From positions 4,502,501 to 4,566,500 of the forward strand of contig NZ_CP150919.1 of assembly GCF_039909015.1 (NCBI RefSeq): 64,000 nt of DNA, written 5' to 3'. Positions 1-64,000 of the stretch are shown here, in pieces. How positions within the stretch are numbered: the stretch's first letter is position 1; each line of letters opens with the position of its first letter. Made by a program: the position numbers and the translations under genes. The notes below the pieces were generated by a model. It searched no databases. It was not told where the DNA came from and saw nothing but the letters and a program-made list of their open reading frames with translations. Source of the DNA: Pseudomonas grandcourensis. GTDB lineage: Bacteria; Pseudomonadota; Gammaproteobacteria; Pseudomonadales; Pseudomonadaceae.

Positions 1-335
1 CCGGTCGCACAGGCCAATGCCTGGCCTTCACGGAATACCGCGAGCTGATAATGCACTGAGCTGTTACCCAATCTGCTCACCGCCAGCGCCACCTCGATGA
101 GCTCCGGGAACGCGATCGGCATGTGGTAATCGCAACCGGAGCTCACCACCAGGCCGATAACCGGACCATCATGAATATCCAGTCCGCCGTGCTCGATCAG
201 CACGCGGTTCACGGCGCTGTCGAAGAAACCGTAAAAGACCACATTGTTGACGTGTCCATACACGTCGTTGTCGTGCCAACGGGTGGTGATTATAGTGAAG
301 TGCCGATAGCTGACGCGCTGCCTGAGGTCGGTCAT
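1..335 (-). CDS. Hotdog-fold acyl-CoA thioesterase, C-terminally cut by window edge
   Basis: About 111 residues are visible, starting at ATG 335. The protein opens with the usual layout of the 4-hydroxybenzoyl-CoA thioesterase family: a segment reading WHDNDVYGHVNNVVFYGFFD, with the conserved Asp and the GHVNN block near residues 20-30 that form the active site. It hydrolyses acyl-CoA to free acid and CoA in the cytoplasm. Its start overlaps the stop of the upstream alcohol dehydrogenase as TGATG, so the two are translationally coupled and belong to the acyl-CoA operon that runs leftward from 4544. The 3' end lies outside the window. The family is clear; the substrate is not. Confidence 0.85.
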   Translation of the reverse strand, partial: MTDLRQRVSYRHFTIITTRWHDNDVYGHVNNVVFYGFFDSAVNRVLIEHGGLDIHDGPVIGLVVSSGCDYHMPIAFPELIEVALAVSRLGNSSVHYQLAVFREGQALACAT

Positions 336-1498
336 CAGTAAGCCGCTTCATAGATGGCCAACGCGTCGCCCTCAGTGAGTGCGCGCGGGTTGTTTACGAG
401 CAGGCGCTGCTGTTGCATCGCGTCGCTGGCCAATTGAGCAAGGCTTTCCCCGGGAACCTCGACATCACGCAGCCTTGTCGGCAAGTCGCAACGAGATCCC
501 AATTGCGCCAACTCATGGACGAACTGTTCGGCGTGACTCTGCTGATCACCTGCCTGCAACCTTTCTCCCAGCAACGGCTGCGCGAGTTCGGCGTAGTCCG
601 CCATCGCTACCGGCAGGTTGAAGCGCAGCACATGAGGCAGCACCAGCGAATTCGCCAGCCCATGAGGAATGTGAAAATGCCCGCCCAGCGGGTACGCCAG
701 CGCATGCACCGCCGCCACCGGTGCGTTGGCAAATGCCTGGCCGGCCAGGCAGGCACCCAGCAACATCGCCTGGCGCGCGGCCAGGTTACTGCCGTTGTAC
801 ACGGCCTGGTCGAGGTTGGCGGCCAAAAGCCGTAACGCCTCTCGCGCCAAGAGGCTGGACAGCGGATTGCGCTTGAGCTTGCTGGTGTAGGCCTCGATCG
901 CGTGCACTATGGCATCAATACCCGTCGCCGCCGTCACGGCTGGCGGCAGGCCTAACGTACAGACGGCGTCGAGTACGGCGAGATCCGGCAGCAACAACGG
1001 CGAGACGACGCCCATCTTGGTGGTGTCACCGGTGGTGACGATCGCGATCGGTGTCACCTCCGAGCCGGTCCCGGCAGTCGTCGGCACCTGAATCAGCGGC
1101 AAGCGCTGGCCCTTTGCTTTGTCGACGCCATACAACTCGGTGATCGGTTGGTCGCACTGCGGATGCGCCAGCAGCGCGACCAGTTTGGCCACGTCCATCG
1201 AACTGCCACCACCGAAGCCGACGATCAGGTCGGCACCGATATGCCGTGCCCGTTCCACGGCGGCGAGCACGCAGGCCTCGCTCGGATCCACCGTCACGTC
1301 ACTGAAGATCGCCACGGCAACTTTTGCGAGGGTGAAACCAGGCAACACATCGTCGAGCATGCCCAGGCGAGCAATACCCGGGTCGGTGACTATCAATACA
1401 CGGCGCGCACCGCGTTCACTGCACAGATTGGCAAGGCGCGGCGCGGCGCCGGTTTCGCAGAGAATCTGCGCGGTAGTGGCAAAGCTGAAAGACTGCAT
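335..1498 (-). CDS. Iron-containing (type III) alcohol dehydrogenase
   Basis: NAD(P)-dependent oxidoreductase of about 387 residues, the usual family length. Visible marks are the GGGSSMDVAK nucleotide-binding loop, the PTTAGTGSE stretch, and the metal ligands in GIDAIVHAIEAY (Asp, His) and further on in HALAYPLGG and HIPHG (His, His). I chose ATG 1498 rather than the longer frame to 1540 because AGGAG lies 8 bases before it. It sits between acyl-CoA dehydrogenase and thioesterase genes in one leftward operon, so a role in oxidising an alcohol or hydroxy-acid feeding the acyl-CoA pathway is a reasonable inference. The exact substrate cannot be read. Confidence 0.88.
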   Translation of the reverse strand: MQSFSFATTAQILCETGAAPRLANLCSERGARRVLIVTDPGIARLGMLDDVLPGFTLAKVAVAIFSDVTVDPSEACVLAAVERARHIGADLIVGFGGGSSMDVAKLVALLAHPQCDQPITELYGVDKAKGQRLPLIQVPTTAGTGSEVTPIAIVTTGDTTKMGVVSPLLLPDLAVLDAVCTLGLPPAVTAATGIDAIVHAIEAYTSKLKRNPLSSLLAREALRLLAANLDQAVYNGSNLAARQAMLLGACLAGQAFANAPVAAVHALAYPLGGHFHIPHGLANSLVLPHVLRFNLPVAMADYAELAQPLLGERLQAGDQQSHAEQFVHELAQLGSRCDLPTRLRDVEVPGESLAQLASDAMQQQRLLVNNPRALTEGDALAIYEAAY

Positions 1499-1533
1499 GT
1501 CAGCGACTCCTGATTTTTGTAATACGTCTGCAA

Positions 1534-3309
1534 TCAGCAACTGAAGTCGCTCGCGGGCATCGCCATCAAACAGTTCGCGCCACCCAACAATGCTTCCCGG
1601 TGTGCGCTTGCACGGGGTAATACGCGCCGCCAGTAGAAGTCAGCGGTCTGCAGCTTGGCTTGATAGAAAGCGCTTTCACCGGTGCCGTTAGTCAGGGTTT
1701 CACCCGCTCGAACCGCTGCCTGCAGCCAGAGCCCGGCCAGCAGGACGTAAGCCGAATACGCGAGGAACTCCACAGAGACCGCGCCGATTTCCTGCGGGTC
1801 CCGCTGGCAGGCCTCGATGATGGTCTTACCCAATGCGCGCCATTCCTCGAGGCGCTGACTGACTGCACCCGCCATTACCTGCAGCCGGGGTTGATGGCCA
1901 GCAGCTTCGACGTGCTGAGCCAGCTCATCGACCAACGCGTGCAATTCGGCACCGCCATCGCCCATCAGCTTGCGCCGGACCAAGTCCAGCGCCTGGATAC
2001 CGTTGGTACCTTCATAGAGCTGGGTGATGCGACTGTCACGCATCAACTGTTCCATACCCCAATCGCGGATGTAGCCATGCCCGCCATAGAGTTGCACGCC
2101 CAGGCTGGCGACCTCCTGGCCGACATCGGTGAAGAACCCTTTGACGATCGGGATCAGTAACGCAGCGCGGCGCATGGCTGTGCGACGGTCCTCGGGATCT
2201 GGAGCACCGTGCTCGAGATCGAGTTGCCGTGCGATGTAGGTGCCCAGCATCCGGCAGCCTTCGGTGAGGGATTTCTGCGTCAGCAGCATGCGGCGCACAT
2301 CCGGATGGACAATGATGGGGTCGGCGACTTTTTCCGGCGCCACGGCACCGGCCAGCGAGCGTGACTGCAGGCGTTCACGGGCGTACGCCAGGCCGCCCTG
2401 GAAAGCGGCTTCAGCGATCCCCAATCCCTGCAACCCGACCTGGAATCGCGCATCGTTCATCATGGTGAACATGCAGGACAGGCCCTGGTTTGGCTCACCG
2501 ACCAGCCAGCCCTGGGCACCGTCGAAATTCATGACGCAGGTCGATGCGCCCTTGATGCCCATCTTGTGTTCCAGCGCGCCACAGCTGAGCTCGTTGCGTC
2601 GGCCATCGCTGAGGATTTTGGGCACCAGGAACAGGCTGATGCCTTTCACGCCGGCCGGGGCATCGGGCAAGCGTGCCAGCACCAGATGAATGATGTTGTC
2701 GGTCAGGTCGTGCTCGCCGCCGCTGATGAAAATCTTGCTGCCGGTGATGAGATAGCTGCCGTCGGCGTGAGGCTGCGCGCGGGTGCGCAGCAACGCCAGG
2801 TCGGTGCCGGCCTGAGGCTCGGTAAGGCACATGGTGCCGGTCCATTCGCCACTGACCATCTTGCCCAGCCAGGTTTGCCTGAGCGCTTCGCTGCCATGGC
2901 GGTGCACCGCCAGGACCGCGCCTTCGGTCAGCCCTGAATAGATTCGAAACGACAATGACGCCGCCATCAACATCTCGTGGACACAGGCCGACGCCATTTG
3001 CGGCAACCCTTGCCCCCCGTAGGCCATCGGCCCGGTCATGCTCGCCCAACCGTTGTCGACGTATTGACGATAGGCCTGGCGAAAGCCATCCGGCGTGCTG
3101 ACTTCAGTGCCGAGCAATTGGCAGCCTTGCTCGTCGCTGTTGCGGTTGAGCGGGGCTATCACCTCTGCGGTGAAGCGCCCCGCCTCTTCCAGGATGCCGT
3201 CAAGGGTGTCGCGGTCCAGGTCCAGACCCAGGTGTTGGCAGTGCCCGGCGACATCGAACATTTCATGCAATACGAAGCGCATATCGCGCAGCGGTGCCTG
3301 GTAGTTCAT
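1534..3309 (-). CDS. Acyl-CoA dehydrogenase (FAD), long C-terminal form
   Basis: 591-residue flavoprotein catalysing the first step of beta-oxidation (acyl-CoA to trans-2-enoyl-CoA). It begins MNYQAPLRDMRFVLHE, the typical N-terminus of the ~600-residue Pseudomonas subgroup; the longer frame to 3384 is not needed because ATG 3309 overlaps the upstream stop as ATGA. Visible motifs are CLTEPQAGTDL (FAD/substrate loop), GGHGYIRDWGMEQLMRDSRI and YEGTNGIQALDL, whose Glu is the expected catalytic base. The last ~120 residues form the extra C-terminal domain found in this subgroup. It is coupled to the 3-hydroxyacyl-CoA dehydrogenase upstream. Confidence 0.93.
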   Translation of the reverse strand: MNYQAPLRDMRFVLHEMFDVAGHCQHLGLDLDRDTLDGILEEAGRFTAEVIAPLNRNSDEQGCQLLGTEVSTPDGFRQAYRQYVDNGWASMTGPMAYGGQGLPQMASACVHEMLMAASLSFRIYSGLTEGAVLAVHRHGSEALRQTWLGKMVSGEWTGTMCLTEPQAGTDLALLRTRAQPHADGSYLITGSKIFISGGEHDLTDNIIHLVLARLPDAPAGVKGISLFLVPKILSDGRRNELSCGALEHKMGIKGASTCVMNFDGAQGWLVGEPNQGLSCMFTMMNDARFQVGLQGLGIAEAAFQGGLAYARERLQSRSLAGAVAPEKVADPIIVHPDVRRMLLTQKSLTEGCRMLGTYIARQLDLEHGAPDPEDRRTAMRRAALLIPIVKGFFTDVGQEVASLGVQLYGGHGYIRDWGMEQLMRDSRITQLYEGTNGIQALDLVRRKLMGDGGAELHALVDELAQHVEAAGHQPRLQVMAGAVSQRLEEWRALGKTIIEACQRDPQEIGAVSVEFLAYSAYVLLAGLWLQAAVRAGETLTNGTGESAFYQAKLQTADFYWRRVLPRASAHREALLGGANCLMAMPASDFSC

Positions 3310-4544
3310 ACGCGGCCCTCCACGACATCGGCAAAACGTTTGCCGCTGGCCATCAATCGGGGGATCAGTCGGGCGGGATGCCAATGCTCGCCGAAAAGAC
3401 CTTGCAGACGTTCCAGTCGAGTTAGCAGGGAATACATGCCCTGCTCATCCGCCCAGCGCATCGGTCCTCCGCTTTCAACCGGAAAGCCATAACCGTTGAG
3501 CCAAACCTGATCGATGTCATGGCTGTTGGCCGCAATGCCTTCTTCGAGGATTTTCGCGCCCTCATTGACCAGTGCCAAAAGGCAGCGATCCAGGATTTCC
3601 AATGGGTCGATCTCGCGGCGGCGGTAGCCCAGCCCCTGAGACACCTTGAGCACCAATTCGTCCACCAGTGGGTCATGCTCGGCCTGCCGACTGCCGGGAG
3701 CATAGCGGTAGTATCCCGCACCGGTTTTCTGACCCAAGCGCCCGAGCTCGCACAAGGCGTTGTCGACTTGCACCAAGGGGGCGTCCATGCCCTCCCCGGC
3801 CAGTTGACGCGCGCGCCACTCCAGATCGATGCCGACCACGTCATACATGCGGAACGGGCCCATGGCGAAACCAAATTGCTGCAGCACCTCGTCCACCTGT
3901 TGGGGCAATGCGCCCTCCAGGAGTAATTTTCGCGCCTCGGCCACATAGCTGCGCAGCATGCGATTGCCGATGAAACCGGGGCAGTTGCCCGCCACCACCG
4001 CTACTTTGCCGGTTCGCCGGGCGAGGCTGCGAGCCACTTCGAGCACTTGGCTGTCGGTGTCCTTGCCACGAACGATCTCCAACAGCTTCATGATGTGGGC
4101 AGGGCTGAAGTAATGCAGACCCAACACCTGTCGTGGACGCCCGGTGACTGTCGCAATGGCGTCGATATCCAGCGCCGAGGTGTTGCTGGCCAGAATCGCC
4201 GTTGGCTTGAGGTGCACGTCCAGCGCGCGGAAGATTTCCTGCTTGAGCTCCAGGCTTTCGTACACCGCTTCGATCACCAGGTCCGCCTCGGCCAGCGCCG
4301 CGTAACTTTGCACCGGGCGTACTCGCTGGAGATTGGCGTCCGCCTCCAACTGAATGATGCGGTGTTTACCCACCTGCTGCGACCAGGTTTGCTCAATCAT
4401 GGCCAGGCCCGCGTTTTGTGTCTGGGTATTGCTCTCCAGCCACAGCACTGGCAACCCGGCGCTCGCCAGACTGATGACGATGCCCCGGCCCATGGTACCT
4501 GCGCCGATCACGGCGACCTGCTGGATATCGAAAGGGGTGCTCAC
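3306..4544 (-). CDS. 3-hydroxyacyl-CoA dehydrogenase
   Basis: 412-residue NAD-dependent enzyme for the third beta-oxidation step. The N-terminal Rossmann fold shows VAVIGAGTMGRGI; LGLHYFSPAHIMKLLEIV carries the catalytic His; PGFIGNRML and the following two helical 3HCDH domains complete the family layout. Unlike FadB there is no enoyl-CoA hydratase domain. It is the first gene of the leftward operon and overlaps the acyl-CoA dehydrogenase by four bases (ATGA). The divergent LysR gene 98 bases away is the likely regulator. Confidence 0.93.
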   Translation of the reverse strand: MSTPFDIQQVAVIGAGTMGRGIVISLASAGLPVLWLESNTQTQNAGLAMIEQTWSQQVGKHRIIQLEADANLQRVRPVQSYAALAEADLVIEAVYESLELKQEIFRALDVHLKPTAILASNTSALDIDAIATVTGRPRQVLGLHYFSPAHIMKLLEIVRGKDTDSQVLEVARSLARRTGKVAVVAGNCPGFIGNRMLRSYVAEARKLLLEGALPQQVDEVLQQFGFAMGPFRMYDVVGIDLEWRARQLAGEGMDAPLVQVDNALCELGRLGQKTGAGYYRYAPGSRQAEHDPLVDELVLKVSQGLGYRRREIDPLEILDRCLLALVNEGAKILEEGIAANSHDIDQVWLNGYGFPVESGGPMRWADEQGMYSLLTRLERLQGLFGEHWHPARLIPRLMASGKRFADVVEGRV

Positions 4545-4607
4545 GCGCGGTACTCCTGCATTGGGAAAAATGAACAGCCGTCACCCTAAGCAGGCTTCAA
4601 GTATTTT

Positions 4608-4617
4608 TGAAATTTCA
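4608..4617. promoter_or_regulatory. Palindrome in divergent LysR / acyl-CoA operon intergenic region
   Basis: The 98-base gap between the two divergent starts is AT-rich and holds the 10-base perfect palindrome TGAAATTTCA. LysR regulators usually bind such T-N11-A dyads between their own gene and the target, so this is a candidate site. It is inferred from position only. Confidence 0.35.
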
Positions 4618-4642
4618 TTTTCATATGCCATATATTCTGATC

Positions 4643-5542
4643 ATGAATATTTCAAACTTTGATCTGAACCTGCTGCGCGTGTTCGACATGTTGCTGCGTG
4701 AGCAGAATGTCTCGCGCGCGGCGCAACGCCTGGCGTTGACCCAACCCACGGTGAGCAACGCCTTGGCGCGCTTGCGCGATACGTTGGACGACCCCCTGCT
4801 TGTGCGCGTCGGTCGGCGCATGTGTCCGACCCCTCGAGCCCTAGCGCTGGAAGGGCCTATTCGCGCTGCCTTGCAACAAATCGAGCAAACACTGTCCACC
4901 GATGACGCGTTCGACCCACAGCGCAGCCGTCGTCAATTGAAGATTGCCCTGACCGACTTCGTTGAACAATTGTGCATGCCGTCCTTGCTGGCGAGCCTGA
5001 AAACTCAAGCGCCGCACCTACGCATTGATGTTGCTCACCTGACTCCCAACCTGCCCACCGAGGCGCTGGATAGGGGCGAACTGGACATGGTGCTGGGCCG
5101 TTTCGATCACGTACCGGCACGTTTCACCCGCCAGCTCTGGCGCAGTGAAACACTGCGAGTCGCAGTCTGTCAGGACCATCCGCGACTGAATGACGGCCTG
5201 GACCTGCAGCGCTTCCTGCAATTGCGCCACGTCTGGGTCCATGGTGGCCAGACCCGAGGCATGGTCGACCAATGGCTGGCGGAGCAGAACCTCGTGCGAG
5301 AGATCGTCTACACCACGCCCAATTATCTGCAAGCCGCGCATCTGGTGGCTGCGACCGAACTCTGTGTCGTGTTGCCGACGCAACTGGCACTGCAGTTCGC
5401 CCGGCTGCTGCCCCTGAAGCTGTATGAACTGCCATTCGCGCTGCCGCCCTTTGATCTGGAGCTGGTACGCCTGACGCATCGCCAGCACGACCCGGCGCTG
5501 ACCTGGCTTGAGGCGCAGGTCCTGGCGATTCAACCGGGCTGA
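4643..5542 (+). CDS. LysR-family transcriptional regulator
   Basis: About 299 residues. The N-terminus NFDLNLLRVFDMLLREQNVS followed by AAQRLALTQPTVSNALARLR is the classic LysR winged helix, closest in style to the NodD/LinR-like subgroup (DLNLL start, RVGRRMCPTP after the helix). The rest is the type 2 periplasmic-binding-like effector domain. I chose ATG 4643 since the family begins right before FDLNLL; the frame is open to 4607. It is transcribed away from the acyl-CoA operon and probably controls it in response to an acyl or aromatic metabolite. The effector is unknown. Confidence 0.9.
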   Translation: MNISNFDLNLLRVFDMLLREQNVSRAAQRLALTQPTVSNALARLRDTLDDPLLVRVGRRMCPTPRALALEGPIRAALQQIEQTLSTDDAFDPQRSRRQLKIALTDFVEQLCMPSLLASLKTQAPHLRIDVAHLTPNLPTEALDRGELDMVLGRFDHVPARFTRQLWRSETLRVAVCQDHPRLNDGLDLQRFLQLRHVWVHGGQTRGMVDQWLAEQNLVREIVYTTPNYLQAAHLVAATELCVVLPTQLALQFARLLPLKLYELPFALPPFDLELVRLTHRQHDPALTWLEAQVLAIQPG

Positions 5543-5717
5543 GCCACCCAATGCGGTGGCTGGCATTCCGCTATGGTATTGGCTACGGACCGAAGTGCTC
5601 CCTGCAGTGGATCGCCCAAACAATAACAAGGACTGCCCGGCAGCCATGTAGATCAAACAGGTACGTGCCAAGCTCCTTTTCCAACAATCGAATTTTCCGG
5701 CTAAAGGAAGGGCTTTT

Positions 5718-6605
5718 TCAGTCCACTCTCGCCCTTAGTTCAAGCCGGGCCTCTTGGCCTGGTGCCAGCACTAGACTGTCCTCCAAACATCTCGCAGCCT
5801 CGACGCAAAGGAATTCCCTTCCTTCGACCCTACTTACATCACTGAGCGGCATGCTCCCCGGATGCCAAACTACAGTATTCATATTGCTGGCCCCATCAAT
5901 ACGCAAGCGACGTTGCCAAACCGGGTCGCTGAGGTGCATCACTGCGCCTTGTCGGTAAGCTCGATGATGCTCATTCACTATTCTGATGGTTCCCTTCTGG
6001 GTAAACGCGTCCTGTGTGAACAGGTCATGCACCTGAGCACCATCAAGGCCATCCAGGGTGACTTCCAGAACATCCGCTACACGCCAGTACGCATGCAAGG
6101 CATGGCTCAGAAGACAGGGCTCCGAGTCACGGTGGCTAGTGATGAGTTGCAGATGGAGTTCATCACCCAATACTGCCTTCAGTTCCACTCGCCAATCGTG
6201 CAGTTCCAGACACCAATGCAGCTGGACCCCCTGACTGTCTGCTTGTTTTTTGATTAATTGCCAGTCGGTGAGCCGGGCCCAACCATGATGGGGCAAACCA
6301 CGTTCTACAGGGTGGCGACCAAACCAAGGCCAACAGACTGGTACGCCCCCCCGAATTGCCCCAACTTTAGGCCAGCGTGTGGCACACCATAGCAGCGACC
6401 GTTCTCCACGCGGACGGAAATGCAAAAGCTGCCCACCCGTTCGGCTGAACACTGCTTCGCAACGCGGATGCTGAATCAGAAGAAGCTCGCGCCCCTGGTG
6501 CTCTGTCCAGCGAAAAAGTTGATGGTTGTTTGATCGCAGTAGTCGGATCAAAGCGTTTTCCCAATCGCACTCAAGCGATGGACCTGTAGGATGAGCGAGA
6601 CTCAC
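5718..6605 (-). CDS. D-hexose-6-phosphate mutarotase (YeaD-type aldose epimerase)
   Basis: 295 residues. GGVPVCWPWFG and the later HALHAYW (catalytic His) and EFLCVEAA (catalytic Glu) are the hallmarks of the YeaD/galactose-mutarotase-like fold that interconverts alpha and beta anomers of hexose 6-phosphates. Length and motif order match the family. It stands alone, convergent with the LysR gene and about 390 bases from the DUF1329 gene. A link to the glycosidase locus next door is possible but not shown. Confidence 0.88.
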   Translation of the reverse strand: MSLAHPTGPSLECDWENALIRLLRSNNHQLFRWTEHQGRELLLIQHPRCEAVFSRTGGQLLHFRPRGERSLLWCATRWPKVGAIRGGVPVCWPWFGRHPVERGLPHHGWARLTDWQLIKKQADSQGVQLHWCLELHDWRVELKAVLGDELHLQLITSHRDSEPCLLSHALHAYWRVADVLEVTLDGLDGAQVHDLFTQDAFTQKGTIRIVNEHHRAYRQGAVMHLSDPVWQRRLRIDGASNMNTVVWHPGSMPLSDVSRVEGREFLCVEAARCLEDSLVLAPGQEARLELRARVD

Positions 6606-6997
6606 GATAAACTTCCCGCCACATTCACAATGGATACAACCCGCTCATTAAGCACGACTTCTCCCCGTAATTTCTTGCCAAAGCAGCCGCCAAACCTGCA
6701 TTACTGGATATGACGTGTTGGCGCTGATCGACAATACGCCCATACATTTAAGTAGCTCGATAACACTGCTGAATCACGTCTTTTAAACGACAACCGCACG
6801 CTTGCCATGCTTCTTTGAGACAAAAAGACGCTGATTGAACAAAACCACATAGACTTGCACATCATTGTTCTTAATCAGTAACAGCGCGCAGTTCCACGTC
6901 AGTTTCGATAGTTTCGGATGATTAAGCGCATCGCCAGACAGATCAGGATCTACCTTTTCAAGCCCCAAAATGGGCACCGTAGGCTACACGCTTGGTA
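6606..6997. other. Intergenic stretch, no well-supported gene
   Basis: AT-richer than its neighbours. A GTG-started minus frame at 6783-6977 (64 codons) begins 20 bases after the DUF1329 stop, but has no Shine-Dalgarno sequence and resembles nothing I recognise. I do not call it a gene. Confidence 0.4.
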
Positions 6998-8362
6998 TCA
7001 GCGATTACCGCTGGTTCGCAGTGCACTCGGCGTGAACTGCTTGCGGTTGAAATCAAGATCAAACTGGTAGGCGTTCTTCTGTTCATTGTAGAGAGCGTTT
7101 ACCGCATAACGTCCGGACTGCACGTCGTAATGGGTCTCAGCATTAAACAATGGCATCTGCTGGTCATAGAAGAAGCTGGTATGCCCCTCGGAAACGCGCC
7201 ACAAATTGCCACGACTGTCATACGCATCCGCTTCAGCGGCCTGCCAGCTGTCCTCATCGATGTACAGATCGCGCCGCGAGTAGACATGTCGCTGCCCCGG
7301 CTTGAGCGTGGCGGTTACGTGCCAGACTCGGTGCAACTCGTAACGGGTGTGTTCGGGGTTCAAATGACCCGGCTTAATGATGTCGTCATAGCGCAGCTTG
7401 GGTGAGCCCAACTGATAGGCATTGTAGGGAATGTACAATTCCTTTTTACCCATCAGCTTCCAGTCGAAGCGGTCAGGGGCGCCGTTGAACATGTCGAAAT
7501 CATCCGTGGTCCGCATACCTTCGGCACCTGGGCTGTCGTAGGCAACCTGAGGGGCACGCCGTACGCGACGCTGATCAGCGTAATACTGCCAGGCCATTCG
7601 CGGCTCCTCGACCTGATTGATCGTCTCATGCACCAATCCTACATTGCCGGCCAGACGCACCGGGGACAGGACCTCCTGACGAAAGAAGTAGAGAATGTTT
7701 GCCATCTCACCCGGACTGTAATCGGACAACCCTTGCGGATAGGCCAGTTGCTGCTCGATCAGGCTCGGTGTAAAGCTGCCGTCGACCTGCGGCGATGCTT
7801 GCACCACCAGACGCTGAAAGGACTGCCCACGGTAGCGGCCAATATGGTTCCAGACAACCTCCAGACCGTTCTGCGGAATAACGAAGGGCAGTCCGCTGCT
7901 GCGATAATTCTGCAAGGCATCGCCATTGTTCTCCAAGTGGGTATCGACTGCATTCAGGCGGGTGCTGTCCAGGTACTTCTGCGGCAGGCTGACCGAACGG
8001 CGGCTTGGGTAAACCGGGATGCGATAGCTGTTTGGGTAGCGCTTGAACAAAGCCAACTGCCCAGGAGTCAGCCTGTCTTTATACTGCTCGACGTTCTGCG
8101 CTGTGATGATGAGCAGTGGCTTGTCGGCGGCATAGGGATCCGGAAGAAAACCATTGGCGTCGCGCCGACTGACATCCTTGGGTAAACCGCCGGTCCAGGG
8201 CGGAATAGTGCCATCGGCATTACCGGTACGCTCGGCGCCGATGGGCGTAAGGTCCTTGTCGAGCCGGCTGATCTGATCGGCCGGCACCGCTGCCAGCGTC
8301 TGGGTGACGAGCAGGCTCAAGCCCAGGCCAATGGCCTGAGTCAGTTGGGTACAACTGATCAT
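6998..8362 (-). CDS. DUF1329 exported protein (copy A)
   Basis: 454 residues with a signal peptide (hydrophobic core GLGLSLLVTQTLA, cleavage near AVPA). The mature start ISRLDKDLTPIGAERTGN and the DGTIPPWTGGL block identify DUF1329, an outer-membrane-associated LolA-like family. Family members usually occur next to DUF1302 outer-membrane proteins in clusters for steroids and other hydrophobic substrates. A paralogue lies at 13914-15269 with the same RVRRAPQ(I/V)AYD and YELHRVWHV blocks. It is the last gene of the leftward sulfatase/glycosidase locus. Molecular function is undefined; transport or storage of a hydrophobic substrate across the envelope is the best guess. Confidence 0.9.
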   Translation of the reverse strand: MISCTQLTQAIGLGLSLLVTQTLAAVPADQISRLDKDLTPIGAERTGNADGTIPPWTGGLPKDVSRRDANGFLPDPYAADKPLLIITAQNVEQYKDRLTPGQLALFKRYPNSYRIPVYPSRRSVSLPQKYLDSTRLNAVDTHLENNGDALQNYRSSGLPFVIPQNGLEVVWNHIGRYRGQSFQRLVVQASPQVDGSFTPSLIEQQLAYPQGLSDYSPGEMANILYFFRQEVLSPVRLAGNVGLVHETINQVEEPRMAWQYYADQRRVRRAPQVAYDSPGAEGMRTTDDFDMFNGAPDRFDWKLMGKKELYIPYNAYQLGSPKLRYDDIIKPGHLNPEHTRYELHRVWHVTATLKPGQRHVYSRRDLYIDEDSWQAAEADAYDSRGNLWRVSEGHTSFFYDQQMPLFNAETHYDVQSGRYAVNALYNEQKNAYQFDLDFNRKQFTPSALRTSGNR

Positions 8363-8608
8363 CAGGGGCTCCTTATCAGGTGTTTAGACGCTGGCACCAC
8401 GGTTTGAGATTTGATTCACAGCATTGAGATACAGTTCGAACTTCCGAAGCCATTGCTGAATGTGCACCTGGCGCATCGGAATACTGATGAGAACAGAGTT
8501 CAAAGTACTAAACCTACACAGCAACTAAGGGACTAAACGGCACCTATTAGTTCCCTTCATTATCTCTGATGGCAAACCACATTATTGAGTACCAATTACT
8601 ACTTCAAA

Positions 8609-8645
8609 ACCGAATTCAACCATATAAAAAACAGCTGAATTCGGT
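8609..8645 (-). terminator. Hairpin after sulfatase gene
   Basis: Perfect 10-base inverted repeat ACCGAATTCA / TGAATTCGGT with a 17-base loop, starting 15 bases after the sulfatase stop and followed on the minus strand by TTTT. It probably ends transcription of the upstream part of the locus, so the DUF1329 gene beyond may have its own promoter in 8363-8600, where I see nothing else. Confidence 0.6.
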
Positions 8646-8659
8646 AGACCCCTCACTTG

Positions 8660-10333
8660 CTATCGCTGCGAACGTGTGTCATCTGCATCTGGAAAATAAA
8701 TCCGCCCCTCTTGCTCCGCCTTTAGCTTGGCCGGGGTATCTGCAAGTTGGTCGTTGAATCGGTCCAAGCGGTTAGGTTCAACCAGCCACTGATCGGGAAA
8801 CGGTGCCGCACCCGGGCCTTCACGATGACGCCGCACCGCACCTCTTGAGTATCTCTCAGTGAACGGCACTACGTGCTTGCCATCGGCATTGGCCATTTGT
8901 TCGAACAATGCCTTGCGTAGAGCAGTCTTGGTTTCCAGATAACGTGGTTCATCGATCAGATTGTGCATCTCACGCGGATCACTTTCCAAATCGTAGAGTT
9001 CCTCGATATCCCATACACCCTGGTACTGGATGTACTTCATTTGATCGCGCTGGATCGCAAAAGTGGTTGGTGTCATCGGATAGGTCCATTCCCAGTAGTA
9101 CTCGTAGACAAAGTCCGGGACTTTCCAGTCCCCAACCGGTAGCCGGCCACTAGCTACCTCCAGTACACTTTGTCCTTCAAACTGAGGAGGCGCCTCAATA
9201 CCAGCGACATCCAGGAGCGTCGGGGCAATATCCAGGTTACGCACCCTGACGGGATTGGTAACTCCCGCAGGAATCAGCCCCGGCGCATACACCACCAGTG
9301 GTACCTTTATCGAACCCTCATAAGCATTACGTTTGTCAATCAAACCATGGTCACCGATCAAGTAACCGTTATCACTATAGAACACCACCATAGTGTTCTT
9401 TTCGAGGTTATTCTTCCTTAAGTACTCCATAATCCGACCTACACTATCATCCACGGGGGATAACGTGGCGTAGTAATCTTTCAAGTAATCCGTCATCTTC
9501 ACATTCGAGTGATAGAAAAAGTCCAGACCGTGCCAACTGTTACGCTGGTTCTGCACCCACATCGGTTTGCCGATCTTATTCTCCGGTGTATCGGCTGCGC
9601 TATCCGGCAGTTTAAAAGTGGCATTTTTATATTGCCCCTTATAACGCTCCGGCGGCTTCGGAAAGTTATGCACTGCTTTATGGCTAAGATAGAGAAAGAA
9701 CGGCTTTGAAGTATCGCGCTCTTTCTCCAACCAATTCATCGCATAGTCGGTAAGTTCGTCCGTGATATAGCCCTTCTGAGGAACCAGCTTGCCATCGACA
9801 TTGAGCGTGTGCACGACCCCACTCTTCATCGCTGCAGGCGACAGGAAGTCAGTCGGGAAATAGTTCCCCTGCCCCTTGAAACTCACCCACTTATCAAAAC
9901 CTGGGCGCGGCTCGTCGGTTTCCGCCCCCATGTGCCACTTACCGATTAAGGCCGTCTGATATCCCGCCTGCTGCAAGTAACGTGGAAAGAAGGTCAGACC
10001 TTCCTCTGATGAATTATTGTTGTCGATCACTCCATGAGTCCGCGCCGTTTGCCCTGTCAAAATCGTCGCGCGGCTCGGAGAGCAAAGCGCCGAAGTGACC
10101 ACAGCATTGGGAAAATAAGCCCCTCCCTTGGCTAGTTGATCGATGTTGGGAGTCTGCAACTCTGACTGCAAGAAACCCATACCATCAAAACGCAAATCGT
10201 CGACCAGAATAAAGACCATATTGCGCGGTGGAGATTTTTTATCTGTTTCCCTTGCCAAGGTCATTGGACTGACACTAAGCATCGTAGCGAAAGCAGCGAT
10301 AGCTACCCCCAGCAAATGTTTCCGCGGTTTCAT
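8660..10333 (-). CDS. Exported sulfatase (type I, formylglycine-dependent), S1 family
   Basis: 557 residues. A signal peptide (hydrophobic LLGVAIAAFATMLSV, probable cleavage after LA near residue 27) sends it to the periplasm. VFILVDDLRFD supplies the metal-binding aspartates, and SALCSPSRATILTGQ holds the C-x-P-S-R signature with Cys84 the residue converted to formylglycine. KWHMG and YSDNGYLIGDHG are further S1 motifs. It hydrolyses sulfate esters; the substrate cannot be read. Its C-terminal half resembles the choline-sulfatase/mucin-desulfating style of soluble sulfatases. It follows the GH3 glycosidase and FGE genes in the same direction. Confidence 0.93.
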   Translation of the reverse strand: MKPRKHLLGVAIAAFATMLSVSPMTLARETDKKSPPRNMVFILVDDLRFDGMGFLQSELQTPNIDQLAKGGAYFPNAVVTSALCSPSRATILTGQTARTHGVIDNNNSSEEGLTFFPRYLQQAGYQTALIGKWHMGAETDEPRPGFDKWVSFKGQGNYFPTDFLSPAAMKSGVVHTLNVDGKLVPQKGYITDELTDYAMNWLEKERDTSKPFFLYLSHKAVHNFPKPPERYKGQYKNATFKLPDSAADTPENKIGKPMWVQNQRNSWHGLDFFYHSNVKMTDYLKDYYATLSPVDDSVGRIMEYLRKNNLEKNTMVVFYSDNGYLIGDHGLIDKRNAYEGSIKVPLVVYAPGLIPAGVTNPVRVRNLDIAPTLLDVAGIEAPPQFEGQSVLEVASGRLPVGDWKVPDFVYEYYWEWTYPMTPTTFAIQRDQMKYIQYQGVWDIEELYDLESDPREMHNLIDEPRYLETKTALRKALFEQMANADGKHVVPFTERYSRGAVRRHREGPGAAPFPDQWLVEPNRLDRFNDQLADTPAKLKAEQEGRIYFPDADDTRSQR

Positions 10334-10449
10334 GTTTTTTCCTTCTTCCGCCGTAACAACGTATTAGCAATCGAATGGGTTGCGATGCTGACCCAGATAA
10401 CTACTTGTGTTCGTGCCTCCAGCCGACTCACCGTGAGCCGGCGGAGGGA

Positions 10450-12666
10450 TCAATCGACGAAACGCTGTTCGACCAGGTCTGTCGTTGCCGTCAAAAGTAG
10501 CGCCTGCGCAGATTCGCCCAGCGCCACACGATATTCACCCGCATTAACGTGCCACTGATTAGACGCTGTATCGAAACGTGCTAGCAAACGTGGATCTGCC
10601 TTGACCGACACCCGACGAGCCTCACCTGGCTCTAGCTCCAATCGCTCGAAACCTAATAGACGAACTCGTTTGTCACCTGCCGCGTCGGTGAGGTAGAGCT
10701 GTGGAACATCGATACCCTTACGCTTGCCGGTATTCGTCACGGTGAAACTCGCCGTGATCGTCTCTCCCCCACTGACTTTAAGATCATCGAAAGCGAAACT
10801 GGTGTAGCTCAGACCATGACCAAAAGCGAACAGGGGTTTCTCATCCTTCTTTGCAAACCATCGATAGCCCACTTCGGCCCCTTCGGAATAGTTGACCGTC
10901 AGCGGGGTGCCGAACGGCGTACCGAAGCCTGGAAGTTCAGGTCGTGGTGTTTGTCCGATATCAGCTGGAAACGTCATCGGGAGATGGCCGGATGGATTGA
11001 CCTGGCCGGTTAGAACTTCGGCGATCGCCTGCCCTCCCGCCTGCCCTGGGTACCAAGCCTCGACAATTGCTTTAACCTTGGTGTGCCATGGCATGGCCAC
11101 TGGATTGCCAGTCTGCAGAACAACGATGGTATTGGGATTGGCGCTTGCAACGGCGTCAATCAACGCATCCTGACCAAAAGGCAGGGACAAATCAGGACTA
11201 TCAAACCCTTCAGCCTCGTGGCGCGTTGCGAACAAGACGACTACATCAGACTGCTTGGCGAGTATGGCGGCCTCCACGGGGAAAGCGCCTGAATCATAGG
11301 TGATGCTAGCCTTCGGCATCAGCTTCTGCAGCTCCGACTTTGGTGCCGAAGGGAGGAAGCTCTGTTTGCGTTGGTTCGCCATCAACCCTTGTCCGCCCAC
11401 AGGTATGACCGTGGCAAAGCCACCCCGCGGGATCACTTGACTCGAACCAGCGCCGGACAGGACTCCGGTGTCTGCCAAACCACCGATCACCGCGATACGC
11501 ATCGTCTTTTCGCTTTGAAGGGGCAATATTGCTTCGTTTTTCAGCAAAACGATCCCCTGTCTCGCCACCTCAAGTGCAATCTGGTTATGCTGATCCAGAT
11601 CGATAGGGGTTTCTTTGACCGGCTTATCGACCCCCACTGCGTAAATCGAGCGAAGGATCCTTTGCACCATATCCGAAAGACGCTTATCGGGTAGTTTGCC
11701 CTCGGCATGGGCTGCCTGAAGCGGTTCGTTGAACCACTCCTTACCCCAGGCAAGCTTGTCCAACTGGGCCCCGGACTCCTGATCTAGCCCCTTAAGTGCA
11801 TAGGACCAGTCCTGAACCGCGCCCCAGTCGGACATGACCCAACCCTTATACGCCCAGCTCTTTTTCAACACATCATTCAACAGATGTTCATTACCACAGG
11901 AATATTCGCCGTTTACCTTGTTGTAGGCACACATGATCGATCCGGGCTGGGCCAGTTCTATCGCCATCTGGAAAGCCAAAAGATCCGACTCTCGATGTTC
12001 AGCCGCATCGATCACGGCATTGAGCCAATGCCGGTTGGTTTCGTTGCCGTTCAGAGAGAGGTGCTTGACCATAGAGATCACCCCTTCGCTCTGGGTACCA
12101 TTGATCGCACCGGCGGCAATACGCGCACTGAGCAGAGGATCCTCCGAGATGTATTCGAAGTTTCGACCATTGCGCGGATCGCGCGCCAAATTCATGCCTC
12201 CACCGAGCAGTACATTAAAACCTTTGGAGCGAGCCTCTCTACCCAGCATGGCTCCTGCTTCTTTAGCAAGTTGCGGATTGAAGGTCGCCCCTAAAGCGAG
12301 TCCCGCCGGCAATGCCGTCGCTGAGTCACCGGTTCTGAAGTTGTGGGGATTGGTCACTCCCAAACTGGCATCAGTCATGGATAACGCAGGGACACCCAAG
12401 CGCGGCACGCCTGGTACATGGCCCGCACCGACCGGCACCTCATCTGAAACCCGCTTATCCCTCCCTCCGAACACAAGATGGACAGGCATAAGGCTATAGA
12501 GGAGCGAATATCGCTCTGCATTGGTCATTTTCTGCTCGGTTTTACGGGCTCGCTCATCCGCTGACGAATCTTGTTGGGCTGAAGCGGCAAGCCCAGCCTG
12601 GGTGAACGACAGCAATAGGCTTGCACTGACTGCAAGGCCGGTCTTCTTATTATTTTTCTTCAACAT
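10450..12666 (-). CDS. Exported beta-glucosidase, glycoside hydrolase family 3
   Basis: 738 residues from ATG 12666, chosen because GGGAG lies just upstream and a signal peptide follows (LAVSASLLLSFTQAGLAASA). The N-terminal TIM-barrel has the MVKHLSLNGNE substrate block and WVMSDWGA, whose Asp280 is the expected nucleophile. The alpha/beta sandwich domain (IAVIGGLADTGVLSGAGSS onward) and a C-terminal fibronectin-III-like domain (GLSYTSFAF, VPQLYL) complete the BglX-like layout. It removes terminal beta-linked sugars from glycosides in the periplasm. Its neighbours suggest that the natural substrate is also sulfated. Confidence 0.93.
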   Translation of the reverse strand: MLKKNNKKTGLAVSASLLLSFTQAGLAASAQQDSSADERARKTEQKMTNAERYSLLYSLMPVHLVFGGRDKRVSDEVPVGAGHVPGVPRLGVPALSMTDASLGVTNPHNFRTGDSATALPAGLALGATFNPQLAKEAGAMLGREARSKGFNVLLGGGMNLARDPRNGRNFEYISEDPLLSARIAAGAINGTQSEGVISMVKHLSLNGNETNRHWLNAVIDAAEHRESDLLAFQMAIELAQPGSIMCAYNKVNGEYSCGNEHLLNDVLKKSWAYKGWVMSDWGAVQDWSYALKGLDQESGAQLDKLAWGKEWFNEPLQAAHAEGKLPDKRLSDMVQRILRSIYAVGVDKPVKETPIDLDQHNQIALEVARQGIVLLKNEAILPLQSEKTMRIAVIGGLADTGVLSGAGSSQVIPRGGFATVIPVGGQGLMANQRKQSFLPSAPKSELQKLMPKASITYDSGAFPVEAAILAKQSDVVVLFATRHEAEGFDSPDLSLPFGQDALIDAVASANPNTIVVLQTGNPVAMPWHTKVKAIVEAWYPGQAGGQAIAEVLTGQVNPSGHLPMTFPADIGQTPRPELPGFGTPFGTPLTVNYSEGAEVGYRWFAKKDEKPLFAFGHGLSYTSFAFDDLKVSGGETITASFTVTNTGKRKGIDVPQLYLTDAAGDKRVRLLGFERLELEPGEARRVSVKADPRLLARFDTASNQWHVNAGEYRVALGESAQALLLTATTDLVEQRFVD

Positions 12667-12808
12667 GAACGCTCCCATACTTGATGTATCGATGCGATGA
12701 ACGCTTTCGATAAGCGAACACCCGACCGTCACCCCCATCCAGGGATGTTCGACCATTTATGAAATGGCCACGCAGCGACCATCCCTTTTTCTCTTCTATT
12801 TCTTCAGG

Positions 12809-13759
12809 CTAGGACGGCGCACGCCAGACACAGCGAAAACCAACATGACAAGTTGAAGTGTCATCGGCTTGCGGAATACGCGCGGCGGGGCGATATCGCT
12901 GGCAATAGTTCGGTGCGCAAAGATGCGATCCGCCTTTGACCACCTTGCGACCTATGCGTAGGTTGGGAGTATCGGGGTCGTAGCTGTCCTCTTCCCGACC
13001 ACCACGCGGATTGCTTGGTACGCAACAATGCGCAGTCGGCGGCAATCCTGCCGAGGGCGATGCAAACCAGTCGGCTGTCCACTCCCATACGTTACCGATC
13101 ATGTCGAACAGACCGTAGCCGTTGGCCGGGAAGGTCCCTACCGGCGAGGTCCTTTCCCAACCATCTAACAGTTGGTTCTCAACGGGGAAGCGGCCTTGCC
13201 AATAGTTTGCAAGCATCCGTCCATCCGGGGCGAGACAGTCACCCCAGGCGAAGTCAAATCCATCGTTGCCACCGCGAGCCGCATATTCCCATTCGGCTTC
13301 GGTCGGCAACGCTTTACCAGCCCAGGAAGCGTAAGCTTCAGCATCCACATAGACGATATGTACGACCGGATGGTCTTCCAGTCCTTCAATCGAGCTTCCC
13401 GGACCCAGTGGTTCTCGCCACCAGGCGCCGAAACGGAAGATCCACCATTGCGCCGGGCTCACCAGGTTCACGGAAGGCTTCGGCGGCACAAAAACCAGCG
13501 AACCAGCTTTAGCCATCTCCAGTGGCATACCGGGATAATCCTCAGGATCCGGCGCGCGCTCGGCGAAGGTCTTGTATCCAGTGGCCTCCACGAAGATGGA
13601 GAACTGTCGATTGGTGACCGGTGTAGCATCGATCCAGAATTCATCGACATGCACTTTGCGGACAGGTCGCTCTTCAGGATAGAAGCGATCAGAACCCATT
13701 CTGAAAATGCCACCGGACAGAAAAACCATGCCTTCCGGGGGACTGGTGTGCATTACCAT
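12809..13759 (-). CDS. Formylglycine-generating enzyme (SUMF1 family)
   Basis: 316 residues. FGE oxidises the sulfatase active-site Cys to C-alpha-formylglycine. All family blocks are present: MVFLSGGIFRMGSDRF, VTNRQFSIFVEATGYKT, LPTEAEWEYAARGG, DMIGNVWEWTADWF and KGGSHLCAPNYCQRYRPAAR. The two cysteines there, Cys281 and Cys286, match the catalytic copper-binding pair of aerobic FGE (Cys336/Cys341 in human SUMF1), so this is probably a true FGE, not one of the many look-alikes such as EgtB or PvdO. No signal peptide, so it acts in the cytoplasm before sulfatase export. AGGAG lies upstream of ATG 13759. It sits among the genes for two Cys-type sulfatases. Confidence 0.93.
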   Translation of the reverse strand: MVMHTSPPEGMVFLSGGIFRMGSDRFYPEERPVRKVHVDEFWIDATPVTNRQFSIFVEATGYKTFAERAPDPEDYPGMPLEMAKAGSLVFVPPKPSVNLVSPAQWWIFRFGAWWREPLGPGSSIEGLEDHPVVHIVYVDAEAYASWAGKALPTEAEWEYAARGGNDGFDFAWGDCLAPDGRMLANYWQGRFPVENQLLDGWERTSPVGTFPANGYGLFDMIGNVWEWTADWFASPSAGLPPTAHCCVPSNPRGGREEDSYDPDTPNLRIGRKVVKGGSHLCAPNYCQRYRPAARIPQADDTSTCHVGFRCVWRAPS

Positions 13760-13913
13760 GTACTGCCTCTCCTATCTTCATTACGCAATGTCAGGTCCCA
13801 TTTTTTCAGCGGTTCTTTGCGCTGAGCGAACTCAATGAACTCGTCCGTTTAGATACAGACCTGATGAGCACGTGTCGATGGCTTCGCCAGAGCCTGGCGC
13901 ATGCCCTGGTCGC

Positions 13914-15269
13914 TCAGCGAACACCATCTTGGCGCAGCTTCCCAGGCGAGAAATCCGCCGGAGACAAAGATGCATTGAAGTCAAACGGCACCTCCTCGTT
14001 AGCCAAGCCGCCGATGTTGTAACGCCCGGAAATCAGGTCATACGTCGCCCCGCCCGTCACCCATACCAAAGGCTGGTCGTAGTAATTGATGGTGTTAGCT
14101 TCAGCGACCCGCCAAATTTCGCCGCGATTGTCGTAGTGGTCGGCTACTACGATCTGGTATGTGTCTTCGTCAAGGAACAGATCGCGTTGTTTGTAAATGT
14201 GCCGCTGGCCTTCCTTCAGCACACCACGCACATGCCATACCCGGTGTAACTCGTAGCGCAAGAGCTCTGGATTTACATGACCAGGTTTAATGATGTCGCT
14301 GTACTTACTCGTCTTGGAAGCAAGGCGGAAACTGTTGTACGGAACATACATTTCCTTTTTGCCAATCAGTTGCCAGTCATAGCGATCAGGCGCCCCGCTG
14401 AACATGTCGTTATTATCGATAGTCGTCAGTCCGTCATTCGACGGGTTGTCATACGCAATCTGCGGTGCGCGCCGAACTCGGCGCTGACCTACTGCATAGT
14501 TCCATGCCAGGCGTGGCGTATTCACTTGGTTGACGGTGTCATGCACCAGTGTTATTTCACCAGCCTGACGTGCCGGCGCAAGAGTCGACTGCAACGTGTA
14601 CACCAGAATGTTGCCGTTACTCTTGCTGTTGTCGGTGACATCCTGATTGAACAGAATAATGTCCGACAGTTTTTTCATAACATAGTCGCCGTTGATCTGT
14701 GGTTGTGCGCTGGCGAAGTTGCGCTTAATACCCACACCCCGGTAGCGCATCAGATGATTCCAGAGCACCTCCAACCCCGAATGCGGGATAGGAAACGGTA
14801 CGACATTCTTGGCATCGGCAACACCATTGCCGTCCTCCACAAGTCTGGCGTTGAGTGCATTGAGTTTGACCGCTTCGTACACACTCTCTGGATAGGAAGC
14901 CGAACGACGCGTCGGATACACCAACAATTTCCAGGTTTTCGGATAGCGTTTTAGCATTGCCATCTGACCGGGACTGAGCTTGTCGGCGTACCTGTCGGCA
15001 TTGGCTGCGCTGATCGTAAGCAACGGCTTGTCGGCGACAAAAGGATCCTTGTAGCCCACCACAGAATCGTACGCGTCGACACGCTTGGCCAGACCACCGT
15101 CCCATGCAGGGATAGTTCCTTCAGTATTGCCCGCCCTCTCTCCCCCTATCGGGGTGAGATCCTTGCCGAGTCGAGCAGCCTGAACTGCATCTACTTGGGC
15201 ATATGCCATCGAAGATGCCAGCAAAGCGGAAATCAACACGCCGGTAGACAGAAATTCCAATCTGAACAT
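13914..15269 (-). CDS. DUF1329 exported protein (copy B)
   Basis: 451 residues with a signal peptide (LISALLASSMAYA). The mature protein begins VDAVQAARLGKDLTPIGGER and keeps the DUF1329 blocks seen in copy A. It lies 9 bases after the stop of the DUF1302 gene, the standard DUF1302-DUF1329 pairing, so these two probably form one envelope unit. The two copies in this locus are clearly divergent, so they are not a recent duplication; the second might handle a different intermediate. Function is undefined. Confidence 0.92.
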   Translation of the reverse strand: MFRLEFLSTGVLISALLASSMAYAQVDAVQAARLGKDLTPIGGERAGNTEGTIPAWDGGLAKRVDAYDSVVGYKDPFVADKPLLTISAANADRYADKLSPGQMAMLKRYPKTWKLLVYPTRRSASYPESVYEAVKLNALNARLVEDGNGVADAKNVVPFPIPHSGLEVLWNHLMRYRGVGIKRNFASAQPQINGDYVMKKLSDIILFNQDVTDNSKSNGNILVYTLQSTLAPARQAGEITLVHDTVNQVNTPRLAWNYAVGQRRVRRAPQIAYDNPSNDGLTTIDNNDMFSGAPDRYDWQLIGKKEMYVPYNSFRLASKTSKYSDIIKPGHVNPELLRYELHRVWHVRGVLKEGQRHIYKQRDLFLDEDTYQIVVADHYDNRGEIWRVAEANTINYYDQPLVWVTGGATYDLISGRYNIGGLANEEVPFDFNASLSPADFSPGKLRQDGVR

Positions 15270-15278
15270 GATAGGCCC

Positions 15279-16982
15279 TCAAAAACTATATTTAACATTG
15301 AAGGAAAGGTAATCACGATCACCAGTAGCACCGCCGGTGTAGTCGACATACCGAACACCGAAAGAGAGCGCGTCCAGGTAACTCGCGTCGACCGCTACCG
15401 AAGTACTCCACGCTCGCTCGCTGAGACCGTTGGTTAAGGTGGGCGCAACACCATTGAATGCTCGAGCATGGCTCAACGACGGAATGACGTTGATCCCCCT
15501 GAACACGTCGTTGTAAGTCATTGAGGCACTGGCGGTCGCTCCATAAGCGCTGCTTGTAACATCCCCGTAGGCCAAATCGGTTTCGATTCCCATCACCCGG
15601 TTAGCCACCAGTTCGGCGATGTAAGTCGTCGAGTTGGAACCCAGCACTCCACGTCCGGTTCGGATAGTCCCAAGCGAAGCCTGATACATATCCTTCTTTC
15701 GGTAGTTCTCGACCCTGGTCCCGAAGGGGGGACCTGCCGGATCAAGCAGCGCCGCCGCTAAAATAGTGCCGGTTGTCAGGCTGATGGGTGCATCGGGCTG
15801 ATAGCTCACCTCGCCAAAAAGCGATTGCCCACTGAAAATGTTTTCGCCCCCAATGGTGGTATTGAAACTGAGGCCATACAGCTCGCGATTTTCCAGATAC
15901 TCGGCATAGTAGGTCCCAGTACTAGGAACAGGCTGGCCGCCTAACCTGCGGGAAACGGTCGCGCCAAGCCGCGGTAATTGATCGCTGAAACGCAGGTAAT
16001 ACAGTCCAAACTCAGTGTCATTAAGCTCTGGTGCAAACCATCGCAAGGCGACACCAAACTGCGCAGCCGAGTCCGCTTTAATATCCGGCGCTCGCGGGAC
16101 GAACAAAAAGGGAGAAGCGCCGGGAACAGAGGGGTTATCGAATGCGCCAACCGCTAGATAATCACAGCCTTCGTCGAAAACATCTGTTGTCGAAAAATAG
16201 GAGCCACAGGGGTCAAGCTTGGTTTTATCGTTAGCCCAAGCTGGCTGATAGTAACTTTCAAATGTGAGACTTTCGCTTAACTGATAAGAGGTATAGATCT
16301 TGAAGGTCGGCATCAACGACTCTTTTACCTCCGACCCTGGAGCGCGCAGCGCATTGAGGTCGAGGGGATTGCTCGCATTAATACCGTTGCGATAATACAG
16401 CCCCTCGCCCCAGTTAATGACTTGACGCCCAACTCGAGCATTGAGACTACGTTCACCGAACATCCAGCTACCGTACACAAACGCATCTAATAACTCTACG
16501 TTGGATCCGGCTTCATCTAATCCACCCGCTGTTATTTGCCGATGCCGACGATTGTCGTCCATCAATTCGAAATCGTAGAAAGCACGTCCACGCAAAAAGA
16601 GTCCGTACTGATCCTGCCACTTCAATCCTAGCTCTGAGACGACCTTTGCTACTTCAGAAAATAACTCTCCCTTCTTGAAGTTTAAGTCACCATCATCGGA
16701 ATTGATTCGCTTAGCGTTCGTTCCAGTGCCGCCGTTAGCGGCAGCAATCAACTTCTTGTCCTGTCCCTCGGCGCGGTAGTTGACGCCATAAGAAATGGTT
16801 GTATCGAGAGATCCCCCCCAGTCCCCAGAACTGAATTGATAAGCGTGTACAACTGAGAGCGGCAGCGCGACAAGTATCGCCACAACAGCTGTGGCCCAAT
16901 TTTGGCAATTACCGCTTCGCCGATTTGGAATCGCTCGTATGGAGCCAGAGGACGGCCTGCATCCAATTGCATTCATATTCAA
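15279..16982 (-). CDS. DUF1302 outer-membrane protein
   Basis: 567 residues, with a long signal region ending near VVHAYQF, then FSSGDWGGSLDTTISYGVNYR, typical of DUF1302. Strand-like alternation runs through the rest and the chain ends in YLSFNVKYSF; a terminal Phe is the usual beta-barrel assembly signal. It is probably a channel or receptor letting a bulky or hydrophobic compound through the outer membrane. It pairs with the DUF1329 gene immediately downstream. Confidence 0.9.
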   Translation of the reverse strand: MNMNAIGCRPSSGSIRAIPNRRSGNCQNWATAVVAILVALPLSVVHAYQFSSGDWGGSLDTTISYGVNYRAEGQDKKLIAAANGGTGTNAKRINSDDGDLNFKKGELFSEVAKVVSELGLKWQDQYGLFLRGRAFYDFELMDDNRRHRQITAGGLDEAGSNVELLDAFVYGSWMFGERSLNARVGRQVINWGEGLYYRNGINASNPLDLNALRAPGSEVKESLMPTFKIYTSYQLSESLTFESYYQPAWANDKTKLDPCGSYFSTTDVFDEGCDYLAVGAFDNPSVPGASPFLFVPRAPDIKADSAAQFGVALRWFAPELNDTEFGLYYLRFSDQLPRLGATVSRRLGGQPVPSTGTYYAEYLENRELYGLSFNTTIGGENIFSGQSLFGEVSYQPDAPISLTTGTILAAALLDPAGPPFGTRVENYRKKDMYQASLGTIRTGRGVLGSNSTTYIAELVANRVMGIETDLAYGDVTSSAYGATASASMTYNDVFRGINVIPSLSHARAFNGVAPTLTNGLSERAWSTSVAVDASYLDALSFGVRYVDYTGGATGDRDYLSFNVKYSF

Positions 16983-17079
16983 ACCTTTTTTCTTGTTGTT
17001 GTAATTCCGGCGATTCAGGCACGAACCTGACCCGGTGGCCTCTTGATTGCTCTGCTAGTCCTCGAAGGGACTAAATCAA

Positions 17080-18651
17080 TTACTTGGACGCTTTTAGAAT
17101 CCGATCGAAACCTGGCTCTGCCTTGGCGACCGACTGCTCGAAATCCGAGGCACTACGCAGGAGACGTTCGACGATGGCTGGCTCATTGGCCGCCTGATCA
17201 TATTTTTCACCTGGGTCGCGACCCAAGTGGTAAAGGGTCGGTTGGGGAAGCTTTCCATTTCGTCCACCGAAATGTGCACTCGCCTCATAGATATTGAGTT
17301 TCCAATCACCGTCTCGCCAGGCCATCAGCTTGCCGCCCAAGTAATAAGGCATCGTGTGGCGCGGACTATCCTTCCCACCTTTGAGAGTCACGGAGAGATC
17401 AACACCGTCGAGTTCGGCGACGGGTAACTTGGCGCCGGCCATCGCCACGAATGTGGGGAGCAGATCGTAGGTAGAACCAATGCCATGCACTACAGAAGGC
17501 TTGATGGTACCCGGCTGCCAGAACAAAGCCGGTACCCGTACGCCCCCTTCATAAGTGGACTTCTTGCCCTCACGCAGAACACCTGCCGAGCCAGACAGTG
17601 CCTCGAACCATAACCAAGGGCCGTTGTCGCTCACGAACACGACCAGCGTATCCTTGTCGTTTCCACCACTTCGCAATGCCTCGAGTACTCGACCGACACT
17701 GTGATCAAGTTCCGCGATGGCATCCCCAATACGTCCGCCCTTGCTCTTGCCCTCGAACTCGGGCCCGGCGAAGTGCGGTAAATGCGGCTTTTCGTATCCG
17801 ACCCAGACGAAAAAGGGCTGATCGTGTTTCTTGCCCACGTAATCGACGACTTGATCTGTCAATCGACGGTTGTAGGTTTTCTGGTCGATAGGACGCTCCA
17901 GTTCCTGGTCTTCGTAGCGAGCGTCAGTACCCGTCCCTACCCGCTTGCTGCTGATGAGCGGGGTATTCCACAACTCACTCTTAGGCTGGCTGAAACTCGC
18001 AGTTGCCTGGGCAAGGTATTCGCCAAAGATTTTCTTGAGCGGCTCACCGCTCATTGCTCGCTTCCGTAGTTGTTCATTAGTCACGCCGCCAACGAAATAA
18101 GCATCGTTGGACATAGGCGTTCCCCACCATTCATCGAATCCAACCCTGGTCGGATAGGCCGCTGCGGCATCTCCCAGATGCCACTTTCCAAACAAGGCAG
18201 TGCTATAGCCATTACCCTTCAGCACTTGGGCGATCGTGGCCTCCTTGTCCAGGAAGCTGTTCGGGTCATTCTCGACCACCACCGAATTGCTCACACCATA
18301 AAGCCCTGTTCTGGTTTCGACCCGCCCCGTGAGCATGGCACCACGGCTCGGCGAGCAGATCGGCGAACTCACATAGAAGTCGGTCCAGCGCTGGCCCTCT
18401 TGCGCCATGCGATCGATATTCGGAGTTTCGAACACTGGGTTGCCGTAGCTGGAGAGATCACCCCAGCCCATGTCGTCGGCAATCAACAGGACAATGTTTT
18501 GTCGCGCGGAGCTCGGCGCAGCCGGGGAAGCCTGGGCTTGCATCACCGCACTCAGGGCGCAGAAACCCAATGTTGCGACCACGCAACACCTTTTGCGAAA
18601 TGGCAGAAGCTCACCTGAGACAGGACGCGAGGGAAATGTGATGTCTTTCAT
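17080..18651 (-). CDS. Exported arylsulfatase-like sulfatase, S1 family
   Basis: 523 residues with a signal peptide (CVVATLGFCALSAVMQAQA). Motifs are VLLIADDMGWGDLSSYG (metal ligands), SSPICSPSRGAMLTGR with Cys99 as the formylglycine precursor, KWHLGD, and VFVSDNGPW. The layout is that of the arylsulfatase/N-acetylgalactosamine-6-sulfatase group, different from the sulfatase at 8660-10333, so the two probably attack different sulfate positions or intermediates. It is the first gene of the leftward locus; the inverted repeat at 18844-18863 lies 193 bases upstream. Confidence 0.93.
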   Translation of the reverse strand: MKDITFPSRPVSGELLPFRKRCCVVATLGFCALSAVMQAQASPAAPSSARQNIVLLIADDMGWGDLSSYGNPVFETPNIDRMAQEGQRWTDFYVSSPICSPSRGAMLTGRVETRTGLYGVSNSVVVENDPNSFLDKEATIAQVLKGNGYSTALFGKWHLGDAAAAYPTRVGFDEWWGTPMSNDAYFVGGVTNEQLRKRAMSGEPLKKIFGEYLAQATASFSQPKSELWNTPLISSKRVGTGTDARYEDQELERPIDQKTYNRRLTDQVVDYVGKKHDQPFFVWVGYEKPHLPHFAGPEFEGKSKGGRIGDAIAELDHSVGRVLEALRSGGNDKDTLVVFVSDNGPWLWFEALSGSAGVLREGKKSTYEGGVRVPALFWQPGTIKPSVVHGIGSTYDLLPTFVAMAGAKLPVAELDGVDLSVTLKGGKDSPRHTMPYYLGGKLMAWRDGDWKLNIYEASAHFGGRNGKLPQPTLYHLGRDPGEKYDQAANEPAIVERLLRSASDFEQSVAKAEPGFDRILKASK

Positions 18652-18843
18652 CGCTGGAACCTTTTAATTATGGCGCTAAGCCGCTCAACTGATGCATCAC
18701 CTGATTGCTCCCTGCAACAGCGTTCAAGCTCTGAAGCAATCGGAACAGATCACGCCTTTTTTGTTGTTATGGTCACTTTCCAGGTCTGCCCTGGCCGTCT
18801 ACCACGTGCTCCGCTAAGGAACCATGGCTGTCTTGCAAGAATA

Positions 18844-18863
18844 ATTTATCCGACTGGATAAAT
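18844..18863. promoter_or_regulatory. Perfect inverted repeat, candidate TetR operator
   Basis: ATTTATCC-GACT-GGATAAAT: two perfect 8-base arms around a 4-base centre, in the 300-base gap between the divergent sulfatase and TetR genes. Dyads of this size and place are typical operators of TetR regulators. I did not find the same arms in the other intergenic gaps of the locus. Confidence 0.65.
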
Positions 18864-18951
18864 ATGTCGATTGTCGTGTACATTGTCAACATCTGGAATG
18901 GCGAGTAAAAACGCTTAGCCAAGGTGAACGACCATCAGAAGGAAAGTCGCA

Positions 18952-19572
18952 ATGCACGTGCCTCGGGTTACAAAACAGGACCGAAGCGAGCAGACTCGCG
19001 CACACATCCTGGAAATAGCGCTCGAAGAGTTCTCCTCCCATGGCTTTGAAGCGGTCAGCCTCAGGGACATTGCTGACCAGGCGGGAGTAAATCACGCGAT
19101 GATTCGCTACTACTTCGGCAGCAAGGATGCGCTCTGGAAGGAAAGCGCTACTTACCTGTTCCAACGTCTTCGTGAAGAGTTGCCTCCGCTCGATCTATCC
19201 TCCGGGGATAAAAATCTCGACGACCTCAAGGAATACGTGCGCAACTATGTTCGATACTGCGCACGCCATCCCGAGCACGCGCGGCTGATGGTCCAGGAAT
19301 CCATCACTGGATCCGAGCGTTTGAAGTGGGTCGCGCAAACCTTCATCCGACCAGCCCATGAAAGCACGCTGCAAATGATTACCGATGCCCAGCAAGGGAA
19401 CGGTATTGGCAATATCGATCCCTTGATGCTTCTGTACATGATCGTCTCGGTTGTGCAGATGCCTTATCTGCTGACGGCAGAATTGAAGTACACCCACGGT
19501 CGCGATGCACTGGCACCAGAAGCCATCGAAGCCCACGCCGATGCTGTGATATGGCTCTTTTTTCGGACCTGA
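18952..19572 (+). CDS. TetR/AcrR-family regulator
   Basis: 206 residues. The N-terminal helix-turn-helix is plain: TRAHILEIALEEFSSHGFEA, then VSLRDIADQAGVNHAMIRYYFGSKDALW. The C-terminal ligand-binding domain resembles the TetR_C group that includes RutR-like repressors. It is divergent from the sulfatase/glycosidase locus and next to a strong inverted repeat, so it is the likely local repressor. The start follows AGAAGGAAAG at good spacing. The inducer, perhaps a desulfated aglycone, is unknown. Confidence 0.9.
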   Translation: MHVPRVTKQDRSEQTRAHILEIALEEFSSHGFEAVSLRDIADQAGVNHAMIRYYFGSKDALWKESATYLFQRLREELPPLDLSSGDKNLDDLKEYVRNYVRYCARHPEHARLMVQESITGSERLKWVAQTFIRPAHESTLQMITDAQQGNGIGNIDPLMLLYMIVSVVQMPYLLTAELKYTHGRDALAPEAIEAHADAVIWLFFRT

Positions 19573-19825
19573 ACAGACCCCAAAGTGCCGCTCTGTTTGT
19601 AACCATGCCGTGACGCTTCCAAGGCAATTTTTTACAAGCCGAAAGGTAAGCTGTGATTACGGTCAGTGCGACGCTAGCGCTCGTTTTTAGTGTCGACAGA
19701 GCAAGCGCGCCAATCTACAGGCTGCTGGAGGCCACCGAATGTTAGCAGTAGAGTTTTTCAATAGTGGTAGTAGCTACCACTTCAACTGTGTTTCAACTAT
19801 CAAACAACCATAAGAGGGAAGGATC

Positions 19826-20122
19826 ATGAATATTTCCAAAATTACCGGGGCGATGTTGCTTGTTATGGGACTTTCGCTTCAGTCGATGGCGTTCGCCGAA
19901 AACACGCCAACGTACAGCACAACGACAACGCCAATAAGCGAATTGCTGGATAATCCCAAGACACGTGTGGTGATGGACCGCTATTTCCCTTCCCTGGCAG
20001 ATCATCCGCAAGCGAGTATGTTTCGTGGAATGACTTTAAAAGATATTCAGCCGTTTTCCGACGGACGTATCCAGGATAAGCAGCTCGAAGCGGTTGATCA
20101 TGACTTGGCTAAATTGAAGTAA
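19826..20122 (+). CDS. Small exported protein of unknown function
   Basis: 98 residues. A clear signal peptide (MLLVMGLSLQSMAFA, then ENTP) leaves a mature chain of about 73 residues with no cysteine. The block ISELLDNPKTRVVMDRYFPSLADHP followed by MTLKDIQPFS looks like a short helical module that I have seen at the ends of exported carbohydrate-active enzymes, but I cannot name a family. AGGGAAGGA precedes ATG 19826. It lies 254 bases after the TetR gene in the same direction and may belong to the locus. Confidence 0.7.
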   Translation: MNISKITGAMLLVMGLSLQSMAFAENTPTYSTTTTPISELLDNPKTRVVMDRYFPSLADHPQASMFRGMTLKDIQPFSDGRIQDKQLEAVDHDLAKLK

Positions 20123-20642
20123 TGGATGAGTTTATCCTCATTGCGCCGTCAACTTTGATGCGTGTGTAAACATCCCACTTTCGATGATGTCCCGATTATG
20201 TGGTGCGCCACATAATCGGTGGACGGCACTGACCCAGATGACAACATTGATGCAATGTGCGACGGTAACGGAGCGCCGCGCCTTTATACAAATCAAACTC
20301 ACCGCGCTCAGCTTCGGACTGGTACGACCCTCGACCACAAGCAGTCACCATCCATCTCTCACCTTCACCGCCACCCTTTAAAACGGACTCACGCAGACTA
20401 CAAAATCGGGAGACTCCGAACTATGTTTCCCTTGTGATGTGGGCAGTCACGAGCAGACAAGCAGGTTTGAACCTGGATAACAGAGATTTTCGCTACATAA
20501 CCGACCAAATGCAGGATTTCAACTTATTGAATTTTCTGTTTAAAGAAAGCTGCATGGCTCATAGCCATAGCCATAGCCAATACGCAACAGATTTTTGTAC
20601 TGTCGTTTCGCTTTCTACAACAATAATAAAACGGACTTGCTT
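20123..20642. other. 520-base intergenic region with strong palindrome
   Basis: No credible gene. It holds the 28-base palindrome described separately and, just before estA, three tandem CATAGC units (about 20560-20578). A 30-codon frame beginning at ATG 20554 (MAHSHSHSQ) overlaps the estA start; the His-Ser run is simply the hexamer repeat read in frame, so I do not call it a gene. Confidence 0.5.
20192..20219. repeat. 28-base perfect palindrome (12-base arms)
   Basis: CCGATTATGTGG-TGCG-CCACATAATCGG. It starts 70 bases after the small exported gene. No T-run follows on either strand, so it is a weak terminator candidate; it may instead be a recombination or element-end sequence. Confidence 0.6.
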
Positions 20643-22553
20643 ATGATCAAAAAGACGTTGTTCGTACCGCTCACCAGCGGTCTTTTGTCTCTGGCTTGTG
20701 TTCAAGCGATCGCAGATCCTTCTCCCTATTCCAATTTTGTCGTGTTCGGTGACAGCCTCAGCAGTTCCGGGCAGATCGTCGATCCCGGCGGTTCCGCAGG
20801 AGCGACTTATCGCGCTACCAACCGCACGGGCCCGGTCTACCTGGATGGTAGTGGGGAAGAGTACTCCGCCGTCGCCCCGCAAATATTGGGAGCCAAACTG
20901 GGGTTCTCGGACGATCAGCTCGCTGGCTCGACTTCGGCCACCCGCGGCAGCGAAGGTCTGCCTGATGGTAACAACTGGGCGGTCGGCGGTTATCGCACCG
21001 ACCAGATTCTCGATTCGATTACCACTACCTCGACCGCCGGCGACCGTAGCCGCCCCGGTTATCTGGCGTCCAACAACTTTCGCGCCGACCCGCACGCCCT
21101 CTACTATCTGACGGGGGGCGCCAACGACTTCTATCAGGGCGGTGCCACCAGTCTCGATCAAGCCGACGCAGCGGCCGACCGCCTGGTCGACAGCGTGCAA
21201 GCTCTGCAACAGGTAGGTGCACGCTACATCATTGTCTGGCTGCTACCGGATCTCAGCCTGACTCCGTTGATCAACGGCAGTCCGCTGCAGGCGTTCACCT
21301 CGCAGCTCAGCAACCGATTCAACACCGAGCTGGTTCGGCAGTTGCGGACGGTCGATGCCGAAGTCATCCCGCTCAACATTCCGGCGCTCTTGAAGGAGGG
21401 CTTTTCCAATCCGGCACAATTCGGCCTGGCGACCGACCAGAACCTCATGGCCACCTGTTTCAGCGGCAAAGGCTGCATGGAAAACGCCCGCTATGGCATT
21501 CACAGCGCCACGCCGGACCCGACCAAGCTGATCTACAACGACTCCGTGCATCCCACCGAAGCCGGGCAGCGCCTGATTGCCGATTACGCGTATTCCCTGC
21601 TGGCTGCGCCGTGGGAGCTGACCCTGCTGCCGGAAATGGCCCAGGGCACCGTGCGCGCGCACCAGGATGAATTGCGCAATCAGTGGCTGGCCGATTGGGA
21701 AAACTGGCAAGGTGTCGGCCAATGGCGAGCCATTGTTTCCGGCGGCGGACAGCATCAGGACTTTGACGGTCAGGACAGCGTGGCAAGCGCCGATGGCAAC
21801 GGAGCCAACGTGAACATCGGTGGCAGCTATCGTCTTGACGATGCCTGGCGTGTTGGTCTGGTGGCGGGTTTCTATAACCAGAAACTCGAAGCCGGCAACA
21901 ATGACTCCGACTACAAGCTCAACACTTACCTGGGCACGGCATTCGCCCAGTATCAGCAAAACCGGGTGTGGGCCGATGCGGCGTTGACGGCCGGGCATCT
22001 GGATTACGACAGCCTCAAGCGTAAATTCCAGCTGGGCGTCAACGAACGCGGCGAAAAAGGCGATACCAGCGGCTACGTCGAAGCCTTCAGCGCACGCGTG
22101 GGTTACGACATTGCGCAACAAGCCAGCAGCCCCTGGCACCTGTCGCCGTTTGTCAGCGCCGACTTCTCCAAGGTACAAGTCGATGGCTACTCGGAGGACG
22201 GAAACAATTCCACGGCGCTGACCTTTGCCGATCAGGAGCGTATTTCCCGGCGCCTGGGCGCTGGCCTGCAGGGCAAATACCAGATCACCCCGCAAACCCA
22301 GGTGTTCGGCGAAGCGGCAATCGAGCGCGAGTACAACGACGACACCCAGGATGTAGACATCAACCTCAACAGCCTGCCGAACAACCAGTTCACGCTGGAA
22401 GGCTACACCCCGCAAAGTCACTTGCAACGTGTCAACCTGGGGGTGAGCCACAACCTCACCAAGGACCTGGCACTGCGCGCCAGCTACAACATCCGCAAGG
22501 ACGACGACTTCACCCAACAAGGTATCAATGTCGGAGTCAGCCTCGACTTCTAA
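20643..22553 (+). CDS. estA: EstA autotransporter GDSL esterase
   Basis: 636 residues from ATG 20643. A signal peptide ([15 protein letters not shown]) precedes a GDSL passenger: [14 protein letters not shown] carries the catalytic Ser38, and [10 protein letters not shown] the Asp300/His303 pair. The last ~270 residues form the autotransporter beta-barrel ([14 protein letters not shown] onward) ending in VGVSLDF, the usual terminal Phe. EstA stays anchored in the outer membrane with the esterase outside; in P. aeruginosa it affects rhamnolipid production and motility. It may be core rather than part of the adjacent sulfatase locus. The 521-codon frame opposite it is a shadow. Confidence 0.95.
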
Positions 22554-22567
22554 ACCGCAAAATCGAG

Positions 22568-22596
22568 GAGGAGGCGGATTTACATCCGCCGTCCTC
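22568..22596 (+). terminator. Hairpin after estA
   Basis: GAGGA-GGCGGAT / ATCCGCC-g-TCCTC stem, loop TTAC, 15 bases past the estA stop. No T-run follows, so it is a weak intrinsic terminator. Confidence 0.5.
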
Positions 22597-22878
22597 TCAC
22601 ATATATGGACGCCCCCCGTTTGCCGAGCTTTCAATTCGTGACAACACAGACGGGGTTGAGATTGCAGCCATACATCCGGACTTTGAATGAGGCTCTGCCT
22701 CTGTCCCTGATGGAATTCGCTGATCGGGCTCTTATCACCACCACGCGCTCGAAGCGCCTGTGAGAGGGCAGAGTTACCCGATCCCGGTCCGACCTGTCTT
22801 GCCATCACGTCATGATTGCCTGGGCAACCTTGGAAGTACTCCTTTCTAACGCATCATCGCTTGACTCCACCGGTCTGG

Positions 22879-23162
22879 TTACGCGCCTGCGACAGCAGGG
22901 GTGTAACCAGACCGGAATCTGCGGTCGTGGGCCAGCAGCGCCCAAGCAATCCGGGCATTCTTGTTGGCCTGCGCAATGACTGCCACATTCGTGTTACGAC
23001 GCGTCAATAAACCCTTCAGCCAATCCGATGAGGGGTCGGCTTTACCTTCGGCGTAACGAACCACCGCTCGCGCACCGTGAACCAGCAATGTGCGCAAATA
23101 GCTATCGCCTCACTTGCTGATACCTAACAGCATGGACTTGCCTCCGCTCGAATGCTGTCGCG
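22879..23162 (-). pseudogene. IS110-family transposase, C-terminal remnant
   Basis: Reading the minus strand from about 23162 gives RQHSSGGKSMLLGISK, then an in-frame TGA, then GDSYLRTLLVHGARAVVR and NVAVIAQANKNARIAWALLA. That is the conserved C-terminal transposase_20 region of IS110/IS116/IS902 elements, where the stop replaces an Arg codon. Everything N-terminal of RQHSS is missing and joins a relaxase fragment on the other strand. It is inactive. Confidence 0.85.
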
Positions 23163-23731
23163 GCGGTGAAGCTATCGAGTCGGCCCTGGATCAGCCACAA
23201 GCAACTTCGGCCCAGGAAACGCCAGAGCCCTTACCTCCGAACCATGACTTCGACTATCTCGATGACTTGATGGATATGTTGCAAGAGACGGTTGAGCACG
23301 AGGATGAGTCGAGCGCTCAAGGACTGAAATCCTCAACTGCGTCACCCCGCGAGGCACCAGGGCTGGCCTTTGTCGACTGGCTACGCGAGGGGATTCAAAG
23401 CCATCGCCTGCTCGTCAACGACTGTAAGGCAAAGATTCACACAGTCGACGGCACGTTCTACCTGGTCACACCCGGCATTTTCCAGCGCTACGCTTCGGAG
23501 CACCCTGAGCTATCTGCAGGTGACGACAAGACCGATGCATGGCGGCGCACTCAACGTCACTTTGAGCACTTAGGCGTACATCTCAAACGACCAAACGGGC
23601 AGAACATATGGACTTGCACAGTGCAGGGCCCCCGCCGGAGGGCTTCCCTCAATGGCTACATGTTGCAAAATGCTGAAACTCTTCTGAGCCCTGTCCCTAC
23701 TGACAATCCTTTCCTCAATCTTACTTCTTAG
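23163..23731 (+). pseudogene. MobH-type (TraI) relaxase, C-terminal remnant
   Basis: The plus frame from 23163 to stop 23731 contains FVDWLREGIQSHRLLVNDCK, then AKIHTVDGTFYLVTPGIFQRYASEHPE and RPNGQNIWTCTVQGPR. This is the C-terminal domain of the TraI_2/MobH relaxases of large integrative and conjugative elements (the SXT, pKLC102 and PFGI-1 kinds). The N-terminal HD-like relaxase domain is gone and the left edge abuts the IS110 fragment. The open frame continues into 23114, but those first codons are antisense IS110 sequence. It is a relic of a conjugative element. Confidence 0.82.
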
Positions 23732-23763
23732 CATCGCAAGGGCAGCCCCATGCGCGCGTGGAG

Positions 23764-24210
23764 TGCCAGCGAAATAGTTCGCTGCCCCGAAAACGACCGT
23801 GTCGTTTTTTGGAAAACGGCGAGTGGTTAGGGACTTCATCTTCCAGGCTTAACCGGCAGAACCAGCGATACGCCAGGCTCAAATGGACCTCTTCGCACGA
23901 CCGACGCTCTGAGCGAATGCCGTAGCAATAGCCCACGATTAGCATGCGGATCATCAGCTCAGGATCAATCGACGGACGCCCAATCGGGCTGTAAAAATCG
24001 GCGAAGGAATGGCGCAAGTCGCTCAGATCGAGACACCGATCAATGCTGCGCAGAAGGTGATTGGCGGGGATGTGCTCTTCAAGGTTGAACGAGTAAAACA
24101 GCCGTTCCTGCCCACTCGATAACTGTCCCATCATGCTGCGTGCTTCCCTGCTGGCCAATGTAGAGATTTTGCCGCTAGCCAGACAGGGGAGCTACTTTTT
24201 CAACAGAATC
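23764..24210 (-). mobile_element. Truncated IS1182-type element, right end
   Basis: The minus frame starting at 24158 encodes about 130 residues nearly identical to the N-terminus of the intact transposase at 35917-37314 (MGQLSSGQERLFYSFNLE, GRPSIDPELMIRMLIVGYCY), then diverges near 23764. The terminal repeat GATTCTGTTGAAAAAGT lies at 24194-24210. Only the 5' third of the transposase survives, so this copy cannot move alone, though its single end might still be recognised. Confidence 0.85.
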
Positions 24211-24252
24211 GGTCGATTGCAGTCCTTCGCGACAGGCAAAAAACGGCCCAGA

Positions 24253-24330
24253 GTGTGTAAAAACGCCTCCGCGAACCCTTGCTATGATTTCTGAGGATTT
24301 CATCGCAGGGATCGCCCATGAAGCGCTTTA
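24253..24330 (+). mobile_element. Left-end fragment of another insertion sequence
   Basis: GTGTGTAAAAACGCC, then a short leader and ATGAAGCGCTTT (24318-24329, Met-Lys-Arg-Phe) resemble the start of a transposase reading frame common in Pseudomonas insertion sequences. Homology stops at about 24330, where it meets the HNH gene. Recognition is by memory of the pattern, so the family stays open. Confidence 0.4.
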
Positions 24331-24968
24331 GGCGGATCCGCCCGCAACGTCTTACGGTCAGCGGCGTTTTGCAGATGACAATCCTTACACACGGCTTGTA
24401 GCGTCGCGCTCTGATGCGCCTGTAGCGTGTAGGCGAGAGCGGAGTTGTCTACAGGTAATGTGAAAGGTTGGTCGCTCCACCAATCGAAACCACGAAATGC
24501 GTTGCGAAACTCAGACGTCGTCATAAACTGCATCGCCTGACGGGCTATCGATTGGAATTCGGGATTCACATGATCCACTTCGGTAGAGGGAAGAACGCCA
24601 CAACGCTCACAGATCGGAAATGCAAGCCTTCGAGCGGATAAAAAGGGCGCTGATGCCAGGCGCAGTGCAGATTGAATCCAGTCGTTTTGATCCCTTGGAT
24701 CTAAGCACTGAGACCAAGACACCTTATGCCATCTACTTGGATCAAACAGACCATAAAAGTCATAGCCGCCACCAGGTCGATACAGCATGCGGAATTGGCT
24801 CGGCCGCAGATCGTGGACAGAGCAGTAGTAGTGTTTTTCGGCGATAAGGTCTGAGATCAAGTCGTCTTGAAAGACCTCCTCAAGCTCCCGCTCTTTCAGT
24901 CGTAACCGGATACAGGCTCGTAACTGAGCCTTGGTCATCCCTGCAAAAAAAGCTGCGCCTCGTGGCAT
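24300..24968 (-). CDS. HNH-like endonuclease protein, 3' end altered by IS
   Basis: 222 residues, AAGGAG upstream of ATG 24968. An HNH/zinc layout is visible: Cys120-x2-Cys123, then Asp132-His133 in EVDHVNPEF, then CKDCHLQNA with Cys194, Cys197 and His198. The middle Asp-His and final His would form the metal-binding nuclease site; the four cysteines would bind structural zinc. The N-terminal ~100 residues are not recognisable. The last nine residues (KALHGRSLR) are read antisense from an insertion-sequence end, so the original C-terminus has been lost. It diverges from the helicase-nuclease gene across a 251-base gap and may be its partner. Confidence 0.7.
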   Translation of the reverse strand: MPRGAAFFAGMTKAQLRACIRLRLKERELEEVFQDDLISDLIAEKHYYCSVHDLRPSQFRMLYRPGGGYDFYGLFDPSRWHKVSWSQCLDPRDQNDWIQSALRLASAPFLSARRLAFPICERCGVLPSTEVDHVNPEFQSIARQAMQFMTTSEFRNAFRGFDWWSDQPFTLPVDNSALAYTLQAHQSATLQAVCKDCHLQNAADRKTLRADPPKALHGRSLR

Positions 24969-25219
24969 GCTCTTGTCTCCTTACCATGATGGCCCACTGT
25001 ACTTTGACGCACTTGTGACGGCTTAGTAAAGACCGTTTCCGGTTAGCTGCTTGCGGTCTCGATATGTCGGGCGGTAGCGGAAACGCAAGTGTGTTGGCGC
25101 GGTCGAGCCAGAGCCAGTATTGTGACGCCCATCTCATTGTCATTTTTTGGATTGCTCTCGATACCGATTTCACGGGGTTTCGAGCAGCGAAGTCCAGTGT
25201 TCGTTTTTAGGGGAATCTA

Positions 25220-28200
25220 ATGGAAGCTCTGGGGCAGCAACTTCGGCCGGTCGCCACGCGGATCAGTCAGTACTTCCGCGACTTTTTAGACTCGGATTTC
25301 AAGCGTCAACAAGCTCCGCGCCGCCGAATCGTGCTGACCACCGACACCGGATTCAGATCGGGGATGCGTACCTCGCCCTACCCCTCCTTGGATCGCGACC
25401 TATGGAATCTATTGGGGCGTCCATCTAGCGAGGACCTGTCACTGACGATCGACCCACGGCGTTATACGCGTCCGATCAGTGATGTGCTTCGCAAAGTGAT
25501 CCACGAGCAAGTAAACGCCATCCCTGCTTCATCCCTACAAACTGTACATACTTCGGTGGAGGAACTAGCCGCAGAGTCCTACGCAAAAGCGATAGAAGAC
25601 CCGGAGTTGTGGGTGGAGTCAGTCCAAAACCACTTGGGCAGCAAAGTCGCCGAGCACATCATCAAGCCCCTGATTGCTCACCTGGATGGTCCACTGCGCA
25701 ATCAGGCGTACTGGGTAATGGACTCATTATTCGCCGCGGAGAAGGACCTCGTTGATCGTGTCTGCGGTGACCTATCCCGAGTCCTCCCAGAGCTGCTGGC
25801 CAAGCTGCTCGCCACCCAGGACTCAGCCCCGCTCAAGGAGGCGATCCCACAGTTCCTGACTCTTGAAGGAACTCGTCAGGCGCTGATGGTGTTCTTTGAA
25901 GGGTTTGTGGCGGCTGACGCCTACCACGAATTCCGCGATCTTGAGACCTATGTTGCCACCAGCGACGGGATGCAGCTCTACCTATACATCGGTGCAGTGA
26001 AGTACGGTGGAAACCAATACCCACTCTTCTTTCTTCCCATTGAGGTACAGAGGGAGGAAAAGGGGGCCGGCTTTAAGTTAAAGCTGCTTAACCAGCTTTA
26101 TACCAACCGCAAGGCTATCGACTTTATTCTGCAGGAGCTGGCTGCTGGGCTTGAACGCGCATGGGTTTCTCCGATCCCCGAACGAATCCATTACATCAAA
26201 CCCGAGCAGTCCATATACGAAGAGGCCCGCGTCCTGTTCCAGCGCGTAGCCAATGCCTTGGACCTCGGTGGCAAGATCAGCCTCTCCTCCTCTGCTACCG
26301 ATACCTCGACAATTGCGGTTGGGCTGTCCAGCTCTCTGTCCCTGGCTGCGTATGAACGTTCGGACGAGGCATTGCTCAACGACTACGAAGAGATCCTCGA
26401 AGCACTTAAGCATGGCGGATCGGCCGTGGTTGAACTGTTCGAGGGCATCGTTGGTGGTGTACTGCGCGAGAACCCCAAGTCCATCGCTGCTGCTGTGGAG
26501 ACCACCTGGGATGCGCTTCCGATGGTGGATCGAATGGTCTTCGACTCACCGATCCCCCTGAACGAAGAGCAACGCAAAGTATTGATTGCCGTGCGACAGC
26601 CTGAAGGAAAGATCGTTGTTGTCTCCGGCCCTCCAGGTACCGGCAAGAGCCATACGATCACAGCAATCGCCGCCGATTGCGCCTTTAATCAGCGCTCCTG
26701 TCTGGTGTTATCGGATAAGACCGAAGCGCTGGATGTGGTCTACGACAAACTGTCGGAAGCCATGTCACGCGTACGCCACGATCGTGATTTCCCGAATCCG
26801 ATACTGCGGCTCGGCCAGCAAGCCCATAACTTCCGCAAACTGACCTCGAATCAGGCTGTGACCCAGATCGGGGCCTACGCCAAGGCAATGAAGGCGAATC
26901 AGCCCCGGCTCGAAGAGGAGCGAAAAAGTCGGTCGGAGAACCTGAAGGAACAGATCAAGCTGACTGTGGCGACATTAGGCGCCATCGAAATGACCAGCGT
27001 ACAAGCAATGCTCAAAGACGAAACCGAGCTCGCTGAGCTTGCCCCGTCAGTACTGGAAGTGTTGAAACGCGCAAGTGGAGCCGGTCTGATTTCAGAGCTC
27101 GAGAGCATCACCGAGCACCTAACGGGGGTGGAACAGTATCTTCTTGAGGTCTTCTCGGAGGGAGACTTTAACCCACAAAGCCTTTGGAACAGAACGCGAA
27201 GGGATGCATTACTGGCAGCCTTCACTCAGGAACATTCTGACGCCCCATGGGATCTGTTCGAGTCGATGTCGTCCTCCCAACTGCGCACGCTTGGCGGACT
27301 TCTAGTCAGCTATGGTCAACTGAAGATGCCTCTGTTCGGTTACCTGTTCCGTGGCGCACAGGTGCGCGAAGTTGAACGTCAGCTTAATGCCCTACCCGTC
27401 AGCAGCCCCTTGCAGCTCAAGCAACGGCAAGCAATGTTATCCAACCTCGTTGAGGCGGCAAATAAGCTCCGATTGAAGCTTCAGAGCGAAGATCTAGAAG
27501 ACGAATTCGAGGGTTGTTATCGGCTGCTTACCCGAGGAAAAACGCCAAAACTCAACGCAGGCAATGCGGCAAAAGCCATGGCCATTCTGCGTCGTGTCGA
27601 TACCAAAATAGTGGATGTACTGCTTGAGCAACCAAAGGATGATGCCCGTCTCTGGCCCCTGTCCGTTCGGTTCCTGCACGGCTGGCTGCGCACTCGGGAG
27701 GCCTTCGCATCGGCGCCCCAGTATGATTATGCCGGCACCAAGACCCAGCTCGAGCGCCTCAACACCTCGGTCATGAACGCACACGTAGACACTCGCCTAC
27801 TGAGTTTCATGGAGAATTACCGCTCAGACGCACGGGCGCTAGCTGGCGTAATCGCTAACCGACAAAAATTTCCAGAAGACAAGTTCACGCACGTACGCGA
27901 GAGCTTCCCGGTCATCATCGCCAGTATTCGCGAGTTTGGTGAATACATGCCATTGGCCCCTGACATGTTCGACGTGGTGGTCATCGACGAGGCCTCACAG
28001 GTCTCAGTCGCCCAAGCATTACCGGCGCTACTACGCGCGAAGAAGGTCGTCGTGCTGGGCGATGACAAACAATTTTCAAACGTGAAATCGGCGAATGCCA
28101 GCATTGAGCAGAATGATAAGTACCGCAATGAGCTGAAAAACTATTTCACGACCCACGTCAGCGGCGCAGCCGACGCCCTACAGCGGCTGTCCATGTTCGA

Positions 28201-29557
28201 CGTTAAACGTTCCATTCTGGAATTCTGCAATCACGCGGCCTCATACTCAGTCATGCTGCGCAAGCACTTCCGCTCTTACCAGGAGCTAATCGGATACTCC
28301 TCGGGCACGTTTTATGGGCACCAATTGCAGGCCATCAAAATCCGCGGCATCCCGGTCGACGAAGTCATCCGATTCGACATAGTCGATACGACAGACAAGA
28401 GAGTGACACGAGGTACCAATGAAGCGGAGGCGGAGTTCATTCTTGACCGCCTTCTTGAGCTGATCGAGGAGGAATCGCCACCGACCGTAGGCATTATCTC
28501 GCCCTTTCGTGAACAGCAGACCCTACTGTCGAAGAAGCTGTTTAATCACCCCCGCGGGGCAGACTTCGAACGTCTGTTGCGGTTGAAGGTTATGACCTTC
28601 GACAGCTGCCAGGGAGAGGAACGGCACATCATTTTCTACTCGATGGTAGCGACGGCTGATGAGGATGCGCTCAACTATATCTTCCCGGTTGAACTGAGTG
28701 ACGCAGAACAGGCAGTGGAGCAAAAACTCAAGGTACAGCGTCTTAACGTCGGCTTTAGCCGCGCTCAGGAAATGATTTGGTTTGTTCACTCCAAGCCACT
28801 CAATGAGTTTCGCGGCGCCATCGGACAAGCGCTTAACCACTATGCGAACATTCTTGAGAACGCCAATAGAATACCTTCTGCCGAACACACCGATCAGTCC
28901 AGCCCTATGGAAGCCAAGGTTCTGGAGTGGTTTCGCCAGACCAAGTTCTATCAGTCCAATATCGACGCCATCGATGTCTTTGCTCAGTTCGAGATCGGAA
29001 CTTATCTCAAGCAACTTGACCCGACCTACGAGCATCCAAAATGGCGCGTTGACTTTCTGGTGACGTACCAGTCGAGCAAGGGCCCCATCCAGATCGTGAT
29101 CGAGTACGACGGCTTCGATTACCATTTTGCCAAGGGCAAACACGTTCACGTGGGCAATCACGAACGCTACCTGAATGAGGCCGACGTGGAACGCCAGCTA
29201 ACGCTGGAGAGCTACGGTTATCGGTTCCTACGCATCAATCGTTTCAACTTGGGTGACGACCCTGTCGCTACTATTTCAGATCGTCTTTACCAGTTAGTGG
29301 AAATTGCCGTGGGTGAGCAGATTTCAGAAGCGGTCAACCATATTCAGTCTCAGGCTCAAGGCCTGGCAAACAAAGAGCTCAAACCGTGCTCGAAATGCGG
29401 CCAAATTAGGGAAAAGACGGATTATTACGATCCGGCACTAGGCGGCGGTGCTGGCGGTTTCGGCCGCGTGTGCATGATCTGCAAGGGCAGCAAGGCCAGT
29501 TCCCAGACTGGGAAAACAACACAAACCGGTTTTCGCAAAAGCCGTCGCTGGGGATAA
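25220..29557 (+). CDS. SF1 helicase fused to PD-(D/E)XK nuclease and zinc ribbon
   Basis: 1445 residues; AGGGGA lies before ATG 25220. Residues ~1-440 match nothing I know. The UPF1-like SF1 core follows: Walker A GPPGTGKSHT near 470, a coiled insert of some 300 residues, Walker B VVVIDEASQVS near 922, motif III LGDDKQFSN near 946, FDSCQGEERH near 1126 and motif VI LNVGFSRAQEM near 1173. Residues ~1250-1370 look like a Vsr/MTES_1575-type nuclease: MEAKVLEWF, WRVDFLV (Asp), IVIEYDGFDYHF (Glu-x-Asp), then YGYRFLRINRFNL. CSKCG near 1390 and CMIC near 1417 make a C-terminal zinc ribbon. The single-protein helicase-nuclease plan, the island setting and the divergent HNH gene point to phage or plasmid defence; this is inference. 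Confidence 0.85.
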   Translation: MEALGQQLRPVATRISQYFRDFLDSDFKRQQAPRRRIVLTTDTGFRSGMRTSPYPSLDRDLWNLLGRPSSEDLSLTIDPRRYTRPISDVLRKVIHEQVNAIPASSLQTVHTSVEELAAESYAKAIEDPELWVESVQNHLGSKVAEHIIKPLIAHLDGPLRNQAYWVMDSLFAAEKDLVDRVCGDLSRVLPELLAKLLATQDSAPLKEAIPQFLTLEGTRQALMVFFEGFVAADAYHEFRDLETYVATSDGMQLYLYIGAVKYGGNQYPLFFLPIEVQREEKGAGFKLKLLNQLYTNRKAIDFILQELAAGLERAWVSPIPERIHYIKPEQSIYEEARVLFQRVANALDLGGKISLSSSATDTSTIAVGLSSSLSLAAYERSDEALLNDYEEILEALKHGGSAVVELFEGIVGGVLRENPKSIAAAVETTWDALPMVDRMVFDSPIPLNEEQRKVLIAVRQPEGKIVVVSGPPGTGKSHTITAIAADCAFNQRSCLVLSDKTEALDVVYDKLSEAMSRVRHDRDFPNPILRLGQQAHNFRKLTSNQAVTQIGAYAKAMKANQPRLEEERKSRSENLKEQIKLTVATLGAIEMTSVQAMLKDETELAELAPSVLEVLKRASGAGLISELESITEHLTGVEQYLLEVFSEGDFNPQSLWNRTRRDALLAAFTQEHSDAPWDLFESMSSSQLRTLGGLLVSYGQLKMPLFGYLFRGAQVREVERQLNALPVSSPLQLKQRQAMLSNLVEAANKLRLKLQSEDLEDEFEGCYRLLTRGKTPKLNAGNAAKAMAILRRVDTKIVDVLLEQPKDDARLWPLSVRFLHGWLRTREAFASAPQYDYAGTKTQLERLNTSVMNAHVDTRLLSFMENYRSDARALAGVIANRQKFPEDKFTHVRESFPVIIASIREFGEYMPLAPDMFDVVVIDEASQVSVAQALPALLRAKKVVVLGDDKQFSNVKSANASIEQNDKYRNELKNYFTTHVSGAADALQRLSMFDVKRSILEFCNHAASYSVMLRKHFRSYQELIGYSSGTFYGHQLQAIKIRGIPVDEVIRFDIVDTTDKRVTRGTNEAEAEFILDRLLELIEEESPPTVGIISPFREQQTLLSKKLFNHPRGADFERLLRLKVMTFDSCQGEERHIIFYSMVATADEDALNYIFPVELSDAEQAVEQKLKVQRLNVGFSRAQEMIWFVHSKPLNEFRGAIGQALNHYANILENANRIPSAEHTDQSSPMEAKVLEWFRQTKFYQSNIDAIDVFAQFEIGTYLKQLDPTYEHPKWRVDFLVTYQSSKGPIQIVIEYDGFDYHFAKGKHVHVGNHERYLNEADVERQLTLESYGYRFLRINRFNLGDDPVATISDRLYQLVEIAVGEQISEAVNHIQSQAQGLANKELKPCSKCGQIREKTDYYDPALGGGAGGFGRVCMICKGSKASSQTGKTTQTGFRKSRRWG

Positions 29558-29633
29558 CGTCTACAGGGCGGCCACAAACGGCTGCCCTGCATTTACGTTG
29601 ATCGCTGGATGTTCCTTCTGATCGATAGAAATA

Positions 29634-29671
29634 GGTCGATTGCAACCCTTCTCAGCAGGCAGCAATCGGCC
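29634..29671. repeat. REP-like imperfect palindrome next to element end
   Basis: GGTCGATTGC ... GCAATCGGCC, one mismatch between 10-base arms, 18-base centre. A related sequence follows the truncated IS1182 end (from 24211) and a half site follows the intact one (from 37367). It looks like a dispersed intergenic repeat used as an insertion site. Confidence 0.6.
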
Positions 29672-29848
29672 GATTCTGTTGAGAAAGTCGGTCTTGGTTT
29701 CTATGGCCAAAAAGTAAGCGTTTGAGATTGAAATATTGAATTGTCGCGAAGACATTCGGACTCGGATTTCACATAGCAGCGTACTAAAAAGGTGCGTTCA
29801 CCGATCAGTCTCTGGCAATTTGAGAAAACCGACTTTTTCAACAGAAAC
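29672..29848. mobile_element. 177-base MITE with IS1182-type ends
   Basis: The ends GATTCTGTTGAGAAAGTCGGT (29672 on) and, inverted, GTTTCTGTTGAAAAAGTCGGT (29848 back) agree at 19 of 21 positions and match the GATTCTGTTGAAAAAGTCGG end of the intact element at 35758. There is no coding capacity inside. It is probably mobilised in trans by the IS1182-type transposase. Confidence 0.7.
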
Positions 29849-30316
29849 GTGTCTGAGACCACCGATATCGTTAGCGCAGTTGGTAGTGCAATCTCGGCAC
29901 TTGCGGCCGGCGTAGCTGCGGCCGGCGTCTGGTACGCACGACACTAGCTAAAGACCAGTCGTGAGATCGCGCAGCTGCAATTCGAAGACGCCTTGGGGAA
30001 GGAATATCGCGAATTGGCCGGTGAACTGTCGAAGAAAGCTTTAATGGGCGAGTGCTTAAACGACGACGAATATGAAGAGGCCTTCGACGAACTGTATCGA
30101 TATGTTGATCTGATCAACGAGCAAGTTTCGCTCCGAGCACGTGGACGCATTGTTTCGGATGTATGGCAAAGTTGGTTGGAGGAAATTGAAGCGAACTTGA
30201 ATCTACTGGTATTCGCGCAGGCGTGGACCGAGATCAAGAGTAGATCCAAGGGTTTGGAGGAGCTTCGCCGCCTTGAGCGAGAAAAGTTAAAGAGCGACCC
30301 AAAGTATTGGCGGTAA
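29849..30316 (+). pseudogene. Single-span membrane protein gene with in-frame amber codon
   Basis: From GTG 29849 the frame reads SETTDIVSAVGSAISALAAG, VAAAGVWYARH, then TAG at 29945-29947, then LKTSREIAQLQFEDALGKEY and on to the stop at 30316. Ignoring the TAG gives about 155 residues: one N-terminal transmembrane helix, then a charged cytoplasmic domain. The family is familiar from prophages and islands as a small membrane-anchored hypothetical, and its members usually have Gln or Ser at the TAG position. The start codon abuts the end of the MITE, so the native 5' end may have been replaced. The part after the TAG could restart at ATG-less GTG/TTG codons near 29993. Confidence 0.65.
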
Positions 30317-30454
30317 GCTCTGAACCGGGCATTTGAGTTACATCGGTACGACCGCCAGGCCGCTACAACATCTCGCCGTCATACCACGCGCCTACTCCGC
30401 CTTCCCCCGCACAATCCTTCTCGCCTTCATAACCCGCCAGCTAATTTGTGCCGT

Positions 30455-30658
30455 TCAATGGAGAACCCTGCGACTCTCTCCAGTCCTGATCCGATCAAGC
30501 GCCCGGTTTAACGCGTCCAAGGCATCGAGGAGAGCTTTCGCCTCGGCTTCCCGGCCATCCCCCCATAGGCGTTCAGCCATTTTGTTCAGAGCTTGGATAG
30601 AACGCTCAATTTCAGCAGCAGTCACTGCTGCTTTACTGTCCGTCAGCTTCTTCTTCAT
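30455..30658 (-). CDS. Small helical protein (paralogue set, member 3)
   Basis: 67 residues, no signal peptide or membrane span; rich in Ala, Leu, Glu and Arg, with a predicted long helix (IERSIQALNKMAERL, AKALLDALDALNRALDRI). It resembles the two ORFs upstream in its spacing of Ala/Leu residues but lacks their LNKP start. The ribosome site is weak. All three read leftward at intervals of about 70 bases or less. The function is unknown; at this length it could be chance. Confidence 0.45.
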   Translation of the reverse strand: MKKKLTDSKAAVTAAEIERSIQALNKMAERLWGDGREAEAKALLDALDALNRALDRIRTGESRRVLH

Positions 30659-30728
30659 TGAGTAACCGTTTGCAGGGCATTGCTTGTATTTCAGGATCTA
30701 GCGCGAATACGCCCGCCAGAACGCATGG

Positions 30729-30953
30729 CTATTCAGCCTTCCGGACAATCCTTCCCGCCTTCACCTCATCTGTGTAAGCAGTCAGCCGATCAGCTTGCTC
30801 ATGCAGCTTTTCGATCGTCTCCATTGCCTCCAGAAGCTCTGTATCCCCGCGCTGTTTTGCAAGCCTGAACATTTCCAGGGCAGCTTCTTCGAGGGAATAT
30901 GCAGCGGCTTTCAAGTCGCGGCGTAACTCTTGATTGGGTTTGTTAAGTGCCAT
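30729..30953 (-). CDS. Small helical protein (paralogue set, member 2)
   Basis: 74 residues with a strong AGGAGG seven bases before ATG 30953. It begins MALNKPNQELRRDLKAAAYS and ends in AGRIVRKAE. It aligns along its length with the next ORF upstream (LNKP-x-Q-(E/D)-L-x-RDL, AGxxV near the end), which supports a real paralogous pair. It is probably an all-helical cytoplasmic protein. I know no function. Confidence 0.65.
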   Translation of the reverse strand: MALNKPNQELRRDLKAAAYSLEEAALEMFRLAKQRGDTELLEAMETIEKLHEQADRLTAYTDEVKAGRIVRKAE

Positions 30954-30981
30954 GACAACCTCCTGCCAATCCCTTCCGCGA

Positions 30982-31233
30982 TCATTGGCAGTGGTCAGCC
31001 TTCGCCGGCGGGACTACCTGGCCTGCACCGATTTCTTTAATCCAGCCATCTAACCGATTCTCACCTTGCTGGAAGATTGTGATCATCCTTCGAAGCGCCT
31101 CAGCGTCTGGTCCATTACCTGCGTGGCTTAGCCGCTCGGCAATCCGAACTAACTCCACGGCCGACCACTTCAGATCAGAGGCGACACCCTGCAGATCGCG
31201 CTTCAGGTCCTGCACTGGTTTGTTGAGCCCCAT
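30982..31233 (-). CDS. Small helical protein (paralogue set, member 1)
   Basis: 83 residues from ATG 31233; GTG 31239 and ATG 31236 in the same frame are alternatives, and AAGGGG lies just before them. It begins MGLNKPVQDLKRDLQGVASD and ends with IGAGQVVPPAKADHCQ. It is the first of three tandem leftward ORFs and aligns with the second. The set may be one operon of duplicated helical proteins. Function unknown. Confidence 0.6.
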   Translation of the reverse strand: MGLNKPVQDLKRDLQGVASDLKWSAVELVRIAERLSHAGNGPDAEALRRMITIFQQGENRLDGWIKEIGAGQVVPPAKADHCQ

Positions 31234-31284
31234 CATCACCCCTTACAAGTCCCCACAACACTAATCCGATATTCAGCTGCGAAA

Positions 31285-31370
31285 TTGCACTCTACTTGAT
31301 CACCCGCTTGCATTCGACCTGACCAGTCATTTGCATTCGTTCTGACCACCGATTGCATCGGATTTGACCA
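31285..31370. repeat. Four 22-23 base direct repeats
   Basis: Units start at 31285 (degenerate), 31308, 31331 and 31353, with consensus TTGCATTCGxxCTGACCA. Arrays of this kind occur at the ends of IS21-type elements, where the transposase binds several sites, but no IS21 gene is present here. Nothing else is seen between 31240 and 31472. Confidence 0.6.
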
Positions 31371-31472
31371 GCACGCTTTGTAACCATGATCGGCAGAGAA
31401 CGGCCAGAAGGTCAGTAGCTCAAAACACTTAAAAACCACTGGTTGCTAAAGTAATCAGGATCCGAAAATAGC

Positions 31473-32372
31473 TCACTCGGTCGAAGGTACGGATGCTTTG
31501 CTGCCCAAGCGGATTAGTTCATTGGAGAAACACAGGCCGACGATGATCAGTGCCGCTCCCGCGTACAGGCTTTCGCGCGGTACTTCATTGAGCGCCACAA
31601 ACGCCAGCAGGGCGGCGAACAGCGGCTCGGTCAGTTCCAGCGCCTGCACTTGGGATGGCTTGAGATACTCGATGGCCTTGGTGGTGCAGAAGAAGCCCAG
31701 GATTGTCGGCAGCGCGGCCAGCGCCAGCAGCGCGGCGATCGCCAGCGGCGACAGCTCGCCGATCACGAAATCATCGGCCGCGGCCGGCATCAGCAGGTAC
31801 AGGCTGCCAAAGAACAACAATTGTCGGGTGAAGTGCAGTCCCCCCGACACGCCCATCCGCTTCATGGCAACCGAAAACGCCCCATAGCCGCAGCCGGCCA
31901 TGGAGGCTAGCGCAGCACCTTGCAGGGTAAAGCCCTGCTGCAGGTCGGCGCCGAAGATCACCGCGATCCCGGCGATAGCCAGTGCGGCGCCCACGGTCGC
32001 GTTCGCGGTGATGGCATCTTTGAGAAAAATGCGCCCCAGAATGATCGAGGAAATTGAGGCACTGGCCATCAGCACCACCACCACACCTGCCGCAGCGTAG
32101 TGTCGATAGGCGGACGTTTCGAAATGGAACAGCACAAAGATGCCAAGGAATGCGCAGATAGCCGCCTGAGTCCATTTGGTCGACGCCGCCGGGCGCTTGA
32201 GGACAAATAATAAGATCGAGAGCAGCACGCATCCCAGTACGGTCTTGATGACAGCGACACTGCTAGCGGTGAAACCATTACTCATGAGTACTTTGCTGAG
32301 TACACCGATCGTAGCGTTCAGTGCCGCAGCGGAGAGTGCAAATATGACGCCTTTGCTGAAAGTAGATTGCAT
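31473..32372 (-). CDS. EamA/DMT-superfamily membrane transporter
   Basis: About 299 residues from ATG 32372, preceded by AGGGAT; the frame is open to 32459 but those codons are not membrane-like. Ten hydrophobic segments in two repeated five-helix halves are seen, for example GVIFALSAAALNATIGVLSK and LAIAGIAVIF in the first half, and YLKPSQVQALELTEPLFAAL in the second, the EamA signature. It is an inner-membrane exporter of a small metabolite, often an amino acid or related compound. Substrate unknown. It reads toward the small helical ORFs. Confidence 0.9.
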   Translation of the reverse strand: MQSTFSKGVIFALSAAALNATIGVLSKVLMSNGFTASSVAVIKTVLGCVLLSILLFVLKRPAASTKWTQAAICAFLGIFVLFHFETSAYRHYAAAGVVVVLMASASISSIILGRIFLKDAITANATVGAALAIAGIAVIFGADLQQGFTLQGAALASMAGCGYGAFSVAMKRMGVSGGLHFTRQLLFFGSLYLLMPAAADDFVIGELSPLAIAALLALAALPTILGFFCTTKAIEYLKPSQVQALELTEPLFAALLAFVALNEVPRESLYAGAALIIVGLCFSNELIRLGSKASVPSTE

Positions 32373-32539
32373 TGATGACGATCCCTGTCGCTGAATTGTC
32401 GTTCGATAGAATGCCGCCCTACATCGACGGCGCAAAGTTTGAGGATACGAAGATCCCATCGACCCCAGTATTTATTGTGGCATAAGCTGGATCGTCCAGT
32501 AGGATGCCATTCGCCTTCTTGTCGCCGCCAAGGGAGAAG

Positions 32540-33619
32540 TCAGAGGGCCTGGCCCTTGGCTATGCAATTTGAGTTGACGAACATTGCAGTGTGCTGCAAA
32601 GACTGACGTATATCCGGTTTGGATATTCCATGCATATTGGCAAATTGCTCGACCGCCGCTGTATCAAAACGAGTGGTCTGGATAAAGTCCAAGGCTTCGG
32701 GTTTTGTATTCAAAAACCGCGCGACGGGAGGAATACTCAGTAGCAACTTCAACAATCGGAGTGAAATGTAATGCTTGGGAGACTTTAAGCCCAAAGGTTG
32801 TGCCACCTGTACCAGGAGTTCTCGCAAGTTCGGTGTTTGGTCATCAAGCGCCAGCAGTTCCTGGCCCACCATGGCAGGATCAAAAGCACAAACCGCCACC
32901 AGCTCAACCAGGTAATCCACGGTGACCAGTGGCAGCCAGTGCTCGGCGGTACCGGGCACTGCAGTCAGCTTTCTCTGCACAAGGTTTCGTATCAGCTCCA
33001 CCAGCGGCTGACCGTCAAGGATATGCCCAGTGCGGCTGTGGCCACAAACCGTCGCGGGGTGGACAACGGTAATCTCCCCGCCCTTGGTGGACATGACCTC
33101 CAGGGTCGCAAAATGCGCCTCCAGCTTGCTCCCCTCGTAACCACCGACATGTCGGTAGACGGCAGGCCAATTCGTCAGCTCCGGATAACGAGGATCAATT
33201 CCGATGCGTTGCAGATGTTCATGATTTTTCAGCATGTAGCCGCCGATCATCACTAGCCGGCTTTTTTGCTCAGCCGCCAACAGCGCCACGCGCTTTGCCC
33301 CTTCCACATTTACCGCACGAGAATGCTCCACTGAAAGCCCCCATGCGAAGTGGGCGCCCAGGTGGAATACGACGCTGGCGTGCCTTAGTACTTCTCGGTC
33401 AGCAAGACTCAGCCCGAGGTTGTCCCGTTCCAGATCGCCAGCTACGGCAAATACCCGGGTTGCACACCCTCCCAAATTGTCGACTTGCTCACGCAGTGCA
33501 GCTAGTCGCTCCGGGCGACGCATCAACACCCGAATGGTGTGACCTTTTGCACTCAGGTTCGCCACCAAATGTTGACCGATGAAACCGGTACCCCCCGTGA
33601 CAAAGCACTCCACGCTCAT
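32540..33619 (-). CDS. NAD(P)-dependent epimerase/dehydratase family protein
   Basis: 359-residue extended short-chain dehydrogenase. VTGGTGFIGQHLV is the nucleotide-binding loop; VVFHLGAHFAW follows; the catalytic Tyr-x3-Lys is GYEGSK. The C-terminal half is less typical and could match 3-beta-hydroxysteroid or dihydroflavonol reductase relatives. It is divergent from a MerR-family gene 74 bases away, and such pairs usually mean that the regulator controls the reductase. Substrate unknown. Confidence 0.88.
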   Translation of the reverse strand: MSVECFVTGGTGFIGQHLVANLSAKGHTIRVLMRRPERLAALREQVDNLGGCATRVFAVAGDLERDNLGLSLADREVLRHASVVFHLGAHFAWGLSVEHSRAVNVEGAKRVALLAAEQKSRLVMIGGYMLKNHEHLQRIGIDPRYPELTNWPAVYRHVGGYEGSKLEAHFATLEVMSTKGGEITVVHPATVCGHSRTGHILDGQPLVELIRNLVQRKLTAVPGTAEHWLPLVTVDYLVELVAVCAFDPAMVGQELLALDDQTPNLRELLVQVAQPLGLKSPKHYISLRLLKLLLSIPPVARFLNTKPEALDFIQTTRFDTAAVEQFANMHGISKPDIRQSLQHTAMFVNSNCIAKGQAL

Positions 33620-33652
33620 TTCCCTGTTCCTTGTTTAAGGTGAGGAACCAAG

Positions 33653-33682
33653 CGTAAACTATCAACCCAACTCTATGGTCAA
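33653..33682 (-). promoter_or_regulatory. MerR-type promoter candidate for the epimerase gene
   Basis: On the minus strand TTGACC (33682-33677) and TTTACG (33658-33653) are 18 bases apart, or 19 to TTACGC. Overlong -35/-10 spacing is the hallmark of promoters activated by MerR regulators through DNA untwisting, and a MerR gene starts 12 bases away on the other strand. Confidence 0.45.
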
Positions 33683-33693
33683 GCGGTGTTTTC

Positions 33694-34083
33694 ATGAAAA
33701 TCGGCGAACTCGAGGCCCGCAGCGGTGCCAGCCGCCATACGCTACGTTACTACGAACAAATCGGCCTGATCTCACCACAGCGGCGAACTAACAACTATCG
33801 CGATTACACAGCGCAAACTCTGCAGGATCTGGACTTTATCCAGCGCGCGCAAAGCATGGGGTTTTCCCTGGGGGAAATAGGCGAGATTCTGGATGCGCAA
33901 CGGAACAAGCTGATCGATTGTGCTGACGGCGCCAAGCTAATTGAAAAGAAGATGGCGGAAATCAAACAGAAAATCGCCAACCTCCAAAGTATTTATCGGT
34001 ATCTGGATGAAGAGCGTGCAAACCTCGAAGCCAGTGCTGCCAAACAACTTGAGCTTCAGCAGTTGAACAACTCTTCCAACTGA
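33694..34083 (+). CDS. MerR-family transcriptional regulator
   Basis: 129 residues. The N-terminal winged helix reads MKIGELEARSGASRHTLRYY, followed by EQIGLISPQR and the second helix RDYTAQTLQDLDFIQRAQSM. A long dimerisation helix follows (KLIEKKMAEIKQKIANLQSI). There is no cysteine pattern for metal sensing (only one Cys, in DCADGAK), so it is more like the small stress- or solvent-responsive members. Divergent from the epimerase gene, which it probably regulates. Confidence 0.9.
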   Translation: MKIGELEARSGASRHTLRYYEQIGLISPQRRTNNYRDYTAQTLQDLDFIQRAQSMGFSLGEIGEILDAQRNKLIDCADGAKLIEKKMAEIKQKIANLQSIYRYLDEERANLEASAAKQLELQQLNNSSN

Positions 34084-34119
34084 ACGGTCAGCATCTAGAG
34101 AGCGGAAGCTGCAGCCTGC

Positions 34120-34161
34120 TTCAAGTTTCAAGTTTCAAGTTTCAAGTTTCAAGTTTCAAGT
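34120..34161. repeat. Six tandem TTCAAGT heptamers
   Basis: Perfect 7-base units from 34120 to 34161, 37 bases after the MerR stop. Simple repeats like this vary in number by slippage. It is not inside a coding frame here. Confidence 0.9.
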
Positions 34162-34234
34162 CCCCTTATGCATTTTCTAAAGCCTTCTGGCCAGGCCCTG
34201 GACAGCAAACGTCCGCCCAACAGACCTTGCGTGG

Positions 34235-34290
34235 TTAAACGGGCGCCCATCTATGCGGCAGCAACTCGGTAATCTGTATCCGTCCGGCGG
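34235..34290 (-). pseudogene. IS66 TnpC extreme C-terminal remnant (1)
   Basis: The minus strand reads AGRIQITELLPHRWAPV and a stop at 34235. This matches the last residues of IS66-type transposases (xLLPHRWxPV) and aligns with the larger remnant at 35441. Only some 18 codons survive. It lies 104 bases past the end of the SDR gene, which reads toward it. Confidence 0.6.
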
Positions 34291-34393
34291 TGTCCTCTAG
34301 CCCGCCCTGAAAAGCTATGGTATCCGTCCTTTGGGCGAGTCGGCGAAACAGAGTGACTCGTCTTCTCACCTGCTACACCGGAGCACGCTAAAC

Positions 34394-35155
34394 CTAGGTC
34401 AGATTCAACCCGCCGTCTGAGAGGAGTATCTCGCCGGTTAAGTAGTCCGACTCGACCAGCATTACAACAGCTTTTGCGATGTCGTCTGGGCTAGCGGCCC
34501 TGCGCATAGGTGCACGAGTTCGCCACAACTCTTGAGCACCTGTCCACTCTGCGGTCAGAGGCGTGTCGACCAAGCCAGGCGCCACAGCGTTTACGCGAAT
34601 TTCTGGCCCCAGCGATACCGCGAGCAAGCGGGTCATGTGATTAAGCGCAGCTTTGCTTACCGCATAGGGAATCGATGCACCCTTAGGACGGATACCGGCA
34701 TGCGAACTGATGTTTACGACGCAACCTGCTCGACGGTCACGGGCGGCATCGCGTAATGCCGACTCGGCCAATGCGACTAGGTGGAACGGCGCCACGACAT
34801 TAACCTCGTTAAGTTCGTGCCACACCGTCGAGTTGGCCGAGGCAAGGTCGCAGTGCGGAATGACTCTGCTAATACCGGCGTTATTGACCAATACGTCGAG
34901 CTGCCCCCACGCGGCGATCGCCTCGTTAATAAGCCTGACCCTGTCAGCTTCGAAAGCAAGATCAGCTTGCACGTAAATAGCCTGCTTCATTTCGGCAACC
35001 ATTGCGCGTCCCGCATCCGCAGAATTTCGCGAATGGAGCACCACCGCATAGCCTGCACGGCTTAGTACACGTGCAATGGCTGCGCCGATACCGGAAGTGG
35101 ATCCTGTAACCAACGCGACGCGTAATACGTTATCGATTGTCGGATTGGGTTTCAT
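34394..35155 (-). CDS. Short-chain dehydrogenase/reductase (FabG-like)
   Basis: 253 residues, the classical SDR length. [20 protein letters not shown] is the cofactor loop, [11 protein letters not shown] the NNAG motif, and [12 protein letters not shown] the Tyr-x3-Lys catalytic pair, with Ser in VNISSHAG. It probably reduces a keto group or oxidises an alcohol with NAD(P); substrate unknown. It is flanked on both sides by IS66 transposase tails, so it may have been carried in as cargo. Confidence 0.9.
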
Positions 35156-35440
35156 ATGGATATCTCGAATTGGTTGCTAAAAAGCCATCACCGTAGCACC
35201 AAGCGGGCAACGTCGGCGTCTGGCGGTCACGATAGGCAGGTATCCATTTTCAAATCAGGTTGGCGCTTATTCTGCGGCGCAAAGCTACGCTTTTCATTGA
35301 GACGTCCGGCTGTACGTATTCTTGGACGACTTGGGCTTTAAAAGGTTTGGGGCAAGAAGTTCTCTGACGCATGGAAATCCTGGCGATAATGGCGAAGGTG
35401 TCCACGTACTTTTAAGTGAAAAACACCGCCTTTGTCACAG

Positions 35441-35674
35441 CTATCGGCTAGGTTTATGCGTCCGACACCACGCCTTGCGTGATGAAACCGGTTGCCACTT
35501 ATGCGGCAACAATTGATCGACTTCACTCACCCGCTGCGTCGGCAGGCGCGTGAGCACGCCCTTTAAATACGCATACGGTTCATGGATGTTAAGCCGTGCC
35601 GACTGGTTCAAACTGATAATCGCAGCCGCACCTTTGCCGCTACGTAAGGAGCCCGGGAATAGCCAGTTTGAAAG
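35441..35674 (-). pseudogene. IS66 TnpC C-terminal remnant (2)
   Basis: Minus-strand reading LSNWLFPGSLRSGKGAAAII, then SLNQSARLNIHEPYAYLKGV and LTRLPTQRVSEVDQLLPHKW matches the C-terminus of IS66-family TnpC. The catalytic DDE core is absent; the upstream 22 codons of the open frame are unrelated. From 35156 to 35440 I see no gene. Confidence 0.85.
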
Positions 35675-35757
35675 CCCAAAAAGCCCATGGCCGGATTTGA
35701 TTTCCCCATCAGTGAATTGCTCCGGATTTGCTAGACACATAATGTCTGCTTTGGGTT

Positions 35758-37366
35758 GATTCTGTTGAAAAAGTCGGATTTTCAGCTGGCCTGAACTAAG
35801 GCACGACCACCATCGGAGAACCTACTCACCACATCGAGTGGTTTCTCGGCTCTTCGTTGACCTTTGCTGCTCTGTTATTGGGTTAATTTGAGGTTTTTTG
35901 CTTCGTGCAGGCGCACCTATCCCGTGGCAGGTGGCCCTTGAGATGTAAATTTGGCCAGCCGTCGCAGGTTCTGCACCGCAGCGGCCAGCGTGAATTCATC
36001 AGTCGCGCCACTCATGCCACGTAGTCGCAGGCGATCCAATTTCAGGATGCGCTTGAGGTGGGCAAACAACATTTCGACCTTCTTACGTTCGTGGCGAGAG
36101 CGCACGTACCCAGGTGTCGCTGCGATTCGCCGAGCCACATCGCGCGCGGCTTCATGGACGCTGCGGGCGATCTTGCGGCACGCAGTGTTCGGGCAGCACT
36201 TGGCTTTCATCAGACAGGCAACGCAGTCGGTCTGCCGGGATCGGAAGATAATGGTGTTGGCTTTGGTGACGTGTGAACGCTCATTTTTGAAGGCTCGCCA
36301 TTCGCTGCGCAATGGGTTTCCGGCCGGGCAGCGGTATTCCTCAGCCTCTTCATTCCAGTGGAAATCGTTGCTCGAAAAACTGTTGTTCTTGCGCTCGGTT
36401 TTGTCCCACACCGGCACATGCGGCTCGATGTCTTTTTCCTCCACCATCCAGGCCAGCATCGGCGCGGTGCCGTAAGCGGTGTCGCCAATAAGGCGCTCCG
36501 GCTTGATGTCGAACTGCGCTTCGACCCGTTCGATCATCGTCTTGGTGCTCTCGACTTCTGCGGTTCGATGAGCCGGTGTGGGTTCCACGTCCATGATCAC
36601 GCCGTGCTCGGTATCGATCAGATAATTCGTGGAATAAGCGTAGAACGCTGGGCCACCTGGAGCTGCGGTCCAGCGGGCTTGAGGATCAGTCAGCGATAGG
36701 CGCTTCGGTAGCGTTTCGGCCAGAGCCTCTTCATCGAGTGCCTCAAGATACTCACGCACGGCGCGGGTGCTCAGGGCCGGATCGTTCCAGTTGACCGGTT
36801 CATCACCCGGTACACCGCGCTGCCGGCTGGCATCCGCTTTGATGATGCTGGCGTCCACGGCAAAGCCTTCGCCCTTGACCAGGCCGGCGTCCATGCAACG
36901 ACGCAGCACTTCGTTGAACAGCCAGCGAAACAAATCGCTGTCCCGAAAACGGCCGTGCCTATTTTTGGAAAAGGTCGAGTGATTGGGGACTTCATCTTCA
37001 AGGCTTAACCGGCAGAACCAGCGATACGCCAGGTTCAAATGGGCTTCTTCGCACAGCCGACGCTCTGAGCGAATGCCGTAGCAATAGCCCACGATCAGCA
37101 TGCGGATCATCAACTCAGGGTCAATCGACGGACGCCCAATTGGGCTGTAAAAATCGGCGAGGTAATGGCGCAAGTCGCTCAGATCGAGACACCGATCAAT
37201 GCTACGCAGAAGGTGATTGGCGGGGATGTGGTCTTCAAGGTTGAACGAGTAAAACAGCCGTTCCTGCCCACTCGATAACTGTCCCATCATGCTGCGTGCT
37301 TCCCTGCTGGCCAATGCAGAGATTTTGCCGCAGGCCAGACAGGGGAGCTACTTTTTCAACAGAATC
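35758..37366 (-). mobile_element. Complete IS1182-type insertion sequence
   Basis: 1609 bases bounded by 17-base perfect inverted repeats GATTCTGTTGAAAAAGT at 35758-35774 and, inverted, 37350-37366. It carries one transposase gene. No clear target duplication is seen (GGTT left, GGCC right). The right end is followed by GGCCGATTTCTGCCTGTCGC, one half of the REP-like repeat seen beside related ends in this window. Confidence 0.88.
35917..37314 (-). CDS. IS1182-family transposase
   Basis: 465 residues, full length. The N-terminal DUF772 domain (GRPSIDPELMIRMLIVGYCY, LAYRWFCRLSLEDEVPNHST) is followed by a DDE catalytic domain: FAVDASIIKADA (first Asp), GDTAYGTAPML (second Asp) and a C-terminal Glu-containing stretch RKKVEMLFAHLKRILKLDRL. 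The frame is intact, so the element may be active, and it could act on the 177-base MITE and on the truncated copy at 23764. Confidence 0.93.
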   Translation of the reverse strand: MASREARSMMGQLSSGQERLFYSFNLEDHIPANHLLRSIDRCLDLSDLRHYLADFYSPIGRPSIDPELMIRMLIVGYCYGIRSERRLCEEAHLNLAYRWFCRLSLEDEVPNHSTFSKNRHGRFRDSDLFRWLFNEVLRRCMDAGLVKGEGFAVDASIIKADASRQRGVPGDEPVNWNDPALSTRAVREYLEALDEEALAETLPKRLSLTDPQARWTAAPGGPAFYAYSTNYLIDTEHGVIMDVEPTPAHRTAEVESTKTMIERVEAQFDIKPERLIGDTAYGTAPMLAWMVEEKDIEPHVPVWDKTERKNNSFSSNDFHWNEEAEEYRCPAGNPLRSEWRAFKNERSHVTKANTIIFRSRQTDCVACLMKAKCCPNTACRKIARSVHEAARDVARRIAATPGYVRSRHERKKVEMLFAHLKRILKLDRLRLRGMSGATDEFTLAAAVQNLRRLAKFTSQGPPATG

Positions 37367-37557
37367 GGCCGATTTCTGCCTGTCGCCACAGTCAACTTTA
37401 GGTCGCCCTCTACCGGTCAAAAATTAGGAGCGTGAGCAAGCGCAATTCAGGTGAATGTTGAATGCAAACAGCTAGATAGAACTAGGTAATTAGCCACCAG
37501 TCTCAGCCAGCGTGAGATGAGCTAGGCTTCCGGCAACATTTCTCAAGGATGACCGTC

Positions 37558-37776
37558 ATGCTAGATAGCTCAGACTGCAAGATCGCGACGGCTGACGCTC
37601 TGACATTGCTACTCCACAATCAACACGCCCTAGGTGCAGCAATAGAAGAAATAACCAAGTGGCTTTTAGAAAATGGGGTTGGCAGTGTTGCCGCTAATGC
37701 GATATCGGCCATGGAAACGCTGGACACAAATGCTCAAGCCATCACAGATTCCATAATGAGGATACGCCAGTCTTAG
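37558..37776 (+). CDS. Small Pseudomonas hypothetical protein
   Basis: 72 residues from ATG 37558 (AAGGA 9 bases before); an in-frame ATG at 37549 is less well placed. Sequence MLDSSDCKIATADALTLLLHN with HALGAAIEEITKWL and a helical tail. Homologues of this length seem widespread in Pseudomonas, often next to mobile regions, without known function. It has no signal peptide or membrane span. It lies 182 bases outside the IS1182 element. From 37367 to 37557 I see nothing else. Confidence 0.65.
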   Translation: MLDSSDCKIATADALTLLLHNQHALGAAIEEITKWLLENGVGSVAANAISAMETLDTNAQAITDSIMRIRQS

Positions 37777-37895
37777 GATCACTCAGTGCAGTCTAAGGCT
37801 GCCCTCTGATCTGAATCGGTCCCTGATTTTATAGGCACATTTGACCGATAGTGGAACGAGTAGCGACGGCCTAGCACGACCGTCACAATGAATGG

Positions 37896-38198
37896 TCAGA
37901 CTTCCGTCTGCTCCGCCATTTCCAAGGCATCATCGACCTCGACTCCCAGGTACCTAACAGTGCTTTCAAGCTTCGTATGACCTAGTAAGAGTTGGACGGA
38001 CCTCAGGTTCTTTGCCCTGCGATAGATCAAAGAAGCCTTGGTTCTCCGAAGCGTGTGAGTACCGTACATGGTTGGATCAAGGCCAATGGCTGCCACCCAA
38101 TCTTTGACTATTCGAGCGTATTGTCTGGTGGAAAGATGGTCTGAGGCGTGCAACCAGCTCGGGCACAAGAAATCCTCGCCGCGAAGGCACTTTTGAGC
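37896..38198 (-). pseudogene. Tyrosine integrase, C-terminal catalytic remnant
   Basis: Reading from about 38198 gives QKCLRGEDFLCPSW, HLSTRQYARIVKDWVAAIGL, then YGTHTLRRTKASLIYRRAKN and SVQLLLGHTKLESTVRYLGV. These contain the catalytic His-x2-Arg, Gly-His and nucleophile Tyr of phage-type integrases. A stop codon and unrelated sequence lie before it, so the N-terminal DNA-binding domain is gone. It sits downstream of the 3' end of tRNA-Pro, where the integrase of a tRNA-inserted element would be. Confidence 0.85.
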
Positions 38199-38200
38199 AG

Positions 38201-38314
38201 GAAATCAGCGCAGGGGCAATCGTGCCGTTCCCCGCCTATGACCCTGCCCTGCGTACCCGTTATGCCTTCAGCCACCTGAAAGAGCGCTCACTGCCACCCG
38301 CGGTAGAGATTTAG
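38201..38314 (+). pseudogene. Unidentified C-terminal coding remnant
   Basis: An open frame without start reads EISAGAIVPFPAYDPALRTR, then YAFSHLKERSLPPAVEI and a stop at 38312. It looks like a real protein tail (possibly a LysR effector domain) cut off at the integrase remnant. Low certainty. From 38315 to 38507 nothing is recognised. Confidence 0.3.
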
Positions 38315-38507
38315 AGCCAGTCTCTTACGGGCTCTGCTTGGAGATATGTGGCGGATACGTGGAGGTTCATACCCGAAGAGGAAAACGTTCCTCCCTATTA
38401 ACGATGCAATCGTGCACGCCTCGCACCCGATGCTCTTGAACACCCCGCGTTGGAGCACTCTACGTTAATTCCCCTCCCTCTCGACCAGCGGATAATCGAA
38501 ATCCTCA

Positions 38508-38531
38508 GTGGGGCAAAAAGTGGGGCAAAAA
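38508..38531. repeat. Two tandem GTGGGGCAAAAA dodecamers
   Basis: Exact 12-base units at 38508 and 38520, about 75 bases from the tRNA-Pro 3' end. Short repeats like this next to a tRNA and integrase remnant may be integrase arm-binding sites or a trace of element excision. Confidence 0.6.
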
Positions 38532-38563
38532 TCAGCTCCGCGCAAAAACAATAAATCATAAAA

Positions 38564-38593
38564 AAATCCAGTCACCGCTAAGTGACTGGATTT
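38564..38593 (-). terminator. Intrinsic terminator of tRNA-Pro
   Basis: Perfect 12-base stem AAATCCAGTCAC / GTGACTGGATTT, six-base loop, followed on the minus strand by a run of T. It starts 14 bases after the tRNA 3' end. Confidence 0.9.
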
Positions 38594-38606
38594 CTTTAAG
38601 AATAAA

Positions 38607-38683
38607 TGGTCGGGACGGAGTGATTCGAACACTCGACCCCTAGCACCCCATGCTAGTGCGCTACCGGACTGCGCTACGCCCCG
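38607..38683 (-). tRNA. tRNA-Pro (anticodon GGG)
   Basis: 77 bases including encoded CCA. The acceptor stem CGGGGCG pairs with CGTCCCG, the anticodon stem CTAGC/GCTAG encloses loop ATGGGGT with anticodon GGG, and the T-arm has GTTCGAATC. tRNA-Pro upstream of the MerR/ihfA/pheST block is a well-used integration site in Pseudomonas, which fits the integrase remnant beside it. Confidence 0.95.
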
Positions 38684-38772
38684 ACTAGGCGTTAAACTCA
38701 TCCCTCACCTCGAGGAACGCTCAAGAATATATCGCAAGCTTTTGAAAACTGAAAGTATTTAAAAGCGAAAAT

Positions 38773-39129
38773 TTATTTCTTGAGTACCACCAGAACATCT
38801 TCGAGCTCGGCGATCATCTGGCGGATCATTTGCTTGTATTGGGTGGTGTCGTCTTTGGCTTCATCACCGGACAAACGCAGGCGCGCACCGCCGATGGTGA
38901 ACCCCTGATCATAAAGAAGCGCCCGGATCTGCCGGATCATCAGCACGTCCTGGCGCTGATAATACCGGCGGTTTCCGCGGCGTTTGACAGGGTTGAGTTG
39001 AGGAAACTCCTGCTCCCAGTAGCGCAGCACGTGCGGTTTTACCGCACACAGCTCGCTGACTTCACCAATGGTGAAGTAGCGTTTGCCCGGGATGACGGGG
39101 AGCTCGTCGTTATGACTTGGTTCCAGCAT
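38773..39129 (-). CDS. MerR-family regulator downstream of ihfA
   Basis: 118 residues from ATG 39129 ([19 protein letters not shown]); the frame is open to 39138. The MerR winged helix [20 protein letters not shown] and [20 protein letters not shown] is of the MlrA/YcgE subgroup. It overlaps the ihfA stop by 20 bases, a conserved arrangement in Pseudomonas, where it ends the infC-pheST-ihfA operon. The regulated genes are unknown. Confidence 0.93.
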
Positions 39130-39412
39130 AAGCCTCAACTCGGGCCTTCAACTTCTGCCCTGGACGAAAGGTGACCACACGGCGAGCCGTGATCGGGATT
39201 TCTTCCCCCGTTTTCGGATTGCGGCCAGGCCGCTGGCGTTTGTCCCGAAGGTCGAAATTGCCGAAACCGGACAATTTGACTTGTTCGTTGTCTTCAAGAG
39301 CGTGCCTGATTTCTTCAAAAAACAGTTCGACCAATTCCTTGGCCTCCCGTTTGTTCAGGCCCAGCTCTTCATACAGACGTTCCGCCATCTCAGCTTTCGT
39401 CAGAGCCCCCAT
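39110..39412 (-). CDS. ihfA: Integration host factor alpha subunit
   Basis: 100 residues. [20 protein letters not shown] and the DNA-contacting arm region [20 protein letters not shown] define IHF-alpha of the bacterial DNA-bending HU family; it pairs with IhfB to bend DNA sharply at specific sites. It starts 4 bases after the pheT stop, as in most gamma-proteobacteria, so it is co-transcribed with pheST. Confidence 0.97.
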
Positions 39413-39415
39413 ACG

Positions 39416-41794
39416 TCACTTCCTTAACGTGGCGTTCAACCTTTGTTCGAGCGAGGTGAGGATGTTTTGCGTTGCAGTATTCACCTCATCGTCATTAAGA
39501 GTGCGCGATGGATGCTGCCAGGTCAAGCCGACTGCGAGGCTTTTTCTATCAGGATCAATGCCTTTACCCTGATACACGTCAAATAGCCTGAGGTCTGTCA
39601 GCCATTCGCCTGCATTTTCACGGATTACGTCCAGTACAGCCGTGGCTGCAACGTCTTTATGCGCAATCAGTGCAAGGTCACGACGCACTTCAGGAAAGCG
39701 CGATAACTCGTGGAATTTAGGCATTTTGCCCGACGCCACTTCCGCCAGAACCAGCTCGAAGACGAACACCGGACGGTCGAGACCGAGAGTTTTCGACAAT
39801 TCAGGGTGGATCGCGCCAATGAAGCCGACCAGACGACCGTCACGTTCGATGCGCGCGGTTTGACCCGGGTGCAGCGCTGGGTGCTTGCCGGGCACGAAAG
39901 TGAACGCATCCAGGGCACCGGCGAAGCCCAGCACCGCTTCCACGTCAGCCTTGACGTCGAAGAAGTCGACGGTATCGCGACCCTGCGCCCAGCCTTCCGG
40001 CAGACGGCTACCGCAAACAACACCCGCCAACATCGGTTCTTGCTTCAGACCTTCAAGCTGGCCAACGAAACGCAGGCCGCTTTCGAACAGACGCACGCGA
40101 TCCTGCTGACGGTTCAGGTTGTGCTGAAGCGCCTTGACCAGACCCGGCCACAGCGACGAACGCATGGCGGCCATGTCATTGGAGATCGGATTGGCCAGCA
40201 GCAACGGCTCCACACCCGGATTAAACAGCTCGAACTGTTTCGGATCGATGAAGCTGTAGGTAATAGCTTCCTGATATCCACGGGCAACCAGCAGGCGGCG
40301 CAGTTCAGGCAGGTCGCTACGGGCTTCTGCCTTGGCTTGCGGCGCCAGACGCGCTTGCGGGTAACGAACCGGCAAACGGTTGTAGCCGTACAGGCGTGCC
40401 AGCTCTTCGATCAGGTCGACTTCCAGGCTGATATCGAAGCGATGGCTCGGCACTTCTACACGCCACTGCCCTGCCCCGTCGGCAGTAATGGTCAGGCCCA
40501 GGGCATTAAGCAGACGCTCCACTTCAGCCGAGTCCATTTCCATACCCAGCATCTGGGTAATGCGCTGGGCGCGCAGGGTGATCGGAGCAATTTTCGGCAG
40601 GTGCTGTTCGCTGACGGTCTCGATGATCGGACCCGCTTCACCACCGGTGATTTCCAGCAGCAAGCCAGTTGCGCGCTCCATGGCTTCGCGGGCCAGCTGC
40701 CAGTCCACACCACGCTCATAGCGATGGGATGCATCGGTGTGCAGGCCATAGGAACGGGCCTTGCCCGCTACGGCGATCTGGTCGAAGAAGGCGCTTTCCA
40801 GGAACACATCACGGGTGGTCGCGGAAACACCGCTGTGCTCGCCACCCATGACGCCGGCGATTGCCAGTGCGCGGGAGTGGTCGGCAATTACCAGCGTATC
40901 GCTACGCAGGGTAACTTCCTGACCGTCGAGCAGCACCAGCTTCTCGCCCTCTTCGGCCATGCGCACACGGATGCCACCGTTGATTTCGGCGAGATCGAAG
41001 GCGTGCAGCGGCTGACCCAGTTCGAGCATCACGTAGTTGGTGATGTCGACGGCAGCATCGATGCTGCGCACATCAGCACGACGCAAGCGCTCAACCATCC
41101 ACAGCGGCGTAGGCCTGGACAGGTCGACGTTACGAATCACACGACCGAGGTAGCGCGGGCACGCGGCGGGCGCCAGCACTTCTACCGAGCGCACTTCGTC
41201 GTGGGCGGCAGGAACCGAAGCCACCACCGGACGGACCACAGGAGCGGCGTACAGGGCACCGACTTCACGGGCCAGACCGGCCAGGGACAGGCAGTCGCCG
41301 CGGTTCGGGGTCAGATCGACCTCGATGCTGGCGTCTTCCAGGTCCAGATAAACGCGGAAATCCTTGCCTACCGGCGCATCGGCCGGCAGTTCCATCAGGC
41401 CGTCATTACCTTCACCGACCTGCAGCTCGGATTGCGAGCACAGCATGCCGTTGGACTCAACGCCACGCAGCTTGGCCTTCTTGATCTTGAAGTCGCCTGG
41501 CAGCTCGGCACCGATCATGGCGAAAGGAATCTTCAGGCCCGGGCGCACGTTTGGCGCACCGCAAACAACCTGGAAGGTTTCCGAACCGTTGCTGACCTGG
41601 CACACGCGCAGTTTGTCGGCATCCGGGTGCTGCTCGGTGCTCAGCACCTCGCCAACGACCACGCCACTGAAAACACCGGCGGCCGGCGTAACGCTATCGA
41701 CCTCAAGACCGGCCATCGACAGACGGGCAACCAGCTCGTCGCGACTTACCTGCGGGCTAACCCAGCCACGCAGCCATTGTTCACTGAATTTCAT
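39416..41794 (-). CDS. pheT: Phenylalanyl-tRNA synthetase beta subunit
   Basis: 792 residues. It forms the (alpha-beta)2 enzyme charging tRNA-Phe. In order: EMAP-like tRNA-binding domain (GVVVGEVLSTEQHPDADKLR near residue 45), B3/B4 editing domain, B5 domain, the inactive synthetase-like core, and the C-terminal ferredoxin-fold anticodon-binding domain (SRFPEVRRDLALI near 700). Length and domain order are those of E. coli PheT. A 704-codon frame on the opposite strand is a shadow. Confidence 0.98.
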   Translation of the reverse strand: MKFSEQWLRGWVSPQVSRDELVARLSMAGLEVDSVTPAAGVFSGVVVGEVLSTEQHPDADKLRVCQVSNGSETFQVVCGAPNVRPGLKIPFAMIGAELPGDFKIKKAKLRGVESNGMLCSQSELQVGEGNDGLMELPADAPVGKDFRVYLDLEDASIEVDLTPNRGDCLSLAGLAREVGALYAAPVVRPVVASVPAAHDEVRSVEVLAPAACPRYLGRVIRNVDLSRPTPLWMVERLRRADVRSIDAAVDITNYVMLELGQPLHAFDLAEINGGIRVRMAEEGEKLVLLDGQEVTLRSDTLVIADHSRALAIAGVMGGEHSGVSATTRDVFLESAFFDQIAVAGKARSYGLHTDASHRYERGVDWQLAREAMERATGLLLEITGGEAGPIIETVSEQHLPKIAPITLRAQRITQMLGMEMDSAEVERLLNALGLTITADGAGQWRVEVPSHRFDISLEVDLIEELARLYGYNRLPVRYPQARLAPQAKAEARSDLPELRRLLVARGYQEAITYSFIDPKQFELFNPGVEPLLLANPISNDMAAMRSSLWPGLVKALQHNLNRQQDRVRLFESGLRFVGQLEGLKQEPMLAGVVCGSRLPEGWAQGRDTVDFFDVKADVEAVLGFAGALDAFTFVPGKHPALHPGQTARIERDGRLVGFIGAIHPELSKTLGLDRPVFVFELVLAEVASGKMPKFHELSRFPEVRRDLALIAHKDVAATAVLDVIRENAGEWLTDLRLFDVYQGKGIDPDRKSLAVGLTWQHPSRTLNDDEVNTATQNILTSLEQRLNATLRK

Positions 41795-41820
41795 CCTGCT
41801 CTCCTAAGAATTCGTTACGA

Positions 41821-42891
<1,071 letters not shown>

Positions 42892-42946
42892 ATGACGTTT
42901 AACACCTGGCCCCACAGATGCGAGGCCGGGTGACTGTCGGGGGTAC

Positions 42947-43303
42947 TTAAGCCAAGGTGGCTTTAGCTTTCTCGACAATCGCAGCAAACGCCGCTTTTTC
43001 GTTCACTGCCAGATCAGCCAGAACCTTACGGTCGATCTCGATGGACGCTTTTTTCAGGCCGGCGATGAAACGGCTGTAGGACAGACCGTTGATACGAGCA
43101 CCAGCGTTGATACGAGCGATCCACAGAGCGCGGAACTGACGTTTTTTCTGACGACGGTCACGGTAGGCGTATTGGCCTGCCTTGATTACCGCTTGCTTGG
43201 CAACACGGAATACGCGGGAGCGTGCGCCGTAGTAGCCTTTAGCAAGTTTCAGAATTTTTTTGTGACGCTTACGGGCAATGACGCCACGCTTTACACGAGC
43301 CAT
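42947..43303 (-). CDS. rplT: 50S ribosomal protein L20
   Basis: 118 residues, the usual length. [20 protein letters not shown] and the following [20 protein letters not shown] are unmistakable L20. It is needed for early 50S assembly and in many bacteria represses the infC-rpmI-rplT messenger. It is 28 bases after rpmI. Confidence 0.98.
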
Positions 43304-43331
43304 GAGTTACTTCCTCTATTCTTGACTAAAA

Positions 43332-43526
43332 TTAACGAAGGCGCAGCATGCGCTCGACTTTTGCCACGTCAGACGGATGCAGCAAGCTGCTACCGCGCAG
43401 TTGACGCTTACGCTTGGTCGACATTTTAGTCAGGATGTGGCTCTTGAAAGCGTGCTTGTGCTTGATACCGTTAGCAGTTTTCAGAAACCGCTTAGCAGCA
43501 CCACTTTTGGTCTTCATTTTTGGCAT
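43332..43526 (-). CDS. rpmI: 50S ribosomal protein L35
   Basis: 64 residues, beginning [20 protein letters not shown] and ending KVERMLRLR, the standard L35. It lies between infC and rplT in the conserved operon; translation of rpmI and rplT is usually coupled and regulated by L20. Confidence 0.98.
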
Positions 43527-43586
43527 GTTCGGATACTCCGCATTCAGTTGATAAACATAATCAGAAGGCCTGCCGTGCCCTGTTGA

Positions 43587-44135
43587 TTACTTCTTCTTTT
43601 TCGGGGCGATGACCATGATCAGCTGGCGTCCTTCCATCTTAGGATGCTGTTCGACCGAACCGTACTCGAGCAAGTCACCTTCAACTCGCTTGAGGAGTTC
43701 CATCCCCAGCTCCTGGTGGGCCATCTCACGGCCGCGGAATCGCAAGGATACCTTGGCCCTGTCCCCATCACTCAGGAAACGTACCAGGTTGCGCAGTTTT
43801 ACCTGGTAATCCCCTTCCTCCGTCCCTGGACGAAACTTGATTTCTTTAACCTGAATCTGCTTCTGGTTTTTCTTGGCCGCGGCAACCTGTTTCTTCTTCT
43901 CGAAGATCGATTTGCCGTAGTCCATCAGTTTGCAAACAGGGGGTACTGCATCGGCGGAAATCTCCACCAGATCCAGCTTGGCCTCTTCAGCCTTAAGAAG
44001 CGCGTCTTCAATTGACACAATCCCAAGCTGTTCACCTTCAGCCCCAATTAACCGAACCTCGCGTGCCGAGATATTCTCGTTGATCGGGGCTTTCGGTGCA
44101 GCTCGTTTATCTTGTCTCATTTCACGCTTAATAAT
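43587..44135 (-). CDS. infC: Translation initiation factor IF-3, ATT start
   Basis: 182 residues from ATT 44135. The first ATG (44120) would drop the conserved IKRE lead; upstream in frame are three consecutive ATT codons (44138, 44135, 44132) with GGAG just before. Rare AUU starts on infC are the basis of IF-3 autoregulation in E. coli, since IF-3 discriminates against them. [20 protein letters not shown] and the C-terminal block [20 protein letters not shown] are typical. Which ATT is used cannot be settled by reading; 44135 and 44132 have the better spacing. The GGAG lies inside the thrS end. Confidence 0.95.
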
Positions 44136-44137
44136 AA

Positions 44138-46060
44138 TTACTCCGAATCTGGGCGACCACGCCGGGAAACCGCTTGCGCGAGAAACTCAGCGAACTGGGC
44201 GACGGGCATCGAGCCCAGGTCAGCACCTTCACGAGTACGCACAGCGACAGTCTGCATCTCGACTTCCCGATCTCCGATAACCAAGAGATAAGGAACCTTG
44301 AGCAAAGTATGCTCGCGGATTTTAAAGCCGATCTTTTCATTTCTCAAGTCAGACTTGGCACGAAATCCGCTTTCGTTGAGGGTTTTTTCAACTTCAGCGG
44401 CAAAATCGGCCTGTTTATCAGTGATATTCATCACCACTGCCTGGGTCGGCGCCAGCCACGCAGGGAATGCACCCTCGTAGTGCTCGATCAGGATTCCGAC
44501 GAAACGTTCGAAGGACCCCAGGATCGCCCGGTGCAACATGACCGGGTGCTTGCGGCTGTTGTCTTCGGAGACGTATTCGGCTCCCAGACGGACAGGCAGG
44601 TTAAAATCGAGCTGCAGGGTACCACATTGCCAGACCCGACCAAGGCAATCTTTCAGCGAGAACTCGATCTTCGGACCGTAGAACGCACCCTCGCCCGGCT
44701 GCAGATCGTACGGCAGGCCCGCGCTATCAAGGGCTGCGGCCAGTGCAGCTTCGGCGCGATCCCAAAGCTCGTCGGAACCAACGCGTTTTTCCGGACGAGT
44801 GGACAGCTTCATCTCGACATCTTTAAAGCCGAAATCGGCGTAGACGTCCATGGTCAGCTTGATGAACGCAGCGGACTCGGCCTGCATCTGCTCTTCGGTG
44901 CAGAAGATGTGGGCGTCGTCCTGAGTGAACGCGCGCACACGCATGATGCCGTGCAAGGCACCTGATGGCTCGTTACGGTGGCATGCACCGAATTCGGCCA
45001 GGCGCATCGGCAACTCGCGGTAGCTTTTCAGGCCCTGGTTGAACACCTGCACGTGGCAAGGGCAGTTCATTGGCTTGATCGCGTAGTCGCGGTTTTCCGA
45101 CTGGGTGGTGAACATGTTGTCGGCGTAGTTGGCCCAGTGCCCGGATTTCTCCCACAGGCTGCGGTCAACGACTTGCGGTGTCTTGATTTCCAGGTAGCCG
45201 TTGTCGCGCTGAACCTTGCGCATGTACTGCTCGAGCACCTGGTACAAAGTCCAGCCGTTCGGGTGCCAGAACACCATGCCCGGCGACTCTTCCTGGGTGT
45301 GGAACAGGCCCAGGCGCTTGCCGATCTTGCGGTGGTCGCGCTTTTCGGCTTCTTCAATGCGCTGGATGTAAGCCGCCAGTTGCTTCTTGTCCGCCCATGC
45401 GGTGCCGTAGACGCGCTGCAATTGCTCGTTCTTGGCATCGCCGCGCCAGTAGGCGCCGGACAGCTTGGTCAGCTTGAAGGATTTCAGGAAGCGGGTGTTC
45501 GGCACGTGCGGACCGCGGCACATGTCGACGTATTCTTCGTGATAGTACAGGCCCATGGCCTGCTCGTTCGGCATGTCTTCGACCAGGCGCAACTTGTAGT
45601 CTTCGCCACGGGCCTTGAACACTTCGATCACTTCGGCGCGCGGAGTGACTTTCTTGATCACGTCGTAATCTTTCTCGATCAGCTGCTGCATGCGCTGTTC
45701 GATGGCCGCCAGGTCGTCCGGAGTGAAAGGACGCTCGAAGGCGATGTCGTAATAGAAACCCTCATCGATGACCGGACCGATGACCATCTTGGCGGTCGGG
45801 TACAGCTGCTTGACCGCGTGGCCAACCAGGTGGGCGCAAGAGTGGCGAATGATCTCCAGCCCCTCTTCATCCTTTGGCGTGATGATTTGCAGCGACGCGT
45901 CGCTGTCGATGATGTCACTGGCGTCGACCAGCTTGCCATCGACCTTGCCGGCAACGGTGGCCTTGGCCAGGCCTGCACCGATGGATGCGGCGACCTCGGC
46001 TACGGAAACCGGGTGATCGAATGAACGTTGACTGCCGTCGGGAAGAGTAATAGTTGGCAT
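44138..46060 (-). CDS. thrS: Threonyl-tRNA synthetase
   Basis: 640 residues from ATG 46060, with AGGAGG at ideal spacing; the longer frame to 46093 is not used. Domains: N-terminal TGS ([14 protein letters not shown]), the SAD editing domain with [13 protein letters not shown] and [11 protein letters not shown], the class II core ([24 protein letters not shown] giving zinc ligands Cys/His), and a C-terminal anticodon-binding domain. The stop TAA ends at 44138, touching the first ATT of infC. E. coli ThrRS represses its own messenger; that is not testable here. Confidence 0.98.
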
Positions 46061-46444
46061 GGCGCCTCCTCTCCTAGTGGTGACCCCTACCAAAGGTCAC
46101 GTGGGTTGGGATGAGCCAGTACAAGATCCGGTCCAGGCCATTCAATGACGAACGCCTGCCTTACAGCGGCAGGAGCCTTGCGGCCAACCGGAAAACCGAA
46201 CCAGAGTGACTGGGATTCAAATCAGGGTTAATCGTGCATCTGCCGCCACCGGGACTGAAGGTCCGTCGGAGCCTGCAAACGCCCGAGCGGGGCATGCTAG
46301 CACAGATGAACGGTTGTCGACTTGCACGCATTCAGGCCGTGAAGATTTCCTCACTTTTCAGGCGCAGAGTGAACTTGAGATATACGAGCCGCCTCAAATT
46401 GACTGAGAATCGCCCCAGATATCGACCCCCAAGGAGTTCCTGTC
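46061..46444. other. Intergenic region between thrS and a divergent small gene
   Basis: 384 bases holding the thrS leader on the minus strand and the promoter of the next gene on the plus strand. No convincing ORF, RNA or terminator is recognised. Confidence 0.4.
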
Positions 46445-46744
46445 ATGCGCCTTACCCGTCTTTTTGCCATTGCCGCCCCGCTTGCCCTGCTGCTGCCACT
46501 GAGCGCCCACGCCGCCTGGCCAGCGGGCTTGAAAGCCAAATACATGACAGATTGCTCAGCGGCTGCCAGCAAAAGCATCAATCCGTCCGAAGCACAGAAG
46601 CACTGCGCTTGCGGCGCCGACGTCCTGGACAAGAAATTCACCACGCAAGAGATCTCGCAACTGATGGACCCGAAAACACCGCCGTCAAACGAATTGGCGC
46701 AGCGCGCACTGACCGAAATCTCCGTGTGCAAAGCCAAGAAATAA
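46445..46744 (+). CDS. Small exported cysteine-containing protein
   Basis: 99 residues; AAGGAG before ATG 46445. Signal peptide RLFAIAAPLALLLPLSAHAA, then a mature chain of about 76 residues with four cysteines (in TDCSAA, HCACGAD and SVCKAKK), likely two disulfides formed in the periplasm. A helical HCACGADVLDKKFT pattern recurs in small Pseudomonas exported hypotheticals. Function unknown. Confidence 0.8.
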   Translation: MRLTRLFAIAAPLALLLPLSAHAAWPAGLKAKYMTDCSAAASKSINPSEAQKHCACGADVLDKKFTTQEISQLMDPKTPPSNELAQRALTEISVCKAKK

Positions 46745-47036
46745 CGCGCTCAAGTAGAGATTTTGAAGGTTTCGAAGGCCAAAATCAGCCCGAAAACCGC
46801 TGATTCACATAATTTATGCAGCTTTTATGGCTTTTTTTAATCGCCCCTTTTCAGGCGCAAAGCCGCTTAAACCGGGGCCTTCAGCCATTCAGCGCAACGA
46901 AAAGTGTGCGATAGCAGAGCAAACAGCTCGCCCGGGGGGCTCCCAAAGCGAACATTTCGACTATGATACCCGGGTGTGCCCAGTTGGCCTGAGCAGCACA
47001 GTACTACTGAAAATATATGTTTCTTGGAGATACACC

Positions 47037-47249
47037 ATGTCTAATCGCCAAACCGGCACCGTTAAATGGTTCAACGATGAAAAAGGCTTCGGCTTCATCA
47101 CTCCTCAAGGTGGCGGTGACGACCTGTTCGTACACTTCAAAGCTATCGAAAGCGACGGTTTCAAAAGCCTGAAAGAAGGCCAGACTGTTTCCTTCGTGGC
47201 TGAGAAAGGCCAAAAGGGTATGCAAGCTGCTCAAGTTCGCCCAGAGTAA
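47037..47249 (+). CDS. Cold-shock domain protein (CspA family)
   Basis: 70 residues from ATG 47037, preceded by TTGGAG. The RNP1-like KGFGFITP and RNP2-like DDLFVHF motifs of the cold-shock beta-barrel are present. It binds single-stranded RNA and DNA as a chaperone. The frame is open upstream to 46827 but those codons are its 5' leader; long leaders are usual for cold-shock messengers. The gap 46745-47036 holds only that leader. A strong terminator follows. Confidence 0.96.
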
Positions 47250-47268
47250 TTTCCAGGCGCACTAAAAA

Positions 47269-47291
47269 AACCCCGTCCATGTGACGGGGTT
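47269..47291 (+). terminator. Intrinsic terminator after cold-shock gene
   Basis: AACCCCGTC-CATGT-GACGGGGTT stem-loop followed by a run of T to 47295 and preceded by a run of A, so it works in both directions and also serves the convergent lipoprotein gene. Confidence 0.95.
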
Positions 47292-47319
47292 TTTTATGGG
47301 TGAAACAAAAGCCGAACGA

Positions 47320-47640
47320 TCAGCCGCAGTTGACGCGGGTCACTACCCGGCTGGCATCGGTGTTCAGGTTCAGGCGATCGGAACGGTACTCCAGCGTCAC
47401 CATATCGGTTGGCAGCAGGAACCGTGCACTTTGCGCCCCTGCGCGGGTACGCGCCTGCTCAAGCAGTTGCGGCGATGCCTGCTTGCCGATGGTGAACTCG
47501 GCAGCCTTTGCCTCACAGCGACTGTGACCCGTGTCAGTCGTCGCAACATCCGTTGTTGCCGACTCCGTAGAGGGAGTGCTGCAACCGGCCAGCGTGGCAA
47601 CGGCCAACAAAGTACCCAATGACGCGAGCTTCCAAGGCAT
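47320..47640 (-). CDS. Inhibitor I78-family lipoprotein
   Basis: 106 residues. Lipobox LAGC near residue 20 marks a lipoprotein. The mature domain, CEAKAAEFTIGKQASPQLLE, RTRAGAQSARFLLP and the end VVTRVNCG with two cysteines, fits the potato-inhibitor-like I78 family of elastase/subtilisin inhibitors, probably protecting the periplasm against proteases. Convergent with the cold-shock gene. Confidence 0.85.
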   Translation of the reverse strand: MPWKLASLGTLLAVATLAGCSTPSTESATTDVATTDTGHSRCEAKAAEFTIGKQASPQLLEQARTRAGAQSARFLLPTDMVTLEYRSDRLNLNTDASRVVTRVNCG

Positions 47641-47712
47641 GAAGCCTCCTTATTCAATGATTAAGCTGAGATCGTGCGACAACCAGACTGGCGTTTGGTT
47701 TCACAGGGAGCA

Positions 47713-47879
47713 CTAGGGGAGCGTTCTCAATTAGTTTCCCTACCGCACCGGGTCTTAAAGCTGGCCATGCTGCGTTGCAGGCCTTGGAAAGGGAACAACC
47801 ATTCCCAGCGGCCTACGCCTTGCCTGGCCAGCTTTAAGGCGACAACGCGGTGGGGAAACTAATTGAGAACGCCCCCTAG
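47713..47879. mobile_element. 167-base palindromic MITE-like element, CTAG at both ends
   Basis: Terminal inverted repeats of about 33 bases, CTAGGGGAGCGTTCTCAATT (47713 on) against CTAGGGGGCGTTCTCAATTA (47879 back), differ by one inserted base and one substitution. A second nested pair, CTTAAAGCTGGCCA (47754-47767) and its complement (47825-47838), is perfect. CTAG is the target of some IS5-group elements. There is no coding content. Dispersed repeats of this size are known in P. fluorescens genomes. Confidence 0.75.
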
Positions 47880-47968
47880 CACCCTGCCCATGATCCGGAC
47901 GAGCCGCGATTCTGCCTGAGCGCAGCCCTGCCCTTAATCACTGAATCGTGACTGAATATGAACGACGC

Positions 47969-48274
47969 TCAATAGACGTCGATGTAGTCGAAAGGCGGAT
48001 TGGGCCAGTTCTCTTTCAAGGCATTGAAGATTTGCATGACCCAGACTTCATCGCTGGCCGCGACCCGCCCAACATAACCGGAGCCCTTGGCCCAGGTTTC
48101 GAGCCGGAACAACAACCCGTCGATATCGGTACCGCCCACGACGCCCGAGGAGATGTAGGCAATGCCGCCTTTGGTGACCCGCAACTGGGTGTGCTCATCG
48201 TCACTGGCGCCGGCCAGCAACTGACGCACCGCCTCGAGAGTCAGGCCATCCGGGGAGTTCAAATCGATCTGCAC
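47969..48274 (-). CDS. Conserved hypothetical protein
   Basis: 101 residues, no signal peptide or membrane span. MQIDLNSPDGLTLEAVRQLL then QLRVTKGGIAYISSGVVGGT and a Trp-rich end. It looks like a small alpha/beta protein; I believe homologues are common in Pseudomonas, but I cannot name a function. It is divergent from the small gene at 48407. Confidence 0.75.
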   Translation of the reverse strand: MQIDLNSPDGLTLEAVRQLLAGASDDEHTQLRVTKGGIAYISSGVVGGTDIDGLLFRLETWAKGSGYVGRVAASDEVWVMQIFNALKENWPNPPFDYIDVY

Positions 48275-48406
48275 AGCGCGTTCCTTGAGTATTCGTCAGA
48301 GACCAAGTGTCGCACAGCCCTCCTTTCATGCCTAAGTCGACGTGTCAAAAGCCCCGCAAAATGGTTAACTCGGCACTCAGACTTCCCCGACCTCACGAGC
48401 GCCATC

Positions 48407-48598
48407 ATGACCACCGTAAGCATCGACGCTGACATCAAGGCCAAGTGGCAAGACGGCCACAGCTCCTACAGCCCAAGCAGCACGGAAGAGCTCGCCATTA
48501 TCGGTATCGACCTTCTGGTCAGGGACCTTGGAACCGAAGCCGCCCAATCGTTCATCGAACAGATTTTCGAAAAACATCTGTCGGACCAGAAGACCTAA
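48407..48598 (+). CDS. Small conserved hypothetical protein
   Basis: 63 residues from ATG 48407 (MTTVSIDADIKAKWQDGHSS, then TEELAIIGIDLLVRDLGTEA). The longer frame to 47948 is a shadow of the gene on the other strand. No motif is recognised; acidic and probably helical. Convergent with the nucleoside hydrolase gene. Confidence 0.6.
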   Translation: MTTVSIDADIKAKWQDGHSSYSPSSTEELAIIGIDLLVRDLGTEAAQSFIEQIFEKHLSDQKT

Positions 48599-48652
48599 GC
48601 GGTTAGCGCGAGGGAGTGAAACCCGCAGGCGAGCACCTGCGGGAGATGACGC

Positions 48653-49681
48653 TTACTTCAGACGGGCCAGGCGCTCGGCCAGCAGATCGAAGAAACCCTG
48701 GGCGTCGCCGCTTTCTACCCAGAAGGCGTTCTTTGGCGCATTCATGCCGTCATACCAGTCGACGATGGTCTGTCCAAAGGTCGGTCCTTCGCGGCTGTCG
48801 ACCACCACGTTGACCGAACGACCGCTGAACAATTGCGGCTTGAGCAGGTAAGCGACAACCGTGGCGTCATGCACCGGGCCGCCTGGAAGGCCGTAGTGTT
48901 CCATGTCGCCCTTGATGTACTCATTGAGAATATCGCCCACCAGACGGCTGGCGTTGTTGTTCAGCGCGGCAATCTGGTTCAGGCGCGCTTCGCTGGTAAG
49001 GATCTTGTGGGTCACATCCAGCGGCAGATAGGTCAGCTTCACACCACTCTTGAGCACCACTTCGGCCGCGTGCGGATCGGCGAACAGGTTGAACTCGGCC
49101 ACCGGCGTGATGTTGCCGCCGTTGAAGTGCGCACCACCCATGACCACCACTTCCTTGATGCCCCGAACGATACCCGGCTCCTGGATCAACGCCAGGGCCA
49201 GGTTGGTCTGCGGGCCCAGCATGGCGATGGTAATGCTGTGGGGCTCGGCGGATTTCAGGGTATCGATCAGATAGGTGATGGCGCTGCCCTTGGCCAGCCC
49301 CTTCTTTGGCTCATGCACGGCAATGCCCGACAACCCTTCCTTGCCATGAATGTCCTCGGCGTAGATGGGTGTGCGCATCAGGGGCCTGGGCGCCCCCGCA
49401 TAGACCGGAACCTCTTCGCGCCCCGCCCACTCTCGGGCCAGTCGCGCATTGCGCGAGGTCTTGTCCAGGCGAACGTTGCCGGCAACGGTGGTCAATGCCC
49501 GAATATTCAGTTCGTCCGGCGACGCCAGGGCGAACAGCAGGGCAACAACGTCGTCAGCCCCCGGGTCGGTGTCGATGATCAGGTCGATCCTTTGCGCCGC
49601 ATGGGCGTTCGTTACAGTCATCAGGGACAAAAGCAGCAGGCTCCGAAGCAGTGGATGCAGTTTCTGAACATAGCGATACAT
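48653..49681 (-). CDS. Nucleoside hydrolase, probably exported
   Basis: 342 residues from ATG 49681, preceded by AAGGAG. An N-terminal signal-like segment (LLRSLLLLSLMTVTNAHAA) comes before RIDLIIDTDPGADDVVALLF, the Ca-binding Asp cluster of inosine/uridine nucleoside hydrolases. GGAHFNGGNITPVAEFNLFA and the late PGGPVHDATVV (active-site His) complete the family. It splits ribonucleosides into base and ribose, which the ribose transporter and kinase just upstream can take up. It is the last gene of the rbs operon, 43 bases after rbsD. Periplasmic location is unusual for the family. Confidence 0.92.
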   Translation of the reverse strand: MYRYVQKLHPLLRSLLLLSLMTVTNAHAAQRIDLIIDTDPGADDVVALLFALASPDELNIRALTTVAGNVRLDKTSRNARLAREWAGREEVPVYAGAPRPLMRTPIYAEDIHGKEGLSGIAVHEPKKGLAKGSAITYLIDTLKSAEPHSITIAMLGPQTNLALALIQEPGIVRGIKEVVVMGGAHFNGGNITPVAEFNLFADPHAAEVVLKSGVKLTYLPLDVTHKILTSEARLNQIAALNNNASRLVGDILNEYIKGDMEHYGLPGGPVHDATVVAYLLKPQLFSGRSVNVVVDSREGPTFGQTIVDWYDGMNAPKNAFWVESGDAQGFFDLLAERLARLK

Positions 49682-49724
49682 GGCGCACTCCTTGTGCATG
49701 GAAAATCAAAAAACAGACAGCCCG

Positions 49725-50129
49725 TCAAAACGTAACGCCGGCGACCAGCACAATGTTGCAGTACGGCTGGCATTCGCCTGTACGAACAATCGCCTTCGCT
49801 TGTCGGCTCAAGACCTTGAATTGTTCATGGGTGAGCACCTCGCGCCGCCCCAACGCACCCTCGCCGTCCAGCTCTTGCAGCGCGACCAGGGCCGACGGCT
49901 GTTTATCGAATACTTCCTGAGCCAGCACATGGCTTTCGACCTGCATCTCACTGAGCACCACCTTCAAGGTGCTGACAAAATCCGGAATGCCATGGGTCAA
50001 GGCCAGGTCGATCAATTCAACGCCCGGTGGAACCGGCAACCCCGCATCCCCGATGACGACCAAGTCGCCATGTCCCATTGAAGCGATCAGCCGCGACAGC
50101 GCAATGTTGAGCAGGGGTGTCTTTTTCAT
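49725..50129 (-). CDS. rbsD: D-ribose pyranase
   Basis: 134 residues, beginning [20 protein letters not shown] with the catalytic His, and ending [15 protein letters not shown]. It converts beta-pyranose to furanose ribose for the kinase. Its start overlaps the rbsK stop by four bases (ATGA). Confidence 0.96.
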
Positions 50130-51043
50130 AGGGTTTTAAACGCCTGTACATCGCCCAAGGCGGGAATCGAAGGTTGCGCGCCAGCACGGGTGACCGACAG
50201 CGCCGCAGCCACCTGCCCGAAGCGGATCGCCTGCGCCTCATCCTTCCCCGCGGCCAGTGCCGCAGCGAAACCGCCGACGAATGTATCGCCGGCCGCCGTG
50301 GTATCGACAGCCTTCACCACGGGCGCGGGGAAATGTTCGAAGCGTTGGCCATCGGCAAACAGCGAACCTTGCGCACCGAGGGTGATGATCACCTTGCCGG
50401 CGCCCAGGGCAATCAGGCGGGTCGCCGCCGCTTGCGCGGTTTCGAGGGAGTCCACCGACACACCGCTCAGGGCCGATGCCTCGCTCTCGTTCGGAATCAG
50501 GTAATCGATGGAGGCGTACCAGTCCGATGGCAGCGGACGGCTGACCGGTGCCGGGTTAAGGATGACCGTCTTACCCAGCTCGCGGCCGCGCTTGAGCGCA
50601 TGGCCAACAGAAGCATCGGGCACTTCCAGCTGACAGATGAGCACGTCCGCCGCGCGTATCACCGAATCAAAACGGTCAATGGCTTCAGCGGTCAACGCCC
50701 CGTTGGCGCCGGGGACGATCACGATGGTGTTCTGACTGCTGTCGTCGACCACAATCAACGCCACGCCGCTGGAACCGTCAATGGTGCTGACTGCCTGGCA
50801 ATCGATCTGTTCGGCCAACAGCGCCCCGCGCAGCGCGTCACCATAAGCGTCATTGCCCACGCAGCCGATCATCGACACTTGGGCTCCCAGCCGCGCCGCA
50901 GCCACGGCCTGGTTGGCGCCCTTGCCGCCAGAGACGGTGGTAAACGACTGACCGATCAGTGTTTCACCGCCCTTGGGCAAGCGTGGTGCCCGGGTCACCA
51001 GGTCCATGTTCAAACTGCCTATTACCACTACTTTTGCTGGCAT
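50126..51043 (-). CDS. rbsK: Ribokinase
   Basis: 305 residues of the PfkB family. [20 protein letters not shown] opens the sugar-binding site, [15 protein letters not shown] is the first signature, and [13 protein letters not shown] the second, with its Asp as catalytic base. It phosphorylates ribose at O5. It follows rbsR after a 91-base gap with direct repeats. Confidence 0.96.
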
Positions 51044-51089
51044 ACATTGCTACTCATCGATTCTGTTTCGGCGGCGCTTTTGATACAGC

Positions 51090-51139
51090 GGCTTTCTGTT
51101 TTCAACGGCTTTTTGTTTCAACGGCTTTCTGTTTTCAAC
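51090..51139. repeat. Three 16-17 base direct repeats at the rbsR stop
   Basis: GGCTTTCTGTTTTCAAC at 51090 and 51123, and GGCTTTTTGTTTCAAC at 51107, head to tail. The third copy contains the rbsR stop codon, so the array grew out of the end of the gene into the rbsR-rbsK gap. Confidence 0.9.
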
Positions 51140-52154
51140 GGAAGTGGGCAAACACGCCGGCCAGCGGCGCCGTTGACTCACGCATGACGATACTCGGCGT
51201 CACGATCCGCTGATCGGTCGCCAGGCCCGGCGTGGCGATTCGCCGTAAAAGCACTTCGGCGGCCATTTCGCCGAGTTGCAGGATCGATTGCCCGACCGTG
51301 GTCAACGACGGGTAGACATACCGACTCATCTGGATATCGTCGAAGCCGATCACCGATAACTCGCTTGGTACGCGAATATTGCGCTCGGCGGCGGCCCGCA
51401 GCACGCCGATGCCGATCATGTCGTTGGCCGCGAAAATGGCGCTAGGCGGATTGCTTTCCAGCAGAATCGCGGCGGCGCCGTAACCGCCGGTGCTGGTGAA
51501 ATCGCTTTCCAGCATGCGCCCGGGAGAGACTTCGACGCCCGACTCCTTCAAGGCCCGGCGATAACCCGCCAGACGCATCTGCGCCACGCTGGTGTTTTCC
51601 GGCCCGCTGATGGTGGCGATATCCCGGTGCCCCAACTCCAGCAGATGCCGGGTCGCCAGATAGGCGCCGTATTCATGGTCGATGCGTACCAGGTCCGCAT
51701 CGACACCGTCCAGTCCCCGATCGACGATCACCATGGGTGTACGGACGCCTTTCAGACCTTGTACCAGGCCACTGTCGCCACCGGCCGAGGCGACAATCAG
51801 GCCGTCGATGCGTTTTTCCAGCAGCACGCGCAGGTAACTGCGCTGCTTGTCCGGGTTGTCGTCGGAGTTGCACAGGATGACGCAGTAACCGTTTCGTTCG
51901 CAGTAATCCTCGATACCCCGGGCCAGTTCGGCGAAGTACGGGTTGAGGCTATTGGGGACCAACAGGCCGATGGTCGCCGTGGTCTTGGCCTTGAGCGAAC
52001 GGGCCACGGCACTGGGGACGTAGTCGAGGGTCTGGATTGCCGCCTCGACCTTGATCCGGACTTCTTCACTGACCGGACGGGTCTTGTTCACCACATGGGA
52101 AACCGTGGTGTAGGAAATGCCGGCAAGGGCTGCCACATCTTTGATAGTCGCCAT
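51135..52154 (-). CDS. rbsR: LacI-family regulator of ribose operon
   Basis: 339 residues. MATIKDVAALAGISYTTVSH is the LacI helix-turn-helix, followed by the hinge (VPSAVARSLKAKTTATIGLL) and a periplasmic-binding-like ribose domain. It lies inside the operon, 3 bases after rbsC and before rbsK, unlike E. coli where it is last. The perfect operator at 55802-55819 is the likely binding site, giving autoregulation. Confidence 0.95.
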   Translation of the reverse strand: MATIKDVAALAGISYTTVSHVVNKTRPVSEEVRIKVEAAIQTLDYVPSAVARSLKAKTTATIGLLVPNSLNPYFAELARGIEDYCERNGYCVILCNSDDNPDKQRSYLRVLLEKRIDGLIVASAGGDSGLVQGLKGVRTPMVIVDRGLDGVDADLVRIDHEYGAYLATRHLLELGHRDIATISGPENTSVAQMRLAGYRRALKESGVEVSPGRMLESDFTSTGGYGAAAILLESNPPSAIFAANDMIGIGVLRAAAERNIRVPSELSVIGFDDIQMSRYVYPSLTTVGQSILQLGEMAAEVLLRRIATPGLATDQRIVTPSIVMRESTAPLAGVFAHFR

Positions 52155-52157
52155 GAC

Positions 52158-53135
52158 TCAGGTCCGCCGGCTTGCGCGTTGACTGCGATAAGTATCCAGC
52201 ACCACCGCCACCACGATCACCGCGCCGGTAATGATGCGTTTGGTCGGCTCGGTTGCCCCGATCTGCGCCAGCCCCGCGGCCAGCACGGAAATGATCAGGA
52301 CGCCAAAAAACGTGCTGATCACCGAACCGCGCCCGCCCATCAGGCTGGTCCCGCCGATCACGACGGCCGCGATCACCTGCAACTCAAGACCGGAGCCGGC
52401 ATTCGGGTCGGCAGCTTCCAGGCGAGAAATCTGGAACAGCGCGGCAATACCGGCCAGCAACCCCATCAGACTGAAGACCAGGATCTTGTAAGGCTTCGGA
52501 TTGATCCCCGCCAGCCGCACGGCCTCTTCGTTGGTGCCGATCCCGATCAGGTAGCGACCGAACACCGTGCGGGTCAACACGGCCTGGGCGACGAAAATGA
52601 TCAGCAACGCAATGATGAACGACGGCGAAATGCCGAAGGCAATCGGATTGGACAACCAGGCGAATGCATCACCGATGTAGGCCGTACGCGAACCGGTCAT
52701 CTGGTACGCCACCCCACGAGCCATTTCCAGCACGCCCAGGGACACAATGAACGACGGAATCCGCCACGCCACCGTGATCGAGCCGGTGACGGTACCGGCG
52801 AGCGCCGCGACGGCCATGCCCAGCAGCGCCGCCGGCAGCACGCCCCAACCCCAGCCAAGAATCGCCACGCTCACGGTCGAGGCCGCCAGCGCCAGCACCG
52901 AGCCTACCGACAGGTCGATGCCACCGATGATCAGCACAAAGGTCATGCCGACCGCCAGTACCATCAGGTCCGGAATCTGGTTGGCCAGGGTGCTGAACGT
53001 GTCGTAAGACAGGAAATGACTGCTCAGCACCGAGAACAGCACGATCATCGCCAGCAAGGCACCCGCCAGCCCCAGATAGGTGCCCAGGCCGTAGAAGTTG
53101 CCACTGCGGTTGCCGGCGAAAGAAGCGGTTTTCAT
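52158..53135 (-). CDS. rbsC: Ribose ABC transporter permease
   Basis: 325 residues, about ten membrane spans. MVLAVGMTFVLIIGGIDLSV, then GSVLALAASTVSVAIL is the signature of the sugar permease group 2 (RbsC/XylH/AraH). It starts inside the rbsA stop (ATGA). Forms the inner-membrane channel. Confidence 0.96.
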   Translation of the reverse strand: MKTASFAGNRSGNFYGLGTYLGLAGALLAMIVLFSVLSSHFLSYDTFSTLANQIPDLMVLAVGMTFVLIIGGIDLSVGSVLALAASTVSVAILGWGWGVLPAALLGMAVAALAGTVTGSITVAWRIPSFIVSLGVLEMARGVAYQMTGSRTAYIGDAFAWLSNPIAFGISPSFIIALLIIFVAQAVLTRTVFGRYLIGIGTNEEAVRLAGINPKPYKILVFSLMGLLAGIAALFQISRLEAADPNAGSGLELQVIAAVVIGGTSLMGGRGSVISTFFGVLIISVLAAGLAQIGATEPTKRIITGAVIVVAVVLDTYRSQRASRRT

Positions 53136-54685
53136 GGAAGATCCCTAGGCGCGGCTTCAAAGAGCTGCGCATCACGTTTTTGGTAGCCGGCGAAAGCAGC
53201 GGCGAGCAACTCATCCTGGGTCCAGCTGTCGCGATCGAACGTATCGATCAGGCGCCCGGCCGACAGCACACCGATCCGGTCGCAGATCAGCATCAGCTCG
53301 CGCAAATCGCTGGAGACCACCACCAGCGCCTTGCCCTGGCGGGTCAATTCACCCAGCAGGTTGTAGATATCGAACTTGGCGCCGACGTCGATGCCACGGG
53401 TCGGCTCGTCGAACAGCAACACCGAGCAATCGCGCTCCAGCCAACGGCCGATGACGACCTTCTGCTGATTGCCGCCGGACAACTCGGACACCAGCTGTGC
53501 CGGACCGGAACTGCGAATGCGCATGGCGTCGATCTGACGCTGGGCCAGGGCGTTTTCGCCATCGTTGTCGACAAAGCCCGCGCTGGAGATGCCGGGCATG
53601 TTGCCCAAGGCGATATTGGCGCCGATCGACTGCGTCAACAAAAGGCCTTCGCCCTTGCGATCTTCAGTGATCAACGCGATGCCATGCCCGACCGCATCCA
53701 CCGGCGAGCGCACATTGATGACCTTCGCCGGCGCCCCCAGGGCAATCGTGCCGCTGTCGGCGATATCGGCACCGAAGATCAAACGCAGCAACTCGGTGCG
53801 CCCCGCGCCGATCAATCCGGAAATCCCGAAGATCTCTCCGGCACGGACTTCGAACGACACGTCACGAACCTTGTCGGCACGGCTCAGGCCCTTGACCGTC
53901 AACACCGGAGCGCCGATCTTGCGCACCCCCATATCGATGTGTTCGCCGAGCTCGCGACCGACCATCAAGGTCACCAGTTGCTCGCTGTTGTAGTTGGCCA
54001 TCGGCTCGACACAGACCAGGTTGCCATCGCGCAGCACGGCAATGCGCTGCGCGACCCGCGCCAGCTCTTCCAGGCGATGGGAGATGTAGATGATCGATAC
54101 GCCGCGCGCCTGCAGGCGGGTGATCTGCTCGAACAGCATTTCGACTTCGCGGGCAGTGAGCATCGCAGTCGGCTCGTCGAGAATCAGCACATGACAATCG
54201 CCGATCAGGTTGCGGGCGATCTCGACCATTTGCTGGTGGCCGATGCCCAGTTCGCCGACCAGTGTATCCGGGTCAATGGCGTCGAGCCCGACTTGAGCCA
54301 TGGCCTCGATGGCAGCCTTGCGCAATTGCTTGCGACTGATCCAGCCGCCTTTGCTGGGCAGATTGTCGAGAAACAGGTTTTCCGCCACCGACAAGGTCGG
54401 CAGCAGATTGAGTTCCTGCATGACCATGCGGATACCTAGCGCTTCAGCCTGAGCCCGGCTACCTGGGCGATAGTCCTGCCCCTGAAACTGCATCTGGCCG
54501 GTGGTCGGTGTGACCAGCCCGCCAATAATCTTCGAAAGCGTGCTTTTGCCTGCACCGTTCTCGCCGGTCAACGCCAGCACTTCCCCACGCATGAGCGTCA
54601 GGTCGATGCCGGCCAGGACCGGTTGGGCGTAGGTCTTGCCGATACCGCTGACCGAAAGGACAGCGTCCGGAGCGCAAACTGACAT
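53132..54685 (-). CDS. rbsA: Ribose ABC transporter ATPase
   Basis: 517 residues from ATG 54685 (GGAGAG five bases before); the frame is open to 54697. Two fused ATPase domains: the first has GENGAGKST and LGIGHQQMVEIA, the second the degenerate GLIGAGRTELL and LSGGNQQKVVIGRW, the usual arrangement in monosaccharide importers. Energises ribose uptake with RbsB and RbsC. Confidence 0.96.
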   Translation of the reverse strand: MSVCAPDAVLSVSGIGKTYAQPVLAGIDLTLMRGEVLALTGENGAGKSTLSKIIGGLVTPTTGQMQFQGQDYRPGSRAQAEALGIRMVMQELNLLPTLSVAENLFLDNLPSKGGWISRKQLRKAAIEAMAQVGLDAIDPDTLVGELGIGHQQMVEIARNLIGDCHVLILDEPTAMLTAREVEMLFEQITRLQARGVSIIYISHRLEELARVAQRIAVLRDGNLVCVEPMANYNSEQLVTLMVGRELGEHIDMGVRKIGAPVLTVKGLSRADKVRDVSFEVRAGEIFGISGLIGAGRTELLRLIFGADIADSGTIALGAPAKVINVRSPVDAVGHGIALITEDRKGEGLLLTQSIGANIALGNMPGISSAGFVDNDGENALAQRQIDAMRIRSSGPAQLVSELSGGNQQKVVIGRWLERDCSVLLFDEPTRGIDVGAKFDIYNLLGELTRQGKALVVVSSDLRELMLICDRIGVLSAGRLIDTFDRDSWTQDELLAAAFAGYQKRDAQLFEAAPRDLP

Positions 54686-54739
54686 AAAACTCTCCATGCG
54701 CCCGTCCGGCTGGACGAGCGCCGTTGCGTCGCCAGAAGG

Positions 54740-55711
54740 TTACTGTGTGACCGGCTCTTTGGTGACCAACTCTACCGGCGTTTCGATCACGCCATTGGCG
54801 CCGCCATCAACCTTCTCGCCCTTGAGAATCTTCAATGCAGTCTCGATGCCGAACACCGCCTGCCTGGCCGCAAACTGGTCCGCGGTGGCCAGCACGCGAC
54901 CGTCCTTGAGCATTGGCTGGATGGCATTGATGTTGTCGTAGCCGACCACTTGCACCTTGCCGGCCTTGCCCGCGGCGCGCACCGCAGATACCGCACCGAC
55001 CGCCATGCTGTCGTTGCCGGCCAACAGGGCCTTGGTTTGCGGGTATTCGCTGAGAATCGACGCGGCGACCTTGTTGCCCTTGTCGATCTCCCAGTCACCG
55101 GATTGCAGGGACACGACCTTGATCTGCGCCGCCTCCATCGCATCCTTGAAACCTGCGGTCCGCTGCTGGGCATTGGTGGTGGTGGACACACCTTCGATAA
55201 TGCCGACTTCGTCACCAGCCTTCAGCTGCCTGGCCAGGTAATCCCCCACCAGCCGTGCGCCCTTGCGGTTGTCCGGACCTACGAACGGAACATTGATGTT
55301 TTTGCTTTTGACGACGGCGGGGTCCAGCTGGTTGTCGATGTTGATCACGGTGATACCGGCATCGATGGCTTTCTTGATCACCGGGACCATGGCCTTGGAG
55401 TCTGCCGGTGCAATCACCAGTGCATTGACCTTCGCCAGGATCATCTGCTCGACGATGCGCGTCTGGCCTGCGGTGTCGGTTTCATCCTTGATGCCGTTGG
55501 AGATGAGCTCGAATTCGCCGGAGTGATCTTTCTGGTAAGCCTTGGCGCCGTCCTCCATGGTCAGGAAGAACTCATTGGCCAGGGATTTCATGACCAGTGC
55601 GACTTTCGGTTTTTCAGTGGCTTCAGCAAAGGCCGAAGAGACAGGCAGTGCAGCGGATGCGGCAGCCAGCATAGCGACAGCGAGAAGACGTCCAGCGAAT
55701 GGCAGCTTCAT
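54740..55711 (-). CDS. rbsB: Ribose-binding periplasmic protein
   Basis: 323 residues with a signal peptide (LLAVAMLAAASAALPVSSAFA). KPKVALVMKSLANEFFLTME then NALVIAPADSKAMVPVIKKA is typical of the type 1 sugar-binding fold. First gene of the operon, 91 bases downstream of the operator. Confidence 0.96.
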   Translation of the reverse strand: MKLPFAGRLLAVAMLAAASAALPVSSAFAEATEKPKVALVMKSLANEFFLTMEDGAKAYQKDHSGEFELISNGIKDETDTAGQTRIVEQMILAKVNALVIAPADSKAMVPVIKKAIDAGITVINIDNQLDPAVVKSKNINVPFVGPDNRKGARLVGDYLARQLKAGDEVGIIEGVSTTTNAQQRTAGFKDAMEAAQIKVVSLQSGDWEIDKGNKVAASILSEYPQTKALLAGNDSMAVGAVSAVRAAGKAGKVQVVGYDNINAIQPMLKDGRVLATADQFAARQAVFGIETALKILKGEKVDGGANGVIETPVELVTKEPVTQ

Positions 55712-55801
55712 GGGTTCACTCCGATCTTATGATTATTGTGAGCAACGCTTGCGCTGGCGTAAGCTTCACGGCCCACCGCGATGAAAAGCCATCATTGGAG
55801 C

Positions 55802-55819
55802 CGCGCAAACGTTTGCGCG
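55802..55819. promoter_or_regulatory. RbsR operator (perfect LacI-type palindrome)
   Basis: CGCGCAAACGTTTGCGCG, an 18-base perfect palindrome with the LacI-family core GCAAACGTTTGC and a central CG step, upstream of rbsB. A shorter, imperfect relative (GCAAGCGTTGC on the minus strand, around 55743-55753) lies nearer the gene. Confidence 0.88.
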
Positions 55820-55904
55820 AACCAAACTATGCGAACCCTGCCGAATTTTGTCAACGACCTGAAAAGTGCTTTCACAGATGCGTGGCGAAAAAACGGCATT
55901 CAAC

Positions 55905-56366
55905 TCATGCCGTGGTGTTGACCACCGATCCCGTGCCGGAACCCTTGGCCAGTTCCTTGATCAGGCTCGCACCCACTTGCAGGATGGCGCCGTTGGTGTC
56001 GGCCACCTGCCCCTGAATGACCGCTACCGCGGTGGTCTTGGCTTCCGGCGTCGGATAGGAAGCCGCCTGGGCTTGCGCCAGTTGCTGCTGTTGCTCGCGC
56101 AATTGCTGCTGCAACTCCTTCAGACGCTTGAGCAAGACCTTCACCGCCACGCTGGTGTTATCGCTGGTTTCAGATTCGGCCTGTGCGCCGGCACTCTCCC
56201 CCAGACCTACCGGGCCCGTCTTGACCTGGGTGCCGTCGCTTTTCTTTGCACCCAGCGCTTGAGCTGCCGCATCAGCTGCTGCGTCGCTCAAGGCACGAAG
56301 GGTAGTGGCCGATTTGCCACCGATGGTGATGCTCGCGGCATTGGGAATGCCAACAGATAACGACAT
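55905..56366 (-). CDS. Hypothetical protein with coiled coil
   Basis: 153 residues. MSLSVGIPNAASITIGGKSA leads to a Gln/Leu-rich coiled coil near residues 75-100 (VLLKRLKELQQQLREQQQQL) and an Ala/Gly-rich tail. No signal peptide. The composition suggests a secreted or surface-structure-associated protein, as in type III-secretion-like accessory proteins, but I cannot support a function. It is divergent from ansB. Confidence 0.7.
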   Translation of the reverse strand: MSLSVGIPNAASITIGGKSATTLRALSDAAADAAAQALGAKKSDGTQVKTGPVGLGESAGAQAESETSDNTSVAVKVLLKRLKELQQQLREQQQQLAQAQAASYPTPEAKTTAVAVIQGQVADTNGAILQVGASLIKELAKGSGTGSVVNTTA

Positions 56367-57806
<1,440 letters not shown>

Positions 57807-57815
57807 TTCACCCTC

Positions 57816-57837
57816 GCCCGACCGGACCCGGTCGGGC
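57816..57837 (+). terminator. GC-rich hairpin after ansB
   Basis: GCCCGACCG-GACC-CGGTCGGGC, nine perfect pairs, 9 bases past the stop. No T-run follows. Confidence 0.6.
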
Positions 57838-57984
57838 ACCCCGTGCGCCATTCGCCAGCCTTGGCGAGTGGTTGCCGTTGGATCTTACAAAAAAACTCCC
57901 TTCGCCTTACGCCAAACGGAACAAATCGCTGTCAGAGGATTTTCTTGGTTTTTAAGCAGTTGCGAAATGGCCTACAGTTAAATA

Positions 57985-58000
57985 CTGTATGCACGTACAG
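57985..58000 (+). promoter_or_regulatory. LexA (SOS) box
   Basis: CTGTATGCACGTACAG fits the gamma-proteobacterial LexA consensus CTGT-N8-ACAG exactly, 18 bases before the GTG start of the DUF1654 gene. An overlapping dyad ACAGT-TAAAT-ACTGT lies at 57974-57988. Confidence 0.85.
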
Positions 58001-58018
58001 CTTAATAAGGATAATCCC

Positions 58019-58258
58019 GTGGACACCACCTCTGCCTCTCCTGACACCTATGTACGCATGGGCCTGCGCGTTCAGAAAATCATCAACTCTCCCACCGCAC
58101 AAAAGGCCAGGGCAGCGTTGATCTTCCGCCTGCCTGATGAACAAGTGGATGAATGGGAACGCTTGCTGGAAGAAATCGACGAGAACGACAACGTCACCCT
58201 CGCCTATCGCGATGATGGCGGCGTGCAGATTTTCTGGGTTGTGCCGAAGGAAGATTGA
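58019..58258 (+). CDS. DUF1654 protein, SOS-regulated
   Basis: 79 residues from GTG 58019, which has AAGGA nine bases before it. The ATG at 57989 lies inside the LexA box, so it cannot be the usual start. The sequence YVRMGLRVQKIINSPTAQKA and EQVDEWERLLEEIDENDNVT matches DUF1654, a Pseudomonas family often near DNA-damage and prophage genes. It overlaps nothing but is 4 bases from endonuclease I, so the two form an operon. Function unknown. Confidence 0.85.
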   Translation: MDTTSASPDTYVRMGLRVQKIINSPTAQKARAALIFRLPDEQVDEWERLLEEIDENDNVTLAYRDDGGVQIFWVVPKED

Positions 58259-58262
58259 GTCG

Positions 58263-58952
58263 ATGAGTGTCCGCTGGTTTGCTTTGCTGTTTCTGTTTGT
58301 TGTCGTGGGCGCGCAAGCCGACGCGCCGCGCACCTTCACCGAAGCGAAAAAGGTGGCCTGGAAGCTCTATGCGCCCCAGTCCACCGAGTTTTACTGTGGC
58401 TGCAAGTACACCGGCAACCGGGTGAACCTTGCCGCCTGCGGTTATGTTCCCCGTAAAAATGCCAAACGCGCATCCCGCATCGAGTGGGAGCATATCGTCC
58501 CAGCCTGGCAAATCGGTCACCAACGCCAGTGCTGGCAAGAGGGCGGTCGCAAGAACTGCACCCGCTACGACCCGGTTTACCAGAAGGCCGAAGCAGATTT
58601 GCACAACCTGGTGCCCAGCATTGGCGAGGTCAATGGCGATCGCAGCAACTTCAGCTTTGGCTGGCTGCCCGAGCAGTCGGGGCAATATGGTTCCTGCCTG
58701 ACCCAGGTCGACTTCAAGGCCAAGAAAGTCATGCCCCGCCCTTCCATTCGCGGCATGATCGCCCGGACCTACTTCTACATGAGCAAGCAGTATGGCTTGC
58801 GCCTGTCGAAACAGGATCGGCAACTGTACGAAGCCTGGGACAAGACCTATCCGGTGCAGGCCTGGGAGCGCCAACGCAACCAGAGCGTGGGCTGCGTCAT
58901 GGGGCGCGGCAACGAGTTCGTCGGCCCGGTAGACATGAAGGCCTGCGGCTGA
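58263..58952 (+). CDS. endA: Endonuclease I (periplasmic or secreted DNase)
   Basis: 229 residues from ATG 58263. Signal peptide WFALLFLFVVVGAQADA, then the endonuclease I layout: FYCGCKYTGNRVNLAACGYV, EWEHIVPAWQIGH with the catalytic His, and DLHNLVPSIGEVNGDRSNF. Cysteines form the expected disulfides. It degrades double-stranded DNA outside the cytoplasm. Placing it behind a LexA box with DUF1654 suggests expression during DNA damage, when lysed-cell DNA is available. Confidence 0.93.
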   Translation: MSVRWFALLFLFVVVGAQADAPRTFTEAKKVAWKLYAPQSTEFYCGCKYTGNRVNLAACGYVPRKNAKRASRIEWEHIVPAWQIGHQRQCWQEGGRKNCTRYDPVYQKAEADLHNLVPSIGEVNGDRSNFSFGWLPEQSGQYGSCLTQVDFKAKKVMPRPSIRGMIARTYFYMSKQYGLRLSKQDRQLYEAWDKTYPVQAWERQRNQSVGCVMGRGNEFVGPVDMKACG

Positions 58953-58978
58953 ATCCAGAACGGGACACCTGAAACGAC

Positions 58979-59010
58979 AAAGGCCTCGAGGTTAAACACC
59001 CGAGGCCTTT
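58979..59010 (+). terminator. Intrinsic terminator after endA
   Basis: Stem AAAGGCCTCG / CGAGGCCTTT with a run of T to 59013; it can also serve the convergent SPOR gene. Confidence 0.93.
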
Positions 59011-59036
59011 TTTGTTTCTTCAACGCCTGCGCTACG

Positions 59037-59402
59037 CTATTGAGCGGCTGGACGCTCAAGCACCAACAATTCGATGTTCTGTTTCTTCGAGCGAGTGAGC
59101 GCGGCGCGAACTTCATCCTGCTTGGCTTCGGCTTCGGCCTTCGAATTGAACGGCCCCATCAGGATTCGGGTATTGCCATTCTCCTTGACCACGCTGGACA
59201 TGAAACTGTGCTCGATCAGCCAGCCACTCAGATCGCTGACTGCCTGAGGGGTTTCACCTCGCACTTCAAGATCCCATTGCGGGCCGGACACTGGCGCGGG
59301 TACGGCAGCCATGGCCGGCTTGGGCTTCGGCGCATCCACAGTGCTGCCCTCGCCACATCCCGCCAGTGCCAATATCGCGATGACCAAAACCATTTTGCGC
59401 AC
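59037..59402 (-). CDS. SPOR-domain lipoprotein
   Basis: 121 residues from GTG 59402, with AGAGGGAAG before it; the longer ATG frame to 59423 lacks a ribosome site. A lipobox, LAGC, follows a short signal. The C-terminal ~75 residues (QWDLEVRGETPQAVSDLSGW, TRILMGPFNSKAEAEAKQDE) are a SPOR peptidoglycan-binding fold. SPOR proteins bind denuded septal glycan. Specific role unknown. Confidence 0.82.
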   Translation of the reverse strand: MRKMVLVIAILALAGCGEGSTVDAPKPKPAMAAVPAPVSGPQWDLEVRGETPQAVSDLSGWLIEHSFMSSVVKENGNTRILMGPFNSKAEAEAKQDEVRAALTRSKKQNIELLVLERPAAQ

Positions 59403-59652
59403 GACGCTTCCCTCTAAATGCATAAAGCGGGGATTTTAACACCCATGAATACTTCGCGAGTGCCGTAAAATGGGCTCAAAACAACGAGAATGATGGTTGC
59501 GGCCTCTGTATAGTTACGCCTTGGGAATTAATGCCGCATCTGCGCGTCAGAAAGAGGCACCCAAACCGCGAGACTTCGCACTAATCTATACATAACACCG
59601 ACCTCTGCACTGTCCGAATCAGGTGCCCCACAAAGCAATCAAGGAGAAGACC

Positions 59653-59844
59653 ATGCTGATACTCACCCGCAAAGTCGGTGAAAGCATAAACATAGGTGAT
59701 GACATTACGATCACCATCCTGGGCGTAAGCGGCCAGCAAGTCAGGATCGGCATCAACGCTCCGAAGGACGTTGCAGTGCATCGTGAAGAAATTTACCAGC
59801 GCATTCAGGCCGGCCTGACCGCCCCGGAAAAGCCGCAACCCTGA
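59653..59844 (+). CDS. rsmE: RsmE, CsrA-family RNA-binding regulator
   Basis: 63 residues from ATG 59653. [20 protein letters not shown] and the end [13 protein letters not shown] match P. protegens RsmE more closely than RsmA (which ends differently). It binds GGA in messenger leaders and represses exoproduct genes under Gac/Rsm control. Its own ribosome site sits in TCAAGGAGAA, close to the RsmA/E consensus, consistent with the known autorepression. The 230-base leader/promoter region 59424-59652 holds no gene. Confidence 0.95.
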
Positions 59845-59860
59845 ATCCTGTTGCAGTCAG

Positions 59861-59896
59861 TAGCCAGCCCGTTCAGTCCGGAATCACGGCTGGCTA
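59861..59896 (+). terminator. Hairpin after rsmE
   Basis: TAGCCAGCC / GGCTGGCTA, 18-base loop, 17 bases after the stop; no long T-run. Confidence 0.5.
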
Positions 59897-60029
59897 AAGA
59901 TTCAGCATCCCATCGCCCTGCGCTATTGCCCCCACCCAAACCCCAAGGGCCGATACTAGCGGCAAGCTTTACTCTATTGCTGTCAGACTTTTCTGGTTTA
60001 CCCTAGGGAAGGATGCGTTCACTCTGCGG

Positions 60030-60485
60030 TCAACCCGGCATCACGCCTCGCGCCATGCCCGTCGCCGCCACCACCATCAGCAGCACCAGCAGCGCCTCTA
60101 TATGACTGATCCGTGCAAACAGCTTCGCACGGCCGGTATCGATCGCCACTTTACGGGCAAGCGCAATCCGCCACTTGATCAGCGTCACCATAGGTGCGAT
60201 TTCCAGCAGCACGATCAGGACGAACAGCGTCATCTTCAGATGAAACAACGGCTGATGCAGGTAATAGTCCGTGCCTTTCTCGTACCCGCCAAAGGCTCGC
60301 ATCCCGCCACTGACCAATAAAACGACAGCTGAAATACCCCAGATATTGTCCGCCATCAGAACACTGCGCACCTCTGCGGCTCCATCAGCCAAACGCCGAA
60401 AAGCCGTGCCTCGAACCAACACTGCCCAAAATCCCAAGGCAAATGCCAGAAGATGAACCGCCGCCAGAAACCAGTGAGTCAGCAT
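60030..60485 (-). CDS. DUF2214-family membrane protein
   Basis: 151 residues from ATG 60485 (AGGAG eight bases before). Four hydrophobic segments, beginning MLTHWFLAAVHLLAFALGFW, and the FRRLADGAAEVRSVLMADNI block suit DUF2214, a small integral membrane family. Function unknown. The frame is open upstream to 60596 but that part is not membrane-like. Confidence 0.85.
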   Translation of the reverse strand: MLTHWFLAAVHLLAFALGFWAVLVRGTAFRRLADGAAEVRSVLMADNIWGISAVVLLVSGGMRAFGGYEKGTDYYLHQPLFHLKMTLFVLIVLLEIAPMVTLIKWRIALARKVAIDTGRAKLFARISHIEALLVLLMVVAATGMARGVMPG

Positions 60486-60688
60486 CGAGAAACTCCTGCC
60501 AGGTCGAAGTTGTTTGAGCCTGTCAGTAGTAGCCCATGAAATGGCTGCGTGCACGGTATCCGCGGACAATGCCCGGTACACAATATGACAGACCAACTAG
60601 ACTCCACTGCGTTGGTACTGAGCGACCATGGCAGTACCCGCCCCAACAGCAACTCACTCCCACCGCATTGAACTGAGTAAACAAAATC

Positions 60689-61441
60689 ATGTGTGAATCA
60701 TGTGATTCAAGCTCTGCTTCAAACACAACAGGCCGTCGTCGTTTTCTTCAATATGCCGGATTGAGCGCAGGCGCCCTGCTGCTGACCGGCACACTGCCCG
60801 GCAAGATCATCCAGGCAGCCGAAAAAGCGACAGCCCCACCCAAACCACAAAACGTAATCAGTCCCGACATGGCGTTGAAAAGGCTGATGGAGGGCAATGC
60901 ACGATATGTAGGCGGTACTTCCACAACGCACGATTTCAAGGCAGAGCGAGAGGCCCTGGTGTCCGGGCAGAATCCGTTCGTGGCGGTGCTGAGCTGCTCC
61001 GACTCGAGGATCGCCCCGGAATATGCGTTCGACACCGCGCGCGGCGATCTTTTCTCCATCCGTGTCGCAGGCAACTTCGTTACGCCGGAAGGCTTGGCCA
61101 GTATTGAATATGGGGTTGCCGTGCTGGGCGCCCCGCTGATTCTCGTACTGGGGCATGAGAGCTGCGGCGCCATCGAGGCCGGTATCAAGGCTGTCAAGGA
61201 TAAGACGATTTTCCCCGGCCACATCCCGAAACTGACTGACGCACTCAAGTCGGCAGTCGAGGCAGTACTCAAGCAGCCCGGGAACTTGATGGAAAACGCC
61301 ACCGTGCAAAACGTCAAGAATTCGGTCAACAGCCTGAAACAGGCCTCGCCATTGCTGACCGATGCGCAGAGCAAGGGCGCACTCAAGATCGTGGGCGGCA
61401 TCTATCGCCTGGCGAGCGGCAAGGTAGAGTTGATCGCTTGA
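60689..61441 (+). CDS. Beta-carbonic anhydrase with Tat signal
   Basis: 250 residues. GRRRFLQYAGLSAGALLLTG near residues 15-35 is a twin-arginine signal, so the enzyme is folded first and exported to the periplasm. VLSCSDSRIAPE (Zn Cys and catalytic Asp) and LGHESCGAIEA (Zn His and Cys) are the beta-class zinc site. It hydrates CO2 to bicarbonate. No ribosome site is obvious before ATG 60689; a later start is unlikely since it would lose the Tat motif. Confidence 0.93.
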   Translation: MCESCDSSSASNTTGRRRFLQYAGLSAGALLLTGTLPGKIIQAAEKATAPPKPQNVISPDMALKRLMEGNARYVGGTSTTHDFKAEREALVSGQNPFVAVLSCSDSRIAPEYAFDTARGDLFSIRVAGNFVTPEGLASIEYGVAVLGAPLILVLGHESCGAIEAGIKAVKDKTIFPGHIPKLTDALKSAVEAVLKQPGNLMENATVQNVKNSVNSLKQASPLLTDAQSKGALKIVGGIYRLASGKVELIA

Positions 61442-61492
61442 TCCGCAACGCGCAAGCCCCCCCCAGCATCGGTGCATGACCCCCGCATGCAA

Positions 61493-61518
61493 AGAGCCCA
61501 GCGCGACGGCTGGGCTCT
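61493..61518. terminator. Bidirectional hairpin between convergent genes
   Basis: AGAGCCCAGC / GCTGGGCTCT, ten perfect pairs, between the carbonic anhydrase gene and the convergent small gene. Confidence 0.75.
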
Positions 61519-61520
61519 GG

Positions 61521-61715
61521 TTATCTTCGGTTTTGCATCATTTTATCCGCGAGGGCTCTGGCCCTCTCGATCAGCAGGTTCTGCCTGTCCTCGTGGGTAG
61601 CCCCACCCACAATCGGGGCAGTCAGATTGCTTTCGGCAATCAATGCAGCGCAGAAGTATCGATCCCAGACAGCCGTGTCCACAGGTGCCTGCTTGCTCAT
61701 TTGATCGGCGTTCAT
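61521..61715 (-). CDS. Small conserved hypothetical protein
   Basis: 64 residues from ATG 61715, which has AAGGAG at ideal spacing; the frame is open to 61787. MNADQMSKQAPVDTAVWDRY then AALIAESNLTAPIVGGATHE and a basic helical end. No known domain. It is a probable real gene because of its ribosome site. Confidence 0.7.
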   Translation of the reverse strand: MNADQMSKQAPVDTAVWDRYFCAALIAESNLTAPIVGGATHEDRQNLLIERARALADKMMQNRR

Positions 61716-61966
61716 AGGCGGCTCCTTTTGATGAGGTCGCATCGCTAGTTTACGCCTGAATAACAGAAAATCCGGGCGATCATTCACAGCGGCTCACCAT
61801 TCGTCGCCTGCCAGAACACAACGAGGAATTCGCCCATATCCGTGGCTTGAGGCTTGCTAAGATCGCCCGTAGCAGCGCCGGAATGACAGGATTCTGACGC
61901 CGCAGCCATTCAATCAATGCTTAAGGACGCCAGCGATACGCTTGGTCAGTCACCGGGAGATGCAAC

Positions 61967-62173
61967 GTGTCAACGCTCAACGAAATCGCAATGAACCACG
62001 CGAGAATGGCCAAGGAAAAAGCAGGAACGTCGACCGAACTGAGCGAGCGCCACCTCCAGATCGTAGGGAGCTTCGAAGTACCGTCCATTGAAGTACAACA
62101 GAACATCCCATTGCACCTGATCGCGGGAGCACAGGAAGGCCACCATGGCCTTGCAGCGACCTTTGCCCTCTGA
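61967..62173 (+). CDS. Hypothetical small protein
   Basis: 68 residues from GTG 61967 with GGGAGA six bases before. MSTLNEIAMNHARMAKEKAG then TELSERHLQIVGSFEVPSIE. An opposing frame of the same size lies on the minus strand (61970-62176); the plus frame has the better ribosome site. Function unknown. Confidence 0.5.
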   Translation: MSTLNEIAMNHARMAKEKAGTSTELSERHLQIVGSFEVPSIEVQQNIPLHLIAGAQEGHHGLAATFAL

Positions 62174-62523
62174 CATCTATTGAGGCTGGCGACGATCTGA
62201 ACGATTTACCCGGTAATCATCCGGTATCCGTTCAGCAATCGTCGCGCCTTGATGACTCGGCACTACTTTATTGATCCGGGTATCTCATCTTTCAAATACC
62301 GCGAAGTGATTGCCAGCTGGATGCAAGGTTCAGCAAATAACACGCAATGACTTGTGGATTGAAAATCCATGAACTAGACATAACTCCACAGTCAGCTTCC
62401 CCAAAGATAGGTAATGATTCCAGGTGCCTACTCACTTGTCAGGCTTGACGGGCCGGGCTCTGTCTCTGTGGTAGATCAGGTACAGCGGATGTAGAATCGA
62501 TTTCTTTTTGACACCGAGAACCA
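62174..62523. other. 350-base intergenic region
   Basis: No gene or RNA recognised; only a short hairpin, TGGATT-GAA-AATCCA (around 62354-62368). AT content rises toward the acyltransferase gene. Confidence 0.4.
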
Positions 62524-63555
62524 ATGCTCAACTCAATCCAGATACTGAGGGCCTTGGCAGCATGGCTGGTTGTCGGCCATCACTACATGCAACTTTTTTA
62601 TAACCATAAGCTAGACGGGATCGCACCTCATCTGCTCCGAGACTTCGGCGCCATCGGTGTTGACTTGTTCTTTGTGATCAGCGGCTTTGTTATTTACGGA
62701 TCCACACTTTCAAAACCAACAACACCAAAATCGTTCGCAGCCAACAGATTAGCCAGGGTTGCTCCGGCCTACTGGCTATTCTCCTCAATTACTGCCATCA
62801 CGCTAATGTATGCCCCAGACTCAATCCCTCTTACTGCATTCGAGCCAGTATTTTTCCTGAAAAGCCTTTTGTTCATTCCAGCACAAAACCCTTCAGGCGT
62901 GGGACTGTACCCTCTAATGACAGTAGGCTGGACATTGAACTATGAGGCATCCTTTTACTTAGTGTTTTTTTCTGCACTATTTCTTCCTGCCGCATATCGA
63001 GTGATCGGATTATTTCTAGGCATCATTGCCTTACAGCTAGCAGCGAAGAAAACGAATGGAGCGATTTCCTTCTACGGGAACACGATGGTTTGGGAGTTTT
63101 TGTTTGGCGTTGCACTGTCGATTGCCTACAAGCGCGGACTGGTAACTCGGATCCCTCCAATCGCAGGGCTACTCATGATGCTCGGGGCGCTTTTCGCAAT
63201 CGTCCATTTTGGGCCGGTGACACACAACCCCCTGCGCAGTGGCCTGCCGTGTGCCGCCATACTGTGTGCTTGCTTGTCTCAAGAAAGGTTTTTCCCAAAA
63301 CACAACTTTATCGCCCGGCTTGGTGATTGGTCTTACTCAACGTATTTGTGCCACGTACTGATCATCTGCGCCGCAATCAAGGTCAACGAGCACTTCGCAA
63401 CTAATCATGTACTGCTTGCCTTCGGAGTCATCGCTGCAATTACCTTAACGTCCTATGCAAGCTTCACGCTGGTAGAAATGCCAATTTCCCGTGCAGTGAA
63501 GAGAATGCAAGCGAGGACGGCAAATGCCAAAGCGGTACCTCAGGCCAATCAATAA
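62524..63555 (+). CDS. Acyltransferase 3 (OafA/OatA-like) membrane protein
   Basis: 343 residues, about ten transmembrane spans. ILRALAAWLVVGHHYMQLFY carries the family's catalytic His, and GVDLFFVISGFVIYGSTLSK the second signature; RLARVAPAYWLFS follows. It transfers acyl groups to surface polysaccharides or other extracellular acceptors. The gene is AT-richer than its neighbours, a possible sign of transfer, and it lies between a core region and tRNA-Val. Acceptor unknown. Confidence 0.92.
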   Translation: MLNSIQILRALAAWLVVGHHYMQLFYNHKLDGIAPHLLRDFGAIGVDLFFVISGFVIYGSTLSKPTTPKSFAANRLARVAPAYWLFSSITAITLMYAPDSIPLTAFEPVFFLKSLLFIPAQNPSGVGLYPLMTVGWTLNYEASFYLVFFSALFLPAAYRVIGLFLGIIALQLAAKKTNGAISFYGNTMVWEFLFGVALSIAYKRGLVTRIPPIAGLLMMLGALFAIVHFGPVTHNPLRSGLPCAAILCACLSQERFFPKHNFIARLGDWSYSTYLCHVLIICAAIKVNEHFATNHVLLAFGVIAAITLTSYASFTLVEMPISRAVKRMQARTANAKAVPQANQ

Positions 63556-63639
63556 CTTGAGGAAACCCAGGCTGCTCAACGACTTAATTGAGTTTCAACT
63601 GATACTCGGTGAAGGCTTTGAATTGATCAACGTCATCTG

Positions 63640-63830
63640 GACTCAGCAGCTCCACCAAGAACGCCGCGCAGGGCATCGAGAAGTTCACGGTTTAGGTGGC
63701 CGGAGTGTTCAAGCCTGACCGCAAGCAGGTGATGAAAGAGCACGACATCAACAACCATCGGGTCATTCACCAGCGGCTGATGGGGCACACAGACGTGAAG
63801 TTGACCAAACACAGACAACAAAAAAGGGCC
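63640..63830 (+). pseudogene. Decayed tyrosine-integrase tail beside tRNA-Val
   Basis: Two frames each hold a piece of an integrase catalytic domain: RRAGHREVHGLGGRSVQA (compare the usual FHEIRSLGG) and, after a frame change, HQRLMGHTDVKLTKHRQQ (compare LMGH-TKHY), where Arg stands at the expected Tyr. It lies at the 3' side of tRNA-Val, as for a tRNA-inserted element. Assignment by pattern only. Confidence 0.4.
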
Positions 63831-63849
63831 CACCTTTCGGTGAGCCCTT
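63824..63849 (-). terminator. Intrinsic terminator of tRNA-Val
   Basis: On the minus strand AAGGGCTCACC-GAAA-GGTGGGCCCTT followed by six T, 30 bases after the tRNA. Confidence 0.9.
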
Positions 63850-63878
63850 CTAGACCGCCCAGCAGAGCGGATTTTGTT

Positions 63879-63955
63879 TGGTAGGCGCGATTGGACTCGA
63901 ACCAACGACCCCCACCATGTCAAGGTGGTGCTCTAACCAACTGAGCTACGTGCCT
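63879..63955 (-). tRNA. tRNA-Val (anticodon GAC)
   Basis: 77 bases with encoded CCA. Anticodon stem CCACC/GGTGG encloses TTGACAT, anticodon GAC; the T-arm has GGTTCGAGTCC. The acceptor stem AGGCACG / CGCGCCT has one A-C mismatch at pair 5:68. Confidence 0.95.
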
Positions 63956-64000
63956 GCTGTGAGGCGGCATTCTACGGAATTCCGGAGGGGTGTCAACACC

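Follow-up and report, generated by a model that had tools for sequence, protein, structure and literature searches.

The 64,000-nucleotide stretch of the Pseudomonas grandcourensis genome analysed here (the window; positions 4,502,501 to 4,566,500 of NZ_CP150919.1) contains an island of mobile-element debris with a large gene that joins a helicase to a nuclease, raising the question of whether this gene defends its host and, if so, whether it acts alone or with the HNH gene beside it. An earlier note on this DNA proposed a defence system made of both. The two reading frames that it described are present: one of 1445 residues on the plus strand (25220..29557) and a divergent one of 222 residues on the minus strand (24300..24968), separated by a 251 bp gap and both on a mobile segment. 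From the sequence comparisons below, we conclude that the helicase-nuclease gene is probably a stand-alone, horizontally mobile anti-invader cassette, with phage defence as its predicted role.

Domains of the helicase-nuclease protein

The UPF1-like helicase recognised in the earlier note is confirmed by Pfam matches to AAA_11 (68 bits) and AAA_12 (PF13087, 72 bits), both above their cut-offs; the latter is the second RecA-like domain (residues 996-1189, 28205..28786; this and all features of the protein given below are on the plus strand). A search of the PDB with the family profile returned UPF1/RENT1 as the top relatives, with NAM7 also among the closest solved helicases; with the single 1445-aa sequence as query, SMUBP-2 was the best match. 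Walker A (GPPGTGKS, residues 470-477, 26627..26650) is invariant in both family alignments (A1 and A2), as are D923, E924 and S926 of motif II in A2 (DEAS, residues 923-926, 27986..27997). Between Walker A and motif II, and positioned between conserved blocks of A1 and A2, is a poorly conserved stretch of ~350 residues (about 535-890, 26822..27889).

The C-terminal part carries a predicted PD-(D/E)XK nuclease of a divergent Vsr/MTES_1575 type (residues about 1225-1345, 28892..29254). The Pfam match to MTES_1575 (PF18741, residues 1266-1352, E 5e-4) reaches 20.5 bits, below the cut-off of 38.2, but D1278, E1295, D1297 and H1302 are invariant in the eight rows of A2, window protein included, and a profile built from two sibling nucleases gives a match with a score of 48 (maximum of 60 column shuffles, 20.4); the assignment made in the earlier note holds. 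Against it stand the nuclease matches in a comparison with whole DUF4011/MTES_1575 giants, which were only weak (probability 18% or less). The four-Cys zinc ribbon that the note had also seen (29387..29482) is upheld by C1390, C1393, C1418 and C1421, which are invariant in the same eight rows.

The earlier note left the N-terminal 440 residues unrecognised. This stands for all but residues 248-311 (25961..26152), a beta module with a weak match to the DUF4011 profile (hhalign, 22 sequences: score 29.9, P 0.0025, HH probability 12%). None of 100 column shuffles reached that score (shuffle maximum 25.5), and DUF4011 does not appear for this protein among the Pfam matches listed; the likeness is suggestive only. 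An AlphaFold2 model of residues 1-460, run with a 9-sequence alignment, predicts a helical bundle at residues 88-247 (25481..25960), with 10-residue pLDDT means of 75-96 and one block at 58. A fold search with the predicted N-terminus returned generic helical bundles alone, none of them significant.

Comparison with a 96%-identical copy gives a dN/dS of 0.044 over the gene and 0.026 in the nuclease, values that indicate purifying selection. The helicase and nuclease residues are unchanged across Pseudomonas, a Bacillota plasmid and IMG/VR contigs.

Cassette borders and the HNH gene

Homology blocks delimit the gene on both sides. On the helicase side, the match to the L001 locus spans 25095-29589 and the matches to L068 span 25045-26253 and 29336-29591; on the HNH side, 24329-25076 matches L090. 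The blocks meet in the intergenic gap, in a border zone at 25045..25095, and the HNH and helicase genes thus appear to be two independent cassettes placed side by side. Just 3′ of the helicase-nuclease stop codon is a GC-rich hairpin on the plus strand (29564..29589; z −5.6 for 29555-29604), a possible terminator, and homology to L001 and L068 stops at its edge. The gene is thus, as judged from these blocks, a self-contained cassette of about 25045/25095-29591 with the hairpin included.

The HNH protein has a Pfam HNH score of 16.1 bits (cut-off 21.4), a Cys/His pattern kept in eight sequences, the window's included, and no PADLOC match. The available DNA around 11 helicase relatives (L001-L007, L016, L028-L030) showed no HNH match; of these, L007 is practically flankless and L005, L028 and L029 have a short flank on one side. 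In the seven other Pseudomonas genomes with a strong HNH match, no match to the helicase reaches E 1e-20. The two genes do co-occur once more, in the G1032 genome, where the HNH gene and a truncated helicase lie on a 99.8%-identical copy of the window's island. HNH relatives also lie beside or near defence-type ATPases, namely a Ppl-like SMC (135.5 bits) and a Lamassu-like SMC (96 bits), and one is two ORFs from Gabija (GajA 1081 bits, GajB 878 bits). As a conserved partner of the helicase, proposed earlier, the HNH gene is not supported.

A tRNA-bounded island beside a defence hotspot flank

Copies of the 3′ half of tRNA-Pro(ggg) (38607..38683, minus strand; 3′ half 38603-38651) flank the helicase-nuclease gene at genome positions 4486711 and 4541103, the latter in the tRNA itself, and the tRNA-bounded island proposed in the earlier note is thereby established. 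Its debris includes the C-terminal fragment of a TraI_2 relaxase (23114..23731, plus strand; Pfam TraI_2_C, 141.7 bits), an IS1182-type transposase (35917..37314, minus strand), a fragment of a similar transposase (23721-24158), and an integrase C-terminal fragment (37896..38168, minus strand; Pfam Phage_integrase, 40.5 bits). A second Pseudomonas species has an island 99.8% identical to this one, while its tRNA-Pro core region is 96% identical, pointing to horizontal transfer of the island. No named defence system was recognised in it by a PADLOC run on the two window proteins.

The location tells more than the earlier note knew. Minus-strand ORFs at 38773..43303, named by eye from their translations, encode MerR, IhfA, PheT, PheS and RplT, and merR-ihfA-pheTS-rplT is the left flank of the P. 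aeruginosa defence hotspot cDHS1, whose right flank is described as having DUF4011 and radical SAM genes (PMC10250203). The left flank adjoins the island; the right-flank genes were not seen in the window, and the DUF4011 gene of this genome is about 1.65 Mb distant from the window locus. The presence of the helicase-nuclease gene here suggests that the tRNA-Pro/ihfA/pheT landing site, described as a defence hotspot in P. aeruginosa, has a similar use in a second Pseudomonas.

Distribution and neighbourhoods of relatives

Full-length relatives are few and scattered, in Pseudomonas, Lysobacter, MAGs, a Priestia plasmid and IMG/VR contigs. Within the genus, 398 genomes yielded one full-length copy and two truncated ones; the class-level sample has one full-length copy in 369 genomes and the phylum-level sample one in 398. 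The genus count is not that of a housekeeping helicase. The four Pseudomonas copies encountered include two truncated ones. In a helicase tree, the eight full-length members placed form one clade (100/100) apart from the Hhe/PDC-S37 giants; both belong to one group of 21 rows (99/99, with long-branch warnings), outside which the MkoC rows of Mokosh fall.

Carriers are of differing element types: a chromosomal island, a Bacillota plasmid, a terminase-bearing contig and an Hma locus. The L029 gene has a reverse transcriptase gene on one side and a serine recombinase with a terminase on the other, and the L003 locus has an integrase adjoining predicted tRNA genes. A clear named defence system is nearby in two family loci only: L002, with an FRG/PDC-S15 gene as well as Dsr1 (449 bits), and L030, whose homologue begins ~155 bp after HmaC, with HmaB and HmaA further upstream and a methylase gene of a kind seen beside no other member. 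A sibling gene lies 63 bases after brxL. Read by eye, the neighbours of L004, L005 and L028 include no named defence system, and no element gene is conserved beside family members.

Proposed function and alternatives

For substrate, direction, gating and defence phenotype, we infer the following. The UPF1-like SF1 motor would load on single-stranded DNA or RNA from invader replication or transcription and translocate, probably 5′ to 3′, its ATPase being gated by the helical bundle and the DUF4011-like beta module at the N-terminus. Cutting would fall to the Vsr/MTES_1575-type nuclease, with the zinc ribbon helping to hold the substrate. As a methylase gene was seen beside L030 only, the distinction between self and non-self would depend mostly on how the nucleic acid is structured or what state it is in, and not on a methylation mark. 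UPF1-like helicases also work in repair and RNA turnover, so resemblance to them is not in itself a sign of defence. We counted for defence the invariant residues, the low dN/dS, the patchy spread, the island beside the cDHS1 left flank, and some defence neighbours; against it we counted the named systems near two loci only, the unseen right flank, and a nuclease below the Pfam cut-off.

A more far-reaching reading, less likely than not, is single-gene defence: a compact UPF1-like helicase with a Vsr-type nuclease, a DUF4011-like gate and a zinc ribbon would travel among islands, plasmids and prophages as a cassette that brings along its own upstream region and terminator-like hairpin. In certain genomes it would also act as a plug-in effector attached to methylation-based systems (Hma; for the sibling, BREX). 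An unlikely alternative is abortive infection acting on RNA, where viral or stalled RNA triggers the motor and RNA degradation by the nuclease arrests the cell. UPF1/RENT1 and NAM7 are RNA surveillance helicases, truncation of two of four Pseudomonas copies is expected for a costly gene, and CoCoNuT, whose UPF1-like CnuH helicases go together with HEPN, Vsr or PLD effectors, is predicted by its authors to target RNA (PMC11090510). Yet the RxxxxH (HEPN) motif was not found in the window protein, where the looser Rx4-6H occurs twice at sites not common to all relatives; one homologue is linked to Hma, a DNA-methylase system; and the tails of L029 and L030 have eight Cys, with a second ribbon that is DNA-topoisomerase-like by eye. 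Vsr itself, moreover, cuts DNA.

Maintenance of integrative elements (replication, repair or transfer), with no part in defence, is a still more doubtful role: members do lie on a repeat-bounded segment, a plasmid, IMG/VR contigs and the L003 integrase/tRNA locus, and the window's island has a relaxase fragment, but the carriers are unrelated element types with no conserved adjoining element gene by eye, and the cassette, hairpin included, moves by itself. A two-gene system of helicase and HNH protein is very improbable; the divergent arrangement, the second co-occurrence and the defence-type neighbours of HNH relatives speak for it, and the 11 relatives and seven HNH genomes for which no match to the other gene was found, together with the sharp cassette border, speak against it.

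In several large defence proteins, an SF1 helicase and a Vsr-type nuclease come together with N-terminal domains about which little is understood. With a compact, stand-alone, sharp-bordered member, one can ask in practice if the helicase and nuclease are enough by themselves, what part the DUF4011-like module plays, and if one effector can act both on its own and when joined to Hma- or BREX-like systems.

Comparison with known defence systems

The earlier note held the protein to be related to, yet distinct from, known defence helicases. This is borne out: no named PADLOC or NCBIfam system covers the full domain order, and none of the PADLOC, NCBIfam and Pfam matches listed for the 1445-aa protein covers it entirely. 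In PADLOC searches up to E 1, neither window protein matches a HamA or HamB model of Hachiman or any Hma model. In Hma (HmaABC; DUF499-centred and BREX-related), the L030 homologue comes as an additional gene behind a complete HmaA/B/C set, and Hma genes were seen beside no other family member. HmaA is of Swi2/Snf2 type (PMC12839542), and the family differs from it in this respect. The BREX-associated AAA helicase-nuclease of Acinetobacter pittii (p1_100020, directly after brxL) shares 28% identity in the helicase and a Vsr-type nuclease by profile match; it differs in its length of 1576 aa, in leaving the four-Cys ribbon unmatched and in its separate tree branch.

Mokosh type II (MkoC) resembles the family in the SF1 helicase core (124.5 bits in PADLOC; hhalign probability 99.3), but the family's N- and C-termini have no match to MkoC, its C-terminus is of PD-(D/E)XK type, and no PLD nuclease appears among the best 25 of 27 Pfam matches at E up to 1. 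The Hhe/PDC-S37/MTES_1575 giants consist of DUF4011, an SF1 helicase, a Vsr-type REase and DUF3320. They share with the family the helicase group in the tree, the nuclease family by motif and possibly a DUF4011-like module; the family differs in having a four-Cys ribbon instead of DUF3320 (absent among the Pfam matches listed), in lacking a conserved HEPN motif and in forming a separate clade (100/100). The window protein scores 80.6 bits against the NCBIfam Hhe model (cut-off 2000), and PDC-S37 is its best partial PADLOC match (143 bits, best stretch residues 909-1187 only); as a yardstick, the DUF4011 giant of the same genome scores 1190 bits.

CnuH of CoCoNuT type III-B is described (PMC11090510) as a UPF1-like SF1 helicase fused directly to a Vsr-like PD-(D/E)XK nuclease, as in the family, and in it too Walker A is followed by a long stretch. 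The family adds a C-terminal zinc ribbon to that description, and its N-terminal region looks different, in a comparison with CnuH by description only. CoCoNuT type III-B has a wHTH at the N-terminus of the helicase; for the window protein, the model of this region predicts a helical bundle and a beta module, and the fold search returned no significant match. The McrB-like GxPGxGK[ST] motif of CnuB was absent, the helicase itself apart, from called ORFs of at least 150 aa at 10 loci, with flanks of up to 8 kb per side (shorter in L005, L028 and L029). CoCoNuT type III-B CnuH and the Hhe/PDC-S37 giants are the closest published designs, and the protein looks like an unnamed variant of this known kind of defence protein.

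Conserved residues and domains of the helicase-nuclease

The helicase-nuclease gene (25220-29557, + strand, by ORF calling) encodes a protein of 1445 residues in which both helicase halves, AAA_11 and AAA_12, score above the Pfam cut-offs. The top solved-structure match of the family profile is UPF1/RENT1 (E ~9e-12), and that of the window sequence compared alone is SMUBP-2. Residues 1266-1352 match MTES_1575, a Vsr-type nuclease family, with an E value of 5e-4 that falls under the curated Pfam cut-off. In an alignment of eight full-length rows, window included, we find that the Walker A motif and motif II (D923, E924, S926), the nuclease residues D1278, E1295, D1297 and H1302, and the ribbon cysteines C1390, C1393, C1418 and C1421 are invariant (8/8). 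The tails of the homologues at L029 (2035-6615) and L030 (7974-12569) carry eight cysteines, and by eye their C-termini appear to hold a second ribbon that reads like the topoisomerase C4 type. Comparison with the 96%-identical copy of Pseudomonas sp. 10-1B yielded dN/dS values of 0.044 overall, 0.026 for the nuclease and 0.090 for the ribbon part, indicating that every part of the protein is under purifying selection.

The AlphaFold2 model of the N-terminus, built with nine sequences, is fair (pLDDT 73.6): residues 45-380 are mostly at pLDDT 75-96, with one block at 58, and residues 381-460 are poor. Helices are predicted at 88-247, while the predicted strands lie at 251-295, 323-325 and 367-379; a fold search with the model gave no significant match. 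A 22-sequence profile comparison of residues 248-311 with the DUF4011 core scored 29.9 (P 0.0025); 100 column shuffles reached 25.5 at best (median 14.7), reversal 13.8 and control domains 10.8-16.7. Equivalent placement ahead of the helicase aids the likeness. As the HH-suite probability is 12% and earlier comparisons with smaller sequence sets had a mixed outcome, a DUF4011-like character of residues 248-311 is only suggestive. The DUF4011 gene of the window genome lies at 2.88 Mb.

Distribution of relatives

Peptide patterns run against 84,980 species genomes matched 26 stretches, eight of which encode relatives. These lie at seven loci: Pseudomonas 10-1B, P. fluorescens H24, two Lysobacter, and Xanthomonadaceae, Hydrogenophilales and Mycoplasmataceae MAGs, the last on a 3.4-kb contig. 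Of 178 matching plasmid records, a single one, from Priestia megaterium (33% identity), spans 80% or more of the query, and IMG/VR yielded three loci (L028-L030), the same three in a second search. The window's own copy was the one full-length copy in the whole genomes of 57 relatives, in 369 genomes of the class (E 1e-40) and in 398 of the phylum (E 1e-30), where two other matches cover the helicase part only. A genus search (398 genomes, E 1e-60) returned three matches: the window's own, G1032, whose copy stops at residue 1248, and G998, whose copy comprises residues 1-352 and is the same match as in P. fluorescens H24 (L006). This search found no match in G1034, a genome of the window's species.

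A tree of the helicase domain, which took in 29 of 31 rows after a length filter removed L030 and L007, placed the eight family rows used in one clade (100/100). This clade is nested in a 99/99 group that also holds DUF4011 giants together with the BREX sibling, proteins that are helicase only, and one other protein, within a tree that has long-branch warnings and no settled branching order.

Borders and deleted copies

In window coordinates, DNA homology extends over 25095-29589 with L001, a locus of a relative, and over 25045-26253 and 29336-29591 with P. fluorescens H24 (L068); homology of the HNH gene with L090, the locus of an HNH relative, covers 24329-25076. From these extents, the blocks of the two genes meet in intergenic space. 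Judged by sequence, the helicase-nuclease and the HNH gene each have a separate history. A hairpin at 29564-29589 (folding z -5.6) coincides with the right edge of helicase-nuclease homology and is found, with changes, in L001 and L068 too. Upstream of the helicase-nuclease gene, the + strand yielded no sigma-70-like promoter. Of the four copies seen in Pseudomonas, two carry deletions: that of G1032 lacks DNA corresponding to window 28962-29932, so that nuclease and ribbon are missing, and that of H24 lacks residues ~351 to ~1373.

The HNH gene in other loci

The HNH gene (24300-24968, - strand, by ORF calling; 222 residues) has matches in 10 of 199 genus genomes, eight of them strong, the window's own included. 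None of the other seven strong genomes has a helicase-nuclease at E 1e-20, searched with a query that does recover the window's own genome in the genus search. The flanking DNA available for L001-L007, L016 and L028-L030 gave no HNH match; among the loci of helicase-nuclease relatives, the gene occurs only in L067, the G1032 copy of the island. Of its own relatives, the one in L090 is encoded divergently to a Ppl-like SMC ATPase (tested, 135.5 bits), and L091 and L092 have a similar ORF by eye. L094, which was tested, places a relative next to a Lamassu-like SMC (96 bits) and an nSTAND3 protein, and L095 looks alike by eye. In L093 a relative lies two ORFs away from Gabija (GajA 1081 bits, GajB 878 bits). 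No defence-type ATPase was seen near the relative in L096. The HNH gene appears to travel by itself as an accessory of defence loci, and the family, which in Pseudomonas recurs close to several kinds of defence-type ATPase, may be a general accessory nuclease of such loci. The window, L090, L091 and L092 each show it transcribed away from an NTPase gene at a distance of ~230-255 bp.

A tRNA-Pro island

Beyond the tRNA-Pro(ggg) gene (38607-38683), ORFs read by eye as MerR, IhfA, PheT, PheS and RplT. The left flank of cDHS1, the P. aeruginosa core defence hotspot, is described as PheS, PheT, rplT, a MerR regulator, ihfA and a proline tRNA (PMC10250203). The tRNA-Pro 3' half (window 38603-38651) occurs five times over 226 kb (genome 4314999-4541151), at 4314999, 4333717, 4344255, 4486711 and 4541103, the last being the tRNA itself. 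These positions put the helicase-nuclease gene (genome 4527720-4532054) between the last two copies, which bound a segment of 54 kb. In G1032 at least 10 copies are spread over ~310 kb (2.30-2.61 Mb), and we read the repeats of both genomes as integrative elements arrayed at a single tRNA gene. The integrase adjoining tRNA-Pro is a fragment. The island is 99.8% identical to the G1032 copy over ~20 kb and the tRNA-Pro core DNA 96%, which points to recent horizontal transfer. No other defence system was recognised in the window's island (PADLOC on two window proteins, Pfam on eight, the rest by eye). Sulfatase-like genes, by eye, at 8660-10333 and 17080-18651 lie in the same segment, so the island is not dedicated to defence.

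Neighbours of relatives and siblings

Two loci of the family have a clear named system close by, and a few others have suggestive genes; none was recognised in the rest. The L030 homologue lies ~155 bp past HmaC (418 bits), on the same strand, with HmaB (429 bits) and HmaA (649.5 bits, covering 5-1132 of the 1176 profile positions) upstream; Hma/DUF499 systems are described in PMC8565338 and PMC12839542. Between HmaA and HmaB, a 430-residue ORF (685-1974) matches nothing in Pfam or PADLOC at E 0.001. Within 7 kb, L002 carries Dsr1 (449 bits) as well as FRG/PDC-S15 (50 bits), and L003 has a TIR gene ~7 kb off and an integrase next to predicted tRNA genes. In these two Xanthomonadaceae loci, DUF4236 proteins of similar length (L003 7867-8976, L002 13385-14485) directly adjoin the helicase-nuclease, on its upstream side in one locus and on its downstream side in the other.

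L029 has a reverse transcriptase without clear class on one side and a serine recombinase and terminase on the other. L001 has an adjacent PrlF/YhaV toxin-antitoxin pair, the L016 plasmid a 'damage repair protein' and a YolD-like gene (both as annotated), and L006/L068 a DUF4062-WD40 protein that matched nothing in PADLOC at E 1e-5. Nothing was recognised by eye beside L004, L005 and L028. Among the siblings, one of 28% identity on Acinetobacter pittii plasmid p1_100020 lies 63 bases after brxL, and one in Variovorax precedes a GIY-YIG nuclease, AbiE genes lying ~4 kb further on.

Proposed action and comparison with known systems

The anatomy of the helicase-nuclease fits a motor-nuclease that would process DNA or RNA of invaders and have no obligatory partner for modification. 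The findings are at the level of sequence; substrate, polarity, gating and defence role are inferred. The nearest published design is CnuH of CoCoNuT type III-B, which, as described in PMC11090510, has the helicase class and a fused Vsr-like nuclease in common with it; unlike that system, no McrB-like motif was found near the helicase-nuclease. The Hhe/PDC-S37 giants share its helicase group and nuclease family but differ in the tail; MTES_1575-type giants are described in PMC3710099. With Mokosh type II, the window protein has only the helicase core in common.
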